From positions 153,329 to 217,328 of the forward strand of contig NZ_KQ033915.1 of NCBI RefSeq assembly GCF_000969835.1: a DNA stretch of 64,000 bases, in the 5' to 3' direction. The DNA comes from Parabacteroides goldsteinii DSM 19448 = WAL 12034. Its GTDB lineage: Bacteria; Bacteroidota; Bacteroidia; Bacteroidales; Tannerellaceae. A program made the position numbers and the translations under genes. Positions 1 to 64,000 of this stretch are shown here, piece after piece (the first letter of the stretch is position 1; each line of letters starts with the position of its first letter). The notes beneath the pieces are model-generated. The model ran no database searches and was not told the DNA's origin. It worked only from the letters and a program-made list of their open reading frames with translations.

Positions 1-138
1 GGAGTTGAAGAATATCATTAGCAGCGTCTTGTTCTTGCCAAGTTCTGTGAATTGAAAGCGGTCTTTCTTGATCTCGAATGCTTCGTTAAGCGCCTGCTTC
101 AGGTCGCCTACATCTTGTACACAAGTGAAATGTCTCAT
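1..138 (-). CDS. argF: N-acyl-ornithine carbamoyltransferase, N-terminal part (cut by window edge)
   Basis: Only the first 46 codons are inside the window; the gene runs off the left edge. The visible protein starts MRHFTCVQDVGDLKQAL and ends ...NKTLLMIFFNS, which is how the N-acetyl/N-succinyl-ornithine carbamoyltransferases of Bacteroidales begin, just before the carbamoyl-phosphate binding motif. These enzymes transfer a carbamoyl group to acylated ornithine in the acetylated arginine pathway. A TAnnTTTG promoter box lies 26 bases upstream of the ATG, so the gene probably starts its own transcript although it follows proA on the same strand. Assignment rests on remembered family sequence; which acyl group is used cannot be told from this fragment. 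Confidence 0.8.
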   Translation of the reverse strand, partial: MRHFTCVQDVGDLKQALNEAFEIKKDRFQFTELGKNKTLLMIFFNS

Positions 139-163
139 GTTATTTATCTGTTTATATGAATGG

Positions 164-171
164 CAAATGTA
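164..171 (-). promoter_or_regulatory. Promoter -7 box for argF
   Basis: Minus strand reads TACATTTG, a match to the Bacteroidetes -7 consensus TAnnTTTG, placed 26 bases before the argF start codon. Confidence 0.55.
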
Positions 172-217
172 GTCAATTTAATTGAATGATAACATAGGCT
201 ACAAAGGCTGTTTCTTA

Positions 218-1465
218 CTACTGTCTAATCTGGCCTTCCCCCTCGATAATATACTTATAGGTAGTCAGCTCCGGCAATGCCATCGGCCCACGGGCATGCA
301 GCTTCTGCGTACTGATACCGATCTCTGCTCCGAATCCGAACTGTGCGCCGTCGGTGAAGGCGGTCGATACGTTTGCATAAACGCAGGCGGCATCTACCTG
401 TTGCTGGAAGATGCGGATAGCTTCTGCCGATTCGCTTACGATACTTTCACTATGTTTTGAACTGTATCGGGCGATGTGCTCCAAGGCTGTGTCGAGACTG
501 GCTACCGTACGGATGCTCATCTTGTAGTCGAGGAACTCGGTACCGAAACTGTCTTCCGTAGCCGGTTGAAGCAGTTCCGATGGATAAGAACCAGCCAGGG
601 AGTTGAAAGCCGGTTGATCGGCGTATATGATTACATGGCTGTCCTTTAACTTATTGCAGATATAGGGCAGGTCGCCGAGCCGGTCTTCATGGATGATCAG
701 GCAATCCAAAGCGTTACATACACTGACACGACGCGTCTTTGCGTTGTTTACGATGGCTTGCCCTTTCTCTTTGTCTCCCTCCTTGTCGAAATAGGTATGG
801 CAGATACCGGCTCCTGTCTCGATTACCGGGACACGGGCATTGTCACGAACGAAGTTAATCAGCGAACTGCTGCCACGTGGTATGATCAGGTCGACCAGTC
901 CGACAGCATTCAGCAGTTCGGTTGTCGCTTCCCGGTCAGGTGGCAGCAGGCAACAAACAGCCGGGTTTACGCCATGACGTTCCAGCACCTGATGGATGAT
1001 ACCGACCAGTGCCCGGTTGGAGTCGTCAGCATCTGAACCTCCTTTCAATACACAGGCATTGCCACTCTTGAAACAGAGGGAGAATACATCGAATGTCACG
1101 TTGGGACGTGCTTCATAGATCACACCTATTACTCCGAATGGGACGGATACCTTGCGGATAACCATGCCGTTCGGGCGGGTTGTTTCGCTTAATACCTTTC
1201 CAAGCGGTGAGGGGAGTGTTGCTACATTTCGCATGTCTCCGGCAATACCTTCCAAACGGTCGGTTGTCAGTTTCAGACGGTCGTATTTGGGATTGGCCGG
1301 GTCCATACGGGACAGGTCTTTCTCGTTTGCTGCGAGCACTTCGGCTTGCCGGTTCATCAATTCGCCGGCTGTATCGGTCAGGATACGGTTTATGGCTTCG
1401 TCACTCAGCGTGATCAGCTGGCGTGAAGCGGCAACGGTCTGCTGTAATAGGTTCTTAATAGACAT
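218..1465 (-). CDS. proA: Glutamate-5-semialdehyde dehydrogenase (gamma-glutamyl phosphate reductase)
   Basis: Second step of proline synthesis: NADPH-dependent reduction of gamma-glutamyl phosphate to glutamate semialdehyde in the cytoplasm. The 415-residue protein has the usual family length. The aldehyde-dehydrogenase-like core is clear, with the catalytic cysteine at about residue 250 in SVCNALD and the C-terminal block [22 protein letters not shown] start it at MSIKNLLQQ. The open frame extends 32 codons further upstream, but those codons read through a palindromic repeat (1484-1566) and give a low-complexity sequence unlike any ProA. It follows proB on the same strand with a 133-base gap filled by that palindrome, and the two likely form one transcript. 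Confidence 0.95.
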
Positions 1466-1483
1466 TCTTGATAGTAACTTTTT

Positions 1484-1566
1484 CCCTCTTGAGAGGGGGC
1501 AGGGGGTGTGTAATAATTTGCGTGAATGGCGGAAGATAACACACCCCCTACCCCCTCTCAAGAGGG
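1484..1566. repeat. GC-rich palindromic repeat between proB and proA
   Basis: Two 28-base arms (1484-1511 and 1539-1566) are inverted complements with a single mismatch, separated by a 27-base loop. Each arm carries the self-complementary core CCTCTTGAGAGG followed by a run of G and then GGTGTGT. Short palindromes of this GGGGGTGTG/CCCCCTCTC type are dispersed in many Bacteroidetes genomes. In RNA this would form a very stable stem inside the proBA transcript. Confidence 0.8.
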
Positions 1567-1598
1567 GAGTGATTACTACCGGTCGCTATGTTTAGTCT

Positions 1599-2696
1599 CT
1601 AATCCAGATACAGATAGTCATAATGTACCAACGGTTTCATGTCGCGCTGTCCGATAAGTGAAATAGCCTCATGGCTATCGTATCCGGCACAACCTACACC
1701 CAACTGAACGCCATTCTCGTTCATGATCCGGACGATGTCGTTCTTTTCAAACTCTCCTTTAATGGCTGTGACGCCGACTAATAGAAGGCTTGTTGCACGT
1801 GGTCCGGTCAATGCTTCTTCGGTACCTTTGTTGATATGTATCTCTCCTTTGGCAAAGCCTTCGGAGTGGGCGATCCATTTCTTTACGCTGCTGACCGGCT
1901 TGGCCGCAGGAATGAAACGGGTACATATTTCCGTACTTCCTTTAACCAACAATTGGGGCAGAATGTTTTCCTTTTTCCCGTTGGCAATAATGACGGTTAT
2001 ACCTTCGTCGGCAACTTTCTGTGCAATACTGCATTTAGTCAGCATGCCACCCCGTCCGAACGAAGACTTACTGGTTTGTACGTATTCGGAAAGGTCCTGT
2101 TTCCCGCCGTCTATTTCGCGGATAACGGTAGAGGCAGGATCGGCAGGATTTCCGTTGTAGATGCCGTCGATATTACTCAGGATGATAAGTGCATCCATCC
2201 CCATCATGGTGGCGATCAGTCCCGACAGTTCGTCGTTGTCCGTGAACATCAGTTCTGTAACGGATATCGTATCGTTTTCGTTTACGATCGGTATCACGTT
2301 ATTATCGAGCATCACTTCCATGCAATGTTTCTGGTTGAGATAATGCGTGCGGCTACCGAAATTCTCTTTCGTAGTGAGCACCTGGCCGCAGGCGATCTTA
2401 TGTTCGCGGAACAGTTCGAAGTAACGGTTGATCAGTTTGGCCTGGCCTACTGCGGAGTAGAGTTGGCGGGCTGAAACGGCATCGAGTTTCTTGCCGGGCT
2501 TCACCTCGCTTCTCCCGGAAGCTACCGCTCCCGAAGAGATTAAAACAACTTCAACTCCCTTCCGGTGTAGTTCGGCTACCTGGTCGACCAGTGCTGACAT
2601 ACGGGTGACGTCGAGTGAGCCATCCATCCTTGTCAGCACATTACTTCCTATCTTTACAGCTATCCGCTTAAACTGATATGCCATCTTTGCGTTCAC
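1599..2696 (-). CDS. proB: Glutamate 5-kinase
   Basis: First and usually feedback-controlled step of proline synthesis: ATP-dependent phosphorylation of the gamma-carboxylate of glutamate. The 365-residue protein has the amino-acid-kinase fold at residues 8-260 (RIAVKIGSNVLT near the start, VVLISSGAVASGR, NENDTIS, and the lysine-rich SSFGRGGMLTK segment) and a C-terminal PUA domain from about 280 (KGEIHINKGTEEAL to the end). The start may be the ATG at 2696 or four codons later at 2684 (MAYQFKR). It begins three bases after the stop of the acyl-CoA synthetase gene, so translation of the two is probably coupled. Confidence 0.95.
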   Translation of the reverse strand: MNAKMAYQFKRIAVKIGSNVLTRMDGSLDVTRMSALVDQVAELHRKGVEVVLISSGAVASGRSEVKPGKKLDAVSARQLYSAVGQAKLINRYFELFREHKIACGQVLTTKENFGSRTHYLNQKHCMEVMLDNNVIPIVNENDTISVTELMFTDNDELSGLIATMMGMDALIILSNIDGIYNGNPADPASTVIREIDGGKQDLSEYVQTSKSSFGRGGMLTKCSIAQKVADEGITVIIANGKKENILPQLLVKGSTEICTRFIPAAKPVSSVKKWIAHSEGFAKGEIHINKGTEEALTGPRATSLLLVGVTAIKGEFEKNDIVRIMNENGVQLGVGCAGYDSHEAISLIGQRDMKPLVHYDYLYLD

Positions 2697-2698
2697 GG

Positions 2699-4354
2699 TT
2701 ATTTATTGTCTTTATCCCTGATCTCCACGCGACGGATTTTACCGCTGATGGTCTTCGGTAACTCATCGACAAATTCCACTACACGCGGATATTTGTAAGG
2801 TGCCGTCACACGTTTCACGTGATCCTGCAATTCCTTAATCAGGGTTTCGCCTGCCTTTTCTTTATAATCATTAGCCAGTACGATTGTTGCTTTTACCACC
2901 TGTCCGCGTATTTCGTCCGGCACACCGGTGATGGCGCATTCTACGACTGCCGGGTGTGTCATCAGGGCACTTTCCACTTCGAACGGGCCGATACGGTAAC
3001 CGGAGCTTTTTATCACATCGTCAGCACGGCCAACAAACCATAGATAGCCGTCTTCATCGCGCCAGGCAACGTCGCCGGTATAATACATGCCGTCGTGCCA
3101 GGCTTCGTGAGTCAGTTCGGCATCCCGGTAATATTCTTTGAACAGTCCGATAGGCTTGCCACTGGTCGTGTGGATCACGATTTGTCCCTGTTCGCCATCT
3201 TCCGCACGGGTTCCGTCCGGACGGATCAGGTCGACATCATATTGAGGATTGGGAACACCCATAGAACCGGGTTTCGGTTCCATCCAGGGGAAGGTTGCAA
3301 CCGTCAGTGTTGTTTCTGTCTGGCCGAATCCTTCCATCAGCTTGATTCCCGTCAGCTTATAGAATGCTTCGAATACGGCAGGGTTCAGTGCTTCACCGGC
3401 AATCGTACAATATTGGAGGGATGACAGATCGTATTTGGTCATATCTTCACGGATCAGGAAGCGGAAGATTGTTGGAGGTGCACATAAAGAAGTGATTTTG
3501 TAGTCCTGAATCATCTGCAACATATCGGCTGGTGTGAACTTCTCATGATCGTAAACGAAAACAGTCGCACCGGCGATCCATTGTCCGTATAGTTTTCCCC
3601 AGACGGCTTTTCCCCATCCTGTATCGGCAATCGTCAGGTGAAGACTGTCGCGGTGCAGGTTATGCCAGAAACTACCGGTCACGATATGTCCTAGGGGATA
3701 AGTGAAATCGTGTGCCACCATCTTCGGATTACCTGTCGTGCCCGATGTAAAATACATCAGTGAAATATCGTCATTGCTGTTCGGATGAGATGGACGGACG
3801 AATGGGGCTGCATCCTCGATCCCCTTATGGAAATCTTCGAAGCCTTCCGGTATTTCTGGGCCGACAGAGACTAATTTCTCGATAGTCGGAGAGTCCGGCA
3901 TGGCGTCGATAATATGTTTGGTAATGATTTCTTCGCCGGCGCAAACGATCATTTTTATATCAGCTGCGTTATTGCGATAAACAATATCTTTTTTAGTCAG
4001 CAGGTGAGTTGCCGGAATGACAACCGCTCCTAACTTATGCAATGCGATAATCGAGAACCAGAATTCGTAACGGCGTTTCAGGATCAACATGACCATATCG
4101 CCATGTCCTATCCCCAAAGACTGGAAATAGGCAGCCGTTTGATCGGTGTATTTCTTCAGATCTGCAAATGTGAAATCAATATGTTCGCCCCGGTCGTTTG
4201 TCCAGCACAAAGCTTTTTTGTCGGGTTCTTCAGCGGCCCATGCATCTACTACATCATATCCGAAATTAAAGTTCTCGGGTACTTTTATCTTGAAATTCTT
4301 TATAAAATCTTCCTGAGACGTAAAAGACGTCTGATCTAAGAATCTTTCTAACAT
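2699..4354 (-). CDS. AMP-forming acyl-CoA synthetase (medium-chain/acetyl-CoA synthetase-like)
   Basis: Activates a carboxylic acid through an acyl-AMP to an acyl-CoA. The 551-residue protein has the adenylate-forming fold: P-loop [11 protein letters not shown] at residues 201-211, GFGQTETT near 340, the [22 protein letters not shown] hinge region and the catalytic lysine (K539) in TISGKIRR. Its overall form resembles medium-chain acyl-CoA synthetases more than acetate-specific Acs. It lies directly downstream of a cupin-type regulator (4435-4989), an arrangement common for this family in Bacteroidales, and directly upstream of proB with only two bases between them. The natural substrate cannot be read from the sequence. 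Confidence 0.88.
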
Positions 4355-4434
4355 AATTTATTTATTTAACGGACAAGGATAGTTGTTGCTTTTATAATTA
4401 ATTGTCAGCTCTCGCTTGTCAACTGTCTACTGAT

Positions 4435-4989
4435 TTATAAAATGATTGCCAGGAAACTGACTTTTTCTCCATCCAATGCTTTCATGCCGTGTGGCAGTTC
4501 GGAGTTGAAATATATGCTGTCTCCTTCTTCAAGGATCAATTCCTTATTGTTGATCTGCAAAAGCATACGTCCTTTCAGTACGAGGTTGTATTCCTGTCCT
4601 GGATGAGAATTCAGATAAATAGGCTCTTCTTCGGATTTCGGGTGAACGGTAACCAGGAACGGATCTGCCTTGCGTCCGGCAAAACCGGCAGCCAACGATT
4701 GATACTTGTAAGCCTTGGTACGTTCAACGGCAATACCTTTTCCCTTACGGGTAATAAAGTAAGTGCTCATTTTAGGCTCGTCACCGAACATAAGTGTGGT
4801 CAGTTCCACTCCGTATGCCTGTGATATCTGGTGTAAAACACTGACTGAAATATCGACATTGCCGCTTTCCAGTTCCAGATATTGCTCTGTGGTCAGGTTA
4901 CAGACCTTGGCGATTTCTTCAGGAGCTATCTCCAATGCATCACGAAGACCGGCCAGGCGCTCCGCTATCTGTTTTATCTGTTCGTTCAT
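4435..4989 (-). CDS. XRE-family transcriptional regulator with C-terminal cupin domain
   Basis: The 184-residue protein has an N-terminal helix-turn-helix (about residues 8-60, with APEEIAKVCNLTTEQYLELESGN) and a C-terminal cupin barrel (about 110-180, HPGQEYNLVLKGRM...GDSIYFNSELPHGM). Such proteins bind a small carboxylate or similar effector in the cupin and control neighbouring genes, so the likely target is the acyl-CoA synthetase just downstream. A longer frame starts at 5025, but the -7 promoter box at 5023-5030 overlaps that codon, so I choose the ATG at 4989 (MNEQIKQIAERL). Confidence 0.88.
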   Translation of the reverse strand: MNEQIKQIAERLAGLRDALEIAPEEIAKVCNLTTEQYLELESGNVDISVSVLHQISQAYGVELTTLMFGDEPKMSTYFITRKGKGIAVERTKAYKYQSLAAGFAGRKADPFLVTVHPKSEEEPIYLNSHPGQEYNLVLKGRMLLQINNKELILEEGDSIYFNSELPHGMKALDGEKVSFLAIIL

Positions 4990-5022
4990 CTTCTGTAGAT
5001 CGTTTATAGATTTATGTTGCCC

Positions 5023-5030
5023 CAAAGTTA
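5023..5030 (-). promoter_or_regulatory. Promoter -7 box of the cupin regulator
   Basis: Minus strand reads TAACTTTG, matching TAnnTTTG, 33 bases upstream of the chosen start at 4989. It decides against the longer start at 5025. Confidence 0.55.
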
Positions 5031-5236
5031 TAAATAAAAAGCAAAATGACTAGAAAAATGGGGGATAGAATGTTATTTAGATATTTTCTTTGGATAAGCA
5101 AATGTTAAATCCTATATTTGTTTATGTGTAGGGCTTGAATTTGTTATTGTTAACTCTGGATCTAATATATTGATTAAGTTTTTACTATAAGCGATATCAG
5201 GTCTGCCCTAAAATATTTAATTAATATAGTAAACTC

Positions 5237-5704
5237 ATGAATCAAAAGATTAAAATGCATTTCTTCGAAATAGAACGTCCGGACTTTTATCTTTTTATAT
5301 TTATATTGGATAGAATTATACCTCCTCCTAAAATATCAAAGTTTTCAGAGAATACGGAATATATAGAAATATATAATAAGATTCATCACTATGTAGTGAC
5401 TGAAAAGCATTTCCTGGATAAAGATATAACAGTAGATATCATTGTCCGTCAATGTAACGTTAAGAAAAAGTCATTGAATAAGATTCTTAGGTTGAAAGAT
5501 GACGTTGCTTTTCATGCATATATAAATAAACAGCGTGTTATTTATGCATCCGCTTTATTATTGGAACCCTCTAATAAGCTGATTGAAGTTGTAGCTTCGG
5601 AATCATGCTTTAATAATTCCCGGACATTTGTGCGTAATTTCAAAATAGTATACCATATGACTCCCAGTGAATATCGTCGTTCTCATAGGACAAAAAACTC
5701 CTGA
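5237..5704 (+). CDS. Small AraC-type helix-turn-helix protein
   Basis: A 155-residue protein whose C-terminal two thirds resemble the AraC/XylS DNA-binding domain: a first helix-turn-helix around 60-100 (DITVDIIVRQCNVKKKSLNK) and a second around 115-150 ending in SRTFVRNFKIVYHMTPSEYRR, the family signature. There is no room for a ligand-binding or sensor domain; the first 50 residues are hydrophobic and of unknown role. It stands alone between divergent neighbours, is AT-rich, and its target is unknown. A strong terminator-like hairpin follows at 5925-5960. Confidence 0.75.
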   Translation: MNQKIKMHFFEIERPDFYLFIFILDRIIPPPKISKFSENTEYIEIYNKIHHYVVTEKHFLDKDITVDIIVRQCNVKKKSLNKILRLKDDVAFHAYINKQRVIYASALLLEPSNKLIEVVASESCFNNSRTFVRNFKIVYHMTPSEYRRSHRTKNS

Positions 5705-6102
5705 TTTTATAGCTGAGCAGTCAAAAGAAACAAATAAGAACGATTTTGTCCTATCCATGGATCGTTTTTGTCTTCTTCATGCTTTGTTTTTCTTTGCTTG
5801 ATCCGTTTTTTTGTTATTTCTTTGCATCAGAGATAAATGATAAAAATAAAAGGTATTAAAGTATATAGATGCATAGGCATACCTTATCTATGAAAAAGAG
5901 AAAGAAGAAGTGATTCTTCTTTGAGTAGTCTGATGAAGACGTTTGTCGGACTACTTTTTCTAGAATACTCGTAGCCTATGATTAAATTTATGTTTTTTCT
6001 TTTTATTCATTTGGAGAGGTTGATCAACTTTATTTTTTCATAGTTTTTGATTTAGTAATCAGGTAAGGTCCCGGCTTGTGAAAGTCGGGACTTTTGGTAT
6101 AC
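5705..6102. other. Gene-free stretch with a series of hairpins
   Basis: About 400 AT-rich bases without a credible gene. It holds a perfect 9-bp hairpin (5901-5922, AAAGAAGAA with TTCTTCTTT), the terminator-like stem at 5925-5960, and a third stem near 6067-6092 (GTCCCG with CGGGAC followed by TTTT). A small untranslated RNA on the plus strand would fit, but no clear promoter was found. Confidence 0.4.
5925..5960 (+). terminator. Intrinsic terminator
   Basis: A 9-bp stem (GTAGTCTGA at 5925-5933 with TCGGACTAC at 5946-5954, one G-U pair) is followed directly by TTTTTCT. Confidence 0.6.
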
Positions 6103-6136
6103 AAAAAAAGGATAACCTTTCGATTATCCTTTTTTC
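6103..6136. terminator. Terminator of the tRNA operon
   Basis: Arms AAAAAGGATAA (6105-6115) and TTATCCTTTTT (6124-6134) form an 11-bp stem ending in T runs on both strands, just downstream of tRNA-Gly on the minus strand. Confidence 0.75.
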
Positions 6137-6140
6137 AGAG

Positions 6141-6213
6141 AGCGGAAGACGGGGCTCAAACCCGCGACCCTCAGCTTGGAAGGCTAATGCTCTATCAACT
6201 GAGCTACTTCCGC
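6141..6213 (-). tRNA. tRNA-Gly (anticodon TCC)
   Basis: The minus strand folds as a cloverleaf: acceptor GCGGAAG/CTTCCGC, D arm TAGCTCAGTTGATAGAGCA, anticodon loop CTTCCAA with TCC, and T arm GCGGGTTTGAGCCCCGT. Length is 73 bases and no CCA is encoded. It lies 26 bases downstream of tRNA-Tyr, in the same transcript. Confidence 0.93.
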
Positions 6214-6239
6214 AATTTTTATTGCTTTTGAAATAGTAG

Positions 6240-6322
6240 TGGGCAGTGATGGATTCGAACCACCGAAGTCGAAAGACAGCTGAGTTACAGTCAGCCCCAT
6301 TTGGCCACTCTGGTAACTGCCC
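6240..6322 (-). tRNA. tRNA-Tyr (anticodon GTA)
   Basis: The minus strand gives an 83-base type II tRNA: acceptor GGGCAGT/ACTGCCC, anticodon loop CTGTAAC with GTA, a long variable arm, and T arm GGTGGTTCGAATCCATC. First gene of a Tyr-Gly tRNA operon. Confidence 0.93.
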
Positions 6323-6343
6323 CTATTATTTTCAATTGCAGTG

Positions 6344-6374
6344 CAAAGGTACGATTATTTTTGAAACCTGCAAG
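6344..6374 (-). promoter_or_regulatory. Promoter of the Tyr-Gly tRNA operon
   Basis: Minus strand carries CTTG at 6374-6371 and TACCTTTG at 6351-6344 with a 19-base spacer, an excellent match to the Bacteroidetes -33/-7 promoter pattern. Confidence 0.75.
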
Positions 6375-6377
6375 CGT

Positions 6378-6860
6378 TTAGTCAGAAAAATGAACCATTT
6401 TTAATGCGGTCACTGCTGCTTCATCCCCTTTGTTTCCGTACTTACCGCCTGCACGATCTTCCGATTGCTGCATATTGTCCGTAGTTAACAGACCGAAAAT
6501 GAATGGGATATCATACATCAGGTTTAGTTCGGTAACACCTTGTGTAACGCCTGAACAAACATAATCAAAATGTGGAGTATCGCCTCTGACAACACAGCCA
6601 AGAACGATCACAGCGTTTACATCTTTTGTTTCAGCCATGCGTTTTGCACCAAAAGTCAGTTCGAAACTACCCGGTACACGTTTCACATAGATATTTTCCG
6701 GTTTTACACCATGTTTTTCCAGAGTGTTGCAGGCACCTTCCAGTAATTTCTCGGTGATGTGCTTATTCCACTCTGCGACTACAATACCGAACGTCATTTC
6801 TGAACCGTCAGGAACACTGTTGAAGTCGTAGTCTGATAAATTTTGATAAGCTGTAGCCAT
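6378..6860 (-). CDS. ribH: 6,7-dimethyl-8-ribityllumazine synthase
   Basis: Penultimate step of riboflavin synthesis: condenses the ribityl-aminouracil with dihydroxybutanone phosphate. The 160-residue protein has the standard length and blocks: [17 protein letters not shown] (substrate binding), [33 protein letters not shown] with the catalytic histidine, and FGLLTTDN near the C-terminus. Members assemble into pentamers or 60-mers. It lies downstream of the TPR protein on the same strand, but a hairpin at 6878-6909 between them suggests partial or complete termination. The end of the gene nearly touches the tRNA-Tyr promoter. Confidence 0.95.
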
Positions 6861-6877
6861 AACTTTCTATTTAAAAT

Positions 6878-6909
6878 AAAAGGATGCCTTTTTTGATGGA
6901 CATCCTTTT
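6878..6909 (-). terminator. Hairpin between TPR gene and ribH
   Basis: Arms AAAAGGATG (6878-6886) and CATCCTTTT (6901-6909) form a 9-bp stem that ends in T on the minus strand, between the two genes. Confidence 0.55.
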
Positions 6910-6935
6910 ATATAGTTCATATCGTAATGATAATA

Positions 6936-7619
6936 TTATTTTGCAGCAGAAGCACGAGCGATATATTTGTCGATATCGGCAGCTTCCATTGAGTTGAAAT
7001 ATTTTTCTTTGATCGTAGTGTATGCTTTAACTGCATCGCTATATTGTTTCTGGTTTTCGTAGGCAATACCTGCTTTTTTCAGATAAACCGGGCTGATCAC
7101 TTCGTTGTCTGCTTTCTTAGCAGCTTTTTCGAAATAGCTGATACCTTCTTTTACATTACCCATATTTACATAGCAGTCACCGATCAGGCCGATGATAGCC
7201 GGAGAAATCATATTGTCGTCTCCACTGAATGATTTCAGTTTGTCAAGAGCTTTTTCAGTTTCTCCCATCTTGAAATAACAGATACCTGCATAAGCCTTTG
7301 CCAGGTTGCCGGAAGCAGTACTTCCATATTGGTCGATGATACCTTCGAATCCGTCAAAGTCAGCGCCATTACCGTTTAAAGCCAGATTGAAAGAATCTTT
7401 AGCGAAATACTGTTCTCCTTTAAATATAGCAGCGGCTGCTTTCTTTTCCTGAGGAATCAAATAACCGTGTTTAATTCCTAAAACAGCTCCAACAACGAGT
7501 GCGATAGCTATAATTCCGTAAATGATCTTTTTTGAATTGTTTTCAATGAACTGCTCTGATCTTGAAACAATTTCTTCTACTTCTAACTCCGTGTTGGTGT
7601 TTTTTTCCTTAGTAGCCAT
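6936..7619 (-). CDS. Membrane-anchored tetratricopeptide repeat protein
   Basis: A 227-residue protein with a cytoplasmic N-terminus, one transmembrane helix at about residues 33-51 (KIIYGIIAIALVVGAVLGI) and several TPR-like helix pairs after it (AKAYAGICYFKMGETEKAL, PAIIGLIGDCYVNMGNVKEG, PVYLKKAGIAYENQKQYSDA). The layout is that of the YfgM-like/TPR_21 family, which in other bacteria works with periplasmic chaperones and the Sec machinery; that role here is inference. It is transcribed away from recF, with facing promoter boxes at 7681-7688 and 7731-7738. The start follows directly from the promoter position. Confidence 0.78.
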   Translation of the reverse strand: MATKEKNTNTELEVEEIVSRSEQFIENNSKKIIYGIIAIALVVGAVLGIKHGYLIPQEKKAAAAIFKGEQYFAKDSFNLALNGNGADFDGFEGIIDQYGSTASGNLAKAYAGICYFKMGETEKALDKLKSFSGDDNMISPAIIGLIGDCYVNMGNVKEGISYFEKAAKKADNEVISPVYLKKAGIAYENQKQYSDAVKAYTTIKEKYFNSMEAADIDKYIARASAAK

Positions 7620-7680
7620 AATGTGTTATAGTTATTTATTATTTTTATCTACTGATTTATGCCAATGGCAATTCAAAGCG

Positions 7681-7688
7681 CAAAAGTA
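7681..7688 (-). promoter_or_regulatory. Promoter -7 box of the TPR gene
   Basis: Minus strand reads TACTTTTG, a TAnnTTTG match 61 bases upstream of the start codon. No clear -33 element. Confidence 0.45.
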
Positions 7689-7730
7689 GTTTTTTTTACT
7701 GATATAATCTATACTTAGAAGTATATTTTT

Positions 7731-7738
7731 TAATTTTG
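7731..7738 (+). promoter_or_regulatory. Promoter -7 box of recF
   Basis: TAATTTTG, a TAnnTTTG match 19 bases upstream of the recF start. No clear -33 element. Confidence 0.45.
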
Positions 7739-7757
7739 TACGATTAATAAGGTACAG

Positions 7758-8861
7758 ATGATACTCAAAAAGCTTTCTATTCTCAATTATAAAAATATTC
7801 TTCAGGCGGAAGTCGCTTTCTCTCCGAAAATGAATTGTTTCTTTGGAAATAATGGGATGGGGAAGACGAACCTGCTGGATGTGATCCACTATCTTTCGTT
7901 TTGCAAGAGTCATATCAATACTCCTGATAGTCAGATTATAAATAATGATCAGGATATGTGCGTTATCCAGGGTGAATATGATTACGAGGGGAGAAACGAG
8001 GATATATTCTGTGCTATCCGCCGTCGCCAGCGGAAACAGTTCAAACGGAATAAAAAGGAATATGATAAGTTGTCCGAACACATCGGACTCCTGCCTTTGG
8101 TTATGGTGTCGCCGGCGGATTCAGATCTGATCCGGGGGGGGAGTGACGAACGCCGCCGCTTTCTGGATCTGATCATTTCGCAACAGGACAAACAATATCT
8201 GCATGCCTTGATACAATATAACAAGGCTTTGCTCCAGCGGAATATTCTTTTGAAGAATCAAAATACAGATACATCTCTGTATGAAGTGCTGGAAATGCAA
8301 TTGGATATGTATGGGCGGATGGTGTTCGAGAAGCGCCAGCTGCTGGTGGAAAGTTTTATTCCTATTTTTAACGAATACTATCAAACTATCTGCCGTTCTA
8401 CCGAACAGGTCGGATTGGGGTATATATCCCAACTGGCAGACCGGAATCTGGCTGAGTCGCTGGCTGCCAACAGGGAGCGTGACCGTATTCTGGGATATAC
8501 TTCCAACGGTGTTCATAAAGATGAACTGGAAATGACATTGAACGAACAATTAATCCGCAGGGCCGGTTCGCAAGGACAAAATAAAACTTATCTGATAGCA
8601 CTGAAGTTGGCTCAGTTTGCTTTTCTGACCCGGAAAGGGCAGACAACTCCCATTTTGCTTTTGGATGATATATTTGATAAACTGGATGCGGAACGAGTGG
8701 CTGAGATCATCAAGCTGGTCAGTGGAGATAGTTTCGGGCAGATATTTGTTACCGATACCAACCGGAAATACCTGGATGAAATCCTGCAGGCAATGAATCA
8801 TGATTATGCTTTGTTTAGAGTAGAACAGGGTGAAGTTCAACCGATGGAGGATCAGCCATGA
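7758..8861 (+). CDS. recF: DNA replication and repair protein RecF
   Basis: SMC-like ATPase that, with RecO and RecR, loads RecA at single-strand gaps. The 367-residue protein has Walker A GNNGMGKT at residues 30-37, the ABC signature-like block RRAGSQGQNKTYLIALKLAQF, and Walker B PILLLDDIFDKLD, all in the expected order and near the usual length. A run of eight G occurs in the coding sequence at 8134-8141 (IRGGSDERR). The gene overlaps the following DUF721 gene by four bases (ATGA), so the two are co-translated. Confidence 0.95.
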   Translation: MILKKLSILNYKNILQAEVAFSPKMNCFFGNNGMGKTNLLDVIHYLSFCKSHINTPDSQIINNDQDMCVIQGEYDYEGRNEDIFCAIRRRQRKQFKRNKKEYDKLSEHIGLLPLVMVSPADSDLIRGGSDERRRFLDLIISQQDKQYLHALIQYNKALLQRNILLKNQNTDTSLYEVLEMQLDMYGRMVFEKRQLLVESFIPIFNEYYQTICRSTEQVGLGYISQLADRNLAESLAANRERDRILGYTSNGVHKDELEMTLNEQLIRRAGSQGQNKTYLIALKLAQFAFLTRKGQTTPILLLDDIFDKLDAERVAEIIKLVSGDSFGQIFVTDTNRKYLDEILQAMNHDYALFRVEQGEVQPMEDQP

Positions 8862-9151
8862 AGCGAAAGAATACACAAGCGATCGGTGAAGTCCTGAGAG
8901 ATTTCTTTGAAGATAATACGGAACTTTATGAAAAGATTCTGGAAATTCGTGTGGAACGTGCCTGGAAAGAAGTGCTCGGACCGATGGTTATGCAATATAC
9001 CCGTAATATATATGTACGCGATCATATATTATATGTATCGTTGACTTCTGCTGTCTTGAGAAGTGAGCTGACTTTATGCCGTGAACGGTTGGTGAAGAGT
9101 CTGAATGAGTATGCCGGGGCAACCGTTATACACGATATTATTATCCGTTGA
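8858..9151 (+). CDS. DUF721 domain protein (DciA-like)
   Basis: A 97-residue protein with the DUF721 pattern: IGEVLRDFFEDN, then RAWKEVLGPMVMQYTRNIYVRDHILYVSLTSAVLRSEL. DUF721 includes DciA, which helps load the replicative helicase in bacteria lacking DnaC, and the position directly after recF (ATGA overlap) is the standard location in Bacteroidetes and Actinobacteria. A role in replication initiation is inferred from family and position. Its last codons overlap by 11 bases the end of the convergent cyclo-ligase gene. Confidence 0.85.
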   Translation: MKRKNTQAIGEVLRDFFEDNTELYEKILEIRVERAWKEVLGPMVMQYTRNIYVRDHILYVSLTSAVLRSELTLCRERLVKSLNEYAGATVIHDIIIR

Positions 9152-9710
9152 CAATCTCTTTTTCCGTAATGATCATATCCATTTTCTTATCGAAAGATTC
9201 GGTAGGGACTGTGTCTTGTAGCTGAAAATCGAAACATATACCGATTTTGGGTGCTTGCAATGTGGATAACAGTCTGTCGTAATATCCTTTACCGCGTCCC
9301 ATGCGATTCAGTTGCCGGTCGAAAGCTACACCCGGAACAATGATCAGGTCTATTTCCGATTCATCGACAGTTGTTTCCTGTTCGATAGGTTCCATAATGC
9401 CGAAGATGCCCGGTTTAAGGCTGTCAGTGCCGTTATAGGGTAACAGGCGGAGATCATCGCCTACAATCAACGGTAGGAGAAGTTGTTTTTTTTCAAACCA
9501 TTTTTCAAGAAAACCGGCCGTTTGGACTTCGCCGGGTATCGCGTTGTATAAAGCGATACAGGAAGCCTGCCGGAAGAGTTCAGTCTCTTCCAGCCGCTTC
9601 ATTATTTCTTCGGAAAGATCAAGCAATGTAGTCTTCTTGTACGATTTCTTTAGCGAGGCTATGTATTTTCGGAGTTGTTGCTTGGATTCCTGCAATTCCT
9701 TTGTCTGCAT
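9141..9710 (-). CDS. 5-formyltetrahydrofolate cyclo-ligase
   Basis: ATP-dependent conversion of 5-formyl-THF to 5,10-methenyl-THF, recycling stored or inhibitory folate. The 189-residue protein has the family features: basic N-terminal helix KQQLRKYIASLKKSYKK, IALYNAIPGEVQT, LIIVPGVAFDRQLNRMGRGKGYYDRLL (phosphate and folate binding) and GICFDFQL. The start at 9710 lies 92 bases inside the upstream protease gene in another frame. The N-terminal helix is needed by the family, so the overlap is probably real and suggests translational coupling. Confidence 0.9.
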   Translation of the reverse strand: MQTKELQESKQQLRKYIASLKKSYKKTTLLDLSEEIMKRLEETELFRQASCIALYNAIPGEVQTAGFLEKWFEKKQLLLPLIVGDDLRLLPYNGTDSLKPGIFGIMEPIEQETTVDESEIDLIIVPGVAFDRQLNRMGRGKGYYDRLLSTLQAPKIGICFDFQLQDTVPTESFDKKMDMIITEKEIVNG

Positions 9711-11340
9711 CTTTTTTCTCTAATGTAGGAACGGATTTACCTTCGTTTATGATCTGGATAGCACGTAATAACGTAGGATCGTCTTTCAGGAAGATCGGAT
9801 AGAATCCGGCTTCGTCGAAAAAGTTGCGTACGATATATGCCTGCAACTGGCTTTCGATCAGCTTTCCTGATATATTGATCAGGTTCGGGCGTTTCTTGAT
9901 CCCTTTGGTTGCGGCAAAGTTCGTGAAGTCATATAGCAATGGCTGCGATTGCAGATACTTGTACAGATCCTGATAAGTCGTGAACGAAGATAATTTTTCA
10001 CGATTCTGGTCTGAATATTCAAGTGCATACAGATAAAGTGTGCCACTGTTGACGATACTTGTGAAATACGTTGTAATTCCGCTTGTATCGCGTGGAATAA
10101 ATATATCCGGCATGATACCGCCGCCACCATAGACCGTACGTCCCATCATGGTGTTATATTTTTCCGTATGCGTATTCTTGATACTGTCGGCTGAATCGAA
10201 TTCACCATGGATGAATCGGTTGTATATATCCTGATCATAATCGGTGGAATTACCCATTTCATAATCTTTTTGGATACTTCTTCCGGAAGGAGTGTAGTAG
10301 CGGGCGATTGTCAGGCGGATTTCAGAACCGTCGCTCAGTTTGATCGGTGATTGAACCAATCCCTTTCCATACGTACGGCGGCCGATGATCAATCCACGGT
10401 CGTTATCCTGGATCGCTCCGGAGAAAATCTCGCTGGCAGAAGCCGAGAACTCATCTGTCAGGACAACGATCGGAGCCTCTTTGCAAGTGCCGGTTCCGTT
10501 TGTATAGACATCGTTACGGGGGAAGGCCTTACCTTCCGTGTAAACGATCAGTCTTCCTTCCGGCATGAATTCGTTGACCATATTGATGGCGGCATCCATA
10601 TAACCTCCCGTATTTCCACGCAAGTCAATAACAAAAGAACTACATCCTGCTTCTTTCAGTTTGGCGATAGCTGTAATGAACTCGTTATAAGTTGTCCGGC
10701 CGAACTTGCTGACTTTGATATAGCCGATACCTTTACTTACTTCGTAGAAAACATCCACTGAGTTGACCGGGACATCACCGCGTGTAACATCGAAATAAAG
10801 CAACTCCGGTTCACCTCCGCGTTTCACTCCCAGTTTAACCGTACTGTTCTTTGCTCCGCGCAGCGTACGCATAATTTTTGCCTGGCTGGTGTTATTTCCT
10901 GAATAGATCGAGTCGTTGATTGTAATGATACGGTCGAATGGCAATAAACCGGCTTTTTCAGCCGGACCTCCGGAGATAACACTGATCACCAGGATCGTGT
11001 CTGTCTGCATATTGAATGATACACCGATACCGCTGAACGATCCTTCGAGGTCTTCATTCACTATCGTTGCGTCTTCGGCAGGTATGTAAACGGAGTGCGG
11101 ATCCAGTTCACTGAATATTTTAGGTATGGTGCCTTCCACCAGCTTCGCCATATTAACGGTATCGACATATTGTTCACCAATAATATCGAGTATGGCATTT
11201 ATTTTATTCCCGCTGGAGAACATACGGCGCTTGCCATGTTGTGTAAGAGAAAGATAATTGTTCCCGATAAAAATTCCGAGAGCAATACTTGCTGCAATGA
11301 TAACAGGTAACCAGATGGTCAACCTTCTGTTTTTGTCCAT
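9619..11340 (-). CDS. Carboxy-terminal processing protease (S41 family)
   Basis: Periplasmic serine protease of the CtpA/Prc type that trims C-termini of envelope proteins. The 573-residue protein has a signal anchor at residues 8-26, an N-terminal helical part, a PDZ domain at about 95-185 (FSGIGVSFNMQTDTILVISV), and the S41 core with the catalytic dyad Ser301 (DEFSASASE) and Lys326 (TYGKG), 25 residues apart as in Prc. A C-terminal tail of about 170 residues follows, typical for the Bacteroidetes form. Its last 92 bases overlap the start of the cyclo-ligase gene. Upstream comes the deaminase gene 12 bases away, making a three-gene operon. Confidence 0.92.
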   Translation of the reverse strand: MDKNRRLTIWLPVIIAASIALGIFIGNNYLSLTQHGKRRMFSSGNKINAILDIIGEQYVDTVNMAKLVEGTIPKIFSELDPHSVYIPAEDATIVNEDLEGSFSGIGVSFNMQTDTILVISVISGGPAEKAGLLPFDRIITINDSIYSGNNTSQAKIMRTLRGAKNSTVKLGVKRGGEPELLYFDVTRGDVPVNSVDVFYEVSKGIGYIKVSKFGRTTYNEFITAIAKLKEAGCSSFVIDLRGNTGGYMDAAINMVNEFMPEGRLIVYTEGKAFPRNDVYTNGTGTCKEAPIVVLTDEFSASASEIFSGAIQDNDRGLIIGRRTYGKGLVQSPIKLSDGSEIRLTIARYYTPSGRSIQKDYEMGNSTDYDQDIYNRFIHGEFDSADSIKNTHTEKYNTMMGRTVYGGGGIMPDIFIPRDTSGITTYFTSIVNSGTLYLYALEYSDQNREKLSSFTTYQDLYKYLQSQPLLYDFTNFAATKGIKKRPNLINISGKLIESQLQAYIVRNFFDEAGFYPIFLKDDPTLLRAIQIINEGKSVPTLEKKDADKGIAGIQATTPKIHSLAKEIVQEDYIA

Positions 11341-11352
11341 AAAAACGTATAT

Positions 11353-11787
11353 TTATTCGTTTATATCAATATAATCTATACTAATACCGGCGCGTTGCAA
11401 TAAATTGCATCCGTCTTCCATCCGGTACTTTTCTGAATATACAACACGCTTAATGCCCGATTGGATGATCAGCTTGGCGCATTCGATGCAAGGGGCCGAA
11501 GTAACATAGATCGTCGCTCCTTTACTGCTGTTTGAAGATGCCGCCACTTTTGTTATTGCATTCGCTTCGGCATGTAATACATAGGGCTTGGTCACATTAT
11601 TTTCATCTTCACAGACATTCTCAAAACCGGCAGGTGTCCCGTTGTATCCATCGGAAATGATCATCTGGTCCTTAACTATCAGTGCACCGACCTGACGTCG
11701 TTTGCAATATGAATTTTCAGCCCAAACGGCAGCCATCCGCAGATAACGTTTATCTAATTCATATTGTTTCTCTGTTTTTTCGCACAT
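11353..11787 (-). CDS. dCMP/deoxycytidylate deaminase family protein
   Basis: Zinc-dependent deaminase that makes dUMP from dCMP for thymidylate synthesis. The 144-residue protein has the zinc motifs HAEAN (about residue 73) and APCIECAKL (about 99), plus GYNGTPAGFENVCED, the nucleotide-binding loop of ComEB/dCMP deaminases. First gene of an operon with the S41 protease and the folate cyclo-ligase, both downstream. A link through thymidylate/folate metabolism to the cyclo-ligase is plausible, whereas the protease has no obvious connection. A promoter box lies at 11823-11830. Confidence 0.9.
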   Translation of the reverse strand: MCEKTEKQYELDKRYLRMAAVWAENSYCKRRQVGALIVKDQMIISDGYNGTPAGFENVCEDENNVTKPYVLHAEANAITKVAASSNSSKGATIYVTSAPCIECAKLIIQSGIKRVVYSEKYRMEDGCNLLQRAGISIDYIDINE

Positions 11788-11822
11788 TGTTTACCTGATT
11801 TTGTACTTATTACTTTAGCTGA

Positions 11823-11830
11823 CAAAGGTA
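11823..11830 (-). promoter_or_regulatory. Promoter -7 box of the deaminase operon
   Basis: Minus strand reads TACCTTTG, 35 bases upstream of the deaminase start. Confidence 0.6.
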
Positions 11831-11872
11831 AATATAATTGATTTAACTATTGTATGTTTAGCTATTTTTATA

Positions 11873-13948
11873 TCAATTGCTATTAGCTTTCGGTTCAGTC
11901 TGTTTGATGCCGTTTCTTATGAGCAGGGCGTCGATGGTCGGCTCCTGTCCGCGGAAGCGTTTATACAGGATTGCCGGGTCTTCGGTTCCTCCTTTTGAAA
12001 GGACATTTTCACGGAACGAGCGAGCTGTTTCCCTGTTGAATATGCCTGTGGCTTTGAATACAGAAAATGCATCAGCATCCAATACTTCCGCCCATTTATA
12101 TCCGTAATATCCGGCGGCATAGCCTCCGGAAAAGATATGTCCGAAGCTACTGCTCATGAATGTGCCCGGAACTTCCGGTACGATAACGGTCCGTGCCCAA
12201 GCTTGTTTTTCAAAGGCGATGACATCTCCCTCAAACGGTTCGTTCTGTGTATGCCATGCCATATCGAGCATGCCGAAACTTAATTGGCGGCAGCAGAAAT
12301 AGCCGGTGTTGAAGTTGGATGCATCGACTAGCTTCCGGATCAGTTCCTGCGGGATTTTTTCGCCTGTTTCATAATGTACGGCGATCTGGTCGAGAAATTC
12401 CTTTTCCGTCAGCCAGTTTTCCATGAGTTGTGAAGGCAGTTCGACAAAGTCGCGATATACATTTGTACCGGACAGGCTGGCGTACTTTCCTTCGGCAAAC
12501 ATTCCGTGCAGGGCATGTCCGAATTCATGTAGAAGCGTATTTACTTCGTCGAAAGTCAGTAAAGACGGTTTAGTCTCCGTTGGACGTGTGAAATTCATGA
12601 CGATGATAATCTGTGGGCGACTATCGCTTCCGTCGGCTTCGTGATACTGCTCTTTGATACTGTTCATCCAGGCTCCCGATTGTTTTCCGTCGCGCGGATG
12701 AAAATCAGTATACAGGATGGAGAGGAATTTACCGTCTGCATCGTATACTTCATAAGCATCTACTTCCGGATGATAAACCGGTATTTCCTTGTTCTCTTTG
12801 AATGTGATGCCGTATAGCTGTGTGGCAAGTCCGAACACACCGTTTTTGACATTGTTCAGTTCAAAGTAGGGACGTGTCATTTCATCGTTTACATCGAAAC
12901 GGATGTCTTTCAGTTTTTCTGAATAATAACTCCAGTCCCAGGGCATGACGGTGATATTTTCTTTTTCCATACCCATGGCAAACCCTTGTACTGCATTATA
13001 TTCGTTGATGGCGACAGGTTTATAGGCATCGAGCAATTGATTCAGCAGGTTATAAACAGTAGCCGGATTTTTAGCCATCGTATGCTTAAGCGAATATTCT
13101 GCATAGGTGTTGTAACCCATCAATCTGGCTATCTCCAGGCGAATATTGATGATCTGGCGGATGATCTCTTTATTGTCATATTCGTCTCCCTTGTTCCCTA
13201 CGCTCATGTATTCCCGGTACATTGTTTCACGCAATTTGCGTGAATCGGCATATCGCATGAATGGGATATAACTCGGTGCAGTCAGGTTAAATAACCAACC
13301 CTTTTTCCCTTTTTCTTTGGCACGGAGAGCTGCGGCTTCACAAATACTTTCGGGAAGGCCCGACAAATCTTTCTCATCGGTGAGAAGCAGTTCGTACCTG
13401 TTTTTGTCCTTCAATGCATTCTGGTCGAATCTCAGAGATAGTACGCTCAGGTCTGTGCTTAATTTGCGGTATTTCTCTTTGTCTTCCGGATTCAGGTTGG
13501 CACCACGAACGGAGAACGATTCAAATGTTTCTTCCAGCAGCTTGGTATCTTCTGTAGAAAGGTTGAGCCTGTCTTTTTGTTCATATACGTTCTTGACACG
13601 TGCAAATAGCTTTTCATTCAGAAAGATATTATTAGAGCTTTCCGACAACTTGGGGGAGATTCTTTGTGAGATCTCCATCATTTCGTCGTCGGCTTCCGCA
13701 TTCAATATATTGAAGAAGGCTGAACTGACTTTGTTCAGCAGTTTACCGCTACGTTCCAGAGCGATGATTGTATTTTCGAAGGTTGCCGGCTGTGTATCGT
13801 TGGCAATGGCCTGCACTTCACTATCGAGTCGCTTTATTCCCTCATCGAAAGCCGGTTCGAAATGTTCGTTTTTTATCTCGTTGAAAGGAGGGGTTTCGAA
13901 AGGGGTGTTATAACTAAAGAAAAACGGATTATGAGTTGTTTGTGTCAT
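11873..13948 (-). CDS. M3 family zinc peptidase (peptidyl-dipeptidase Dcp-like)
   Basis: A 691-residue protein of the thimet oligopeptidase/Dcp family, with the zinc motif HEFGHALHG near residue 475 and the conserved tail region GYFCCRQLSFGMLDMAWHT...FGHIFSGGYAAGYYGYKWAEVLDADAF, which shapes the substrate channel. No convincing signal peptide is visible, so it probably acts in the cytoplasm and degrades short peptides, as Dcp does by releasing C-terminal dipeptides. Length is normal for the family. It is a single-gene unit, divergent from the glycogen operon, with a 660-base gene-free region upstream. Confidence 0.92.
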   Translation of the reverse strand: MTQTTHNPFFFSYNTPFETPPFNEIKNEHFEPAFDEGIKRLDSEVQAIANDTQPATFENTIIALERSGKLLNKVSSAFFNILNAEADDEMMEISQRISPKLSESSNNIFLNEKLFARVKNVYEQKDRLNLSTEDTKLLEETFESFSVRGANLNPEDKEKYRKLSTDLSVLSLRFDQNALKDKNRYELLLTDEKDLSGLPESICEAAALRAKEKGKKGWLFNLTAPSYIPFMRYADSRKLRETMYREYMSVGNKGDEYDNKEIIRQIINIRLEIARLMGYNTYAEYSLKHTMAKNPATVYNLLNQLLDAYKPVAINEYNAVQGFAMGMEKENITVMPWDWSYYSEKLKDIRFDVNDEMTRPYFELNNVKNGVFGLATQLYGITFKENKEIPVYHPEVDAYEVYDADGKFLSILYTDFHPRDGKQSGAWMNSIKEQYHEADGSDSRPQIIIVMNFTRPTETKPSLLTFDEVNTLLHEFGHALHGMFAEGKYASLSGTNVYRDFVELPSQLMENWLTEKEFLDQIAVHYETGEKIPQELIRKLVDASNFNTGYFCCRQLSFGMLDMAWHTQNEPFEGDVIAFEKQAWARTVIVPEVPGTFMSSSFGHIFSGGYAAGYYGYKWAEVLDADAFSVFKATGIFNRETARSFRENVLSKGGTEDPAILYKRFRGQEPTIDALLIRNGIKQTEPKANSN

Positions 13949-14072
13949 ATCTCTTATACATTATATATTATTATAGTCCATATATTGCCGGAAACAACCT
14001 GTTTATTTCCGGCACAAAGATGGAAAAAATAGCTGTGCTACAGAATAAATTCCCTCTATATTTCTTAATTGT

Positions 14073-14192
14073 GTTGCCGATCCAATTGTTTGCCGATAGT
14101 TATAAGCATAATAGCCGATAATTATCGACAATTATACCGACAGATGTAAGCAAGCTTACCGATAGCTATCGACAAACAGTTGGATAGGCAAC
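14073..14192. repeat. 120-bp imperfect palindrome
   Basis: The outer 31 bases at each end (14073-14103 and 14162-14192) are inverted complements at 27 of 31 positions. The left end reads GTTGCCGATCCAATTG. The inner part repeats short CGATA/TATCG motifs, including GATAATTATC. No open frame lies inside. It could be a miniature mobile element or a structured leader. Confidence 0.7.
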
Positions 14193-14405
14193 AAATCCTT
14201 ATTGCATCGGCAATAAAGTCTGTCTGTATCGGTATTTGCCAGCAATTGGTATACTATTGTTTCCCGCTTGTGTTTTTATAACTTTCTGCAGAGGTTTTTT
14301 GTTTTCTTCTTACTGTGTGTATTTTTTTCAAAAAGTATGCAGATCTGTTTTTGGGGGTTAGTCTAAGATATTCATAAAGTAGCTTGTTTTGAGTTTTTAA
14401 CAACT

Positions 14406-14431
14406 GTTCATGTGTTTGACAACACATGAAC
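14406..14431. promoter_or_regulatory. Perfect 11-bp hairpin/operator-like inverted repeat
   Basis: GTTCATGTGTT (14406-14416) and AACACATGAAC (14421-14431) pair perfectly across a TGAC loop, about 180 bases before the debranching enzyme start. No T run follows, so an operator is as likely as a terminator. Confidence 0.5.
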
Positions 14432-14608
14432 GGAAGCTTCTAATTTTCTAAGGAGTTATTTATCAAACGTTTTGGCGTTGTAAAAAAAGTTAGTTTCTAA
14501 ATAAATATGAAAGCTGATTTGTTTTTTTTGTTTTTAAGTGATACATTTGGTCTGTATATCATATCATTTTCATTATATAAGCATAAACTTAAAACCAAAT
14601 ATAAAATT

Positions 14609-16549
14609 ATGAGTTATCTTAAATTTGACAAGACTCTTATGACAAACCTGGAGGAGTCTCTACCAAGGGAGATTCTTCGTACGAATCGTTCGGGAGCCTA
14701 TCACTGTACAACTATCGCGGATTGTAATACGCGAAAGTATCATGGATTACTTGTCATTCCGGTGCCAGAACTAGATGATGAAAACCATGTGTTGCTATCA
14801 TCGTTGGATGAAACGGTTATACAGCATGGGGCTGAATTTAATTTAGGTCTCCATAAGTATCAGGGTGATAACTATAGTCCGAACGGGCATAAATACATCC
14901 GTGAATTTGAATGTGAGAAAGTACCGACAACAATCTACAGAGTAGGTGGAGTTGTTTTGAAAAAAGAAAAGCTTTTTGTTCATCATGAAAACCGGATTTT
15001 GATTCGGTATACATTGTTGGATGCGCATTCTGCTACAACCTTGCGTTTGCGTCCGTTTTTAGCTTTTCGTAGTGTACGTGAATATACCCATGAGAATTCA
15101 CAGGCTAGTCGTGAGTATCAGGTTGTCACAAACGGTATTAAGACATGTATGTATCCGGGATATCCCGAATTGTACATGCAGTTAAATAAAAAGAATGAGT
15201 TCCATTTTCAACCGGACTGGTATCGTGGTATCGAATATCCGAAAGAACAGGAGAGAGGGTATGATTTCAATGAAGACCTTTATGTTCCCGGGTATTTTGA
15301 AGTAGATATCAAAAAGGGTGAAAGTATTGTTTTCTCCGGAGGTGTTTCCGAGACGGGTACACGTGCGTTGAAAAAGACGTTTGAAGAAGAAATGGAAGAG
15401 CGTACTCCGCGTGATACATTTAAACATTGTCTGATCAATGCTGCTCATCAATTTCTGAATAAGCAGGGTGACGAGTTTTATATTCTGGCCGGTTATCCCT
15501 GGTTTAAGTGCCGTGCCCGCGACATGTTTATATCCTTGCCGGGACTGACGCTGGCTATCAACGAAAAGTCCAAATTTGAGCTTGTGATGGAAACAGCCCG
15601 TAAAGCTTTGTATGCTTTCATGAATAATGAACCGAGCCACCTACGGGTTTATGAAATGGATCATCCCGATATTTTACTTTGGGCTGTGTGGTGTATCCAG
15701 CAGTATGCTAAGATGGTGTCACGCGATGCATGTCGTGAGAAATATGGTGTATTGTTGGAGGATATCATGGCATTTATTTGCAGTAATAAACATCCTAATC
15801 TGTCTTTACTTGACAACGGTTTGTTGTATACTCGCGGAACAGAGAAGGCTGTTACATGGATGAACTCTACAGCTAATGGGCGACCGGTAATACCTCGGAC
15901 TGGTTTTGTTGTAGAAATTAATACTTTGTGGTATAATGCCCTATGTTTTGTAGGCGAATTGCTGGGTGAGGCAGGAAATGAACAATTAAGTACTGAATTA
16001 TCTGTTTTGGCTGAAAGAAGCGGTAAGTCGTTTCTCGAAACATTTTTGAACGAGTACGGTTATTTGTTAGATTATGTAGATGGAAATATGATGGACTGGA
16101 GTGTCCGTCCTAATATGATATTTGCCGTAGCTTTGGATTATTCTCCTTTGAATGCCAGCCAGAAAAAAGGAGTACTTGATATTGTAACGAAAGAATTACT
16201 TACGCCAAAAGGTCTTCGTTCGTTGAGCCCGAAGAGCGGAGGTTATAATCCGAATTATGTAGGGCCTCAGATTCAGCGCGATTATGCCTATCATCAAGGT
16301 ACTGCATGGCCATGGTTGGCAGGTTTTTATTTCGAAGCTTATCTTCGTATTTATAAAATGAGTGCCTTGGGTTTTATTGAACGCTATTTGATCGGTTATG
16401 AAGATGAGATGTCTTCTCACTGTATCGGATCTATTTCTGAACTGTTTGATGGAAATCCTCCTTTCAAAGGACGCGGTGCTGTTTCTTTTGCTATGAATGT
16501 GGCAGAAATATTGCGAGTGTTATATTTATTGAGTAAATACAATTATTAA
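14609..16549 (+). CDS. Glycogen debranching enzyme (amylo-alpha-1,6-glucosidase type)
   Basis: Hydrolyses alpha-1,6 branch points of glycogen or limit dextrins. The 646-residue protein has the N-terminal GDE domain (REILRTNRSGAYHCTTIADCNTRKYHGLLV, residues 13-42) and a C-terminal (alpha/alpha)6 barrel from about 290 (GYPWFKCRARDMFISLPGL to the end), with conserved acids in ARDMFISLPG and DWSVRPNMIFA. I start at MSYLKFDKTL; the frame is open 34 codons further upstream, but that extension is not family-like. First gene of a three-gene operon with a GT4 glycosyltransferase and a GH57 enzyme, 14 and 17 bases apart. Confidence 0.92.
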   Translation: MSYLKFDKTLMTNLEESLPREILRTNRSGAYHCTTIADCNTRKYHGLLVIPVPELDDENHVLLSSLDETVIQHGAEFNLGLHKYQGDNYSPNGHKYIREFECEKVPTTIYRVGGVVLKKEKLFVHHENRILIRYTLLDAHSATTLRLRPFLAFRSVREYTHENSQASREYQVVTNGIKTCMYPGYPELYMQLNKKNEFHFQPDWYRGIEYPKEQERGYDFNEDLYVPGYFEVDIKKGESIVFSGGVSETGTRALKKTFEEEMEERTPRDTFKHCLINAAHQFLNKQGDEFYILAGYPWFKCRARDMFISLPGLTLAINEKSKFELVMETARKALYAFMNNEPSHLRVYEMDHPDILLWAVWCIQQYAKMVSRDACREKYGVLLEDIMAFICSNKHPNLSLLDNGLLYTRGTEKAVTWMNSTANGRPVIPRTGFVVEINTLWYNALCFVGELLGEAGNEQLSTELSVLAERSGKSFLETFLNEYGYLLDYVDGNMMDWSVRPNMIFAVALDYSPLNASQKKGVLDIVTKELLTPKGLRSLSPKSGGYNPNYVGPQIQRDYAYHQGTAWPWLAGFYFEAYLRIYKMSALGFIERYLIGYEDEMSSHCIGSISELFDGNPPFKGRGAVSFAMNVAEILRVLYLLSKYNY

Positions 16550-16563
16550 TAGGAGGAGCCAAT

Positions 16564-17832
16564 ATGAAAGTATTAATGTTTGGATGGGAATTTCCTCCCA
16601 AAATATATGGTGGTCTTGCTGTAGCATCCTATGGGATTACAAAAGGATTGAGTTTGCAGGGAGATGTAGAAACGACTTTCTGTCTTCCGAAGCCGACCGG
16701 GGAAGAAGAAGGTTTTTTGAATATCATCGGTATGAACCAGGTGCCGATTGTGTGGCGTGATGTCGATTATAACTATGTCAAGTCGCGGTTGCCTCATTAT
16801 ATGACGCCGGAGCAGTATTATGCTTTTCGCGATCATATTTATGCCGACTTTTCTCATATGCATGTCAATGATTTGGGATGTATGGAATTTGCCGGGGGAT
16901 ATCCGGGTAATCTTCATGATGAGATCAATAATTTTTCTATTATAGCCGGAGTTATAGCTCGGCAACAGCAGTTCGATATAATTCATGCGCATGACTGGCT
17001 GACTTATCCGGCAGGTGTGCATGCGAAGCTGGTAAGTGGAAAACCATTATGTATCCATGTTCATGCGACTGATTTTGACCGTTCGCGTGGAAAGGTGAAT
17101 CCAACCGTGTATGCGATGGAGAAGAACGGTATGGATCATGCAGATTGTATCATGTGTGTATCGGAACTGACTCGTCAGACGGTTATCCGTGAATATCATC
17201 AGGATCCCCGTAAATGTTTTGCTATGCACAATGCCGTTTATCCGCTTTCGCAGGAGTTGCTGGATATACCTCGTCCGGAGCATCCGAAAGAAAAAGTGGT
17301 TACGTTCCTTGGACGTATCACGATGCAGAAAGGACCGGAATATTTTGTAGAAGCGGCAGCTTTGGTATTGAAACGCTCACGCAATATCCGTTTCGTAATG
17401 GCGGGTTCGGGTGATATGTTGAATGCCATGATCAATTTGGCCGCTGAGCGCGGTATTGCCGATCGTTTCCATTTTCCGGGTTTTCAACGTGGACGCCAGG
17501 TGTATGAAGCATATAAAAACAGTGATGTGTTCGTGATGCCTTCCGTTTCCGAGCCATTCGGTATTGCTCCGTTGGAAGCGATGCAGTGCGGAACACCTTC
17601 TATTATCTCAAAGCAGTCCGGATGCGGTGAAATTCTTGATAAAGTGATTAAAACAGATTATTGGGATATCAATGCAATGGCCGACGCTATTTATTCTCTT
17701 TGTACGAATGAATCTCTTTTCAAATACCTTCAGGAAGAAGGAAAGAAGGAGGTCGATGGCATTACGTGGGAAAAAGTCGGTTTGCGAATCCGAGCACTTT
17801 ATGAGGAAGTTTTAAAGAATTACGGTAAATAA
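16564..17832 (+). CDS. GT4-family glycosyltransferase (glycogen synthase-like)
   Basis: A 422-residue retaining glycosyltransferase with two Rossmann domains. The N-terminal MKVLMFGWEFPPKIYGGLAVASYGITKGL resembles the acceptor side of starch/glycogen synthases, and the C-terminal half carries FLGRITMQKGPEYFVEAA, GSGDMLNAM and the donor-binding EX7E motif EPFGIAPLEAMQCGTP (about residue 335). Placement between a debranching enzyme and a GH57 amylase points to alpha-glucan synthesis or remodelling. An AGGAGG-like stretch precedes the start, unusual among its neighbours. Donor (UDP- or ADP-glucose) is unknown. Confidence 0.85.
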   Translation: MKVLMFGWEFPPKIYGGLAVASYGITKGLSLQGDVETTFCLPKPTGEEEGFLNIIGMNQVPIVWRDVDYNYVKSRLPHYMTPEQYYAFRDHIYADFSHMHVNDLGCMEFAGGYPGNLHDEINNFSIIAGVIARQQQFDIIHAHDWLTYPAGVHAKLVSGKPLCIHVHATDFDRSRGKVNPTVYAMEKNGMDHADCIMCVSELTRQTVIREYHQDPRKCFAMHNAVYPLSQELLDIPRPEHPKEKVVTFLGRITMQKGPEYFVEAAALVLKRSRNIRFVMAGSGDMLNAMINLAAERGIADRFHFPGFQRGRQVYEAYKNSDVFVMPSVSEPFGIAPLEAMQCGTPSIISKQSGCGEILDKVIKTDYWDINAMADAIYSLCTNESLFKYLQEEGKKEVDGITWEKVGLRIRALYEEVLKNYGK

Positions 17833-17849
17833 TAAAACAATAACTAGAT

Positions 17850-19148
17850 ATGAAAACAATCTGTCTTTATTTTGAAATACATCAAATCATTCATCTGAAA
17901 CGTTATCGCTGCTTTGATATAGGTACCGATCATTACTACTATGATGATTATGAAAATGAACGCAGTATCAGTGATATTGCAGCACGTTCGTATATTCCTG
18001 CTCTGACAACATTGCTTGAAATGGCAAAAGAGAATGGTGGGGCATTTAAAGTTGCATTTTCAATCTCTGGTGTGGCCATGGAGCAATTGGAGGTATATGC
18101 CCCCAGAGTGATCGAACTGTTGCATCAGTTGAATGATACCGGTTGCTGTGAGTTCTTGTGTGAACCTTATTCGCACGGTTTGTCTTCATTGGCTAATGAA
18201 GAGTGTTTCCGGGAAGAGGTAGACCGTATGAAGAAAAAGATCAAACAGGTATTCGGACAAACTCCGAAAGTGTTCCGTAATTCAAGCTTGATCTATTCGA
18301 ATGAAATCGGTGCTTTGGTTGCCAGCATGGGATTTAAAGGTATGTTGACGGAAGGTGCTAAGCATGTTTTAGGTTGGAAGAGCGCTCATTATTTATATCA
18401 TTGTGCATATAACCCGAATCTGAAGTTGTTGCTTCGTGATTTCAAATTGTCGGATGATATTAGTTTGCGTTTTTCTAATTCAAGTTGGAGTGAGTATCCA
18501 TTGTTTGCTGATAAGTATATGGATTGGATTGCTGCATTTCCTGAAGAAGAGCAGGTTATCAATATATTTATGGAACTTGGGGCTTTGGGAATTGCCCAAC
18601 CGTTATCTTCTAATATCTTGAGTTTTATCAAAGCATTGCCTGCTTGTGCAAAAGAAAGAGGTATTACGTTCTCTACACCGACAGATATTGTGACTAAATT
18701 GAAATCAGTGGATCAGGTTGATGTCCCTTATCCGATGTCGTGGATAGATGAAGAAAGAGATATCAGTTGTTGGTTGGGTAATGTGATGCAGCGTGAAGCA
18801 TTCAATAAGCTTTATAGTGTGGCAGAACGTGTTCATTTGTGTGATGACCGTCGTATCAAGCAAGACTGGGATTATTTGCAGGCAAGTAATAATTTCCGTT
18901 TCATGACTACAAAGAATACGGGGATTTGGTTGAATCGTGGTATCTATGATTCTCCTTATGATGCATTTACAAACTATATGAATATCCTGGGAGATTTTAT
19001 TAGTCGTGTGAATGCTTTGTACCCAATTGATGTGGATAATGAAGAATTAAATTCATTATTGACTACAATTAAGAATCAGGGTATTGAGATTGAGACACTT
19101 CAGAAAGAAGTCGATAAGTTGAAAAAGAAGGCTGCAAAGAAGAAATAA
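17850..19148 (+). CDS. GH57 family alpha-amylase-like enzyme
   Basis: A 432-residue protein beginning MKTICLYFEIHQIIHLKRYRCFD, the GH57 start block with the conserved histidine. It continues with blocks seen in short Bacteroidetes GH57 enzymes: SISGVAMEQLE, CEFLCEPYSHGLSSLANEECF, FRNSSLIYSNEIG, SWSEYPLFADKYMDWI and TPTDIV. GH57 comprises alpha-amylases, 4-alpha-glucanotransferases and branching enzymes; this one sits last in the glycogen operon and may debranch, branch or trim storage glucan. The last 35 residues form a lysine-rich coiled-coil-like tail (IKNQGIEIETLQKEVDKLKK). A convergent terminator follows. Confidence 0.88.
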   Translation: MKTICLYFEIHQIIHLKRYRCFDIGTDHYYYDDYENERSISDIAARSYIPALTTLLEMAKENGGAFKVAFSISGVAMEQLEVYAPRVIELLHQLNDTGCCEFLCEPYSHGLSSLANEECFREEVDRMKKKIKQVFGQTPKVFRNSSLIYSNEIGALVASMGFKGMLTEGAKHVLGWKSAHYLYHCAYNPNLKLLLRDFKLSDDISLRFSNSSWSEYPLFADKYMDWIAAFPEEEQVINIFMELGALGIAQPLSSNILSFIKALPACAKERGITFSTPTDIVTKLKSVDQVDVPYPMSWIDEERDISCWLGNVMQREAFNKLYSVAERVHLCDDRRIKQDWDYLQASNNFRFMTTKNTGIWLNRGIYDSPYDAFTNYMNILGDFISRVNALYPIDVDNEELNSLLTTIKNQGIEIETLQKEVDKLKKKAAKKK

Positions 19149-19161
19149 TATAATAGCCTTT

Positions 19162-19209
19162 CATAAAAAAAAGCGGATAATTTTTTTTGATTATCCGCTT
19201 TTTTATGAA
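19162..19209. terminator. Bidirectional terminator between GH57 and DUF4270 genes
   Basis: A-rich flank plus GCGGATAAT pairs with ATTATCCGC plus a T run, extending outward with TTCATAAAAAA/TTTTTTATGAA. It ends both convergent operons. Confidence 0.85.
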
Positions 19210-19219
19210 TTTAAAATTA

Positions 19220-20602
19220 TTACTTATATTCCGTTGTTGTTATGACAATTTTTGTCGCTTCTTTTGTTTTGAGCAACTTGACTCCGGAAGGAAGTAAATA
19301 ATTATTTATTGCCGTAGTGTATGTTTGGGATTGTCCGTAGTAGCTGTTTGATTGACCTGTAAGACGTTCAACCGGAACCAAAAGCAATACCATATCCTTG
19401 TCAGGATTATTCTTTATATGTTCCTGCATCAGATTGGAGATATTATCATACGAATAAGATCGACTACTAGTACTGTAACTAGCAAGGAATGATGTTTTTT
19501 TATCTTCTATCTTATTATTCACAAAGAAAGTAGCCAAGGAATCTTTAGGCAGCAACAGTAAATTTGAAGGAGCAGAAAGAGCCCATTGCCAGTTTTCCTG
19601 CGGCAGTGCTTTTATTGTCAGAGGTATATTGTTGATAACACGGTCTCCGATTCTTTCAACTATATCCTGGGCAGGAATTGTTAATTGTGTATATACACCT
19701 GCCGGTGTTTTCAGATAAGCAATTGAATCATTTTCCTCTAACAACGAAGTCAAATCTGTATTTTTGAAACGGTTCAATTGCAATACTTCTTTGGTTACAT
19801 TGAACGTTTCATTGGAATATGCGGTGGAATCCTGACCCTGGCTGCCTTTCAAATTGTACTTATAGTAGATCGAGAAAGTTGAATAGGTAATTTGCAGAAT
19901 ATTACCGCTACCATATGTATTTGTTATATACAATCCGGGGAAGAATTTATTAAAGTTCTCCTGGCTGCTGAAAGTACTTGGATTTTTGATTGATTCATCG
20001 TAGAACTTCTGACCGAACTCCTTAGGCATCCGGATTGTAACGGTCGGAATATAAGTGCGATCACCATTAGAATCAATGGCATTACGAATGCTGTCAGGCA
20101 CAGAATTATCATATGCAGTATATGTTTGCATGCCCAATGAATTCTGCATGTCACAATACTCCAACGGATCGAAGTTCGTATAAAAATCTCTTTCCAGTTC
20201 TTTGTCTACCAAATATATCTGGGCACGCATAGGTGCTAAAGAATCACCTACCCAGGCACCGTTCTGATACATGATTTTAAAATCGATAGAGTCAATCTGT
20301 CCATTAATAGGTTCATGCTTAAACTTGAAGTCATCCGGACAGTAAAACTGGCAGATGTAATCAGATTTCACGTTACCATATAACGGATCATAGAACTCCC
20401 CGAGAAGTCCATTAGTAGTTCTTGCATATACCGAATCCATCAGCAAAGTTGTCGCTTGCATCTGGAAAGTATCTACATATACGGGCATTTTGTCTCCGTC
20501 AGGCTGAATTGTCGAGCCAACCAGATTCAAATCATCACTACACCCACTCAGGATTGTTACTCCTAAGCCCAGGCCAATTAATAAAGGCTTGATCTTCATC
20601 AT
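19220..20602 (-). CDS. DUF4270 family lipoprotein
   Basis: A 460-residue protein with a lipoprotein signal peptide (ILSGCSDD, Cys21), so it is anchored in the envelope. The beta-rich body matches the DUF4270 pattern common in Bacteroidetes (early STIQPDGDKMPVYVDTF, then LLGEFYDPLYGNVKSDYICQFY). No enzyme motif is visible and no function is established. It follows the glycogen-synthase-like stub with a 10-base gap on the same strand, a pairing that recurs in Bacteroidales and suggests one transcript. Confidence 0.8.
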   Translation of the reverse strand: MMKIKPLLIGLGLGVTILSGCSDDLNLVGSTIQPDGDKMPVYVDTFQMQATTLLMDSVYARTTNGLLGEFYDPLYGNVKSDYICQFYCPDDFKFKHEPINGQIDSIDFKIMYQNGAWVGDSLAPMRAQIYLVDKELERDFYTNFDPLEYCDMQNSLGMQTYTAYDNSVPDSIRNAIDSNGDRTYIPTVTIRMPKEFGQKFYDESIKNPSTFSSQENFNKFFPGLYITNTYGSGNILQITYSTFSIYYKYNLKGSQGQDSTAYSNETFNVTKEVLQLNRFKNTDLTSLLEENDSIAYLKTPAGVYTQLTIPAQDIVERIGDRVINNIPLTIKALPQENWQWALSAPSNLLLLPKDSLATFFVNNKIEDKKTSFLASYSTSSRSYSYDNISNLMQEHIKNNPDKDMVLLLVPVERLTGQSNSYYGQSQTYTTAINNYLLPSGVKLLKTKEATKIVITTTEYK

Positions 20603-20612
20603 TTTCTCTCAC

Positions 20613-21431
20613 TTATTTAGAATCTAATACGACATCGTAAAATTCGTTGAATGCATCCATATAAGTTTCCGGCGACTGATAAGGAAGGAACGGAGTATCT
20701 TTCTTGGTTGCAATATAGTCCAGTACATCCTGGTTGATCGTTTCACTACCTTGTATCACACCGTCAGCCATATCGATAGCCAGTTTCGTCAAGCCGACAA
20801 AGCTGGTATCAGCCTTAATGCCTTTCAGGTCGCTGTCTTTGGCTCCGTCTGTTTTCAGTTTCTGAGCCAGTTCTTTTCTTAACGGTGTTTTAAAATCATC
20901 ATTATAAATAGAATAGACTATTTTTGCATTTTTAAGACATGGATCATCTGCATACATTCTTTTTATGTATAATGCAGTCAGTGCAGATATCCATCCGTGG
21001 CAGTGGATCACATCCGGTATCCAGCGAAGTTTCTTCACTGTTTCCAGTACTCCACGTACATAGAAGATCGAACGGTCGTCGTTATCTTCGTATTCATTTC
21101 CCTCTTCATCGCTGACAGTATGTTTACGCTGGAAGAAGTCTTCATTATCAATGAAGTACACCTGCATGCGTGCGGCCTGAATGGATGCTACCTTAATGAT
21201 TAGCGGATGATCCGTATCATCAATGATAAGGTTCATACCCGACAGGCGGATCACTTCGTGCAACTGATTGCGTCGCTCGTTGATATTTCCGAATTTAGGC
21301 ATGAAAGTTCTGATTTCGCGACCACGCTCCTGAATGCCTTGCGGCAGATTCCTGCATATTGTTGCAATCTCAGATTCGGGAAGGTAGGGTGTTATTTCTT
21401 GAGCTATAAACAAGATTTTTTTTGCATCCAT
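20613..21431 (-). CDS. Glycogen/starch synthase-like protein, GT5 N-terminal domain only
   Basis: A 272-residue protein that matches only the N-terminal half of GT5 glycogen synthases: MDAKKILFIAQEITPYLPES, then VIHCHGWISALTALYIKRMY (the conserved HDW-like region). The C-terminal donor-binding domain is absent, and the KxGGL motif that should follow the first strand is replaced by SEIATICRNLP. It is therefore unlikely to be an active synthase. The promoter box at 21460-21467 lies inside a longer frame that starts at 21482, so I use the ATG at 21431. Confidence 0.78.
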   Translation of the reverse strand: MDAKKILFIAQEITPYLPESEIATICRNLPQGIQERGREIRTFMPKFGNINERRNQLHEVIRLSGMNLIIDDTDHPLIIKVASIQAARMQVYFIDNEDFFQRKHTVSDEEGNEYEDNDDRSIFYVRGVLETVKKLRWIPDVIHCHGWISALTALYIKRMYADDPCLKNAKIVYSIYNDDFKTPLRKELAQKLKTDGAKDSDLKGIKADTSFVGLTKLAIDMADGVIQGSETINQDVLDYIATKKDTPFLPYQSPETYMDAFNEFYDVVLDSK

Positions 21432-21459
21432 TCTGTAAACTAGTTTTATAAAGACGGCA

Positions 21460-21467
21460 CAAAGATA
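21460..21467 (-). promoter_or_regulatory. Promoter -7 box of the GT5-like/DUF4270 operon
   Basis: Minus strand reads TATCTTTG, 28 bases upstream of the chosen start. It argues against the longer start at 21482. Confidence 0.55.
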
Positions 21468-21531
21468 ATAAATTTCTTTCATTTACCGTAATTATTTATT
21501 TGCTTTGCACCGTCAATAAGCATCTAAAAAG

Positions 21532-22374
21532 ATGAAAATAGTAAACAGCATTCAAGAATTGAAGCGTTATCTTGCCGAAGAAAGGCAGCATAACAAGCAA
21601 ATAGGCTTTGTTCCCACCATGGGAGCATTACACAACGGACACCTGAGCCTGGTTAAGCGTTGCGTGGAAGAAAACGATGTGTGCGTTGTCAGCGTTTTCG
21701 TAAATCCGACCCAGTTTAACGACAAAAATGATTTAGCGACTTATCCCCGCACGTTGGATAAGGACTGTGCATTATTGGAACCGGCCGGTTGTGATTATGT
21801 TTTTGCTCCGACAGAGGCGGAGATGTATCCTGAACCGGATACCCGCACATTTGATTTCGGAACAGTCTCGGCCGTGATGGAAGGGGCGCGCCGTCCGGGA
21901 CATTTTAACGGGGTGGCCCAGATTGTCAGCAAGCTGTTTTATGCCGTAGAGCCGGATAATGCCTACTTCGGAGAAAAAGACTTCCAGCAGATCGCTGTCA
22001 TCCGTGCCATGGTAAAACAGTTGAATATCCCTGTAAAGATTAACGCCTGCCCGATTTTGCGTGAGGACGACGGGTTGGCTTTAAGCAGTCGTAACGTTCG
22101 TTTAACACCGGAACAACGTCAAAAAGCACCGTTAATAGCACGTACGTTAAAAGAAAGTACTAACTTTGCAGCCGGAAAAAGCGTACAGGAGGTTATTGAT
22201 TATGTTGTGAATACGATTAATGCCGACCCTGTTATGCGGGTGGAATATTATGAAATCGTAGACGGAAACACCATGGAGTCGATCAAAAACTGGTCGGATA
22301 CCGATTATGCAGTCGGCTGTATCACGGTCTATTGCGGTGAAGTTCGCCTGATTGATAATATAAAGTATAAGTAG
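21532..22374 (+). CDS. panC: Pantothenate synthetase (pantoate-beta-alanine ligase)
   Basis: Last step of pantothenate synthesis: ATP-dependent joining of pantoate and beta-alanine. The 280-residue protein has the nucleotidyl-transferase motifs [14 protein letters not shown] (HxGH, residues 27-40), [21 protein letters not shown] and [12 protein letters not shown] (KMSKS-like). PanD, which makes the beta-alanine, is the next gene on the same strand 154 bases downstream; the gap contains a 22-base repeat array. Confidence 0.95.
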
Positions 22375-22404
22375 CTGATAAATAAGGTGATTGCCTTTTC
22401 GAAA

Positions 22405-22492
22405 AAAAGTCAGGACTTTTGAGTTTAAAAGTCCCTTATTTTGAAAACAAAAGTCCCTTATTTTAAATGCAAAAGACCCTACTTTCGTTTGA
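22405..22492. repeat. Four 22-bp phased repeats between panC and panD
   Basis: AAAAGTC or AAAAGAC starts at 22405, 22427, 22449 and 22471, an exact 22-base period. The second and third units share AAAAGTCCCTTATTTT. The first unit also contains its own inverted copy (AAAGTC...GACTTT). The spacing equals two helical turns. Confidence 0.7.
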
Positions 22493-22528
22493 GGGACATT
22501 TAATGGTAATCAAATTATACAGAAAACG

Positions 22529-22879
22529 ATGTTTATAGAGGTAGTTAAATCAAAGATTCACCGGGTGACGGTAACAGAAGCTAATCTGAATTATATCGGT
22601 AGTATCACTATCGACGAAGATTTGCTGGATGCCGCCAACCTGATTGCCAATGAGAAGGTGGCTATTGTGAACAACAATAACGGTGAACGTTTTGAAACGT
22701 ATATCATTAAAGGCGAACGCGGTTCGGGCGTGATTTGTCTGAACGGTGCAGCAGCCCGCAAGGCACAGCCTGGCGATATCATCATTATCATGTCGTATGC
22801 CATGATGGATTTTGAAGAAGCCAAAACATTTAAACCGGCTGTTGTGTTTCCCGATACAGCAACGAATAGACTGATATAG
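22529..22879 (+). CDS. panD: Aspartate 1-decarboxylase
   Basis: Decarboxylates aspartate to beta-alanine for pantothenate. The 116-residue proenzyme has family length and the self-cleavage site YIGSITID (cleavage before the serine gives the pyruvoyl cofactor), with the typical start [22 protein letters not shown] and the later blocks [34 protein letters not shown]. Paired with panC. A strong terminator follows. Confidence 0.95.
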
Positions 22880-22923
22880 AGCATCGGTAGCAGCATTTAG
22901 AATGTTTTTAAACAACAATAAAG

Positions 22924-22953
22924 AAGCTCGCCGGTTGCCGGCGGGCTTTTTTT
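22924..22953 (+). terminator. Terminator after panD
   Basis: AGCTCGCCGG and CCGGCGGGCT form a GC-rich stem around TTG, followed by TTTTTTAT. Confidence 0.85.
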
Positions 22954-22996
22954 ATGGTCTTGTGTTTCCCCATTTAGAAAATAATAAGAGTAGAAT

Positions 22997-24319
22997 ATGT
23001 ATACGAACAAACAAATCTGGAATGTAAGTTATCCTATTTTTCTGAGTTTGTTGGCGCAGAACATTATTAATGTGACCGACACGGCTTTCCTTGGAAGGGT
23101 TGGGGAAGTTGAACTGGGAGCCTCCGCGATGGGTGGGCTCTATTATATTTGTGTGTTTACGATTGCTTTCGGATTCAGTACGGGATCTCAGATTGTGATG
23201 GCCCGCAGAAATGGTGAACGGCGGTACAGTGATGTAGGACCGGTCATGATACAGGGGGTATTTTTTCTGTTGGCACTGGCGGCTGTGATGTTTTCTTTCT
23301 CCCGTCTCTTTGCTAAAGATATTATGCGGTTCATGATTTCTTCCGATACGATTTTGGGAGCAACGGAAGAGTTCCTCGACTGGCGTGTGTTCGGATTCTT
23401 TTTCTCTTTCGTCAATGTGATGTTCCGGGCGCTGTTTATCGGTATAACCCGGACAAAGGTATTGACCTTGAACGCTGTTGTGATGGCATTGACGAATGTG
23501 CTGCTCGACTACCTGCTGATATTCGGGAAAGGTGGTTTTCCTGAAATGGGTATCAAAGGGGCGGCTATCGCCTCGGTGATAGCAGAGGGGGTGTCGATTG
23601 TTTTCTTTTTGGTTTATACCCGTCTGACGGTGGATATAAAGAAATATGCATTGAATCAATTCCGGTCGTTCGACATCAGGCTGCTGAAACGGGTGTTAAG
23701 TATTTCTATATTTACCATGTTACAGTATTTTATATCGTTGAGCACTTATTTCATGCTTTTTGTAGCCGTGGAGCATCTGGGGCAACGGGAGTTGGCGATT
23801 GCCAATATTGTGCGCAGTGTGTATATCGTTCTGTTGATTCCGGTTAATTCTTTATCCACGGCAACCAACTCTTTTGTCAGTAATAGCATTGGTGCGGGGC
23901 ATACCGACCAGGTTATCCCGATTATCCGGCGGCTTTCTTATATCTCATTGGGTATTGTGGCTGTATGTGTTTTTATCACTTGTATTTTCCCATCGGCTAT
24001 CTTGTCGGTTTATACGAATGACGCCTCTTTGATACATGCTTCGATACCTTCGCTTTATGTGATTGCCGGAGCCTTGCTGATAGCGGCTGTCGCTAATATC
24101 GTATTTAATGGTGTGACAGGTACGGGAAATACCCGTTCTGCCTTTGCGATGGAGTTGGTGACACTTGTCTTTTATACATTGTTTATCTATGTGGCAGGGA
24201 TGCGTTTACATCTTCCGGTTGCTATTTGTTTTCTGACCGAAGTTGTTTATTACACCGGACTGCTGCTGGCAAGTGTAATTTATTTGAAAAAAGCAGCTTG
24301 GCAGAATAAAAAGATTTAG
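22997..24319 (+). CDS. MATE family efflux transporter
   Basis: A 440-residue integral membrane protein with about 12 hydrophobic helices and the MATE-typical start (WNVSYPIFLSLLAQNIINVTDTAFLGRVGEVELGASAMGG), repeated in pseudo-symmetric form after residue 230 (SISIFTMLQYFISLSTYFMLF). MATE proteins export cationic drugs, metabolites or vitamins with a sodium or proton gradient. The substrate is unknown and no regulator is adjacent. Its stop lies 20 bases before the ffh promoter. Confidence 0.9.
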   Translation: MYTNKQIWNVSYPIFLSLLAQNIINVTDTAFLGRVGEVELGASAMGGLYYICVFTIAFGFSTGSQIVMARRNGERRYSDVGPVMIQGVFFLLALAAVMFSFSRLFAKDIMRFMISSDTILGATEEFLDWRVFGFFFSFVNVMFRALFIGITRTKVLTLNAVVMALTNVLLDYLLIFGKGGFPEMGIKGAAIASVIAEGVSIVFFLVYTRLTVDIKKYALNQFRSFDIRLLKRVLSISIFTMLQYFISLSTYFMLFVAVEHLGQRELAIANIVRSVYIVLLIPVNSLSTATNSFVSNSIGAGHTDQVIPIIRRLSYISLGIVAVCVFITCIFPSAILSVYTNDASLIHASIPSLYVIAGALLIAAVANIVFNGVTGTGNTRSAFAMELVTLVFYTLFIYVAGMRLHLPVAICFLTEVVYYTGLLLASVIYLKKAAWQNKKI

Positions 24320-24338
24320 AGGTTTACATCCTTTTTCT

Positions 24339-24346
24339 TACCTTTG
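24339..24346 (+). promoter_or_regulatory. Promoter -7 box of ffh
   Basis: TACCTTTG, 52 bases upstream of the ffh ATG. It confirms that a longer frame from 24344 is not used. Confidence 0.6.
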
Positions 24347-24397
24347 CACCCTATTACGTTAGAAATTAGAAAGAAAAAAATAAATACACATACGAAT

Positions 24398-25723
24398 ATG
24401 TTTGAAAATTTAAGCGAAAGGTTAGACAGATCGTTTAAACTGCTGAAAGGTGAAGGCAAGATCACCGAGATTAATGTGGCTGAAACACTGAAAGATGTGC
24501 GCAAAGCCCTTCTTGATGCCGACGTAAACTATAAAGTAGCCAAGTCATTTACCGATACGGTAAAAGAAAAAGCGTTAGGACAAAATGTACTTACTTCCGT
24601 TAAACCCAGCCAGTTGATGGTTAAGATCGTTCACGACGAACTTGCCAGCCTGATGGGAGGAACGGCTATCGATATTAACCTGAGTGGAAATCCGGCTATT
24701 ATCCTGATGTCGGGTTTACAGGGTTCCGGTAAGACCACTTTCTCCGGAAAGCTGGCCAATATGTTGAAAACCAAAAGAAACAAGAAGCCGTTGCTGGCTG
24801 CCTGCGACGTTTACCGTCCGGCGGCTATCGAACAGTTGCGTGTTGTCGGTGAGCAGGTCGGTGTTCCTGTTTATATGGAGCTGGAAAACAAGAATCCGGT
24901 AGAGATTGCGATGAACGCTATCCGCGAAGCCCGTGCCAAGGGTAACGATGTAGTGATTGTCGATACGGCGGGTCGTCTGGCGATCGACGAGCAGATGATG
25001 AAAGAGATTGCCGCTATCAAAAGTGCTATCCAACCGGACGAAACATTGTTCGTTGTCGACTCTATGACCGGACAGGATGCGGTGAACACAGCCAAAGAAT
25101 TTAACGAACGTCTTGACTTCGACGGCGTAGTTCTGACTAAGCTGGATGGTGATACCCGTGGTGGTGCCGCCCTTTCTATCCGTACGGTAGTCGATAAACC
25201 GATCAAGTTTGTCGGAACCGGTGAGAAGATGGATGCACTGGATACTTTCCACCCGGAACGTATGGCTGACCGTATCCTCGGTATGGGTGATATCGTTTCT
25301 TTGGTAGAACGTGCCCAGGAACAATACGATGAAGAAGAAGCAAAACGTTTGCAGAAGAAGATTGCTAAGAACCAGTTCGACTTCAACGACTTCATTTCCC
25401 AAATCCAGCAGATCAAGAAGATGGGTAACCTGAAAGAACTAGCTTCTATGATTCCGGGTGTTGGTAAAGCTTTGAAAGATATCGATATCGACGATAATGC
25501 CTTTAAGAGCATCGAAGCGATTATCTATTCCATGACGCCGGACGAACGTGTTAATCCGGCTATCCTGAACGGTTCACGCCGTCAGCGTATCGCCAAAGGT
25601 AGCGGAACGACTATCCAGGAGGTAAACAAGCTAATCAAGCAGTTTGATGAAACCCGTAAGATGATGCGCATGCTTACCGCTGCCAAACCGGGAAGTAAGA
25701 AATTCCCATCGTTTAGAAGATAA
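24398..25723 (+). CDS. ffh: Signal recognition particle protein Ffh
   Basis: GTPase that binds signal sequences of nascent membrane proteins together with 4.5S RNA and delivers them to FtsY. The 441-residue protein has the N domain (MFENLSERLDRSFKLLKGEG), the G domain with GLQGSGKTT, DTAGR and TKLDGD, and the M domain from about 300 (RILGMGDIVSLVERAQEQ to MMRMLTAAKPGSKKFP). The start chosen is the ATG at 24398; 18 further codons upstream are open but overlap the promoter. Confidence 0.96.
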   Translation: MFENLSERLDRSFKLLKGEGKITEINVAETLKDVRKALLDADVNYKVAKSFTDTVKEKALGQNVLTSVKPSQLMVKIVHDELASLMGGTAIDINLSGNPAIILMSGLQGSGKTTFSGKLANMLKTKRNKKPLLAACDVYRPAAIEQLRVVGEQVGVPVYMELENKNPVEIAMNAIREARAKGNDVVIVDTAGRLAIDEQMMKEIAAIKSAIQPDETLFVVDSMTGQDAVNTAKEFNERLDFDGVVLTKLDGDTRGGAALSIRTVVDKPIKFVGTGEKMDALDTFHPERMADRILGMGDIVSLVERAQEQYDEEEAKRLQKKIAKNQFDFNDFISQIQQIKKMGNLKELASMIPGVGKALKDIDIDDNAFKSIEAIIYSMTPDERVNPAILNGSRRQRIAKGSGTTIQEVNKLIKQFDETRKMMRMLTAAKPGSKKFPSFRR

Positions 25724-25741
25724 AAACTAAAGAGATATATT

Positions 25742-26638
25742 ATGGAAGACAATCATTATCAATTACTGGACGGAAAAGCCGTCTCTGCTCAGATGAAGAA
25801 AGAGATGGCGGAAGAAGTCGCCCAGATCAAAGCTGCAGGAGGTAAGATTCCCCACTTGGCAGCTATTCTGGTAGGTCATGATGGAGGAAGTGAAACCTAT
25901 GTGGCCAGTAAAGTAAAAACTTGTGAAGAAATCGGTTTCAAATCGACGCTGATTCGCTATGAGGACGATGTGACCGAAGAAGAGTTGCTTCGCCGGGTAG
26001 ACGAACTGAACAACGATCCGGATGTAGACGGTTTCATTGTGCAGCTTCCGCTTCCGAAACATATTTCAGAGCAAAAGATTATTGAGGCGATCGATTACCG
26101 TAAAGATGTTGACGGATTCCATCCGATCAACGTGGGACGTATGTCGATCGGTCTTCCTTGTTTTGTTTCTGCCACTCCGGCCGGTATTCTGGAATTGCTG
26201 AAACGTTATGAAATCGAAACAAGCGGCAAACATTGCGTAGTCCTGGGACGCAGCAATATTGTCGGTAAACCGATGGCAACCCTGATGATGCAGAAAAATT
26301 ATCCGGGAAACTGCACGGTAACTGTTTGTCACAGCCGTTCAAAGAATCTGAAAGAAATGTGCCTGAACGCTGACATCATCATTGTTGCTTTGGGTGTTCC
26401 TGAATTCCTGAAAGCCGATATGGTGAAAGAAGGTGCCGTAATAGTTGACGTTGGCACTACCCGTATGCCGAGTAGTGTAACCAAGAGCGGTTATAAGCTG
26501 ACCGGTGATGTAAAGTTCGACGAAGTCGCTCCTAAATGTTCTTATATTACGCCGGTTCCGGGAGGTGTTGGTCCTATGACAATCATTTCTTTGATGCGTA
26601 ACACGCTGTTAGCCGGGAAGAAAGCGATTTACAAGTAA
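25742..26638 (+). CDS. folD: Bifunctional methylenetetrahydrofolate dehydrogenase/cyclohydrolase
   Basis: Interconverts 5,10-methylene-THF and 10-formyl-THF through methenyl-THF. The 298-residue protein has the family blocks [21 protein letters not shown] (with the catalytic Lys), [36 protein letters not shown] (NADP binding) and the C-terminal [10 protein letters not shown]. It follows ffh by 18 bases on the same strand, so the two are probably co-transcribed; the same pairing occurs in other Bacteroidales. Confidence 0.95.
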
Positions 26639-26666
26639 AATATTTGTATAATTTTCTTTGAAAACG

Positions 26667-26697
26667 CTTGCGGAATCAGAAAAAACATCTATCTTTG
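26667..26697 (+). promoter_or_regulatory. Promoter of tRNA-His
   Basis: CTTG (26667-26670) and TATCTTTG (26690-26697) are separated by 19 bases, the same layout as the Tyr-Gly tRNA promoter. Confidence 0.75.
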
Positions 26698-26734
26698 CAC
26701 CGTCTTAAAGAGAAATACTCAACGAGACTGAAAT

Positions 26735-26809
26735 GGTGAGCGTAGCTCAGTTGGTTAGAGCATCGGATTGTGGTTCCGAGGGTCGTGGGTTCGAGTCCCA
26801 TCGTTCACC
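26735..26809 (+). tRNA. tRNA-His (anticodon GTG)
   Basis: Cloverleaf with acceptor GTGAGCG/CGTTCAC, the extra 5' G (-1) pairing with C73 that is typical for tRNA-His, anticodon loop TTGTGGT with GTG, and T arm GTGGGTTCGAGTCCCAT. No exact CCA is encoded. A terminator follows at once. Confidence 0.93.
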
Positions 26810-26818
26810 CCCAAGATA

Positions 26819-26857
26819 GAAAAAAAAAGCCATCCTGTTACAGGGTGGCTTTTTTTA
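26819..26857 (+). terminator. Terminator of tRNA-His
   Basis: AAGCCATCC and GGGTGGCTT pair around TGTTACA and are followed by a run of T; the A-rich 5' side makes it work in both directions. Confidence 0.8.
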
Positions 26858-27010
26858 TGTCCATTTAGTAAAAAACTTACCCAGTATCCTATTATTTCCG
26901 GATCATACCGTACTTTTTTCAAAATATGAATAACATTTGTTGTAATATTCATGTGTCAATATTGTAGGCATAAATGTCAGATTTGTGAATTGATAGAAAT
27001 AAAGGAGTCC

Positions 27011-27018
27011 TATTTTTG
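27011..27018 (+). promoter_or_regulatory. Possible -7 box at the start of the polysaccharide locus
   Basis: TATTTTTG matches TAnnTTTG 36 bases before the first gene. The nearest TTTG (26982-26985) is 25 bases upstream, longer than usual spacing, so an activator may be required. Confidence 0.4.
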
Positions 27019-27053
27019 TTGTGTAATATTCAAATTAATTAAATTTTTAAATT

Positions 27054-29885
27054 ATGAAAAGCACAATTGTAAAATGGATTTTAAATTTGTTTGTGGGAAT
27101 TTCCTTGACAACCAGTCCTGTTGAGGCACAAACAATTATTCTGACAAGTGATCAACAACTAAACGATTTAACAGATCCTGATAAAAAAATAGATAATTCG
27201 TTGGGGTATGATTCTCGTTTGGAAAGTCTTCGTGATGTTTGTAAACGAGGAAAGAGTTATGGATCGAAAGAACTGATTATTGCGTTTGATGAATTTTTCC
27301 GTCAATATCGTACAGATAAGAATACGGAACGAAATTTAACTCCTGATATGGATGAATATGTTGATAAAATAAAAGTTGTCAGCGATTTTGTTTCTAAACA
27401 GGATATGGGACTTTGTTTGAGCCTGCTTAGTCCGCTTGAATTGGGTTTGGCATATAAAAATCAAACGGGTAACAGCGGTCGTTGGCTTGCTTATAAAGTC
27501 GGATTGAGGAATCCCCGTACAGGACAATTCAGCTTGCAGATGTGGCAGCAGTTGTTTTGGACGAATAATAAGGGACAAACTCCGGTTAAACTTAAAGGTG
27601 TAAAGGCTTATGCTTTTAAAGAAAAGGTGGTATCTACATCTATGCGATCTGTAAATCCGGATGATATTGTTTTATTGGAAAATGTGAAATATGAGGAGAT
27701 TGATTCTATCAATGGCTCTGATCAGGGAACAATTCCGATGAAGCGCTTACGTATCTATGGTGATGGAATCCAATGTGCAGGTTTTGATCGGGTTATGGTT
27801 ATGTTAGAATATGAAACTCAGGAAATGGATTACTTTGATCCGGAAGCTCCGGCTTTCTTGAGTAACTTGTTAAAGAAGTACCATGATAAAAAAGTAAATC
27901 TGACTTCCCTGTATTCTGATGAAATGCATATTCAACAAGATTGGTTTTATTTTGGACATCACGAAGAAGGTCAGTTTGCAGAACGTTATCTGACTAAAAA
28001 TATGGCATGTCGGTATGAAGAGAAGTATAACCAGAAATTTGATGATCGCTACATGCTCTATTTTGCGTACGGAGCTCCGATGTTCCGTCCTACAACTGAT
28101 GCAGTTGTCAATATTCAATATGTTTTGGGAGAAACACCGGATGCAATACATCGTACATTTTTATTACGTGACCGTTATTATCGAATGTTGAATGATGATG
28201 TAGTCAACTTATTCAAAAATGCGAAAGATTATGGTGAAAAGCTGTTTGGGCATGAATTGAGTACGTCGGCGCATGCATCATGGGCACAGAGTCCTACGAT
28301 AGACTATTGGAATTGTGAGAAACTATATGGCAATCGTTATAAATATGAATATACATCCAATTTTATCTGGGGTAATACGGTACATCAGGCGTCTGCTGCT
28401 TGTTATGATTATTTTAAATGGAGTGAATATCTGCAACCGACCGGTAATGATTTTGCTGAAGGTGGTTGGAGTGACCGTAATTATTACGGGGCGGCAATGG
28501 CTGCATCCATAGGTGTTATCAATAAATATCCGAATGCCTATGCAGCAGCTTGGGGAATGCCGGATAAAGCTCTGGAACGTAAAATGGCTATAAATTATGC
28601 GTATGGTGCCAGTCCGAGTGAGCCAATCCGCTTAATGACAGGAAATGTGCACCGCGATACTGAAGTGTTGATTCTTTATCCGATGAATTTGGTTGCTGTG
28701 GAACCGCGTTTTGGAAGTTGGATGACGCAATATGGATATGCAAATTATCTGACAACTGATAAATTGCTTGAAATGGGAACTGTACAATCGGACGGACATA
28801 TCCAGGTCGCAGAAAAAAAGTACGGAACATTGGTTGTTATGTTTGAGCCGTTACCGGAAAAAGGATTACTGGATATGATGGAACGTTTTGTTAAAGCTGG
28901 TGGAAAGGTTGTCTGGTTCAGTACTCCGCCTCTGATCGATAAAAGTGGGGAAAATTGTACCAGGCAGTGGCAGAAACTGTTTGGAGCTCAGTATAACCAT
29001 GATTGTTATATGGGGGAAATTGCATCCGGGAAAATGATTGATTTTTCCGGGAGTTTGTCTGATGTTCCGGATCAGTCAATCCTGACAGATTTTATTGTGG
29101 ACCGGATTTATCCGGTAACTCCCGTTTCTAATGCGGAGATTATAGCTTATTCAGACAAGAAAGTGGTTGGGACAATGCTTAAATATCCTGATGGAGGAAT
29201 TGCTTGTTATTGTGGTTTCCGTCCACGTGATGACCAATCGGCAAGCCTGGGGTATGAAACCCGTACTTTGTTTGAAATACTAAATGCTTGTAATGCTTAT
29301 CCTTCTACCGGAAAGTTTGTGGTAAATGATAATCCGTCGTATCTTTCAAGGACTGGTGAATATTTTGTTTCTTCTTTCCCGAATTCAACAACCATGGTAG
29401 TAGCACATTATCGTACACATGCTGAAAGTTGGTTTGGAGGTTTCTCAAGAAATCAGGAAGATGATGAAAAAGTATTGCTTGAAAATCCTCTTCCATCAGA
29501 TCGGATAGAATTGAAACAGGCAAAAATTAACGGGCATGAGGTATCATATGTAGGACGTTTATCTTTAGGCTTTCGTTTAGACGGTCAACAGCTGATTGCA
29601 TTTTCAGGACAGCAGTGTAATGAAATTACTCTTGACGGAACTCATTATAAATTTGCAGATACCCCCGTGGATTTAACATTTTCGCCTGTAGATAATGATA
29701 TGTCCCGCTATCAGATGTATGTTGCCGGTGAGGGTAAAATAAGCATACCTCTTCCTGCACATATGAAAAAAGCTGAAGTCCGTTTTAATGGTAAAAAAAT
29801 TAATTGTTCGGTGGCTGACCATCGTCTTACCCTGATGATTTTACCAGTTTATGCAGGAAAAAGGTTGGATCTTAGTTTGAAATGA
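27054..29885 (+). CDS. Large secreted protein, candidate glycoside hydrolase, family not recognised
   Basis: A 943-residue protein with a signal peptide (about residues 1-25, ending VEAQ), so it acts in the periplasm or outside. I cannot assign a family. The layout is suggestive of GH42/GH106-like enzymes: an N-terminal part with acidic motifs LYSDEMHIQQDW (about residue 285) and FAEGGWSDRNYYGAAMA (about 470), then a Rossmann-like, GATase-like domain at about 535-640 (TEVLILYPMNLVAVEPRFGSWM ... YGTLVVMFEPLPEKGLLDMMERFVKAGGKVVWFSTPP), then a beta-sandwich tail. First gene of the rhamnosidase locus and coupled by an ATGA overlap to the next gene. Enzyme activity is inference. Confidence 0.55.
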   Translation: MKSTIVKWILNLFVGISLTTSPVEAQTIILTSDQQLNDLTDPDKKIDNSLGYDSRLESLRDVCKRGKSYGSKELIIAFDEFFRQYRTDKNTERNLTPDMDEYVDKIKVVSDFVSKQDMGLCLSLLSPLELGLAYKNQTGNSGRWLAYKVGLRNPRTGQFSLQMWQQLFWTNNKGQTPVKLKGVKAYAFKEKVVSTSMRSVNPDDIVLLENVKYEEIDSINGSDQGTIPMKRLRIYGDGIQCAGFDRVMVMLEYETQEMDYFDPEAPAFLSNLLKKYHDKKVNLTSLYSDEMHIQQDWFYFGHHEEGQFAERYLTKNMACRYEEKYNQKFDDRYMLYFAYGAPMFRPTTDAVVNIQYVLGETPDAIHRTFLLRDRYYRMLNDDVVNLFKNAKDYGEKLFGHELSTSAHASWAQSPTIDYWNCEKLYGNRYKYEYTSNFIWGNTVHQASAACYDYFKWSEYLQPTGNDFAEGGWSDRNYYGAAMAASIGVINKYPNAYAAAWGMPDKALERKMAINYAYGASPSEPIRLMTGNVHRDTEVLILYPMNLVAVEPRFGSWMTQYGYANYLTTDKLLEMGTVQSDGHIQVAEKKYGTLVVMFEPLPEKGLLDMMERFVKAGGKVVWFSTPPLIDKSGENCTRQWQKLFGAQYNHDCYMGEIASGKMIDFSGSLSDVPDQSILTDFIVDRIYPVTPVSNAEIIAYSDKKVVGTMLKYPDGGIACYCGFRPRDDQSASLGYETRTLFEILNACNAYPSTGKFVVNDNPSYLSRTGEYFVSSFPNSTTMVVAHYRTHAESWFGGFSRNQEDDEKVLLENPLPSDRIELKQAKINGHEVSYVGRLSLGFRLDGQQLIAFSGQQCNEITLDGTHYKFADTPVDLTFSPVDNDMSRYQMYVAGEGKISIPLPAHMKKAEVRFNGKKINCSVADHRLTLMILPVYAGKRLDLSLK

Positions 29886-31123
29886 GAAGGATAATTAGTA
29901 AAAAATATTTTATGAAACATTATTTCGTATTGGGAATGATCTTTTTATTGTTACTGTTTACAAGAATAGGACAAGCACAGGAAAGATTGGATTTATCGGC
30001 ACAGATACCCATAGTAGCCTGGTATGGCATAAGGGCAAATGAAGCGACCGTTGAGCGTTTCAAGGAACTGAAAGAGGCTGGATTTACTATAAACTTTAGT
30101 GAGTATTCAAGTTTGGAAGAAGTGGAAAAAGCGCTTGACGCCGCACATAAAGTAGGTGTGCAGCTAATAATAGCTTGTCCTGAGTTACGTAAAGAACCAG
30201 AAAAAACTGTTCGGAAATTTATGGAACATCCGGCGGTTGCAGGTTATTTTTTACGGGATGAGCCTGTTGTTGCAGATTTTGCAGCGCTAGGTGATTGGGC
30301 TAAAAGAATACAAGCTGTAGATAATCGCAAATTTTGCTATCTGAACTTATTTCCGACAGGAGGTGAGGAGCATTTGAGGTTTTTGGGTGTTCAGAATTAT
30401 CGTGATTATATTACCCGTTTTAATAAAGAGGTTCCTCTACCATTTCTTTCTTTCGACCATTATCCGGTTCTTGGAGATAATGTTTTGAAAGCTGAATGGT
30501 ATGAAAATCTGGAAGATTTCTCAGATGAAGCAAGAAAAATCGGTAAGGATTTCTGGGCGTTTGCTCTTGCTACCAAACATGGACCATATCCTGTTCCGAC
30601 ACGCGCTTCTTTACGGTTACAACTATATAGTAATCTGGTTTATGGAGCCCAAGGGTTACAGTATTTTACTTATTGGACACCGGCTGGTGATTCTTTTTAT
30701 GATTATCAACACGGACCGATTGGTTTGGATGGTAAGCGAACGGAAGTTTATGATTTGGTGAAAGATATGAATGCCGAGATCAGATCAATTGCCGGAATCT
30801 TTTTGGGGGCAAAAGTTTTGTCGGTCAGACATACAGGAAGTGTTATACCGAGAGGTACGACACGTTTGACCACTCTTCCTGAAAAGGTGAAGGTTTTGGA
30901 TACACATGGATATGGAGCCATTATTTCATTGCTGGAAAATGGAGGTAAGAAATATCTTGCTATTGTAAACAGAAGTCTGATGGATACAATGGAGCTTACC
31001 TTTTATGCAGATCCCTCCGTGAAACGTGTATTAAAAGACGGAAGTCTTGTTTCTGCTGAATCGTATACAGCTACTTTATTAATCTCTCCCGGAGATATAT
31101 TGATTTATTTGTTGGAAAAATAG
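29882..31123 (+). CDS. Secreted TIM-barrel-like protein, putative glycoside hydrolase
   Basis: A 413-residue protein, or 403 if it starts at the second ATG (29912, MKHYFVLGMIFLLL), which gives a better signal peptide ending GQAQ. The body reads like an (alpha/beta)8 barrel of the GH42/cellulase-like clan: VAWYGIRANEATVERFKELKEAGF, VQLIIACPEL, AGYFLRDEPVVADFAALGDW (candidate acid Glu in DEP), LPFLSFDHYPVL, FWAFALATKHGPYPVPT and QGLQYFTYWTP. A small beta domain follows (LAIVNRSLMDTMELTFYADPS). The ATG overlaps the stop of the upstream gene. Substrate unknown. Confidence 0.6.
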   Translation: MRRIISKKYFMKHYFVLGMIFLLLLFTRIGQAQERLDLSAQIPIVAWYGIRANEATVERFKELKEAGFTINFSEYSSLEEVEKALDAAHKVGVQLIIACPELRKEPEKTVRKFMEHPAVAGYFLRDEPVVADFAALGDWAKRIQAVDNRKFCYLNLFPTGGEEHLRFLGVQNYRDYITRFNKEVPLPFLSFDHYPVLGDNVLKAEWYENLEDFSDEARKIGKDFWAFALATKHGPYPVPTRASLRLQLYSNLVYGAQGLQYFTYWTPAGDSFYDYQHGPIGLDGKRTEVYDLVKDMNAEIRSIAGIFLGAKVLSVRHTGSVIPRGTTRLTTLPEKVKVLDTHGYGAIISLLENGGKKYLAIVNRSLMDTMELTFYADPSVKRVLKDGSLVSAESYTATLLISPGDILIYLLEK

Positions 31124-31864
31124 AAATTGGGAATGCATTTGAAATAAGAAATATTTATATCAGATGTATTTGTCAAAAATGAAACTTGAAAAATCATTTT
31201 TTTTATATTTAATAAAAAAATAATTTGTTCCTTTGATATTAGTAAAAATATATACCGTGTAGAACAGATGAAACAGATTAATGAAACCGAAAAAACGCAG
31301 GTTATAACCTGTATAATTGACAAATCTTTTTGTCAATTATACAGGTTATAACCTGTATAATTGACAAATCTTTTTGTCAATTATATTATTCTATAATAAA
31401 ATCTTGTATTTGGTTAGTGCTTTTGAAAAGTGCTATTTTGACTATCCTTTGTAAATCATCCATCCCTATATATAAAGAAACAGGATAAAAATAAGCTTCT
31501 TTATCCTGAAAAATCCTATTTGTTTTTTGTTAAATCGTCATTTGAACGGAGTAAAAACATGGTTTTTGCTCCGTAGTGAAATCTTTATGTCTTTGCCGAA
31601 GTATTCTTTGGCTAGAATTCGGTTAATTATGATAATAATACAAACTTTTATTGTGATATGTAAACGAAAATTGTTGAATCTTTTACCCTTTCATAAGAAT
31701 TTTAGGGTAAAAATTGAAGTAAAGATGTTGAACTGTTTCTGAAATGAGTATTCTTGATTTTGTCAAAAATGAGAACTTGTGAATCTCTCAAATGCACGTG
31801 AATAATTGTGTATATACTTTGTTATTAAGCTTGCTTACTATAATGTACAATAAGCTAATCTTTT
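31124..31864. other. Gene-free region before the first SusC gene
   Basis: About 740 very AT-rich bases with no credible gene; a 71-codon frame at 31527-31742 has no recognisable features. It contains a perfect tandem hairpin (31298-31385) and a further stem at 31481-31508 (CAGGATAAA with TTTATCCTG). No convincing TAnnTTTG box was found. It divides the two upstream enzyme genes from the SusCD block. Confidence 0.5.
31298..31385. repeat. Perfect 2 x 44 bp tandem repeat of a double palindrome
   Basis: Unit 1 (31298-31341) and unit 2 (31342-31385) are identical. Each holds the 14-base palindrome CAGGTTATAACCTG and a hairpin with arms ATAATTGACAAA and TTTGTCAATTAT. It lies about 480 bases upstream of the first SusC start. 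Confidence 0.9.
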
Positions 31865-34800
31865 ATGAAAAATGTCAGATTAACAAAATTAGGAGGCAAA
31901 TCAGCTTTGCTGATCACCTCATTGTTGTTAACCCCTTTCTATGGGTATTCGGAAAAATCTAATGTTATACCGGAAAAAAACGAAAAGGCAGGAGTTCAAC
32001 AACAAACTTCGCTATTAACAGGTATTGTCTTGGATAAAGACGGTTTCCCGTTGATTGGTGTAAATATTATGGAAAGTGTTACAAACGGAACTGTTACCGA
32101 TGCAGATGGTAAATTTTCCATTAAAGTCACTCCACAGTCTGTGTTGCGTGTATCCTATATTGGATATGTGACACAAACAATAAAGGCAGGGAGCCAGAAA
32201 TCTGTATCTATTACATTGCTTGAAGATACAGAAACACTGGAAGAAGTAGTAGTGGTTGGATACGGTTCCCAAAAGAAAGTGTCTGTAACCGGAGCAGTCG
32301 CTGCAATACAGACGAAAGAACTGAAACAAAGTTCTGCTGCGAATTTGTCAACCGCTTTGGCTGGACGTCTACCGGGATTAACCGCTTTGCAGACATCCGG
32401 ACAACCGGGTGGAGATGATGTTACATTTTATTTACGTGGGGCCAGTACGACAAATGGAGCAAATCCTCTTATTTTAATAGATGGTGTGCCACGTGATAAT
32501 ATTTCTACGTTAGACCCGAATGAAATTGCTTCCGTATCTATATTAAAGGATGCATCTGCTACTGCAGTATTTGGCGTTCGTGGTGCTAATGGTGTTATAA
32601 TGATTACCACACGTCGTGGTGAGGTAGGAAAAACAGAATTAAGTATTTCTGCGGATTATAGTTTGCAGCAATTTACTGCCCAGGCAGATCGTATTCACTC
32701 CTGGGAATTTGCTGAGTTACGTAATCAGGCGTTTCGCAATGATGGATATTCTGAAGCGGATTTACCTTACACCGATTATATGATCGATATGTATAGGTCT
32801 GGTAAAGATCCTGTATTTTATCCGGATAGGGATGTATATAGTGAATTTTTTAAAAAATGGGCTCCTCAAACTCGTGTTAACGTGAATTTGAGTGGAGGAA
32901 CAGAAAAATTGAGCTATTTCATGAATGTTGCTTATTTGGGGCAAGGAGGCCAATTCCGCACGGAATCGGAGAAGGATCTGGGATATGATCCGAGTTATAA
33001 ATCGGATCGTTATAATTTTCGTGCAAACCTGGATTATAAAGTACTTTCAAATTTAAAGCTTTCTTTGAATCTGGCTTCTTACTTGGAAAAGGTAAATACT
33101 CCACAAACAAAAACTCTTTTTGGAGGAAGTGTCGCTGCTATGATTGAAAATATGAGGGCTTATATTTGGGGAACACCTCCGACAGATCCGGGACCACTGA
33201 CTCAAGAGGGTTATACGTTGATAGATGGAACATCTGTTCCGGCTGGTGAGGTTGTTAATCAGTCTGGTCAGGACCGCAATACTTATGGGGAAATAAACCG
33301 TAGAGGGTATCAGCAGGAAACGAATACTAATTTGAATTCATCGTTAATCGTGGATTGGGGATTAGATTTCATAACGAAAGGACTTAGTAATAAATTTATG
33401 ATTTCTTTTGACTCAAAAGCTGTGACTACTTTACAGGGAGTCCGATCGTATGATGCTTATGGTGTGTCGGTTGCCAGAACGGCGGAAGACCAATCTTATT
33501 ATACAAAAGTGAGAACGAATGAAAATAATGCTATTTCTCTCTCAAAGTCTATGTCGACCAACTATTATATGAATATGCAGTATTCATTGAATTATGCCCG
33601 GAAATTTGGAGTGCATGATGTCACAGGGATGGCTCTGGTTCAACGTGATAATTGGCAGGAATATGCAGCAGATTTACCTTATAATATGTTAGGTGTTTCA
33701 GCGCGTGCTACTTATGGATATGATTCTCGTTATCTGGCTGAAGTAAATATTGGATATAACGGTTCCGAGCAATTTGCAAAAGGACATCGTTTTGGTTTTT
33801 TTCCTGCTTTTTCCGCAGGTTGGGTGGCTAGTAATGAAAGTTTCCTGAAAGATAATAAGACTATTTCTAATTTGAAGTTACGTGCTTCTTATGGTAAAGT
33901 GGGTAATGATAAATTAGGTAGTACACGTTTCTTGTATATAAGTAACATTACGAGTGGTGGTGGAGTTATTCCTTCTTTAGGACGTGGGCAAGCCATTTCA
34001 CAAGGGAAATTAGGAAATACCAATTTAAGTTGGGAAATTGCTTATAAACAGAATTATGGAGTTGACATACAGTTGTTTAATGAACTGTCTTTAACTTTTG
34101 ATTATTTTAAGGAAAAACGTGAAGGAGTTTTGATATCTCGTGGTACAGTACCTGAAATTCAGGGAGTAGCACTTGGTAATCTGCCAAAAGTCAATATGGG
34201 ACGTATTGATAATCATGGATATGAGTTGGAGGCAACTTACAATAAGCGATTAAACGATGATTGGTCATTTACTGTAAAGGGAAATTTCGCGTATAATAAG
34301 AATACCCAACGTTTTATGGATGAAGCACAAAAAACGGCTGATTATGCATATCGTTACAGAAGTACAGGTTACAGTATAGGACAGTGTTTCGGATATAAAA
34401 TAGACTATAGTAATGGTAATGGATATATTAATACACAAGAAGAACTGGACAACGCTTTGGCTACTTATCAGGTAGGAGGAACTCCTCGTTTGGGTGATTT
34501 TCTTTATGTGGATATAAATGAAGATGGTGTAATTGATGAGAAGGACCAGGCTCCGATCAAGTATAGTGATATACCTCGTATTACTTATGGCTTTTCTGGT
34601 TCTGTAAACTGGAAGAATTTTGATTTTTCATTTTTGTTTTCCGGTATAGCTAAAGCATCCCGTGTATATACTGGTTGGGGAGCTACAGAGTTCGGTTTGG
34701 TTGGTTTCTACAGTGATTATCATTTGCAGGCTTGGACTGCTGAACGTTATGCTAATGGTGAAGAAATTAAATATCCAGCCTTGGCATCCTCACCCGGAAC

Positions 34801-35053
34801 TAGCCAGAAGGCAAATGATTTCTTTATTATGGATCGTTCTTTCCTGCGTTTGAAGAATATAGAACTGGGGTATACATTGCCTAAAAAACTTTTGAAAAAA
34901 GTCGGAATTAATAGTACACGAGTTTATGTAAACGGGAATAATCTATTGACATGGAAGGCCATGAAAACTGATGCAATTGACCCAGAGCAAAGTGCAGAGC
35001 TTAATTATCCGATTACTAAGATGATGAATTTTGGTATTAATGTGACATTTTAA
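31865..35053 (+). CDS. SusC/RagA family TonB-dependent outer membrane transporter (pair 1)
   Basis: Outer-membrane channel that imports glycan fragments bound by its SusD partner, powered by TonB. The 1062-residue protein has an N-terminal signal peptide, a carboxypeptidase-D-like domain (about 52-120, TGIVLDKDGFPLIGVNIMESVTNG), the TonB box LEEVVVVGYGSQKK with VSVTGAV, a plug domain (AAGRLPGLTALQ-type to GANGVIMITTRRG) and a C-terminal barrel ending in ...MMNFGINVTF. There is no extra sensor (STN) domain, so it is probably not coupled to an anti-sigma factor. Its SusD follows 19 bases later. Confidence 0.95.
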   Translation: MKNVRLTKLGGKSALLITSLLLTPFYGYSEKSNVIPEKNEKAGVQQQTSLLTGIVLDKDGFPLIGVNIMESVTNGTVTDADGKFSIKVTPQSVLRVSYIGYVTQTIKAGSQKSVSITLLEDTETLEEVVVVGYGSQKKVSVTGAVAAIQTKELKQSSAANLSTALAGRLPGLTALQTSGQPGGDDVTFYLRGASTTNGANPLILIDGVPRDNISTLDPNEIASVSILKDASATAVFGVRGANGVIMITTRRGEVGKTELSISADYSLQQFTAQADRIHSWEFAELRNQAFRNDGYSEADLPYTDYMIDMYRSGKDPVFYPDRDVYSEFFKKWAPQTRVNVNLSGGTEKLSYFMNVAYLGQGGQFRTESEKDLGYDPSYKSDRYNFRANLDYKVLSNLKLSLNLASYLEKVNTPQTKTLFGGSVAAMIENMRAYIWGTPPTDPGPLTQEGYTLIDGTSVPAGEVVNQSGQDRNTYGEINRRGYQQETNTNLNSSLIVDWGLDFITKGLSNKFMISFDSKAVTTLQGVRSYDAYGVSVARTAEDQSYYTKVRTNENNAISLSKSMSTNYYMNMQYSLNYARKFGVHDVTGMALVQRDNWQEYAADLPYNMLGVSARATYGYDSRYLAEVNIGYNGSEQFAKGHRFGFFPAFSAGWVASNESFLKDNKTISNLKLRASYGKVGNDKLGSTRFLYISNITSGGGVIPSLGRGQAISQGKLGNTNLSWEIAYKQNYGVDIQLFNELSLTFDYFKEKREGVLISRGTVPEIQGVALGNLPKVNMGRIDNHGYELEATYNKRLNDDWSFTVKGNFAYNKNTQRFMDEAQKTADYAYRYRSTGYSIGQCFGYKIDYSNGNGYINTQEELDNALATYQVGGTPRLGDFLYVDINEDGVIDEKDQAPIKYSDIPRITYGFSGSVNWKNFDFSFLFSGIAKASRVYTGWGATEFGLVGFYSDYHLQAWTAERYANGEEIKYPALASSPGTSQKANDFFIMDRSFLRLKNIELGYTLPKKLLKKVGINSTRVYVNGNNLLTWKAMKTDAIDPEQSAELNYPITKMMNFGINVTF

Positions 35054-35072
35054 TCATTGAAAGGAGAGTTAT

Positions 35073-36896
35073 ATGAAACTAACATATTTCTTAATATCTT
35101 CAATTGTTCTGTTGGGAACATTGAATTCTTGTTCTGATGTCCTGGATGTAGCTCCTGATGGAACGCTCACTATGGAGGAAATATATGCAGACCCGGATAA
35201 AGTAGGTGCTTTGTTGAATGCTTGTTATAATAATATTCCTCAAAAGGGATATGCTTATTGGTTTTTTGATCCTTTAGTGACAGCTTGTAGTGATGAAGGG
35301 TGGTCTTCGGAAGAAGTACAGGGAACAAGTATTCAATCAATGTATAATGCGAATGAATCAGCGTCTTCCCATCCGATAAGAGATATGCACGATGGACATG
35401 GTGCAGCTAATAATGCTTATTGGTCCAGATATTGGCAACAAATACGTTTGTGCAACCAGTTTTTGGAAAATATAGGGACTGCGGCTGTAAATAGTGAAGC
35501 AGAACGTGCCCGTTTTACCGCAGAGGCACACGTTATGCGTGCTTTTTTCTATTCAGAGTTGGTTAAATGGTTTGGCAAAGTTCCTATTGTGGATAAAACC
35601 ATAGCGTTTGATGCTGATTTTTCTACATTGAAACGAGAAGCCGTGTATGATGTTGCCCGATTTATAGCAGAAGACTGTGATGCCGGTCTCAATTGTGCGG
35701 AACTACCCTGGCGTATTACAACGGAAGATGAAGCAATGCGGGCAACTAAAGCATTAGCTTGGGCTGTTAAATCTAAAATGATGTTGTTTGCAGCCAGCCC
35801 TTTGTTTAATGCAGGAGAAGATCATTGGGAAGAAGCATATCAGATGAATAAACAGGCTGTAGAGGAATTGAAAAAGAATGGGTATGCATTATTTACCACA
35901 TGTACTAATCCTTCGACATTTGGAACATATGACGCTGCTGCTTTTCATCAGTTGGTTTGTCAAAATGCAGACTATTCAGCAGAACCACGTGATAAAGAAA
36001 CAATTTGGCAACATCGTGCCGGAGGTGTTTTCGTATGGCATGTCGGTTATATAGGAAGTTCTATGGATGGTACTTATAAATGTGGAACATGTCCTACTCA
36101 GGAGCTGGTTGATGCTTTCGAAACAATAGATGGGCAGCCTATACTGGATTTGGCTAAACCTTATTTGGACGAAAAGCATATGCAACCGAATTATAATCCA
36201 GATAATAAAATATATGATCCTAAAAATCCGTATGAAAATCGTGATCCGCGTTTGACAGCAACAGTTTTATGTAATGGTGATTCTTTAATCTGGAATAATG
36301 GAGAAGTATTTACTGTTGAAACTTATGTGAATGGCCGACATGGAATGAGTTTGGATCCGTCTGACAGAGCTCATAGTCGTACTGGTTATTATCATAGGAA
36401 ATTAGTTACTCCCCAGGCTTCAAATACAAATCAAATAAATAATTCAAACTGGAAATTTTTCCGGTTAGGAGAAATTATTCTGAATTATGCGGAAGCTGCA
36501 GCAGAATCAGGGCATTTGGCAGAAGCCAAAGCTGCCGTGGATGAGATAAGGGCTCGTGTAAATATGCCTGCGTTGCCAGCCGGTTTGTCGAAAGATGAAA
36601 TGATTTTACGTGTTCATAATGAACGACGCGTTGAATTAGCTTGGGAAGAGGTTCGGTATTTTGATTTACGTCGTTGGCAGAAGCCTGAAGGTAATTTGAA
36701 TGCTACATGCCAGTGGTTGACAGGAATGAGAATTACAAAAAATAATGATGGCTCGTTCAATTATCAACGATATAATATATCTACAAATCCACGTGGTGGA
36801 TATCAGAATAGAGATTTATTATTGCCATTACCATTGGACGAAGTGTCCCGTTTGGAGTCAACAACGGGAGTCTCCTGGCAAAATCAGGGATGGTAA
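35073..36896 (+). CDS. SusD/RagB family surface glycan-binding lipoprotein (pair 1)
   Basis: Lid of the SusCD transporter that binds the glycan at the cell surface. The 607-residue protein has a lipobox (TLNSCSD, Cys20), the SusD start DVLDVAPDGTLTMEEIYADPDKVGALLNACYN, TPR-like helices (AEAHVMRAFFYSELVKWFGKVPIVD) and the C-terminal block RVHNERRVELAWEEVRYFDLRRWQ ending in TGVSWQNQGW. It is adjacent to its SusC, as in all such loci. Confidence 0.95.
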   Translation: MKLTYFLISSIVLLGTLNSCSDVLDVAPDGTLTMEEIYADPDKVGALLNACYNNIPQKGYAYWFFDPLVTACSDEGWSSEEVQGTSIQSMYNANESASSHPIRDMHDGHGAANNAYWSRYWQQIRLCNQFLENIGTAAVNSEAERARFTAEAHVMRAFFYSELVKWFGKVPIVDKTIAFDADFSTLKREAVYDVARFIAEDCDAGLNCAELPWRITTEDEAMRATKALAWAVKSKMMLFAASPLFNAGEDHWEEAYQMNKQAVEELKKNGYALFTTCTNPSTFGTYDAAAFHQLVCQNADYSAEPRDKETIWQHRAGGVFVWHVGYIGSSMDGTYKCGTCPTQELVDAFETIDGQPILDLAKPYLDEKHMQPNYNPDNKIYDPKNPYENRDPRLTATVLCNGDSLIWNNGEVFTVETYVNGRHGMSLDPSDRAHSRTGYYHRKLVTPQASNTNQINNSNWKFFRLGEIILNYAEAAAESGHLAEAKAAVDEIRARVNMPALPAGLSKDEMILRVHNERRVELAWEEVRYFDLRRWQKPEGNLNATCQWLTGMRITKNNDGSFNYQRYNISTNPRGGYQNRDLLLPLPLDEVSRLESTTGVSWQNQGW

Positions 36897-36927
36897 TATT
36901 CTGTATAACTTGAAAAGAATCTAAATT

Positions 36928-39900
36928 ATGAGCTACATAAAAAATAAAATATCCATATTGGCTATTTGTGCTTGCTTGAGTTCTCCGGGAATATTAGGTT
37001 GGGCACAAGATCCTTCTATTCAATTAAAAGGGTTCGTCATTGATGAGTTTGGAAAGCCGATTTCTGGGGCTCTTTTGAAGTCGGAAAACGGAAAATGCGA
37101 ATATCTGACAAAAGTTGATGGTGCGTATGAAATTGATATAAAGGATGGAAGCCAATATATTACAGTTTCATATATCGGTTATGATGATAAAAAAGTATCT
37201 GTCGTAAATCACGAAGGATTGGAATCTATTCAGTTGTCATATGATGCTGAAAAAATGGATGAGGTCATAGATTTGGGATATATGTCGTTACCTAAAAGGG
37301 CGGTAACCGGAGCTGTTTCCAGAGTTTTAGGTTCAGATTTGGATAAGTCTCCTGAATCAAATCTGACAAAAACTTTTGCAGGTCGGTTTACGGGGTTGAC
37401 GACGATAGAAACAAATGCTGAATTATCCCGTGGAGCATTGAGTTCTTCGTCAACAGGGGTAACACAATTGGTCAGAGGGCTTTCTACCATTAATGGACGG
37501 GAACCGCTAGTGATTGTGGATGGAATTATTTGTCCTAATACGAATTATACATATATTACTCCTAAAGAAATAGAGTCGGTAACTATATTGAAGGATGCTG
37601 CTACAACGGCTATTTATGGCATTCAGGGAGCCAATGGGGTAATTTCGATTAAGACTAAGCAGGGACACATTGGAAAAACAAAAGTAGAGGTGAATTTTGA
37701 CCAGTCATTCCAGCAAATGACAAAAGAACCTTTATTTGTTAATTCATCCGATTATGTTACAATGAGAAATCAGGCAGGCTATAATGATGGTCTGGGGGGG
37801 TATTCCCAGTTTTCTAAGACGGATACCGAGTTGTTCCAAGCTGGAGGTAATGAATTATATCCGAATAATAACTGGTATAAAATGTTTATACGTCCTTTGA
37901 CTTTAATGTCCAGAGTAGGTGTAAATGTAAAAGGTGGAACTGAGAGAGTTCGTTATTTTTCTAATGTGAATTATATGCACCAGCAATTGCCGTTTAAAAC
38001 AGCTAATGAAAGTGGTTCGAAGTATGATCCGACTCCTAAAAATAGCTGGTTTAATTTCCGTTCGAATATTGATGTGAAAATAAATGATTATTTAAGTGGT
38101 TTCATGCGGTTGTCCGGTAATATTAAAACAGAAAAGACTGCAGGTTATGGTAATGAGACTATTTATAACCATATATTTAATCTGCCACCCACGATGTATG
38201 GTCCATTAACTCCGTCAGGAGACGGTCTAAGTAACGGTAATCAAGTTGTAACACATGATAATGAGAAAACTCCTGTCTACGGGATGCTGAACCGTTCTGG
38301 TTATATTCAGGCTCTTGTTGCCAATATAAACGCTCAAGCTGGTTTGACTTTGGATATGAGTTTTCTTACTAAAGGTCTTTCTGTAAGTGGGACAATGGCT
38401 TATCAAACTAATTCTGTGAATCAAACAACTACAACTCAGAATTTTGAACGTTATGTCCGTTCAAAAGACTTGTCAAAGTTGGATTTTTCATTATTAGGTT
38501 CAGACAACAATACTCCTCTTTCTTACGGAAAAAGCTCTACATTTTATTACAATTTGAATCTTTATGCAAATGTGGATTATAAACGTAGGTTTGATGATCA
38601 TAGTATTAGCGCCATGGGGTATATTTTTTATTTGCAACAAGAGAAAGAGGTCTCTTCTGGTTCCGGTATGTTGCCATATAAACGTGAAAGTTTAGGATTT
38701 ACAGCAACGTATGGTTATAAAGACCGTTATTTTGTAAAAGCGGATTTGGGATATTCCGGTTCTGAACAGTTCCACCCAGATAACCGTTATATTGCTACTC
38801 CGGCTATTTCCGGTGCCTGGGTTGTTTCGGATGAAGCTTTTTTGGAGAATTGGACTTGGTTAAGTAATTTGAAATTAAGAGCCTCGTATGGTATTACAGC
38901 AAATGATCAGCTGGGTGGGGAACGATTTTTATATCTGGATTATATTGATGTAAGTGGTAATGAAGGATTAAAAGGTAATCCGGATTTGATGGCGGAGAAG
39001 ATGAAAAAGCAAAATTATGGTTTTGATCTGGGGCTGTTCAATGAATTGACCATCTCTTTTGACTGGTATAAATTTTTGTGCGATAATATGCTGGTAAGTA
39101 GTGCCGGTTTAGTTCCGGAATATCAAGGAACTGTACTTTCCAACTATCCAAAAACGAATACGGGTAAAATGGAAAATCATGGTTTTGAAATTGAAGCAAT
39201 GTATGACAAAAAGATTAATGAAGATTGGTCTTTTTATGTAGGCGGCGCTTTCAGTTATAATAAAAACAAGGTTATTAATATTAATGAATCTCCTTATTCA
39301 AATGAGTATGCTTATCCGTACCGTACAGAGGGATTTAGTTATGGGCAACAGTGGGGATATTTGATTGATTACAGCAATGGCAATGGCATGTTTAATTTTC
39401 AGGAAGAACTTGAAAAGAGCGGTTTGAGTTATGCTTTCGGAACTCCTCGTGTCGGTGATTTTATCTATCAGGATTTAAACGGTGATAAAATAATAGATGA
39501 AAAAGATAAAGCTCCGATTTTAAACACTTCTATACCGCAGCAGTACTATAGTTTCTCCGGAGGTTTTAAATATAAGGGTTTTGAAGTTAATCTTTTATTT
39601 CAAGGCGTTGGTAAATATTCAAAAACAATAAGTGGTGTAGGTGCATATGAATCGGAATATCAGGGTGTATTTACAGACCTTCATTTAAAAGCATGGACTC
39701 CTGAACGTTGGAATAATGGAGAAGAAATAACTTATCCGGCTTTATCGTTGAAAGCATCTATCAACCATCAGCCAAACAGTTTCTTTATTATGGATGCATC
39801 TTATTTACGCTTAAAGAACGCGGAGGTTGCTTATACATTACCATTGAATACTTCAAAGAAGGTTTTTGCAGAAAAAATCCGTTTTTCTTTAAGTGGACAG

Positions 39901-40014
39901 AATTTGTTTACAATCGATAATATGCGTTCAAAACATATAGATCCGGAAATAGCTAACATGGGTACTTTCCAACCATATAGAGTGTATAATATTGGAGTGA
40001 GCTTAACATTTTAA
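36928..40014 (+). CDS. SusC/RagA family TonB-dependent outer membrane transporter (pair 2)
   Basis: Second importer of the locus, 1028 residues: signal peptide to about 26 (GWAQ), carboxypeptidase-D-like domain at 30-105 (LKGFVIDEFGKPISGALLKSENG), plug (TKTFAGRFTGLTTI to GANGVISIKTKQG) and barrel ending YNIGVSLTF. Its TonB box is unusual: DEVIDLGYMSLPKRAVTGAV in place of the EEVVVVGYG form in pair 1. It is only distantly similar to pair 1, so it probably takes a different fragment of the same glycan. Its SusD follows 11 bases later. Confidence 0.94.
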   Translation: MSYIKNKISILAICACLSSPGILGWAQDPSIQLKGFVIDEFGKPISGALLKSENGKCEYLTKVDGAYEIDIKDGSQYITVSYIGYDDKKVSVVNHEGLESIQLSYDAEKMDEVIDLGYMSLPKRAVTGAVSRVLGSDLDKSPESNLTKTFAGRFTGLTTIETNAELSRGALSSSSTGVTQLVRGLSTINGREPLVIVDGIICPNTNYTYITPKEIESVTILKDAATTAIYGIQGANGVISIKTKQGHIGKTKVEVNFDQSFQQMTKEPLFVNSSDYVTMRNQAGYNDGLGGYSQFSKTDTELFQAGGNELYPNNNWYKMFIRPLTLMSRVGVNVKGGTERVRYFSNVNYMHQQLPFKTANESGSKYDPTPKNSWFNFRSNIDVKINDYLSGFMRLSGNIKTEKTAGYGNETIYNHIFNLPPTMYGPLTPSGDGLSNGNQVVTHDNEKTPVYGMLNRSGYIQALVANINAQAGLTLDMSFLTKGLSVSGTMAYQTNSVNQTTTTQNFERYVRSKDLSKLDFSLLGSDNNTPLSYGKSSTFYYNLNLYANVDYKRRFDDHSISAMGYIFYLQQEKEVSSGSGMLPYKRESLGFTATYGYKDRYFVKADLGYSGSEQFHPDNRYIATPAISGAWVVSDEAFLENWTWLSNLKLRASYGITANDQLGGERFLYLDYIDVSGNEGLKGNPDLMAEKMKKQNYGFDLGLFNELTISFDWYKFLCDNMLVSSAGLVPEYQGTVLSNYPKTNTGKMENHGFEIEAMYDKKINEDWSFYVGGAFSYNKNKVININESPYSNEYAYPYRTEGFSYGQQWGYLIDYSNGNGMFNFQEELEKSGLSYAFGTPRVGDFIYQDLNGDKIIDEKDKAPILNTSIPQQYYSFSGGFKYKGFEVNLLFQGVGKYSKTISGVGAYESEYQGVFTDLHLKAWTPERWNNGEEITYPALSLKASINHQPNSFFIMDASYLRLKNAEVAYTLPLNTSKKVFAEKIRFSLSGQNLFTIDNMRSKHIDPEIANMGTFQPYRVYNIGVSLTF

Positions 40015-40025
40015 ATATAGATATT

Positions 40026-41846
40026 ATGAAGAATCTGATAAATATATTAGTTGTTACTTTTACATTGTGTTGTTCTTCCTGTGCAGATTTGGATATAGCT
40101 TCCGATGGGCGTGTGTCGTTGAATGATATTTTTAATCGATATGAACGTACATCTGCTTATTACTCCAATTGCTTGGGATATATGCCTCAGGTTGGATTTA
40201 CGTATGAAAATACGAATACTCCTTTGGCTTCTTTTTGTGATGAAGCCCATGATGCAAATGACAATCAGGACGGACCGGTATCCAAGTGGTATAAAGGATA
40301 TACGACTCCTGAATATAATCCTTTAACAGCCAGTTATATGGATCCTTGGTCGCATTATTTTGAAGGTATTCGTCGTTGTAATACTTTTTTGCTTTGTATA
40401 AATGATCCGGAAATGGCCACTTATACTTTTAATGAAGTAGAAAAAAATGGTTGGATTGCCGAGGTTCGTGTTGCACGTGCGTTTTATTATTTACAATTGA
40501 TAAAACGTTATGGGGGAGTTCCTCTAATAGAAACTCCTTACGAGACGAATCATGATTTCTCGACAGATAAACGTGCCTCTTTTGAGGAATGTGCAGATTT
40601 TATTATTTCAGAATGTGATAAGGCTTTGGCTACGGTAGAGTCCGAAGGACAATCAATTGGTTTTCGTTGGCAAATAAATGATAACGAAAGAGGAAAATTG
40701 ACACGTGCTTTTGCTTGTGCTGTGAAATCTCAGACGGCTTTATATGCAGCAAGTCCTTTATGGAATGAGAACGGAAGCAGTAAATACACATGGGAGAAAA
40801 CAACAGAAATTACCAAAGAGGCTTTAGATCTTTGTTTGCAACATGGTTTTGAGTTGTATAGTCAGGCTCCGGATCCTGCAATCGCTCAGAATGCATATGC
40901 CTATTATTTCATTACTCGTTCAGATCCAAGCCGTTCATGGGATAGGGAAACTATCTATGAAACGACCTCCTGGCGTTTAAATGTCTGGAAGTTTGCCGGG
41001 ACTCCTATTACAAATGGTATGGAAAAAGCTGGAGCTGGACCTTCGCAGGAGTTGGTAGATAGTTATGAAATGATTGATGGTACTCAACCCATTTTAGGTT
41101 ATTCGGATGCAGAGCATTTGCGGCCGATATTAAATACGGCATCTTCTTATGATCCGAAAAATCCGTATGCGAATCGTGATCCTCGTTTCTATGCGTCGGT
41201 TTATTATAATGGGGCTATTCGATATTTAGATCAACCTAATGGAGATGTTGTAGGAACATATGTGGGTGGAAATTGTGGTATCTCTGATAAGGTGACGGAT
41301 ATCCGTTATACTCGTACGGGATATTATATGCGTAAATTCAATAATTTCAAATCCGGAATCGGGCAGGATGCAGATGGGTTTATGCGTATTTTTCGTTTGG
41401 CTGAATTATATTTGAATTTTGCAGAGGCTGCTTATCAGGCTGTAGGTCCGGATGGACAAGTGGTATCCAAAGTAGGGGCAGAGGCGTTATCAGCCAGAGA
41501 TGCTGTTAATAAAATCAGGGTTCGTGCCGGTATACCGGCATTATCGTCAGGCATGTCGAAAGATTCTTTTGAAAAACGTTATAGAAATGAACGTCGTGTA
41601 GAATTAGCTTTCGAAGAACATCGTTTCTTTGATGTTCGTCGTTGGAAAATTTTAAATGAAACAGATGATTTTGTGACAGGTATGAAAATTGTAAAAGAGG
41701 AGGATGGTACTTTCACATACAATCGAATCAAACTTGCATCGCGTGGGACAAATTCAGAGAAATATTTGCTCTACCCGATTAAACAGACAGAAGTAGCCAA
41801 GATGTTGAAACATACGGGTGCTAACTGGCAGAATCCGGGATGGTAA
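40026..41846 (+). CDS. SusD/RagB family surface glycan-binding lipoprotein (pair 2)
   Basis: A 606-residue partner of the second SusC: lipobox CCSSCADL (Cys19), N-terminal DLDIASDGRVSLNDIFNRYERTSAYYSNCL, helices RVARAFYYLQLIKRYGGVPLIE, and the C-terminal signature RYRNERRVELAFEEHRFFDVRRW ending TGANWQNPGW. It overlaps the next gene only in an upstream-extended frame; the real next start is at 41876. Confidence 0.94.
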   Translation: MKNLINILVVTFTLCCSSCADLDIASDGRVSLNDIFNRYERTSAYYSNCLGYMPQVGFTYENTNTPLASFCDEAHDANDNQDGPVSKWYKGYTTPEYNPLTASYMDPWSHYFEGIRRCNTFLLCINDPEMATYTFNEVEKNGWIAEVRVARAFYYLQLIKRYGGVPLIETPYETNHDFSTDKRASFEECADFIISECDKALATVESEGQSIGFRWQINDNERGKLTRAFACAVKSQTALYAASPLWNENGSSKYTWEKTTEITKEALDLCLQHGFELYSQAPDPAIAQNAYAYYFITRSDPSRSWDRETIYETTSWRLNVWKFAGTPITNGMEKAGAGPSQELVDSYEMIDGTQPILGYSDAEHLRPILNTASSYDPKNPYANRDPRFYASVYYNGAIRYLDQPNGDVVGTYVGGNCGISDKVTDIRYTRTGYYMRKFNNFKSGIGQDADGFMRIFRLAELYLNFAEAAYQAVGPDGQVVSKVGAEALSARDAVNKIRVRAGIPALSSGMSKDSFEKRYRNERRVELAFEEHRFFDVRRWKILNETDDFVTGMKIVKEEDGTFTYNRIKLASRGTNSEKYLLYPIKQTEVAKMLKHTGANWQNPGW

Positions 41847-41875
41847 TTGAAGATATAATTAAAAAAAAGTATACA

Positions 41876-42955
41876 ATGAAGAAATATATTCTATTAGTAA
41901 TGTTCATCTCGCTTTTTATTTATGCATGCGACAATGATGACAATAATAAGGGCCATATAGATCCTGTCAGCAATGTGGAGTGTATACCTTTTATTGGTTC
42001 CGTCACATTGAATTGGATGAATCCAACAGATGCCAATTATTATTATACATTGATTTCCTATAGAAATTCCCAAGGAGAAAATGTGAATAAAAAGGTTAGT
42101 AAATATAGTGCTGATGCTAATAACAACGTATCGGTTGTTGTTGGAGGATTTACAGATACGGAAGAACATGAGTTTGTTTTGACATCTTATGGATATGGTG
42201 GAGAATCCTCATCTTCTGTAACGGTGAAAGGTGTTCCTCAGGGTATAGAGGAGGCAAAAGATTATGTAATCGAAACCGTTGAAATGGAACCGGCAAGTGG
42301 TGGTGCAAAGATTTTCTGGACAAATGAGACATTTGTGGGAGTTGACCTGATAGCTTCATATCTGGATAAAAATAATGTGAAACAGGAAGTTACTATTGAT
42401 GCAACTCAAACAGGGGTATATGTTGTTACCGGTTTTATCGCTGAAACAAAATTGACGGTTTATGCAGTGAATCAAGCGGATGGTGGAAAGTCTGTAGAAA
42501 AAGAGTATGTGATTACTCCGGTTATTGATCCGGATGATGTTGTTTATCCCGATGTGGAATATGTAACTTTCCAGGCTACAATTAATGATATGACATTGGT
42601 TGCTTCTAATCCGGAGAATTCAAATGAATATACGATTGTAACAACAGGAGGGGACCCTTATATTTATTCAAATGGCTTAGCTGCCGCAAAAAAAGGTTCT
42701 ACCATGGTATTCCGATATAAGTCTACTAAAAGTGTTAAGTTACAAATATTCTGGTGTACTTCGTCTTCCGGACCATCTGAAGCTAATTCGACAACGATAG
42801 AGTTTCCGGCAGCAGAAGAATGGACAACATTTGAACAGGACTATACAGCCGGAATGGCTACTGTCGGCTGGGGTAATTCAGGTGATTATATGCGTTGTGA
42901 TTTCGGTACAAATGCTGATGTTACAATAAATATCAGAAATATACGATTTAAATGA
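41876..42955 (+). CDS. Surface lipoprotein with fibronectin-like domains (SusE/F-position glycan-binding protein)
   Basis: A 359-residue protein with a lipobox (FIYACDN, Cys18). Two beta domains of fibronectin-III/DUF4959-like form (ECIPFIGSVTLNWMNPTDANYYYTLISY, then EMEPASGGAKIFWTNETFVGVDLI) are followed by a C-terminal beta-sandwich rich in Thr and Ser that may bind carbohydrate. Its place after SusD is the usual one for extra surface glycan-binding proteins. The start is the ATG at 41876; the frame is open 12 codons earlier, inside the SusD stop region, without a signal peptide. Confidence 0.75.
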   Translation: MKKYILLVMFISLFIYACDNDDNNKGHIDPVSNVECIPFIGSVTLNWMNPTDANYYYTLISYRNSQGENVNKKVSKYSADANNNVSVVVGGFTDTEEHEFVLTSYGYGGESSSSVTVKGVPQGIEEAKDYVIETVEMEPASGGAKIFWTNETFVGVDLIASYLDKNNVKQEVTIDATQTGVYVVTGFIAETKLTVYAVNQADGGKSVEKEYVITPVIDPDDVVYPDVEYVTFQATINDMTLVASNPENSNEYTIVTTGGDPYIYSNGLAAAKKGSTMVFRYKSTKSVKLQIFWCTSSSGPSEANSTTIEFPAAEEWTTFEQDYTAGMATVGWGNSGDYMRCDFGTNADVTINIRNIRFK

Positions 42956-42973
42956 TTTTTCGATAAATGATAG

Positions 42974-43018
42974 AGAGGGTGTATACAGGAGTTTCAAAAA
43001 TTTATAGTATCACCCTCT
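42974..43018 (+). promoter_or_regulatory. Stem-loop between the lipoprotein and rhamnosidase genes
   Basis: AGAGGGTG and CACCCTCT pair across a loop of about 28 bases and are followed by a weak TCTATGAG, not a full T run. It may lower expression of the downstream genes. Confidence 0.4.
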
Positions 43019-43094
43019 TCTATGAGATATGGAGAAGTCTTTAAAATATATCATTATATGATATTTGCGTCTGATACGATTAAATAGGAAATGT

Positions 43095-45893
43095 ATGAAG
43101 TCAAAGAGTCTTTGTTTATTATTGCTTTTCATTTTTCTTTTAGGGTTTACGAGATGTACTGATAACTGTGTCGGGAGTAAAGCGAAGGTGGTGGATTTGA
43201 AGTGTCGTGGTCTGGTAACCCCAGAAGGAATAGATGAAGCCGTTTTTAGTTGGAAAATCGAGTCAGAGGAGAATGGCTTTATTCAGTCTGCTTGGGAAAT
43301 AGAGATTGCTTCTTCCCGAGAGGATTTGGAGGATGGTAATTATATTTGGAATTCAGGAAAGACTGTTTCAGAACAGCAAGTGAATGTACGTCCGGATATC
43401 GCAATACTAGAAAGAGGGCCACTCTATTGGTGGCGTTTGCGCATTTGGGATGGGAAAGGACAAGTAACGGCCTGGAGTGAACCTTCTTTTTTCTCTTTGG
43501 GGTTAAATACGTCTGATTGGAAAGCTAAGTGGATAACTTCTGTTTGGAAAAAAGATAGTCCGATGCCTTATTTTCGTAAAGTATTTGATACAGGGAAGGC
43601 AGAATCGAAACTACAAAGAGCTGTTGTCTATTTTTGTGGTTTAGGATGCGGTGATCTTTATTTGAATGGTGAACTTGTCGATAAAAAACGAATCCTTGAC
43701 CCTGCACAAACGAATTATGAGCAGTATGCCCTGTATTCTACATTTGATATCACATCCGGGTTAGTGAAAGGTGAAAATTGTTTAGGTGTGATACTTGGTG
43801 AAGGTTGGTACGGGCAAAACAGTGTCTGGGGACCTTGGGCTAAATATGGCGATCCTCTTTTTAGATTACAAATGGAAATAACTTATGAGGATGGTTCTAA
43901 GGAAATGATTGTTTCAGATGAATCCTGGCTGTGGACTTCCGGACCTGTGTTAAAGGGTAATATATATGCTGGTGAGGTGTATGATGCTACAAAGGAAATT
44001 AAAGGTTGGTCAGAAGTTGGAACTCAACTGAATGGATGGAAAAATGCTGTAGTTGCAGAAGGTGTTATTCCGGTGAATTTGTTTCCTCAGGTTATGGAAC
44101 CTATTCGTTTGAAGAATGAAATCAGAGCGATAAAGAAATGGAAGGATCCTTCCGGAAATTGGATATTTGACTTTGGGGGTAATATTGCCGGTGTACCACA
44201 AATAACGGTAGATCAGCCAAAAGGAACACATTTGAAAATGCGGATGGGAGAACTTCTTCGTGAGGATGGTTCAATCGAATATAATACAACCGGAGTCTTT
44301 GCTACAGGTGTTGTACAAACAGATGAATATATTTGTGCCGGAAACGGTCGGGAAGTCTGGAACCCTCGTTTTACCTACCATGGCTATCGCTATTTGGAAC
44401 TTTCCGGTATGGCAGCGGAGCCTGAATTGGATTGGATAAAGACAATTGTTGTACATACGGATGTCAATAAGAGAGGTGAATTTGAATGTTCTGATGAACA
44501 AATTAATAAATTGCATGAGTTAGCGGTCAGGACAATGCTCAATAATACGCATGGTTTGCCGACGGATTGTCCTCACAGAGAACGATGTGGTTGGTTGGGA
44601 GATGCACATACCGTAGCTCCTTTTGAGAATTATAATTTTGACCTGAATAATTTTTGGATGAAATATATGGAAGATATCAGTTCGACTTCTTCCGCATTTG
44701 AGAAAAATACACTTCATCAAAAACTTTTTAATACAATATTTTATTTTGCAGATAAAGCGCCGGGAATCCCGTATATGATTTCTCCGGGAAAACGTCTTTG
44801 TGGAGTCGCTTCTCCGGATTGGGGGACGGCCGTAGTTCAATTACCCTGGTACACTTATTTATATTTCGGCAATGAAGAGCCTTTGCATAAATATTATCAG
44901 GAAATGAAACAATGGGTGGATCACGTGGAGAGTCTAACGCTTAATGATACGCTTTCAACCAAACATATTGTACCTTATGGATTGGGTGACTGGTGTCCGC
45001 CGGAAGGGAACAATGCGATTGATTGTCCTGTTGCTTTGAGTTCTACAGCTTTCCATTATCTTGATGCTTCGATTTTGGCTAAAACGGCTGCTATATTAGG
45101 AAAGAATGATGATGCCGGATATTACAGTGGTTTGAAGGATAAGATTGCAGCTGCTTTTGTTGCCGAATTTTACGATGAAGAAAGTACAACATTCGGTAGT
45201 CAGACTGCTGATGCAATGGCTCTTGATTTTGGACTGGTTCCTGCCGGAGATGAAAAAGCTGTTTCTGATGCGATTGTCAGGAATATGAAAGAAAAATATG
45301 ATGGTTTTATGCATACGGGGATATTTGGTCTAGGGCGTATTGGACAAGCATTATCACGTTTTGGCAATAGTAAAATGGCATGGGATATGTTTACTAAAAC
45401 AGGTGAGAATAGTTTTGCTTATATGTGGACGGATGCTGATGCTACATCTCTTTGGGAGATTCTTCCGGTAAATGGAAAGAGTAAGGAAAAGTGTTTGGCA
45501 GGATCTTCACTTAATCATCCCATGCAGGGCGGTTATGACACTTGGTTTTATGAAGATATAGCAGGCATACGACCGGATGTGTCAGGTCCGGGTTTTAAAG
45601 TTATACACTTTGAACCAACAATGACATCTTATCTTTCCTGGGCAAAAGCTTCGATAGAAACACCTTATGGGAGAACGGCAAGCGAATGGTCCCAAGAAGA
45701 AAATAGTCTGGTATGGATAATAACATTACCTCCTAATACATCAGGCATTGTAGCATTACCTGATAGTAAAAAGGTACATGTAAACAAACGTTCTTTTAAT
45801 AAGGCTGATTATCCACTTATTGGAAGCGAGGAGGAAGTGTCTCTTTATAAATTTCCATCGGGAGTATACCAAATAGAAATTTATAAAGAATAA
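43095..45893 (+). CDS. Alpha-L-rhamnosidase, GH78
   Basis: Releases terminal alpha-L-rhamnose. The protein of about 932 residues has a lipoprotein-type signal (LLGFTRCTDN, Cys21), beta-sandwich domains of the bacterial rhamnosidase type (WKIESEENGFIQSAWEIEIASS; YFRKVFDTGKAE...GCGDLYLNGELVD), and the (alpha/alpha)6 catalytic domain with DCPHRERCGWLGDAH (about residue 495), the acidic motif of GH78, and the later ATSLWEILPV. The start at 43095 gives a clean signal peptide; 10 further codons upstream are open. It names the probable target of the locus: a rhamnose-containing glycan. Confidence 0.93.
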   Translation: MKSKSLCLLLLFIFLLGFTRCTDNCVGSKAKVVDLKCRGLVTPEGIDEAVFSWKIESEENGFIQSAWEIEIASSREDLEDGNYIWNSGKTVSEQQVNVRPDIAILERGPLYWWRLRIWDGKGQVTAWSEPSFFSLGLNTSDWKAKWITSVWKKDSPMPYFRKVFDTGKAESKLQRAVVYFCGLGCGDLYLNGELVDKKRILDPAQTNYEQYALYSTFDITSGLVKGENCLGVILGEGWYGQNSVWGPWAKYGDPLFRLQMEITYEDGSKEMIVSDESWLWTSGPVLKGNIYAGEVYDATKEIKGWSEVGTQLNGWKNAVVAEGVIPVNLFPQVMEPIRLKNEIRAIKKWKDPSGNWIFDFGGNIAGVPQITVDQPKGTHLKMRMGELLREDGSIEYNTTGVFATGVVQTDEYICAGNGREVWNPRFTYHGYRYLELSGMAAEPELDWIKTIVVHTDVNKRGEFECSDEQINKLHELAVRTMLNNTHGLPTDCPHRERCGWLGDAHTVAPFENYNFDLNNFWMKYMEDISSTSSAFEKNTLHQKLFNTIFYFADKAPGIPYMISPGKRLCGVASPDWGTAVVQLPWYTYLYFGNEEPLHKYYQEMKQWVDHVESLTLNDTLSTKHIVPYGLGDWCPPEGNNAIDCPVALSSTAFHYLDASILAKTAAILGKNDDAGYYSGLKDKIAAAFVAEFYDEESTTFGSQTADAMALDFGLVPAGDEKAVSDAIVRNMKEKYDGFMHTGIFGLGRIGQALSRFGNSKMAWDMFTKTGENSFAYMWTDADATSLWEILPVNGKSKEKCLAGSSLNHPMQGGYDTWFYEDIAGIRPDVSGPGFKVIHFEPTMTSYLSWAKASIETPYGRTASEWSQEENSLVWIITLPPNTSGIVALPDSKKVHVNKRSFNKADYPLIGSEEEVSLYKFPSGVYQIEIYKE

Positions 45894-45957
45894 AGAAATA
45901 TATAATTCGTTTTGAATCAGTTTTGTCTTATTTTTATAAACTCTGAATTTATAGATT

Positions 45958-48015
45958 ATGAAACATGTTAATGGTCTTTGTATAAATCAATTATGGACTT
46001 TTGGACTGATAGGGATAATGGCCCTGTCGGGATGTGGAAATCAAAAGGATACCGTTCATTCGAATGTGAATATGCCTGATTCTTGTTGGGATACTTATTC
46101 TGATACCTGGGTGGCAACAGATGCTTTGGGACGGACTATGCCGACACAAGAAGAGGTCGGAAATGTCAAGAATGATAAGCGTCGTGTGGTTGGTATTTTT
46201 TATATCACGTGGCATTCGGATAATTTGGCTAATTTGAAGGCTCCTTATCGTGCTGATGTAAGTAAGGTGTTGGAAGAAGCTCCCGAAGCTCGTCTGGATG
46301 CTAATCATTCGGCATGGACAGAAGGTTCTTACCATTGGGGGGAACCTGAATTGGGATATTTCCTTAGTCGTGATGAATATGTGATTCGTAAAGATATGTC
46401 GATGCTGGCCGATGCCGGTGTGGATGTATTAGTTATGGATGTAACAAATGCAGTCCGTTATTGGGATGAGTGGGAAACTCTGTTTACAACGATGCAAAAA
46501 ATGAAAGCAGAAGGTAACAAAGTCCCTCAATTTTGTTTTTGGGCTTTCAACGGACCTGTGATTTCTGTTGTACAAGATTTATATGATAAAGTATATAAAG
46601 AAAACAAATATAAGGATTTATGGTTCTACTGGGGAGATAAACCTTTACTGTTGTATAACGGAAAACCGACAATGGATGCTAATGGCGGAGGTGTGAAGAA
46701 CCCGAATCCTCATTATGATCCCAAAGCATTGACTGACCCTTCACATCCTCACTATAATGATCCGGATTACATAAACGAGTTTTATACGGATTATACCCAG
46801 GATGTGAAAGATTTTTTCACGCTCAGAACCATGTGGTGGGGATACTATGAGTGGGCTGGTGAACGTTTTGTCGGAACAGAAGGAAACTGGAGTTTTGGCT
46901 ACGATTTGGGTGACGAACGAGTATGTAAAATGTCACCGTCGGATTTGGTTGCAACTTATCGAGGAGAAAATGAACAAGCTGCAGTTACTCCGGCTCAACA
47001 TCCTATTTCCATAATTGGAAAATCCTGGACTCGTGATAAAAAGGAACCGAAGTTGAATGACCATGATATGCCTGAACCGACTTATGTCTCCTGGCTAGGG
47101 AAAACAGTAAATGATCCTACAGCATACGGTATCTATTTTCAGGATCGCTGGGATGAAGCATTGAAAAACGATCCTCAGTTTCTGTATTTGAATGACTGGA
47201 ATGAATGGACTGCTGGAAAATATAACTCAGGGAAAGCTCCCGGGTCTGAATTACCCGGACCGACAGAGTTTTTGGGACGTAAAAATCCGTTTTATTTTGT
47301 AGATCAGTATAATGCAGAATTTAATCGTACAATCCAACCTATGAAAGGTGGCTATACGGATAACTATTATATGCAGATGGCACAGAATATTCGTCGTTAT
47401 AAAGGAGTTCGTCCCATACCACAGAGTAGTGGATACCAGAAAATCCGAATAGACGGGACATTTAAGGAATGGGATAAAGTCAAGGTTGAATATCGGGATA
47501 CCAAAGGAGATGTAACTCATCGTGACCATAAAGGATATGGCGGAAATCATTATGTAAATAATTCTGGTAGAAATGATATTGTTTTATCGAAAGTTGCAGT
47601 AGATAAGGATAACATATTCTTTTATGTGGAAGCGATGGATAAATTGTCCCCATTTTCTGATCCGAACTGGATGTTATTACTTATCGATGCGGATAATAAT
47701 GCTTCGACCGGCTGGTACGGTTATGATTTTATAGTAAATAAAAAGGTTGTTGATGCGCAGTCGACAGAATTGATGAGGTATGATGAACAAGCCGGAGAGT
47801 GGAAGAAAGTAAATACATTGTCATATCGGGTGAATGGAAATCAATTGGAATTATCAATACCTCGTGCAGATTTAGGATTAATTGGTGATTCATTTGTCTT
47901 TGATTTTAAATGGACTGATAATCCTGCTAATTTGAAAGATCCTATATCATTGTGTGTAGATGGTGATGCGGCTCCTAACCGAAGATTTAATTATCGCTAT
48001 ATCTGGAATAAATAA
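45958..48015 (+). CDS. Lipoprotein with GH99/GH71-like domain and C-terminal CBM9-like domain
   Basis: A 685-residue protein with lipobox ALSGCGNQ (Cys26). The central domain (about 70-480) resembles the GH99/GH71-like barrel: VVGIFYITWHSDN, DEYVIRKDMSMLADAGVDVLVMDVTNA, YWGDKPLLLYNGKPT and FLYLNDWNEWTAGKY (candidate acids). The C-terminal domain (about 500-685, IRIDGTFKEWDKVKVEYRDT ... DNIFFYVEAMDKLSP ... LLIDADNNASTGWYGYDFIVN) is of the CBM9-like type that binds sugar ends. Last gene of the locus, probably an endo-acting surface enzyme. Linkage specificity is unknown. Confidence 0.7.
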   Translation: MKHVNGLCINQLWTFGLIGIMALSGCGNQKDTVHSNVNMPDSCWDTYSDTWVATDALGRTMPTQEEVGNVKNDKRRVVGIFYITWHSDNLANLKAPYRADVSKVLEEAPEARLDANHSAWTEGSYHWGEPELGYFLSRDEYVIRKDMSMLADAGVDVLVMDVTNAVRYWDEWETLFTTMQKMKAEGNKVPQFCFWAFNGPVISVVQDLYDKVYKENKYKDLWFYWGDKPLLLYNGKPTMDANGGGVKNPNPHYDPKALTDPSHPHYNDPDYINEFYTDYTQDVKDFFTLRTMWWGYYEWAGERFVGTEGNWSFGYDLGDERVCKMSPSDLVATYRGENEQAAVTPAQHPISIIGKSWTRDKKEPKLNDHDMPEPTYVSWLGKTVNDPTAYGIYFQDRWDEALKNDPQFLYLNDWNEWTAGKYNSGKAPGSELPGPTEFLGRKNPFYFVDQYNAEFNRTIQPMKGGYTDNYYMQMAQNIRRYKGVRPIPQSSGYQKIRIDGTFKEWDKVKVEYRDTKGDVTHRDHKGYGGNHYVNNSGRNDIVLSKVAVDKDNIFFYVEAMDKLSPFSDPNWMLLLIDADNNASTGWYGYDFIVNKKVVDAQSTELMRYDEQAGEWKKVNTLSYRVNGNQLELSIPRADLGLIGDSFVFDFKWTDNPANLKDPISLCVDGDAAPNRRFNYRYIWNK

Positions 48016-48052
48016 AATCGCGCTATAGAAAGCATCTGTTTATAATATGAAA

Positions 48053-48098
48053 TAACCTTAACAACTAATGTCTGTTAAAACGTTGGCTGTTAAGGTTA
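48053..48098. terminator. Convergent terminator at the end of the polysaccharide locus
   Basis: TAACCTTAACA (48053-48063) and TGTTAAGGTTA (48088-48098) form an 11-bp stem, followed by CTTTCTTTTC on the plus strand. Confidence 0.6.
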
Positions 48099-48107
48099 CT
48101 TTCTTTT

Positions 48108-48683
48108 CTATTTGTTTTTGTTCAGCCCGGCCCGGATGCGGCTGAGTGACTGGGGAGTTACACCGATATATCCGGCTATCTCTTTCAAAGGAACGCTATT
48201 AAACAACTCCGGCATCTTTTTGATGAAAGCCAGGTAACGCTTTTCCGCCTTCGGGCTGGATATATCGACCAGAACATCATCTTCATTAACGAGTATATCC
48301 ATCAGAAGACCTTGTATCCATTTCAGAAAAGCCGGCGAAGACTCCGACAGTTTTTGTATTGTGCTGTTTCTCATTTCGATGGCAATACTGTCACTCGACG
48401 AACAGATTGTGTAACGTGAAGGATGTCCGCGGAAATATCCCCAGGAAGAGAATATGGTCTCCCCGGGGATAGCAAACCAAAGGGTTTGCTGTTCGCCTTC
48501 TTCTTCGATGTAGGCTCTCCATACACCTTTGTCCAGAAAATAGATGGAATCGTCCGTCTTGCCTTCCCCTATGACAATACTACCTTTGGGGAAATGCAGG
48601 ATACGGAGTGTCTGCCGGAGCAATGTCATTTCCGTATCGCTTAGGTTACACCGGTTGTCTATTTCTTCAATTAATTTATCCAT
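48108..48683 (-). CDS. Crp/Fnr family transcriptional regulator
   Basis: A 191-residue protein with a cyclic-nucleotide-binding-type domain (about 15-115, LHFPKGSIVIGEGKTDDSIYFLDKGVWRAYIEEEGEQ) and a C-terminal helix-turn-helix (about 150-190, VPLKEIAGYIGVTPQSLSRIRAGLNK). No cysteine cluster for an Fnr iron-sulfur centre is present. It overlaps the 3' end of the MATE gene by eight bases, so they are one operon. A palindrome at 50087-50100 in the operon promoter is its most likely binding site (inference). Confidence 0.88.
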   Translation of the reverse strand: MDKLIEEIDNRCNLSDTEMTLLRQTLRILHFPKGSIVIGEGKTDDSIYFLDKGVWRAYIEEEGEQQTLWFAIPGETIFSSWGYFRGHPSRYTICSSSDSIAIEMRNSTIQKLSESSPAFLKWIQGLLMDILVNEDDVLVDISSPKAEKRYLAFIKKMPELFNSVPLKEIAGYIGVTPQSLSRIRAGLNKNK

Positions 48684-50028
48684 TCCTACGTACTTTATCT
48701 ACAATTAATAAAATGACGATAACAACTGTCGTGGTAATATCCCCTGCCGCTACTGCCAGCCATATACCATTGACATCCAGTAGTAAAGGTAATGTGAAAA
48801 AGAATACGACAGGCAATATTCCCCGTAAAACTGTCAGTGATATCGCACGCCGTAACCGTTCGATACTGGTATAATAACCGATTATAATGATGTTGATACC
48901 GAAAAACAGGTAATCGGTAGCAAACAGCGGTAAGCCGGCTACTGCATATCCCCATGCCGCACTGGCTGTATCGGGAATGAAAAGAGTAACGATGCTCCGG
49001 GTAAAACATATAAACAGGAGCATGATACTGAATGCGAATACCAAAGTGAAAAGCATGGATAAACGTAAAGCGTTATCCGAACGTTTCATCTGGCCGCATC
49101 CGTAGTTATAGCTGATAATCGGCTGTGCGGACTGTACGGTTGCGTTGAAAACCATGAATATGATTGGGAACAGGTAGCAAATGACACTGTAAGCCGCTAC
49201 GCCGTCGGCTCCCATATAATCCATAAAAACATAGTTGCCGGAAATAATCATAACGGATATCGTTATCTCACTAAGGAATACGGAAAAGCCGAGCTTAATC
49301 ATATAACCTACATTTCGGAGCGTCAACAGCAGACTCTTGACACTCAGTTTCAACCACACGAACCGTATGGCTATCGAATGCCGGAACAGATAGACAATCA
49401 TAATGGCGGCACCAACAAACTCACCTATATCTGTTGCAATCGCTGCCCCGAACAATCCCCATTTGAAAACAAAAATAAACAAATAGTCGAGAATAATATT
49501 CACAACGGTAGCAGCCAGCATCGCCCACATGGATATCTTGGGATTCGTCAGCCGGATAAAAAACGGAAGGGCAACCACCAGTACCGTAAATGGCAGGCTG
49601 ATGGAAAACCAGAATAAATATTCAACCACCATATCCATCAGATATTCATCGGAGCCGAAAAGGGTGGCTATCTTATGCGGAAATATCGTTAGCAACAACG
49701 TCATAACGAGGCTGATGAATACCAATGCGATGACCGACTGGGTAAAATTAATATTTGCAACTTTCTTTTTACCCTGCGACAAGTTGATGGAAGTGAGTAT
49801 CCCGCCTCCCATGCCGAACATCAATCCGACTCCGGTAATAATCATAAAAATAGGGGCGGAGATATTGACTGCTGCCATTGCATCACTTCCAATCCCGTTC
49901 CCGACGAAAATACCGTCTACAACGGTAAATAGTGCCGATGCGGCCATTCCCATAATGGTAGGAACCAGTAATTTGGTAAATAGTTTTCCTACGCTCATGC
50001 TTTTGAAATCAAGGCTATCCCTCTGCAT
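48676..50028 (-). CDS. MATE family efflux transporter (with Crp/Fnr regulator)
   Basis: A 450-residue integral membrane protein with about 12 helices in two related halves; the N-terminal LFTKLLVPTIMGMAASALFTVVDGIFVGNGIGSDAMAAVNISAP is the MATE signature of the DinF/NorM-like branch. Exports an unknown compound using an ion gradient. Translationally coupled to the downstream Crp/Fnr-type regulator gene. Confidence 0.92.
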   Translation of the reverse strand: MQRDSLDFKSMSVGKLFTKLLVPTIMGMAASALFTVVDGIFVGNGIGSDAMAAVNISAPIFMIITGVGLMFGMGGGILTSINLSQGKKKVANINFTQSVIALVFISLVMTLLLTIFPHKIATLFGSDEYLMDMVVEYLFWFSISLPFTVLVVALPFFIRLTNPKISMWAMLAATVVNIILDYLFIFVFKWGLFGAAIATDIGEFVGAAIMIVYLFRHSIAIRFVWLKLSVKSLLLTLRNVGYMIKLGFSVFLSEITISVMIISGNYVFMDYMGADGVAAYSVICYLFPIIFMVFNATVQSAQPIISYNYGCGQMKRSDNALRLSMLFTLVFAFSIMLLFICFTRSIVTLFIPDTASAAWGYAVAGLPLFATDYLFFGINIIIIGYYTSIERLRRAISLTVLRGILPVVFFFTLPLLLDVNGIWLAVAAGDITTTVVIVILLIVDKVRRNG

Positions 50029-50056
50029 ATCAATTGGTTTTTAATAATAACGCCCG

Positions 50057-50064
50057 CAAAGGTA
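50057..50064 (-). promoter_or_regulatory. Promoter -7 box of the MATE-Crp operon
   Basis: Minus strand reads TACCTTTG, 29 bases upstream of the MATE start codon. Confidence 0.6.
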
Positions 50065-50086
50065 GGCCTTTAACCTCCGGATGAAC

Positions 50087-50100
50087 TTACCAATTGGTAA
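50087..50100. promoter_or_regulatory. Palindromic operator candidate
   Basis: TTACCAATTGGTAA is a perfect 14-base palindrome about 23 bases upstream of the -7 box. The core CAATTGGT occurs again at 50031-50038, next to the start codon. Confidence 0.55.
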
Positions 50101-50251
50101 TAAATGAAAATAGATAAAATATTATATTGTAGATTGAAAAATATTCGTTTTTAAATGTGTGCTTGCTTCTGAATATCTACTGGTGATGATAATCAATTTC
50201 AAACCAGTGAAAGTGTTTTTTATTAAGGTATATTTCCTCTATAAATAAACA

Positions 50252-50534
50252 AACGTGAGTTCGAAATAAGTACCATAACCTTCCTCAGAATAACAGTCAA
50301 GCCATGTTTAATAACATGTATGTGTAAAAATATAACAAAAAGTTTGTATTAAAGAAAAATAAACCTGTCCTTTGACGAAAAGATTTTAACTATGAAAAAC
50401 ACAAAGAGATAACATTGCCACAGTCTTGACTATGAAATGTATGATCTTTGGGAGGGAGTCTGTATAAGGGTCCCTTTTTTCTTATTATTTTCTGTGTAAT
50501 AAAAGTTACACTAACCTTATTTCGAACTCCCGTT
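50252..50534. mobile_element. MITE-like element with 19-bp terminal inverted repeats
   Basis: Left end 50252-50270 and right end 50516-50534 are inverted complements at 18 of 19 positions (AACGTGAGTTCGAAATAAG on the left). The 283 bases between them carry no gene but include a stem around 50450-50480 (GGGAGG...TCCCTTTTTT). Size and structure fit a miniature inverted-repeat element or a decayed insertion sequence. No clear target duplication is visible. Confidence 0.55.
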
Positions 50535-50722
50535 AAAATAAGATCACTTTGTAGCTGTCCCTACATTTTGTCTATGTAGAGAGTGATAAATAATTTCCTC
50601 TTCGAGCTTGTTTGTCTCAGACGCAATTCCTTGCCAGAGCGTGCCTGTATACCAGTTTGCAAAAACGGGGTTTACTCCACCACAAATATAAGGGTCTTGG
50701 AACGCTCATTAAGAAGCAACCA

Positions 50723-51682
50723 TTAATTCACCAATGGCATATAAGGTTGCTTTTTAGCTAATAAATTCCAAATAACAACGAGTAGCTTTCGAGCATTTGC
50801 CATTAAAGCCTTGTTGTGATTCATTCTCTTTTTCAAGGTATGATATCTGCTATAAAATTTAGATGTTTGAGTCCTGCAGGCTCCCCATGCACATTGTGTA
50901 AGCATAACACGTAAATACTTGTTTCCATGTAAAGTCTTTCTTCCTTTGATCTTTCCTGCACTTTGATCATTTCGCGGTCTTAATCCAGCCCAGCCAACTA
51001 AAGCTGATGCTGTTAGAAAGGCTTTCATGTCAACACCGATTTCTGCTATGATTCTCATAGCGCTTTCCTCTTTTATCCCAGGAGCTGTTTGAAGGATTTC
51101 CAGTTCCTCGGCATAATGTCCCTCGCAAATTATTCGCATTTTCTCTTTACACTCAAGAAGCTGACGATCATAAAGTTCCACTTCTTCCAAACTCATTTTA
51201 AGCATGTCTCTGTCTGATGAAGATACAATACCAGTCAAAGACGACTTAATAACCTCATGACAATGTTTATTACGAATACGCTTGTGAACCAACAGAGCTA
51301 ATACTTCAGAATCAGTTTCACCACAGATTAATGCATTGACCACCTTACGCATGGATTTACAACCAATATCAGAAACATAATTACTCAAACGAATATTGCA
51401 ACGTTGCAACGTTAGATCGATAGCAGATTCAGCTTGCTGTTTGCGACGAGTCAAATGGAAGATACGACGACTGTACTGACGTAATTCCTGTATTTTTGAA
51501 TCAGGAATATAACTTCCCTTAATTAGCTCTTTCTGAAGAACAGTCGCAATCCATTGGGCATCTTTAATATCAGTTTTACGACCAGGGAGTTGACGGATGA
51601 AATAAGGGTTAACCAATTTAACATCAAAATCGCATTCCAAAATGCGCCAAATAGGAACCCAATAAATACTGGTGCTTTCCAT
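50723..51682 (-). pseudogene. IS110-family transposase, 5' end removed by ICE insertion
   Basis: 319 residues remain. The C-terminal Transposase_20 domain is intact (LQTAPGIKEESAMRIIAEIG ... GLRPRNDQSAGKIKGRKTLHGNKYLRVMLTQCAWGACR, with the serine in QSAGK expected to be catalytic in this family). The middle part keeps RKTDIKDAQWIATVL, but the first 60-90 residues of the RuvC-like DEDD domain, which carry the first catalytic acid, are missing. The frame enters at MESTSIYW, preceded by codons for NFA that form the ICE attachment site, so the insertion sequence was broken there. IS ends are not determined; about 190 bases of 3' flank (50535-50722) contain a small stem (CTACAT/ATGTAG) but no gene. 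Confidence 0.85.
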
Positions 51683-51683
51683 T

Positions 51684-51693
51684 GCAAAGTTAC
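51684..51693 (-). other. attL core of the ICE
   Basis: Minus strand reads GTAACTTTGC, an exact match to the CTnDOT attachment consensus GTAnnTTTGC. It lies in the IS110 transposase reading frame (codons for N-F-A just before MESTS), so the attB target was inside the transposase gene. Confidence 0.85.
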
Positions 51694-52013
51694 TACAAAA
51701 AAGTGAAATGCGGAAAGATATAGTGATAGAATTGAGTTACAAGGGTTTCAGTCGGGTTTCCGATTATTCGTGAAGCCATCGCAATCACCGCTGAAGCCAA
51801 ATCAGGACGCCGCTACGTTACTTGTCCGTAACCATGCCCGAAAGGGCGACAAACGGACACGGATAGCGAAACAAGGCGTTAAAGATTAGTGAGTTACTGA
51901 CAACCCACGCAATAAATCCGGTTACGAAAAAAGATTGCGCCGTTCCTCCCCGTTTTGCGTACCGACACCGGACTCTTCACCAACTAATTTTGAACCTAAA
52001 AAAATTAAGGACG
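51694..52013. other. ICE end region between attL and integrase
   Basis: 320 bases without a gene, expected to hold the arm-type binding sites of the integrase and accessory factors. A GCCCGAAAGGGC hairpin lies near 51836-51848. Specific arm sites were not identified by eye. Confidence 0.5.
51985..51992 (+). promoter_or_regulatory. Promoter -7 box of the integrase
   Basis: TAATTTTG, 21 bases before the chosen ATG. It overlaps an earlier in-frame ATG at 51990, supporting the start at 52014. Confidence 0.5.
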
Positions 52014-53249
52014 ATGAAGAGTACATTTTCAGTAATCTACTACCTCAAACGTCAGGTAGTGAAAAAGGACGGGACAGTACCCGTCATGGGACGCATCACG
52101 GTGGACGGCAGCCAGACGCAGTTCAGTTGTAAACTGACCGTCGATCCCAAGCTGTGGGACACCAAAGGGGGACGTGTCACGGGCAGAAGCTCGGCGGCAC
52201 TCGAAACGAACCGCATGCTCGACAAGATGCGTGTGCGCATCAACAAACATTATCAGGAAATCATGGAGCGTGACAATTTCGTCACGGCGGAGAAGGTCAA
52301 GAACGCCTTTCTCGGACTGGAACACCGCTACCACACGCTGATGCAGGTGTTCCGCCAGCACAACGAGGACTACGAGAAACAGGTGGATGCTGGCATGAAA
52401 GCCAAAGGCACGCTCTTGAAGTACAAGACCGTTTACAAGCACCTGCAAGAGTTCCTCACCATCCGCTACCGCGTGAAGGACATCGCGCTGAAAGAGCTTA
52501 CGTCCGCTTTCATCTCCGACTTCGAAATGTTCCTTCGCACGGACAAGCACTGCTGCACCAACACCGTGTGGCTGTATGTCTGCCCCTTGCGGACGATGGT
52601 GTTCATCGCCATCAACAACGAGTGGCTCACACGCGACCCGTTCCGCGAGTATGAAATCAAGAAGGAGGAAACGACACGCAGTTTCCTGACGAAAGAGGAA
52701 ATCCGGCTGCTGATGGATGGCAGGCTGAAAAACGCCAAGCAGGAGCTTTACCGCGACCTCTACCTGTTCTGCGCCTTCACGGGCTTGTCGTTCGCCGACA
52801 TGCGCAACCTGACGGAAGAGAACATCCATACCTACTTCGACGAACACGAGTGGATAAACATCAACCGCCAGAAGACGGGCGTGGTATCCAATATCCGCCT
52901 GCTCGACATCGCAAAGCGCATCATCGACAAATACCGGGGGCTGTGCGGGAACGGCAGGATTTTCCCCGTTCCCCACTACAACACGTGCCTTGCCGGAATC
53001 CGTTCCGTCGCCAAGCGTTGCGGCATCACCAAGCACATCACGTGGCATCAGAGCCGCCACACGGCAGCCACGACGGTGTTCCTCTCCAACGGCGTACCCA
53101 TCGAAACGGTGAGTTCCATGCTGGGACACAAGAGCATAAAGACTACACAGATATACGCGAAAATCACCAAAGAGAAGCTCAACCAAGACATGGAGAATCT
53201 TGCCGCAAGGTTGAACGGCATCGAGGAATTTGCAGGTTGCACCATCTAA
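52014..53249 (+). CDS. int: Tyrosine recombinase, IntDOT-like ICE integrase
   Basis: Catalyses integration and excision of the ICE at GTAnnTTTGC sites. Started at 52014 (MKSTFSVIYYLKRQ), the protein is 411 residues, the length I recall for IntDOT. Catalytic positions agree with IntDOT: Ser259 (TGLSF) in place of the usual first arginine, Arg285, Lys287, His345 and Arg348 in WHQSRHT, and nucleophile Tyr381 in QIYAK. N-terminal arm-binding domain 1-90, core-binding about 105-205, catalytic 220-400. It reads away from attL. The opposite strand carries a long open frame that is a shadow of GC-rich codons. Confidence 0.95.
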   Translation: MKSTFSVIYYLKRQVVKKDGTVPVMGRITVDGSQTQFSCKLTVDPKLWDTKGGRVTGRSSAALETNRMLDKMRVRINKHYQEIMERDNFVTAEKVKNAFLGLEHRYHTLMQVFRQHNEDYEKQVDAGMKAKGTLLKYKTVYKHLQEFLTIRYRVKDIALKELTSAFISDFEMFLRTDKHCCTNTVWLYVCPLRTMVFIAINNEWLTRDPFREYEIKKEETTRSFLTKEEIRLLMDGRLKNAKQELYRDLYLFCAFTGLSFADMRNLTEENIHTYFDEHEWININRQKTGVVSNIRLLDIAKRIIDKYRGLCGNGRIFPVPHYNTCLAGIRSVAKRCGITKHITWHQSRHTAATTVFLSNGVPIETVSSMLGHKSIKTTQIYAKITKEKLNQDMENLAARLNGIEEFAGCTI

Positions 53250-53261
53250 AACAGAGAAGCC

Positions 53262-53624
53262 ATGAAACGTGATATAATTATCATAGAGGACAACACGGTC
53301 AGCGTAACCGGTAACGAGATATGGATGACCGCCACAGAAATCGCCGGACTGTTCCACACGGGCGTCCCGGCAGTGAACGCCGCCATCAGAGCCGTCCGCA
53401 AGCCGGACGTGCTGAACGACTACGAGGTGTGCCGCTACATGCGGCTTGAAAACGGGCTTTCAGCCGACGTGTATTCGCTGGAAATCATCATCCCTGTCGC
53501 CTTTCGGCTGAACACCTACCACGCCCATCTTTTCCGCCGCTGGCTGATGGACAAGGCACTCGCAAAAGACAAGCATATCGCCTACATGGTATTCGTACAT
53601 AGCGGAAAAGGCGGTTACTGCTGA
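53262..53624 (+). CDS. RhuM-like N-terminal domain protein
   Basis: A 120-residue protein that matches only the N-terminal DNA-binding-like part of the RhuM family: NEIWMTATEIAGLFHTGVPAVNAAIRAV (helix-turn-helix-like), then VYSLEIIIPVAFRLNTYHAHLFRRWLMDKAL. The longer C-terminal part of RhuM is missing, so this is a short form or a trimmed one. It follows the integrase by 12 bases and is probably co-transcribed. A role in ICE regulation is inference. Confidence 0.65.
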   Translation: MKRDIIIIEDNTVSVTGNEIWMTATEIAGLFHTGVPAVNAAIRAVRKPDVLNDYEVCRYMRLENGLSADVYSLEIIIPVAFRLNTYHAHLFRRWLMDKALAKDKHIAYMVFVHSGKGGYC

Positions 53625-53731
53625 AAAGACGATGACAATCAATTAAAAACGGACAACCATCAAGCTGTCCGTTTTAACTTTAAGATAGTCAATTTGGAAT
53701 ATACGAATTATTTGTTAAAGAATATGAGGTA

Positions 53732-54745
53732 TCAAAATTGAGATGGCTTATATAACATCTCATACTTTAATGAGCCACAATCAATGTACATATCAAATTC
53801 CGCAATTCCTTTTTCTTGTGCTATATAATGCAATATTTTCTTGTTGATATTTGAAATTCTCTCTCCATAATAGATTGCTTTAGGAACAATTTTCAGGCTT
53901 GTTGCACGAGAATGTGTGGCAGGTTGTTTCTCGGAATGAATAATACGCCATTCATTTTCATATTCCCACTGTGTGGATTTGTGAATAGCCATTTTCAAAT
54001 GTGATAGTGAATCTATATTTTTAACATCCAGCCCCAAACTCTTTGCTATATACCATTGAATAAAGCTATTTGCATCAAAACGGTCGTTATCATATATAAC
54101 AGGCAAAATACAACAATTCATTTCTCCTTGTTCTAATAAGAACCTTAAATCATATTCCAATGCAAACCCTTCATGATTTTGGGCATAGTGGCTCCACATT
54201 ATAACAGAATCTATGTTTTCGCTTAAACATGCTATCGTAGATACGATCTTTAATGTATCCCCCATTTTTAATAGGATTTCTTTCAATATGTTTTCCATTG
54301 CAGCACTAAAAAGAGCTAATCTCAATGGATTTATACCATTACATGATATTACCTGTTTTTTAAAACCTGCCAAATTGTTTTTTCCGAAAAATTGGATTAC
54401 ACTTGGAGGAAAATCAAAATCTTTATTTTCAAGTATCTGTTTGAATTGTTCAAGAAATTCTTCTGTACAACAGGCTCTCATTTGCTCTTGAATATTATCC
54501 AAACTATAATAAACAAGAGTGTCATAGGGGTCATTAAACTTATCAGCAGTAACAGCATAAACCAAATCCTTATCAAAAGCATCAAGGTTTAATGTTGAAC
54601 AACTCCTATATCTATACAGTTTTTGCGGCAACATTGACATCAATGCTGCACTTATTGGATAGATTCGAGATTTTATGTCCTCTTGCTCTATTCCTTCAGG
54701 AATTATTGTGGATTCTAACAATTTTGCAAATTCACTCCGAAGCAT
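53732..54745 (-). CDS. DUF2971 domain protein (ICE cargo gene)
   Basis: A 337-residue protein with the DUF2971 pattern: PQKLYRYRSCSTLNLDAFDKDLVYAVTADKFNDPYDT near residue 38, VIMWSHYAQNHEGFALEYD near 185 and YENEWRIIH near 265. The function of this family is not established; members occur in mobile elements and defence-rich regions. The gene is clearly AT-rich inside a GC-rich ICE backbone and has its own promoter at 54768-54775, so it looks like inserted cargo. It sits between the integrase block and the excision regulators. Confidence 0.75.
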   Translation of the reverse strand: MLRSEFAKLLESTIIPEGIEQEDIKSRIYPISAALMSMLPQKLYRYRSCSTLNLDAFDKDLVYAVTADKFNDPYDTLVYYSLDNIQEQMRACCTEEFLEQFKQILENKDFDFPPSVIQFFGKNNLAGFKKQVISCNGINPLRLALFSAAMENILKEILLKMGDTLKIVSTIACLSENIDSVIMWSHYAQNHEGFALEYDLRFLLEQGEMNCCILPVIYDNDRFDANSFIQWYIAKSLGLDVKNIDSLSHLKMAIHKSTQWEYENEWRIIHSEKQPATHSRATSLKIVPKAIYYGERISNINKKILHYIAQEKGIAEFDMYIDCGSLKYEMLYKPSQF

Positions 54746-54767
54746 AATGGTATTTCATTTTTAACTA

Positions 54768-54775
54768 CAAAGGTA
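54768..54775 (-). promoter_or_regulatory. Promoter -7 box of the DUF2971 gene
   Basis: Minus strand reads TACCTTTG, 23 bases upstream of the start codon. Confidence 0.6.
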
Positions 54776-54802
54776 CGCATTTTATTCCGGAATGCCAGAA
54801 CA

Positions 54803-55108
54803 TTATTCCAGCGGCTTGCGGTAGTTCACCTCTAACAGCTCACGCAACCCGGATTCGGGGTAAAGCACCTTCCCTCCCAAAAGGATAAAGGGCAGCACCC
54901 TGTTGTTGCGGTACTCCTGCAAGGTGCGGCGGCTGACACGGAGCAAGTCCGCCACCTCCCTGTCCGTCAGGTAACGTTCCCCGTCCAGCGGCGGACGGTA
55001 ACTTTCCAAAAATGCGGAGAGCCATTTAGAGCCTTTGCGCATATTCTGCACCACTGTGGCAAGCGGCTCGTCCTCCAGTGTAAAAACATCGTTGTTCTCG
55101 TTCATCAT
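54803..55108 (-). CDS. Small helix-turn-helix (excisionase/MerR-like) protein A
   Basis: 101 residues. The C-terminal half has the winged-helix pattern of excisionase-like DNA-binding proteins: YLTDREVADLLRVSRRTLQEYRNNRVLPFILLGGKVLYPESGLRELLE. An acidic N-terminal tail precedes it. Found 30 bases downstream of a second similar gene on the same strand. These two face the Xis-like pair at 55641-56351 across a shared control region. Likely a regulator or directionality factor of the ICE. Confidence 0.75.
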   Translation of the reverse strand: MMNENNDVFTLEDEPLATVVQNMRKGSKWLSAFLESYRPPLDGERYLTDREVADLLRVSRRTLQEYRNNRVLPFILLGGKVLYPESGLRELLEVNYRKPLE

Positions 55109-55138
55109 AACTTTGGATTCAGTGGGTGAATAATAAGA

Positions 55139-55438
55139 TTATCTGCCGCCGGGATAGAGCGTACCGATAAGCGGAATCAGTCTCCTGACTTCTTCCGGCT
55201 TGTAATAGAACCTGCGGTTTATCTGCGAGTAGCCGATAAGCCGCTTGTCGCGTAACGTCTGCAACGTGCGCGGGCTGATTCTCAACTGCCCGCAGACCTC
55301 CTCGCCCGTGAGCCATCTTTCCTGCCGCCCGCCGTCGCTCCTGCGCCTCAGGGCGGCTACCTTCTCCGCGAGGGCGTTGAAGGACGCCACCATCATCTCG
55401 AAGGTCTTTTTCTCGATAGATACTATTTCCATAAGCAA
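55139..55438 (-). CDS. Small helix-turn-helix (excisionase/MerR-like) protein B
   Basis: 99 residues: a helical N-terminal segment (EKKTFEMMVASFNALAEKVAALRRR) and a winged-helix domain (WLTGEEVCGQLRISPRTLQTLRDKRLIGYSQINRRFYYKPEEVRRLI). Same domain as its downstream neighbour. First gene of a two-gene minus-strand operon with a promoter box at 55458-55465. Start could also be the second ATG two codons later. Confidence 0.75.
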   Translation of the reverse strand: MLMEIVSIEKKTFEMMVASFNALAEKVAALRRRSDGGRQERWLTGEEVCGQLRISPRTLQTLRDKRLIGYSQINRRFYYKPEEVRRLIPLIGTLYPGGR

Positions 55439-55457
55439 AACATTTCAGAGTTTGCCG

Positions 55458-55465
55458 CAAAGGTA
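55458..55465 (-). promoter_or_regulatory. Promoter -7 box of the HTH A/B operon
   Basis: Minus strand reads TACCTTTG, 20 bases upstream of the start at 55438. Confidence 0.55.
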
Positions 55466-55557
55466 ACGAAGCCGCTATGAACATGCACCGTTTCCCGCTA
55501 AAAGGCAGCTTGTTGCGCCGTCTGTCCGGGTAACGGAGCCATTATCCGTAAAAATCT

Positions 55558-55626
55558 TACGTGAGCCACGTAGTGAGCTGTTAAAGCCCCTTTGGTTTAT
55601 TGCTGAATTTTGCCGCAGAAACCAAA
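55558..55626. promoter_or_regulatory. Shared control region with two inverted repeats
   Basis: Between the divergent HTH operons lie TACGTG-AGC-CACGTA (55558-55572) and TTTGGTTT...AAACCAAA (55591-55598 with 55619-55626). Both are likely operator sites; which protein binds is unknown. Confidence 0.45.
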
Positions 55627-55640
55627 AGAAAGGACTGAAT

Positions 55641-55997
55641 ATGAAAGTGATAACGATGGAAAGTTCCGTCTTCACCGCATTGACGGAACAGATAGCCGAG
55701 ATAGCGGCACACGTGCGTGCCGTTTCCGGCGGGAGGAAGGAAGAATCCCCCGACAGGCTGCTCACCACTCGCGAGGCGGCGCACCTGCTGAACGTGAGTT
55801 GCCGCACCCTCCAGCGCATGCGCAGCGAACAGCGCATCGCCTATGTCGTGCTGCGCGGCAAGTGCCGCTACCGGCAGTCGGAGATAGACCGCCTGCTCGA
55901 AGACAGTACCGTCACGGGAGATGCCGCGACACCGGAACAGATGAAACGCAACCACACGCTGCGCACGGGCGGCAAACCCAAAGGAAGGAGGACATAG
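55641..55997 (+). CDS. Xis2c-like helix-turn-helix protein
   Basis: 118 residues: helical N-terminus (SSVFTALTEQIAEIAAHVRAV), winged-helix DNA-binding domain (LLTTREAAHLLNVSCRTLQRMRSEQRIAYVVLRGKCRYRQSEIDRLLE) and a basic tail. Its place as first gene of the cluster HTH-HTH-Orf3-like-topoisomerase is that of xis2c in CTnDOT, where this small protein promotes excision and regulates transfer genes. Function here is inferred from position and fold. Confidence 0.8.
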   Translation: MKVITMESSVFTALTEQIAEIAAHVRAVSGGRKEESPDRLLTTREAAHLLNVSCRTLQRMRSEQRIAYVVLRGKCRYRQSEIDRLLEDSTVTGDAATPEQMKRNHTLRTGGKPKGRRT

Positions 55998-56000
55998 GAC

Positions 56001-56351
56001 ATGGAACTGCTTACCCGCAACAATTTTGAGAACTGGATGCAGAAGGTGATGGAACGGCTCGACCGTCAGGACGAGATGCTGCTCTCCATGCAGCCGTCCG
56101 GCAAAGCCCCGAACCCGATGGACGGGATCAGGCTTTTCGACAACCAAGACCTGTGCATGCTGCTCCAGATCAGCAAGCGCACCCTGCAACGCTACCGCAG
56201 CATCGGCGCGCTGCCCTACAAGACACTCGGCAAAAAGACCTATTACAGCGAGGCGGACGTGCTGACGTTCCTCTCCGAACATGTAAAGGACTTCCGCAAG
56301 GAAGATATAGCCTTCTACAAGGCTCGTATCCATAATTTCTTTCAAAAATAA
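56001..56351 (+). CDS. Xis2d-like helix-turn-helix protein
   Basis: 116 residues: N-terminal helix (LTRNNFENWMQKVMERLDRQDEML), winged-helix domain (LFDNQDLCMLLQISKRTLQRYRSIGALPYKTLGKKTYYSEADVLTFL) and a basic C-terminus. It begins three bases after the first Xis-like gene and precedes the Orf3-like gene by 19 bases, the position of xis2d in CTnDOT, whose product is a directionality factor with IntDOT. Confidence 0.8.
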   Translation: MELLTRNNFENWMQKVMERLDRQDEMLLSMQPSGKAPNPMDGIRLFDNQDLCMLLQISKRTLQRYRSIGALPYKTLGKKTYYSEADVLTFLSEHVKDFRKEDIAFYKARIHNFFQK

Positions 56352-56370
56352 CCATTAAAACATTTTTCAG

Positions 56371-57948
56371 ATGGCAAAGAAAAAAGACGAAAAGGACGTG
56401 CTGGTTGTCCGTGACGAGAAGACGGGCGAAATCAGCGTGGTAGCCGGGCTGAACGCCGACGGTTCCCCCAAGCGCATCCCCGCGAAAGCGGAGAACGCGC
56501 AGAGTTTCCTGCAATTCGACCGGCACGGCGACGTGCTGGACAACTTCTTCAAGAACTTCTTCCGGCAGTGCAAGGAACCCAGCCGCTTCGGTTTCTACCG
56601 TGTCGCGGCGGACCAAGCCGACAAGCTGCTGGAGGTTATCAAGGACTTGCTGAAAGACCCCGACGGCAACAAGGAGATGCTTGCGCCCCACAAGGTGGAC
56701 ACCTCCGGCTACGAAAAGAAAGTACAGGAGGAGCAGTCCGCCGAAAAGCAGGAACAACCGGAACAGAAACAAGATGACGAACCTAAAAAACAGGAAGAAA
56801 TGGAACAGAAAAACGAACAGAATCAGGAAAGCCCGCAGCAGACGCAGGGCAACCGGGGCTACCAGCCCATCGACGAGAGCAAGATCAATTGGCAGGAGTT
56901 GGAGGAGAAATGGGGCGTGAAGCGCGACGACCTTGAAAAGTCGGGCAACCTTGACAGGATGCTCAACTACGGTAAGTCCGACTTGGTGAGGGTGTCGCCC
57001 AATTTCGGTGGAGAGGCTTTCGAGTTGGACGCCCGCCTCTCCTTCAAGAGGGACGGCGAGGGTAATGTCAGCCTTGTGCCGCACTTCATCCGCAAGGAGC
57101 AGAAACTCGACGAGTACAAGGAACACAAGTTCTCCGACGACGACCGGAAGAACCTGTGCGAAACGGGCAACCTCGGCAGGGTCGTGGACCTCGTGGACAG
57201 GGAAACGGGCGAGATCATCCCCTCGTTCGTCAGCATCGACCGCAAGACGAACGAAATCACGGATGTCCCGGCGAACAAGGTGCGCATACCGGAGCGCATC
57301 GGCAAGACGGAAATCACCAAGCAGGAGCAGGACATGTTGCGTGCCGGGCTGCCCGTGCGTGACAAGCTCATCGAGCGCAAGGACGGCAGGAAGTTCCTCA
57401 CCACCCTGCAAGTGAACGTGGAGCAGCGCGGCGTGGAGTTCGTGCCGGGAACCAGCAGGTCCCCCCGTGCCGCCCGGACGCAGGAAACGAAGAACAACCC
57501 CGCACAAGGACAGGCGCAGGGTACGGAGAATGCCGGGGGCACGAACAAGGAGCAACGCCGCAACACGTGGACGAACGCCGACGGCAGCATCCGCCCCATC
57601 AGCAAATGGAGCGGCGTGGACTTCACCGAACAGCAGAAAGCCGACTACGTGGCTGGCAAAGCCGTGAAATTAGAGAACGTGACCGACAAGCAAGGCTTCC
57701 ACGCCACGATGTACATCAAGTTCAATTCGGAGAAGGGACGCCCGTACCGCTACGACACCAATCCCGACAACGCGCAGAAGGTCGCCCCGTCCAACGAGAG
57801 CCGCACACAGGTGGCAGTGAACAGCGAGGGCAAGACCAACGAGGCTACCAAGAACCTGAAGGAGCCGTTGCGGAAGGGACAGACCGCCCCAAAGGACACC
57901 GCACAGCAACAGCAGCAGAAAAGAAACAACAAGGGCATGAAGATGTAA
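56371..57948 (+). CDS. Orf3-like DUF4099/DUF3945 protein of the excision operon
   Basis: 525 residues. N-terminal domain (ENAQSFLQFDRHGDVLDNFFKNFFRQCKEP), a highly charged Gln/Glu linker at about 125-165, a DUF4099-like part (INWQELEEKWGVKRDDLEKSGNLDRMLNYGKSDLV) and DUF3945-like repeats (LSDDDRKNLCETGNLGRVVDL; LTKQEQDMLRAGLPVRDKL; FTEQQKADYVAGKAVKLENV). In CTnDOT the gene between xis2d and exc is orf3; its biochemical role is not known. It is GC-rich, and the long frame on the opposite strand is a shadow. Confidence 0.78.
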   Translation: MAKKKDEKDVLVVRDEKTGEISVVAGLNADGSPKRIPAKAENAQSFLQFDRHGDVLDNFFKNFFRQCKEPSRFGFYRVAADQADKLLEVIKDLLKDPDGNKEMLAPHKVDTSGYEKKVQEEQSAEKQEQPEQKQDDEPKKQEEMEQKNEQNQESPQQTQGNRGYQPIDESKINWQELEEKWGVKRDDLEKSGNLDRMLNYGKSDLVRVSPNFGGEAFELDARLSFKRDGEGNVSLVPHFIRKEQKLDEYKEHKFSDDDRKNLCETGNLGRVVDLVDRETGEIIPSFVSIDRKTNEITDVPANKVRIPERIGKTEITKQEQDMLRAGLPVRDKLIERKDGRKFLTTLQVNVEQRGVEFVPGTSRSPRAARTQETKNNPAQGQAQGTENAGGTNKEQRRNTWTNADGSIRPISKWSGVDFTEQQKADYVAGKAVKLENVTDKQGFHATMYIKFNSEKGRPYRYDTNPDNAQKVAPSNESRTQVAVNSEGKTNEATKNLKEPLRKGQTAPKDTAQQQQQKRNNKGMKM

Positions 57949-58008
57949 TCCCGTGTCCGCCACTAAATCCGAAGTAACATTTGTAAAATTCAAAACGACA
58001 GAAAAAAT

Positions 58009-60099
58009 ATGAAGACAATCATTGCAGAAAAGCCTTCTGTGGCACGTGAGATTGCCCGCATCGTGGGCGCGACAAAGAGAGAGGAAGGATATTTCGAGGG
58101 AGGCGGCTACGCCGTGACATGGGCGTTCGGACACCTCGTGCAGCTTGCCATGCCCGACGGCTACGGCATACGCGGCTTTGTCCGTGACAACCTGCCCGTC
58201 ATCCCCGACACCTTCACGCTCGTCCCCCGTCAGGTAAAGACGGAGAAGGGCTACAAGCCCGACAGCGGCGTGGTGGCTCAGATTAAAACCGTCACCCGTC
58301 TTTTCAAGGAAAGCGAACAGATCATCGTGGCGACCGATGCCGGACGCGAGGGTGAACTTATCTTCCGCTACCTCTACCATTACACCGGATGCACCACCCC
58401 GTTCGTCCGCCTCTGGATAAGCTCGCTTACCGACAAGGCTATCCGCGAGGGACTGCGAAACCTTGAAGAAGGCGGCAAATACGACAACCTCTATCTTGCT
58501 GCCAAAGCGCGGAGCGAATCAGACTGGCTCGTGGGTATCAACGGCACGCAGGCACTCTCCATCGCCGCCGGACACGGCACGTACTCCGTCGGGCGGGTGC
58601 AGACACCCACGCTGGCGATGGTGTGCGCACGCTATTGGGAGAATCGCCGCTTCACACCCGAAGCCTTCTGGCAGCTCCATATCGCAACGGACGGCTGCAA
58701 TGAAGGAACGGTGAAGTTTTCCTCTTCCGAAAAGTGGAAAGAGAAAGAGCCTGCGACGGAACTATATAATAAGGTGAAGTCGGCTGGCACAGCCACCGTC
58801 ACGAAAGCCGAACGCAAGGAGAAGACGGAGGAAACACCGCTGCTGTACGACCTGACGACGCTCCAGAAGGAAGCCAACGCCAAGCACGGCTTCACGGCGG
58901 AACAGACGCTTGAAATCGCGCAGAAGCTCTACGAGAAGAAGCTCATCACCTATCCGCGAACCGGAAGCCGCTACATCCCCGAAGACGTGTTCGCCGAAAT
59001 CCCCAAGCTGCTCGCCTTCATCGGGGCTTTGCCCGAATGGAAAGGCAAGGTGCAGCCGAAATGCGTCCCGACACGCAGAAGCGTGGACGGCGGTAAGGTG
59101 ACGGACCACCACGCCCTGCTCGTCACGGGCGAGAAACCGCTGTTCCTCTCCAAAGAGGACAGTACCGTCTATCAGATGGTTGCCGGGCGCATGATCGAGG
59201 CGTTCTCCGAAAAATGCGTCAAGGACACCGCCACCGTCACGGCGGAGTGTGCCGGAGTGGAGTTCACGGTGAAAGGCAGCGTTATCAGGCAAGCCGGATG
59301 GCGCGCCGTCTATGGCGGGGAGGACAAGGAAGAAACCGCCATCCCCAATTGGCAGGAAGGCGACACGCTGACGCTGAAAGGCTGCTCCATCACGGAGGGA
59401 AAGACCAAACCCAAGCCGCTGCATACTGAGGCCACACTATTATCGGCAATGGAAACGGCGGGCAAGGACATAGAGGACGACGCATTGCGTCAGGCGTTGA
59501 AGGACTGCGGCATCGGCACGCCCGCCACCCGTGCGGCGATTATCGAAACGCTCTTCAAGCGCGGCTACATGGAACGCTGCAAGAAATCGCTTGTGCCGAC
59601 TGAAAAAGGGCTTGCCCTTTACTCTGTCGTGAAGACGATGCGCATCGCCGACGTAGCCATGACGGGCGAATGGGAGAAGAATCTGGCACGCATCGAGCGC
59701 GGGGAACTGCCCGCAGACACTTTCCGCAGGGAAATAGAGGCGTACACACGCGAAATCACCTCCGAACTGCTCTCGTGCAACAAGCTGTTCTCCCGCAGGG
59801 ATTCCGGCTGCAAGTGTCCCAAGTGCGGGACGGGCAGCATGCAGTTCTACGGCAAGGTGGTACGCTGCGACAATGCGGAGTGCGGGCTGCCCGTGTTCCG
59901 CCTGAAGGCGAACCGCACCCTTTCCGACGACGAGATCAAAGAGCTGCTCACCGACGGGCATACGAAGCTGCTCAAAGGCTTCAAGAGCAAGCAGGGCAAG
60001 AGCTTCGATGCCATAGTCGCCTTTGACGGGGACTATAACACGACTTTCGTGTTCCCCGAAAGGAAAACGAGCAGGAAATTTTCAGGACGGAAGAAATAG
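58009..60099 (+). CDS. topB: Type IA DNA topoisomerase (topoisomerase III, Exc-like)
   Basis: Relaxes or decatenates DNA through a 5'-phosphotyrosine link. The 696-residue protein has the TOPRIM domain (MKTIIAEKPSVAREIARIVG ... DAGREGELIFRYLY), the active-site tyrosine at about residue 315 in LITYPRTGSRYI, the toroid domains (SVGRVQTPTLAMV), and one C-terminal zinc ribbon (CKCPKCGTGSMQF...VRCDNAECG). Position after the Xis-like pair and Orf3-like gene is that of Exc in CTnDOT, which takes part in excision. Confidence 0.93.
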   Translation: MKTIIAEKPSVAREIARIVGATKREEGYFEGGGYAVTWAFGHLVQLAMPDGYGIRGFVRDNLPVIPDTFTLVPRQVKTEKGYKPDSGVVAQIKTVTRLFKESEQIIVATDAGREGELIFRYLYHYTGCTTPFVRLWISSLTDKAIREGLRNLEEGGKYDNLYLAAKARSESDWLVGINGTQALSIAAGHGTYSVGRVQTPTLAMVCARYWENRRFTPEAFWQLHIATDGCNEGTVKFSSSEKWKEKEPATELYNKVKSAGTATVTKAERKEKTEETPLLYDLTTLQKEANAKHGFTAEQTLEIAQKLYEKKLITYPRTGSRYIPEDVFAEIPKLLAFIGALPEWKGKVQPKCVPTRRSVDGGKVTDHHALLVTGEKPLFLSKEDSTVYQMVAGRMIEAFSEKCVKDTATVTAECAGVEFTVKGSVIRQAGWRAVYGGEDKEETAIPNWQEGDTLTLKGCSITEGKTKPKPLHTEATLLSAMETAGKDIEDDALRQALKDCGIGTPATRAAIIETLFKRGYMERCKKSLVPTEKGLALYSVVKTMRIADVAMTGEWEKNLARIERGELPADTFRREIEAYTREITSELLSCNKLFSRRDSGCKCPKCGTGSMQFYGKVVRCDNAECGLPVFRLKANRTLSDDEIKELLTDGHTKLLKGFKSKQGKSFDAIVAFDGDYNTTFVFPERKTSRKFSGRKK

Positions 60100-60102
60100 T
60101 AT

Positions 60103-60110
60103 TAACTTTG
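60103..60110 (+). promoter_or_regulatory. Promoter -7 box before the DUF1896-methylase operon
   Basis: TAACTTTG, just after the topoisomerase stop and about 150 bases before the next start. No clear -33 element. Confidence 0.4.
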
Positions 60111-60176
60111 CCACTGGTTCAGAGTAATGAATTGTTCTTCGATACCGGATTACACTCATACTTTGGATTTAGTGGT

Positions 60177-60208
60177 GGCACTCGGAGGGATACCGAGTGC
60201 CTTTTCTT
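60177..60208 (+). terminator. Intrinsic terminator or attenuator in the DUF1896 leader
   Basis: GGCACTCGG (60177-60185) and CCGAGTGCC (60193-60201) form a perfect 9-bp stem followed by TTTTCTTT. It lies between the promoter box and the start codon, so it may end topB transcripts or attenuate the next operon. Confidence 0.65.
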
Positions 60209-60262
60209 TCTCCTTTCCAGACGATTATCCCCGTCATTACCAATCCACTAAATTCCAAAGTA

Positions 60263-60715
60263 ATGAACAACAAGAAGAAAAACGAGGGTCAGACCGACTT
60301 TTCCTATTACGGTCTGTACCTGCTGGACTATCTCCGCACGAACAAGTTTGAACAGGCTTCCGATGATGCCTTCATCCGGGAACGCGCCGACCGTGCCGCC
60401 GAAACGTATGAGCGTGCGCGGCTCGAAGGCTATCCGCCCGAAGGGGCGCAGGAGTTGGCGATGGACACGCTCCTGCGGGGGCTTCGCTATTCCAAGTACG
60501 CCATCCTCCGCGAAGTCGTGGAAAACGAGTTTGCCGAAGAAGTGCCGGAAAAGAAACGCGAGGCCTTCATCCGAAAGCTGCTGCCGCCTGTCGGTAATGT
60601 ATTCTCCGCTTATGACCTTTCGGACGACAATTTCGCCCTGTCGCCCGAATACGACCTGCTCTACACGGAGCTGACGGGAGCCGTCGTCCTTTATATCGGG
60701 GAATATGGCGTTTAA
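60263..60715 (+). CDS. DUF1896 domain protein
   Basis: A 150-residue acidic protein starting MNNKKKNEGQTDFSYYGLYLLDYLRTN with the DUF1896 pattern (ERADRAAETYERARLEGYPPEGAQELAMDTLLRGLRYSKYAILREVVENEF). Function unknown; it is a standard gene of Bacteroidales conjugative elements directly before the large methylase/helicase, which it overlaps by 11 bases. The start at 60263 is chosen because the upstream in-frame codons run through the terminator hairpin. Confidence 0.8.
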   Translation: MNNKKKNEGQTDFSYYGLYLLDYLRTNKFEQASDDAFIRERADRAAETYERARLEGYPPEGAQELAMDTLLRGLRYSKYAILREVVENEFAEEVPEKKREAFIRKLLPPVGNVFSAYDLSDDNFALSPEYDLLYTELTGAVVLYIGEYGV

Positions 60716-63700
60716 CCGCAAACAACGGCTGCGGGACAACATCGAGGCGATACGGACGGCATTCATCCTTGACAGGGAACGGAGGACGGCAACCGCCGAG
60801 GAACAAGCCATACTTCGGAAGTATTGCGGTTTCGGCGGGTTGAAGTGCATACTGAACCCGGCAAAGGAACTGACGGATGCCGTGCATTGGGCGAAATCGG
60901 ACCTCGAACTGTTTGCCCCGACGGTGGAGCTGCACAGGCTGGTGCGTGAAAACAGCAAGGACGATACGGAGTACAAGCGGTACGTGGATGCCATGAAGCA
61001 GTCCGTGCTGACCGCTTTCTACACCCCGCCGGAGATAACCGGCACTATCGCGGACGTACTGCATGAACACGGCATACGTCCCGACCGTGTACTGGAGCCG
61101 TCGGCGGGTGTGGGCGCATTCGTGGATGCCGTGCTGGAAAACAAGCCGGACGCGGATGTCATGGCTTTCGAGAAAGACCTGATGACGGGCAAGATATTGG
61201 GACACCTGCATCCCGACCAAAAGGTAAGGGTGCAGGGATTCGAGAAGATAGAGAAGCCCTTCACGGACTATTTCGACCTTGCCATCTCGAACATCCCGTT
61301 CGGCGACGTGGCTGTGTTCGACCCGGAGTTTACAGGAAGCCAAGACCCGGCAAGGCGTTCCGCACAGAAGGCAATACACAACTATTTCTTCCTGAAAAGC
61401 CTTGACGCGGTGCGTGAGGGCGGCATCGTGGCGTTCATCACCTCGCATGGAGTGCTGGACGCACCGTCCAACGCGCCTATACGCGAGTATATGATGCGTA
61501 ATGCCAATCTGGTGGGTGTCGCACGCCTGCCGAACAACCTCTTCACGGACAACGCGGGTACGGAGGTGGGCAGCGACCTGATTATCCTTCAAAAGAACAG
61601 CGGCAAGAAACGGGAGCTGTACGATTATGAAGAGTTGTTCGTGCAGACGGAAAAGACACCGATAGGCAGTTTCCAGAACGGGTATGTCGGCAGCATCGGC
61701 ATGATTCCCCACTCGGATCTGATAAGCGGCACGGACCCTTACGGGAAACCTGCCTATAAAGTCATGCACCGGGGCGGCATCGGGCAAATGGCGGAGGACT
61801 TGCGGGAACATATGGATATCGAGCTGTATAAGTTGGACAGAAAACTGTATGAAATGCACAGCCTGCATCCGGCACAAGGGAAAAGCACGGTTACAGAAAC
61901 CATTTCCACACCGGTTGTCACTCCTGAGATACAGCCACGTCATGAAATGGCAGCGAAACCCGAAGCGGCAGCACCGCAGCCGGAGGAAGAAAAGCCGGAG
62001 ATAGAGCCGCGCCGCCCCGATTATTCGGAGGGCGTGCAGCTCTCCCTGCTCGACCTCTGGGGCATGACCGAGGAAGTACGCAAGCAGGACGCACCCTCCA
62101 AGAAGAAAAAGACAGCGAAAAAGGGAAGCCCGGCAAGGCGTATGCCTCCCAAACCACAGGCGCAGGTTACGACCGCACCGCCACAGCCGTCTGCCGCACC
62201 GCTGACGGAGAACAGGGACAGCCATGAAACAAAGCCGGTGAGTGTCGCAGCCAAAGCCGATCCGGATGATATTTACGCCACTTTGGATTGGGACACCAAT
62301 CCGCCCATCAACGGCTTCTATGAAATGATGATGGACCTCACGCCGGAGCGACGCAAGGAGCTTCGCAGGCTGGCGGCACAGCATCAGGAGAAACAACGGG
62401 TGGACGGGACGGCGGTGAAAGCCGCTCCCGCCACTAACATGCCGGAAAAGGAAGCGACAAAACGACCCGAAGCACAGCCGGAAGTCGCAACCGTTCCCGT
62501 TACGGACAATAACGCAAGTGAGACAACAACTTCCCTTTTCCCTGAATTTGAAACGGAAAAGCCGAAGGAGGAACCTCTCGACCTTTCTCCCCGTCCGTTC
62601 AACGGTATGCTGGAGCCGCACTACCGTGACGGCTCTATGGTACTGGATGCTTCACGCAATCTCGGTTATTTGAAGGGCCTCACGCCTTACGGCGCGACAT
62701 TCCAACCGCTTGACCTGACCGGCTACCAGAAGGAGAAAGCGATGTTGTATGTGTCACTCCGTGACGCATACGAGCGGCTTTACCGCTACGAGGCGGAGTA
62801 TCACGATGAAGGGTCTGCGCAACGCGGAGCGTTGAATACCTGCTACGATGAGTTTGTCATGCGCTACGGCAACCTCAATGCCAAGCATAACGTGAAACTG
62901 TTGATGATGGATGCCGCCGGACGCGACATCCTTTCGCTGGAACGGGCGGAGGACGGCAGGTTCGTCAAGGCGGACATCTTCGAACGTCCCGTTTCCTTCT
63001 CTGTGGAGAGCCATGCCAACGTAAGCTCTCCCGAAGAGGCGTTATCCGCATCGCTCAACAAGTTCGGCACGGTCAATCTCGACTATATGCGGGAGATAAC
63101 CGACAGCACGGAAGAGGGATTGCTTGACGCCCTCAAAGGACGCATCTTCTACAACCCGCTCGTAACCGGTTACGAGATAAAGGACAGGTTCATCGCCGGG
63201 AACGTGATAGAGAAGGCGGAGCGCATCGAGGCATGGATAGGCGACAACCCCGAAAACGGACGTATGCCGGAAGTGAAGCAGGCGTTGGAGGCTCTGAAAG
63301 AAGCCGAGCCGCAGCGCATCGCCTTTGAGGACCTCGACTTCAATTTCGGGGAACGCTGGATTCCGACGGGCGTGTACGCCGCCTATATGAGCCACCTGTT
63401 CGACACGGACGTGAAAATCGCCTACTCCGCAAGCATGGACGAGTTTTCGGTGGCGTGCGGCTACCGCACCATGAAAATCACGGACGAGTTTTTAGTGAAG
63501 GGCTATTACCGGAACTATGACGGCATGCACCTGTTGAAACACGCCCTGCACAACACCTGCCCTGACATGATGAAGTCCATAGGAAAGGATGAGCATGGCA
63601 ATGACATCAAGGTGCGTGACAGCGAGGGCATACAGCTCGCCAACGCCAAGATCGACGAGATTCGCAACGGGTTCTCGGAATGGCTGGAAGAGCAGTCGCC

Positions 63701-63917
63701 GCAGTTCAAGGAGAGGCTGACAACGATGTACAACCGCAAGTTCAACTGTTTCGTGCGTCCGAAGTATGACGGATCGCACCAGACCTTTCCCGACCTCAAC
63801 CTCAAAGGACTGGCAAGCCGGGGTATCAAGAGCGTCTATCCGTCGCAGATGGATTGCGTCTGGATGCTCAAACAGAACGGCGGCGGCATTTGTGACCACG
63901 AGGTACTGCGCCCATAA
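60705..63917 (+). CDS. N6-adenine methylase/SNF2-type helicase, 5' half, interrupted by a putative group II intron
   Basis: 1070 codons of the giant ICE protein that normally joins a DNA adenine methylase to an SNF2-like helicase. AdoMet motif I LEPSAGVGAF is at residues 130-139 and the catalytic-type motif NIPF at 196-199. A Pro/Lys-rich linker lies around 400-540. The frame ends at GGGICDHEV-LRP-stop: the expected continuation is the Walker A box (HEVGAGKT), so the coding sequence is broken inside that motif at about 63903-63906. The bases after it look like the 5' end of a group II intron, and the rest of the gene should resume beyond the window. Confidence 0.85.
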   Translation: MAFNRKQRLRDNIEAIRTAFILDRERRTATAEEQAILRKYCGFGGLKCILNPAKELTDAVHWAKSDLELFAPTVELHRLVRENSKDDTEYKRYVDAMKQSVLTAFYTPPEITGTIADVLHEHGIRPDRVLEPSAGVGAFVDAVLENKPDADVMAFEKDLMTGKILGHLHPDQKVRVQGFEKIEKPFTDYFDLAISNIPFGDVAVFDPEFTGSQDPARRSAQKAIHNYFFLKSLDAVREGGIVAFITSHGVLDAPSNAPIREYMMRNANLVGVARLPNNLFTDNAGTEVGSDLIILQKNSGKKRELYDYEELFVQTEKTPIGSFQNGYVGSIGMIPHSDLISGTDPYGKPAYKVMHRGGIGQMAEDLREHMDIELYKLDRKLYEMHSLHPAQGKSTVTETISTPVVTPEIQPRHEMAAKPEAAAPQPEEEKPEIEPRRPDYSEGVQLSLLDLWGMTEEVRKQDAPSKKKKTAKKGSPARRMPPKPQAQVTTAPPQPSAAPLTENRDSHETKPVSVAAKADPDDIYATLDWDTNPPINGFYEMMMDLTPERRKELRRLAAQHQEKQRVDGTAVKAAPATNMPEKEATKRPEAQPEVATVPVTDNNASETTTSLFPEFETEKPKEEPLDLSPRPFNGMLEPHYRDGSMVLDASRNLGYLKGLTPYGATFQPLDLTGYQKEKAMLYVSLRDAYERLYRYEAEYHDEGSAQRGALNTCYDEFVMRYGNLNAKHNVKLLMMDAAGRDILSLERAEDGRFVKADIFERPVSFSVESHANVSSPEEALSASLNKFGTVNLDYMREITDSTEEGLLDALKGRIFYNPLVTGYEIKDRFIAGNVIEKAERIEAWIGDNPENGRMPEVKQALEALKEAEPQRIAFEDLDFNFGERWIPTGVYAAYMSHLFDTDVKIAYSASMDEFSVACGYRTMKITDEFLVKGYYRNYDGMHLLKHALHNTCPDMMKSIGKDEHGNDIKVRDSEGIQLANAKIDEIRNGFSEWLEEQSPQFKERLTTMYNRKFNCFVRPKYDGSHQTFPDLNLKGLASRGIKSVYPSQMDCVWMLKQNGGGICDHEVLRP

Positions 63918-64000
63918 GGGCATATAGTAAATGTAGGCTTAGCAACCTACCCGGCAAGGGTTTTCAACGCCGGTCATTAGCCAACTTATCCACTTAGCCG
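63906..64000 (+). mobile_element. Putative group II intron, 5' end (cut by window edge)
   Basis: Starts near CTGCGCCCATAAGGGC, resembling the GUGCGCCC start of group II introns such as Ll.LtrB, and continues with stems GTAGG/CCTAC and CCGGC/GCCGG and the block AGCCAACTTATCC, which lines up with AGCCAACCUAACC in Ll.LtrB domain I. The exact first base is uncertain by a few positions. No reverse transcriptase is visible because the window ends. Confidence 0.65.

Follow-up and report, generated by a model that had tools for sequence, protein, structure and literature searches.

A putative Ll.LtrB-type group II intron with exchanged terminal bases at motif I of a methylase/helicase gene in a Parabacteroides goldsteinii mobile element

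The intron Ll.LtrB of Lactococcus lactis stands for a class of group II introns (group IIA) with a mitochondrial-like maturase, LtrA. Its host gene is the relaxase gene of a conjugative element (PMC6003770). Group II introns are bounded by the consensus ends GUGYG...AY, with reported variations (PMC4238363). Their first and penultimate bases interact (PMC4238363, PMC3669008), a contact proposed from mutants (Chanfreau and Jacquier 1993, as cited in PMC4238363 and PMC3669008), and the intron ends have been compared with those of spliceosomal introns (PMC3669008, PMC4238363, PMC4424553).

The stretch analysed here, ‘the window’, comprises 64,000 nt of Parabacteroides goldsteinii DSM 19448 (NZ_KQ033915.1, positions 153,329 to 217,328), and we judge that a mobile intron of the Ll.LtrB type, with an LtrA-like maturase composed of reverse transcriptase (RT), maturase and HNH parts, probably starts at its end. 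The intron would occupy a phase 0 position in helicase motif I (DHEV|GTGKT), separating the Val codon from the Gly codon, in the methylase/helicase gene of a CTnDOT-like integrative and conjugative element (ICE); most likely it would leave the mRNA by splicing, making the helicase frame whole again, and would move by retrohoming to intron-free copies of the gene, its EBS1 (GACUUC) pairing with the conserved codons GAR-GTN. Its lineage appears to have exchanged the usual first G and penultimate A for C and G, the most likely explanation being that a change in the end-to-end contact was compensated. For this reading as a whole, from insertion and splicing to retrohoming and compensated ends, we put the probability at roughly 0.92.

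The host frame (60705..63917, plus strand) closes as ...GGGICDHEV-LRP-stop, just where the preliminary description had it stop. Exon 1 (60705..63905), ending at the Val codon of ...CDHEV, is assigned to an ICE N-6 methylase/SNF2-type helicase from its open frame, a Pfam match to N6_Mtase, similarity to plasmids and an intact relative in a plasmid record (L003). Upstream on the same strand lie genes for a DUF4099/DUF3945 protein (56371..57948; Pfam), a type IA topoisomerase (58009..60099; PF01131) and a DUF1896 protein (60197..60715; PF08989), in the same order relative to the methylase/helicase gene as in L003, and, further upstream, a tyrosine integrase gene (51990..53249, plus strand; PF00589, PF17293, PF13102), probably of the same element. 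From gene order and integrase within the window, we take this element to be CTnDOT-like. Beside the integrase, on the minus strand, a frame at 50723-51682 resembles a transposase by eye. In L003 the intact gene comprises 1947 codons with the stop counted, and its product shows CDHEVGTGKT starting at residue 1064. From the resemblance to DEMGLGKT-like motifs, we take this site for SNF2-type helicase motif I; a PDB search with the helicase part of L003 gave no relative at E ≤ 0.01.

The first bases of the insert, at 63906-63921, are CTGCGCCCATAAGGGC, which has one match in the window allowing ≤1 mismatch and none in 100 shuffles. When positions 62000-64000 were compared with 12 plasmid records matching the gene, similarity stopped at base 63904 in 11/12 and earlier, at 63813, in the twelfth (H14); L003, the only one of the 12 read at the site, continues as CDHEVGTGKT. 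The Val codon has its wobble position at 63905, and the junction is in phase 0, Val|Gly. The preliminary description had placed an intron inside the Walker A codons: the motif is indeed interrupted, but between two codons rather than within one, and the continuation it expected, CDHEVGAGKT, proved wrong, as all 70 relatives that continue, among the best 120 of 4436, read GTGKT.

The 95 nt of insert within the window (63906..64000, plus strand) appear to open domain I of a group II intron, with C as first base and a predicted first hairpin, GCCC/GGGC, at 63910..63921 that is kept in alignment. They are identical to introns L020 and L017 at 93/95 positions each, to L111 at 92 and to L109 at 87, with all other introns compared sharing at most 76, and the identity with L020 and L017 supports the assignment of the window's own copy. 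That this copy should be a mere 5′ fragment is improbable: only 95 nt are visible, but 93 of them agree with complete relatives. The earlier suggestion of a group II 5′ end thus holds as regards the resemblance to domain I but not the opening bases, which are CUGCG rather than GUGCG.

Complete relatives were found through a 21-base motif, TGCGCCCATAAGGGCATATAG, which occurs in 20 stretches of the genome collection, all titled as Bacteroidota. Five of these (L010, L016, L017, L020, L021) have the helicase-gene flank with the identical codon boundary. At that boundary three complete inserts measure 2496 nt (L020), 2482 nt (L109) and 2459 nt (L017); all three match Rfam RF00029 (domain V/VI) and contain intron-encoded RT/maturase frames of 601–603 aa. 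Folds of L020 and L109 have a two-base bulge in domain V and a single bulged A in domain VI, at -7 from the intron end; L112 and L118, introns at another site, were likewise folded for domain V/VI. The L020 frame (5420-7225) has RVT_1, Intron_maturas2 and AI2M-like HNH matches in Pfam and, as a point of likeness to Ll.LtrB, matches LtrA (5g2x) over residues 8-601 with an E-value of 2.4e-145; its score against NCBIfam group_II_RT_mat, 297.8, falls just under the cut-off of 300. After the intron the helicase frame resumes, as GTGKT in L020 and L017 and as GGGKT in L109, and stays open for 887 aa in L109, 863 aa in L110, 863 aa in L111 and, up to the contig edge, 539 aa in L017; in L108, a longer stretch around L020, an in-frame stop follows after 711 aa of exon 2, while the near-identical L110 continues. 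Exon 2 of L109 matches Helicase_C, with SNF2-rel_dom just below cut-off. The maturase frame foreseen from the window alone therefore occurs in relatives that share both insert and site, and domain V and a resumed frame are there too, although the introns end in GU, not AY, and no resumed frame reads GAGKT. An ordinary insertion sequence, or a deletion, is scarcely credible as an account of the window: no feature was found in favour of either, and in the relatives domain V/VI, the LtrA-like maturase and the precise in-frame resumption rule out both. In the product of L020 exon 1 (1368-4859), residues 422-528 match MutS domain I (PF01624), which Pfam did not find in the window protein.

The ends of the helicase-site introns depart from the consensus. 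C is the first base in all those whose 5′ end was read, namely the window's copy and those of five loci, and the four read at both ends (L017, L020, L109, L111) are C...GU; the ends of L108 and L110 equal those of L020. Positions 2–5 and the last pyrimidine fit GUGYG...AY, and the first base and the penultimate G deviate. As variations of the consensus are reported (PMC4238363), this departure was not taken as a bar to the assignment. Nearly all other related introns start with G and end in AC. In total 51 introns were read at both ends; they amount to 50 distinct sequences, several nearly identical to others, in which the first and penultimate bases are G/A in 41, C/G in five, A/A in three and G/G in one. 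C at position 1 occurs only with penultimate G (5/5: L017, L020, L109, L111 and L112, the L020 and L111 introns being one base apart). This tally leaves out L006/L175 and L154 (too little exon 1), L145, L146, L147, L158, L177 and L184 (at most one end found by pattern) and repeat copies of counted introns, for example L168, L170 and L179; L113/L136, L116 and L171, which the pattern missed and which by eye are G...AC, also lie outside it.

The assigned 3′ ends are independently supported, because the last base and the gamma position, within AAC[A/G]GAG, vary together: U faces A in 7/7 and C faces G in 42/42, so that all 49 introns read fit, with one unread. Moreover, with ends so defined the exons are in frame in 9/9 Bacteroidota introns checked. 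Under the same rule the exons of L001, from Bacillota, are off by one base, making its ends unsure and a shifted splice site possible; L001 is also the single G/G intron, which does not fit the C/G exchange. Shifted 5′ splice sites do exist, as in C.te.I1 and fungal rRNA introns (PMC4424553), and were the true site displaced from the motif at the helicase site too, C would not be the first intron base. This seems very improbable, given that the base preceding C varies like a codon wobble (A, G, C) while C is constant, and that a junction before C keeps the exons in frame in three complete sites.

On a tree of the maturases the helicase lineage forms a clade (support 100/100), and L112 (C...GU) lies apart from it as sister to L118 (G...AU), also at 100/100; L112 and L118 share one and the same coupling-protein target site. 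The tree, which lacks L168-L186 and hence the A/A introns L182 and L185, requires two changes to C, and with only two independent events a test of the exchange on it has no power (sign test p 0.5). The matched change thus suggests a naturally exchanged contact between intron ends, two events being too few to test it. Three introns (L141, L182, L185) have a first A and retain the penultimate A, so a change of first base need not involve the penultimate base, and one relative among the best 120 of 4436 (P0093) ends CDHEVVRP, implying a first G, so the exchange is not universal even at the helicase site. Among the titles and abstract openings listed by a literature search that covered few subscription journals, none described this insertion or a naturally occurring C1:G pair.

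Such ends raise the question of whether the intron splices poorly or not at all, leaving the ICE gene effectively knocked out and the intron surviving by hopping. C...GU does fall outside GUGYG...AY (PMC4238363), and exon 2 of L108 has its in-frame stop. We nonetheless regard poor splicing as unlikely, for C...GU is kept in four helicase-site introns (L020 and L111 differing by a single base), the penultimate and gamma partners match, exon 2 is open for 863–887 aa in three copies, and the LRP ending is common to 31/32 of the ending relatives among the best 120 of 4436. With an intron that splices, the helicase gene would presumably work only after splicing.

The preliminary description also supposed that the intron spreads among related ICE genes, and its distribution supports this. 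A protein search with the exon-1 product returned 4436 relatives, of which the best 120 were examined; since the set ends at 120 and candidates were length-limited, with full-length proteins near 1950 aa outside, the counts are not frequencies. The motif shows 102 of the best 120 to cover the site (18 are without it). Of the 102, 70 read CDHEVGTGKT and 32 end exactly at CDHEV plus three residues (31 LRP, 1 VRP). In a quick exon-1 tree of these 102 relatives and the window, carriers and non-carriers are intermixed: there are 26 state changes, 18 of them forced by well-supported branches, and 434/500 shuffles gave a number as low, i.e. carriers are not clustered beyond shuffles. Five sets of identical exon-1 proteins contain both states, and the window's three nearest rows on the tree are without the intron while the fourth has it. 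Such mixed presence fits the pattern of a mobile element entering and leaving one fixed site, as would be expected of homing.

The putative IBS1 consists of the last six bases of exon 1, codons GAR-GTN (63900..63905, plus strand), which in relatives face GACUUC at about intron nt 288. Over 35 distinct exon/intron combinations, L001 being left out, own IBS1/EBS1 pairs had a mean score of 4.23 versus 2.27 when swapped, a value reached in 0/20000 permutations, and 13/35 own combinations scored ≥4.5 versus 9% of swapped ones. The helicase-lineage EBS1 forms 6/6 pairs with GAR-GTN in L017 and L109, and 5/6 in L020, counting one G-U and with the exon base at -1 (the wobble base) unpaired. The window's IBS1 would likewise make five pairs, with the wobble base at -1 unpaired; by inference from L020, its EBS1 should lie past the window end. 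At the coupling-protein site shared by L112 and L118 the exon letters differ and the EBS1 segments differ correspondingly (scores 4 and 5.5). A scan of the whole region without alignment gave a weak signal (own mean 4.42–4.54 versus 3.87–4.23), and a search for EBS2 by eye gave no assignment. An earlier candidate for EBS1, UACUUC at intron nt 274, was dropped when an alignment of 39 introns pointed 14 nt further on.

Related introns occupy other sites. By flanking letters, 5/20 of the stretches with the 21-base motif belong to a second kind of site (L004, L006, L008, L014, L019; L006, with only three exon bases on that side, was placed by its other flank) and 10/20 to a third (L005, L007, L009, L011, L012, L013, L015, L018, L022, L023). 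Among the few loci run against Pfam, exon 1 of L014 and L019 encodes a relaxase, as does the host gene of Ll.LtrB, and exon 1 of L015 a TraG P-loop; outside the 20, L128 splits TraG and L118 a type IV coupling protein (Pfam). Ten plasmid records weakly match the insert piece, four of them at the intron 5′ motif, and in two of those four (L001, L002) the intron lies in another helicase-like gene. The L001 case (5000-8604, Cytobacillus plasmid pBO1) is a related intron in a Bacillota helicase-like gene, with a second group II intron match (RF02004) some 800 bases after the first. No stretch of the viral contigs contained the 21-base motif; a 15-base motif was found in 32, most not continuing like the intron, and all 32 were excluded from every count. 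The phage collection gave no match at E up to 1.

The helicase family is broken at other motifs as well. Among the best 120 of the 4436 relatives, the sequence stops at PWVRHEVA in 25 and no more than 30 residues from DESH in 22, which we take to be motifs VI and II, respectively; these breaks are known from proteins only, save for four DESH cases in which the DNA was read (L159-L162). One genome from the genus of Bacteroides sp. 224, the isolate that carries the helicase-site intron as L016/L109, has both breaks in one gene of the family (L163/L167). Directly after its DESH codons begins an element starting TTATCAGAA, with at least three tyrosine-recombinase frames (L163, ~2750-10050; G014), and this junction is present in 4/158 genomes of the genus. 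Between HHLEVPW and RPADLEQRNGR of motif VI lies a different group II intron (L167, ~533-3015; RF02012 and RF00029, with an RVT_N/RVT_1/GIIM maturase), after which the helicase resumes with RPADLEQRNGRAVRKGN. We lean slightly towards a broader view, that at least two bacterial group II intron lineages independently replaced G1:A by C1:G (penultimate) and stayed active, and that the helicase family is a hub on which three unrelated mobile elements have settled, at motifs I, II and VI.

If the end contact is indeed the cause and the lineages stayed active, the C1:G exchange would document by natural covariation a contact proposed from mutants, and the GU...A boundary, which has been compared with spliceosomal intron boundaries, would not be obligatory. 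L112 and L118, a natural pair with one target site and differing at both end bases, allow the contact to be tested directly on natural partners. The occurrence of one intron family in relaxase, TraG, coupling-protein and helicase genes suggests that it rides with conjugative elements, and it may be that introns of such elements target codons that can hardly change. Introns or other elements that split the gene may often lie behind ICE helicases recorded as ‘truncated’ in databases.

Inteins in the P-loops of conserved ATPases are likewise mobile elements in the most conserved ATPase motif, but they depend on protein splicing, whereas the insert at the helicase site would be removed by RNA splicing. 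A group II intron insertion has been reported in CTnDOT-like elements too (PMC6907783); that case differs in that the insertion occurs together with ErmF, and the words helicase, methylase and Walker are absent from the main text of that paper. RmInt1, with its 3′ end CC, is another natural departure from AY (PMC4238363), although only its 3′ end is described there as deviating, whereas here the first and penultimate bases change together. Unlike Ll.LtrB, which has G...AY ends, the helicase-site introns read at both ends have C...GU ends, Bacteroidota hosts and, as host gene, an ICE methylase/helicase interrupted at motif I. This is a known kind of intron at a new site and in a new host, with an unusual coordinated change of its ends.
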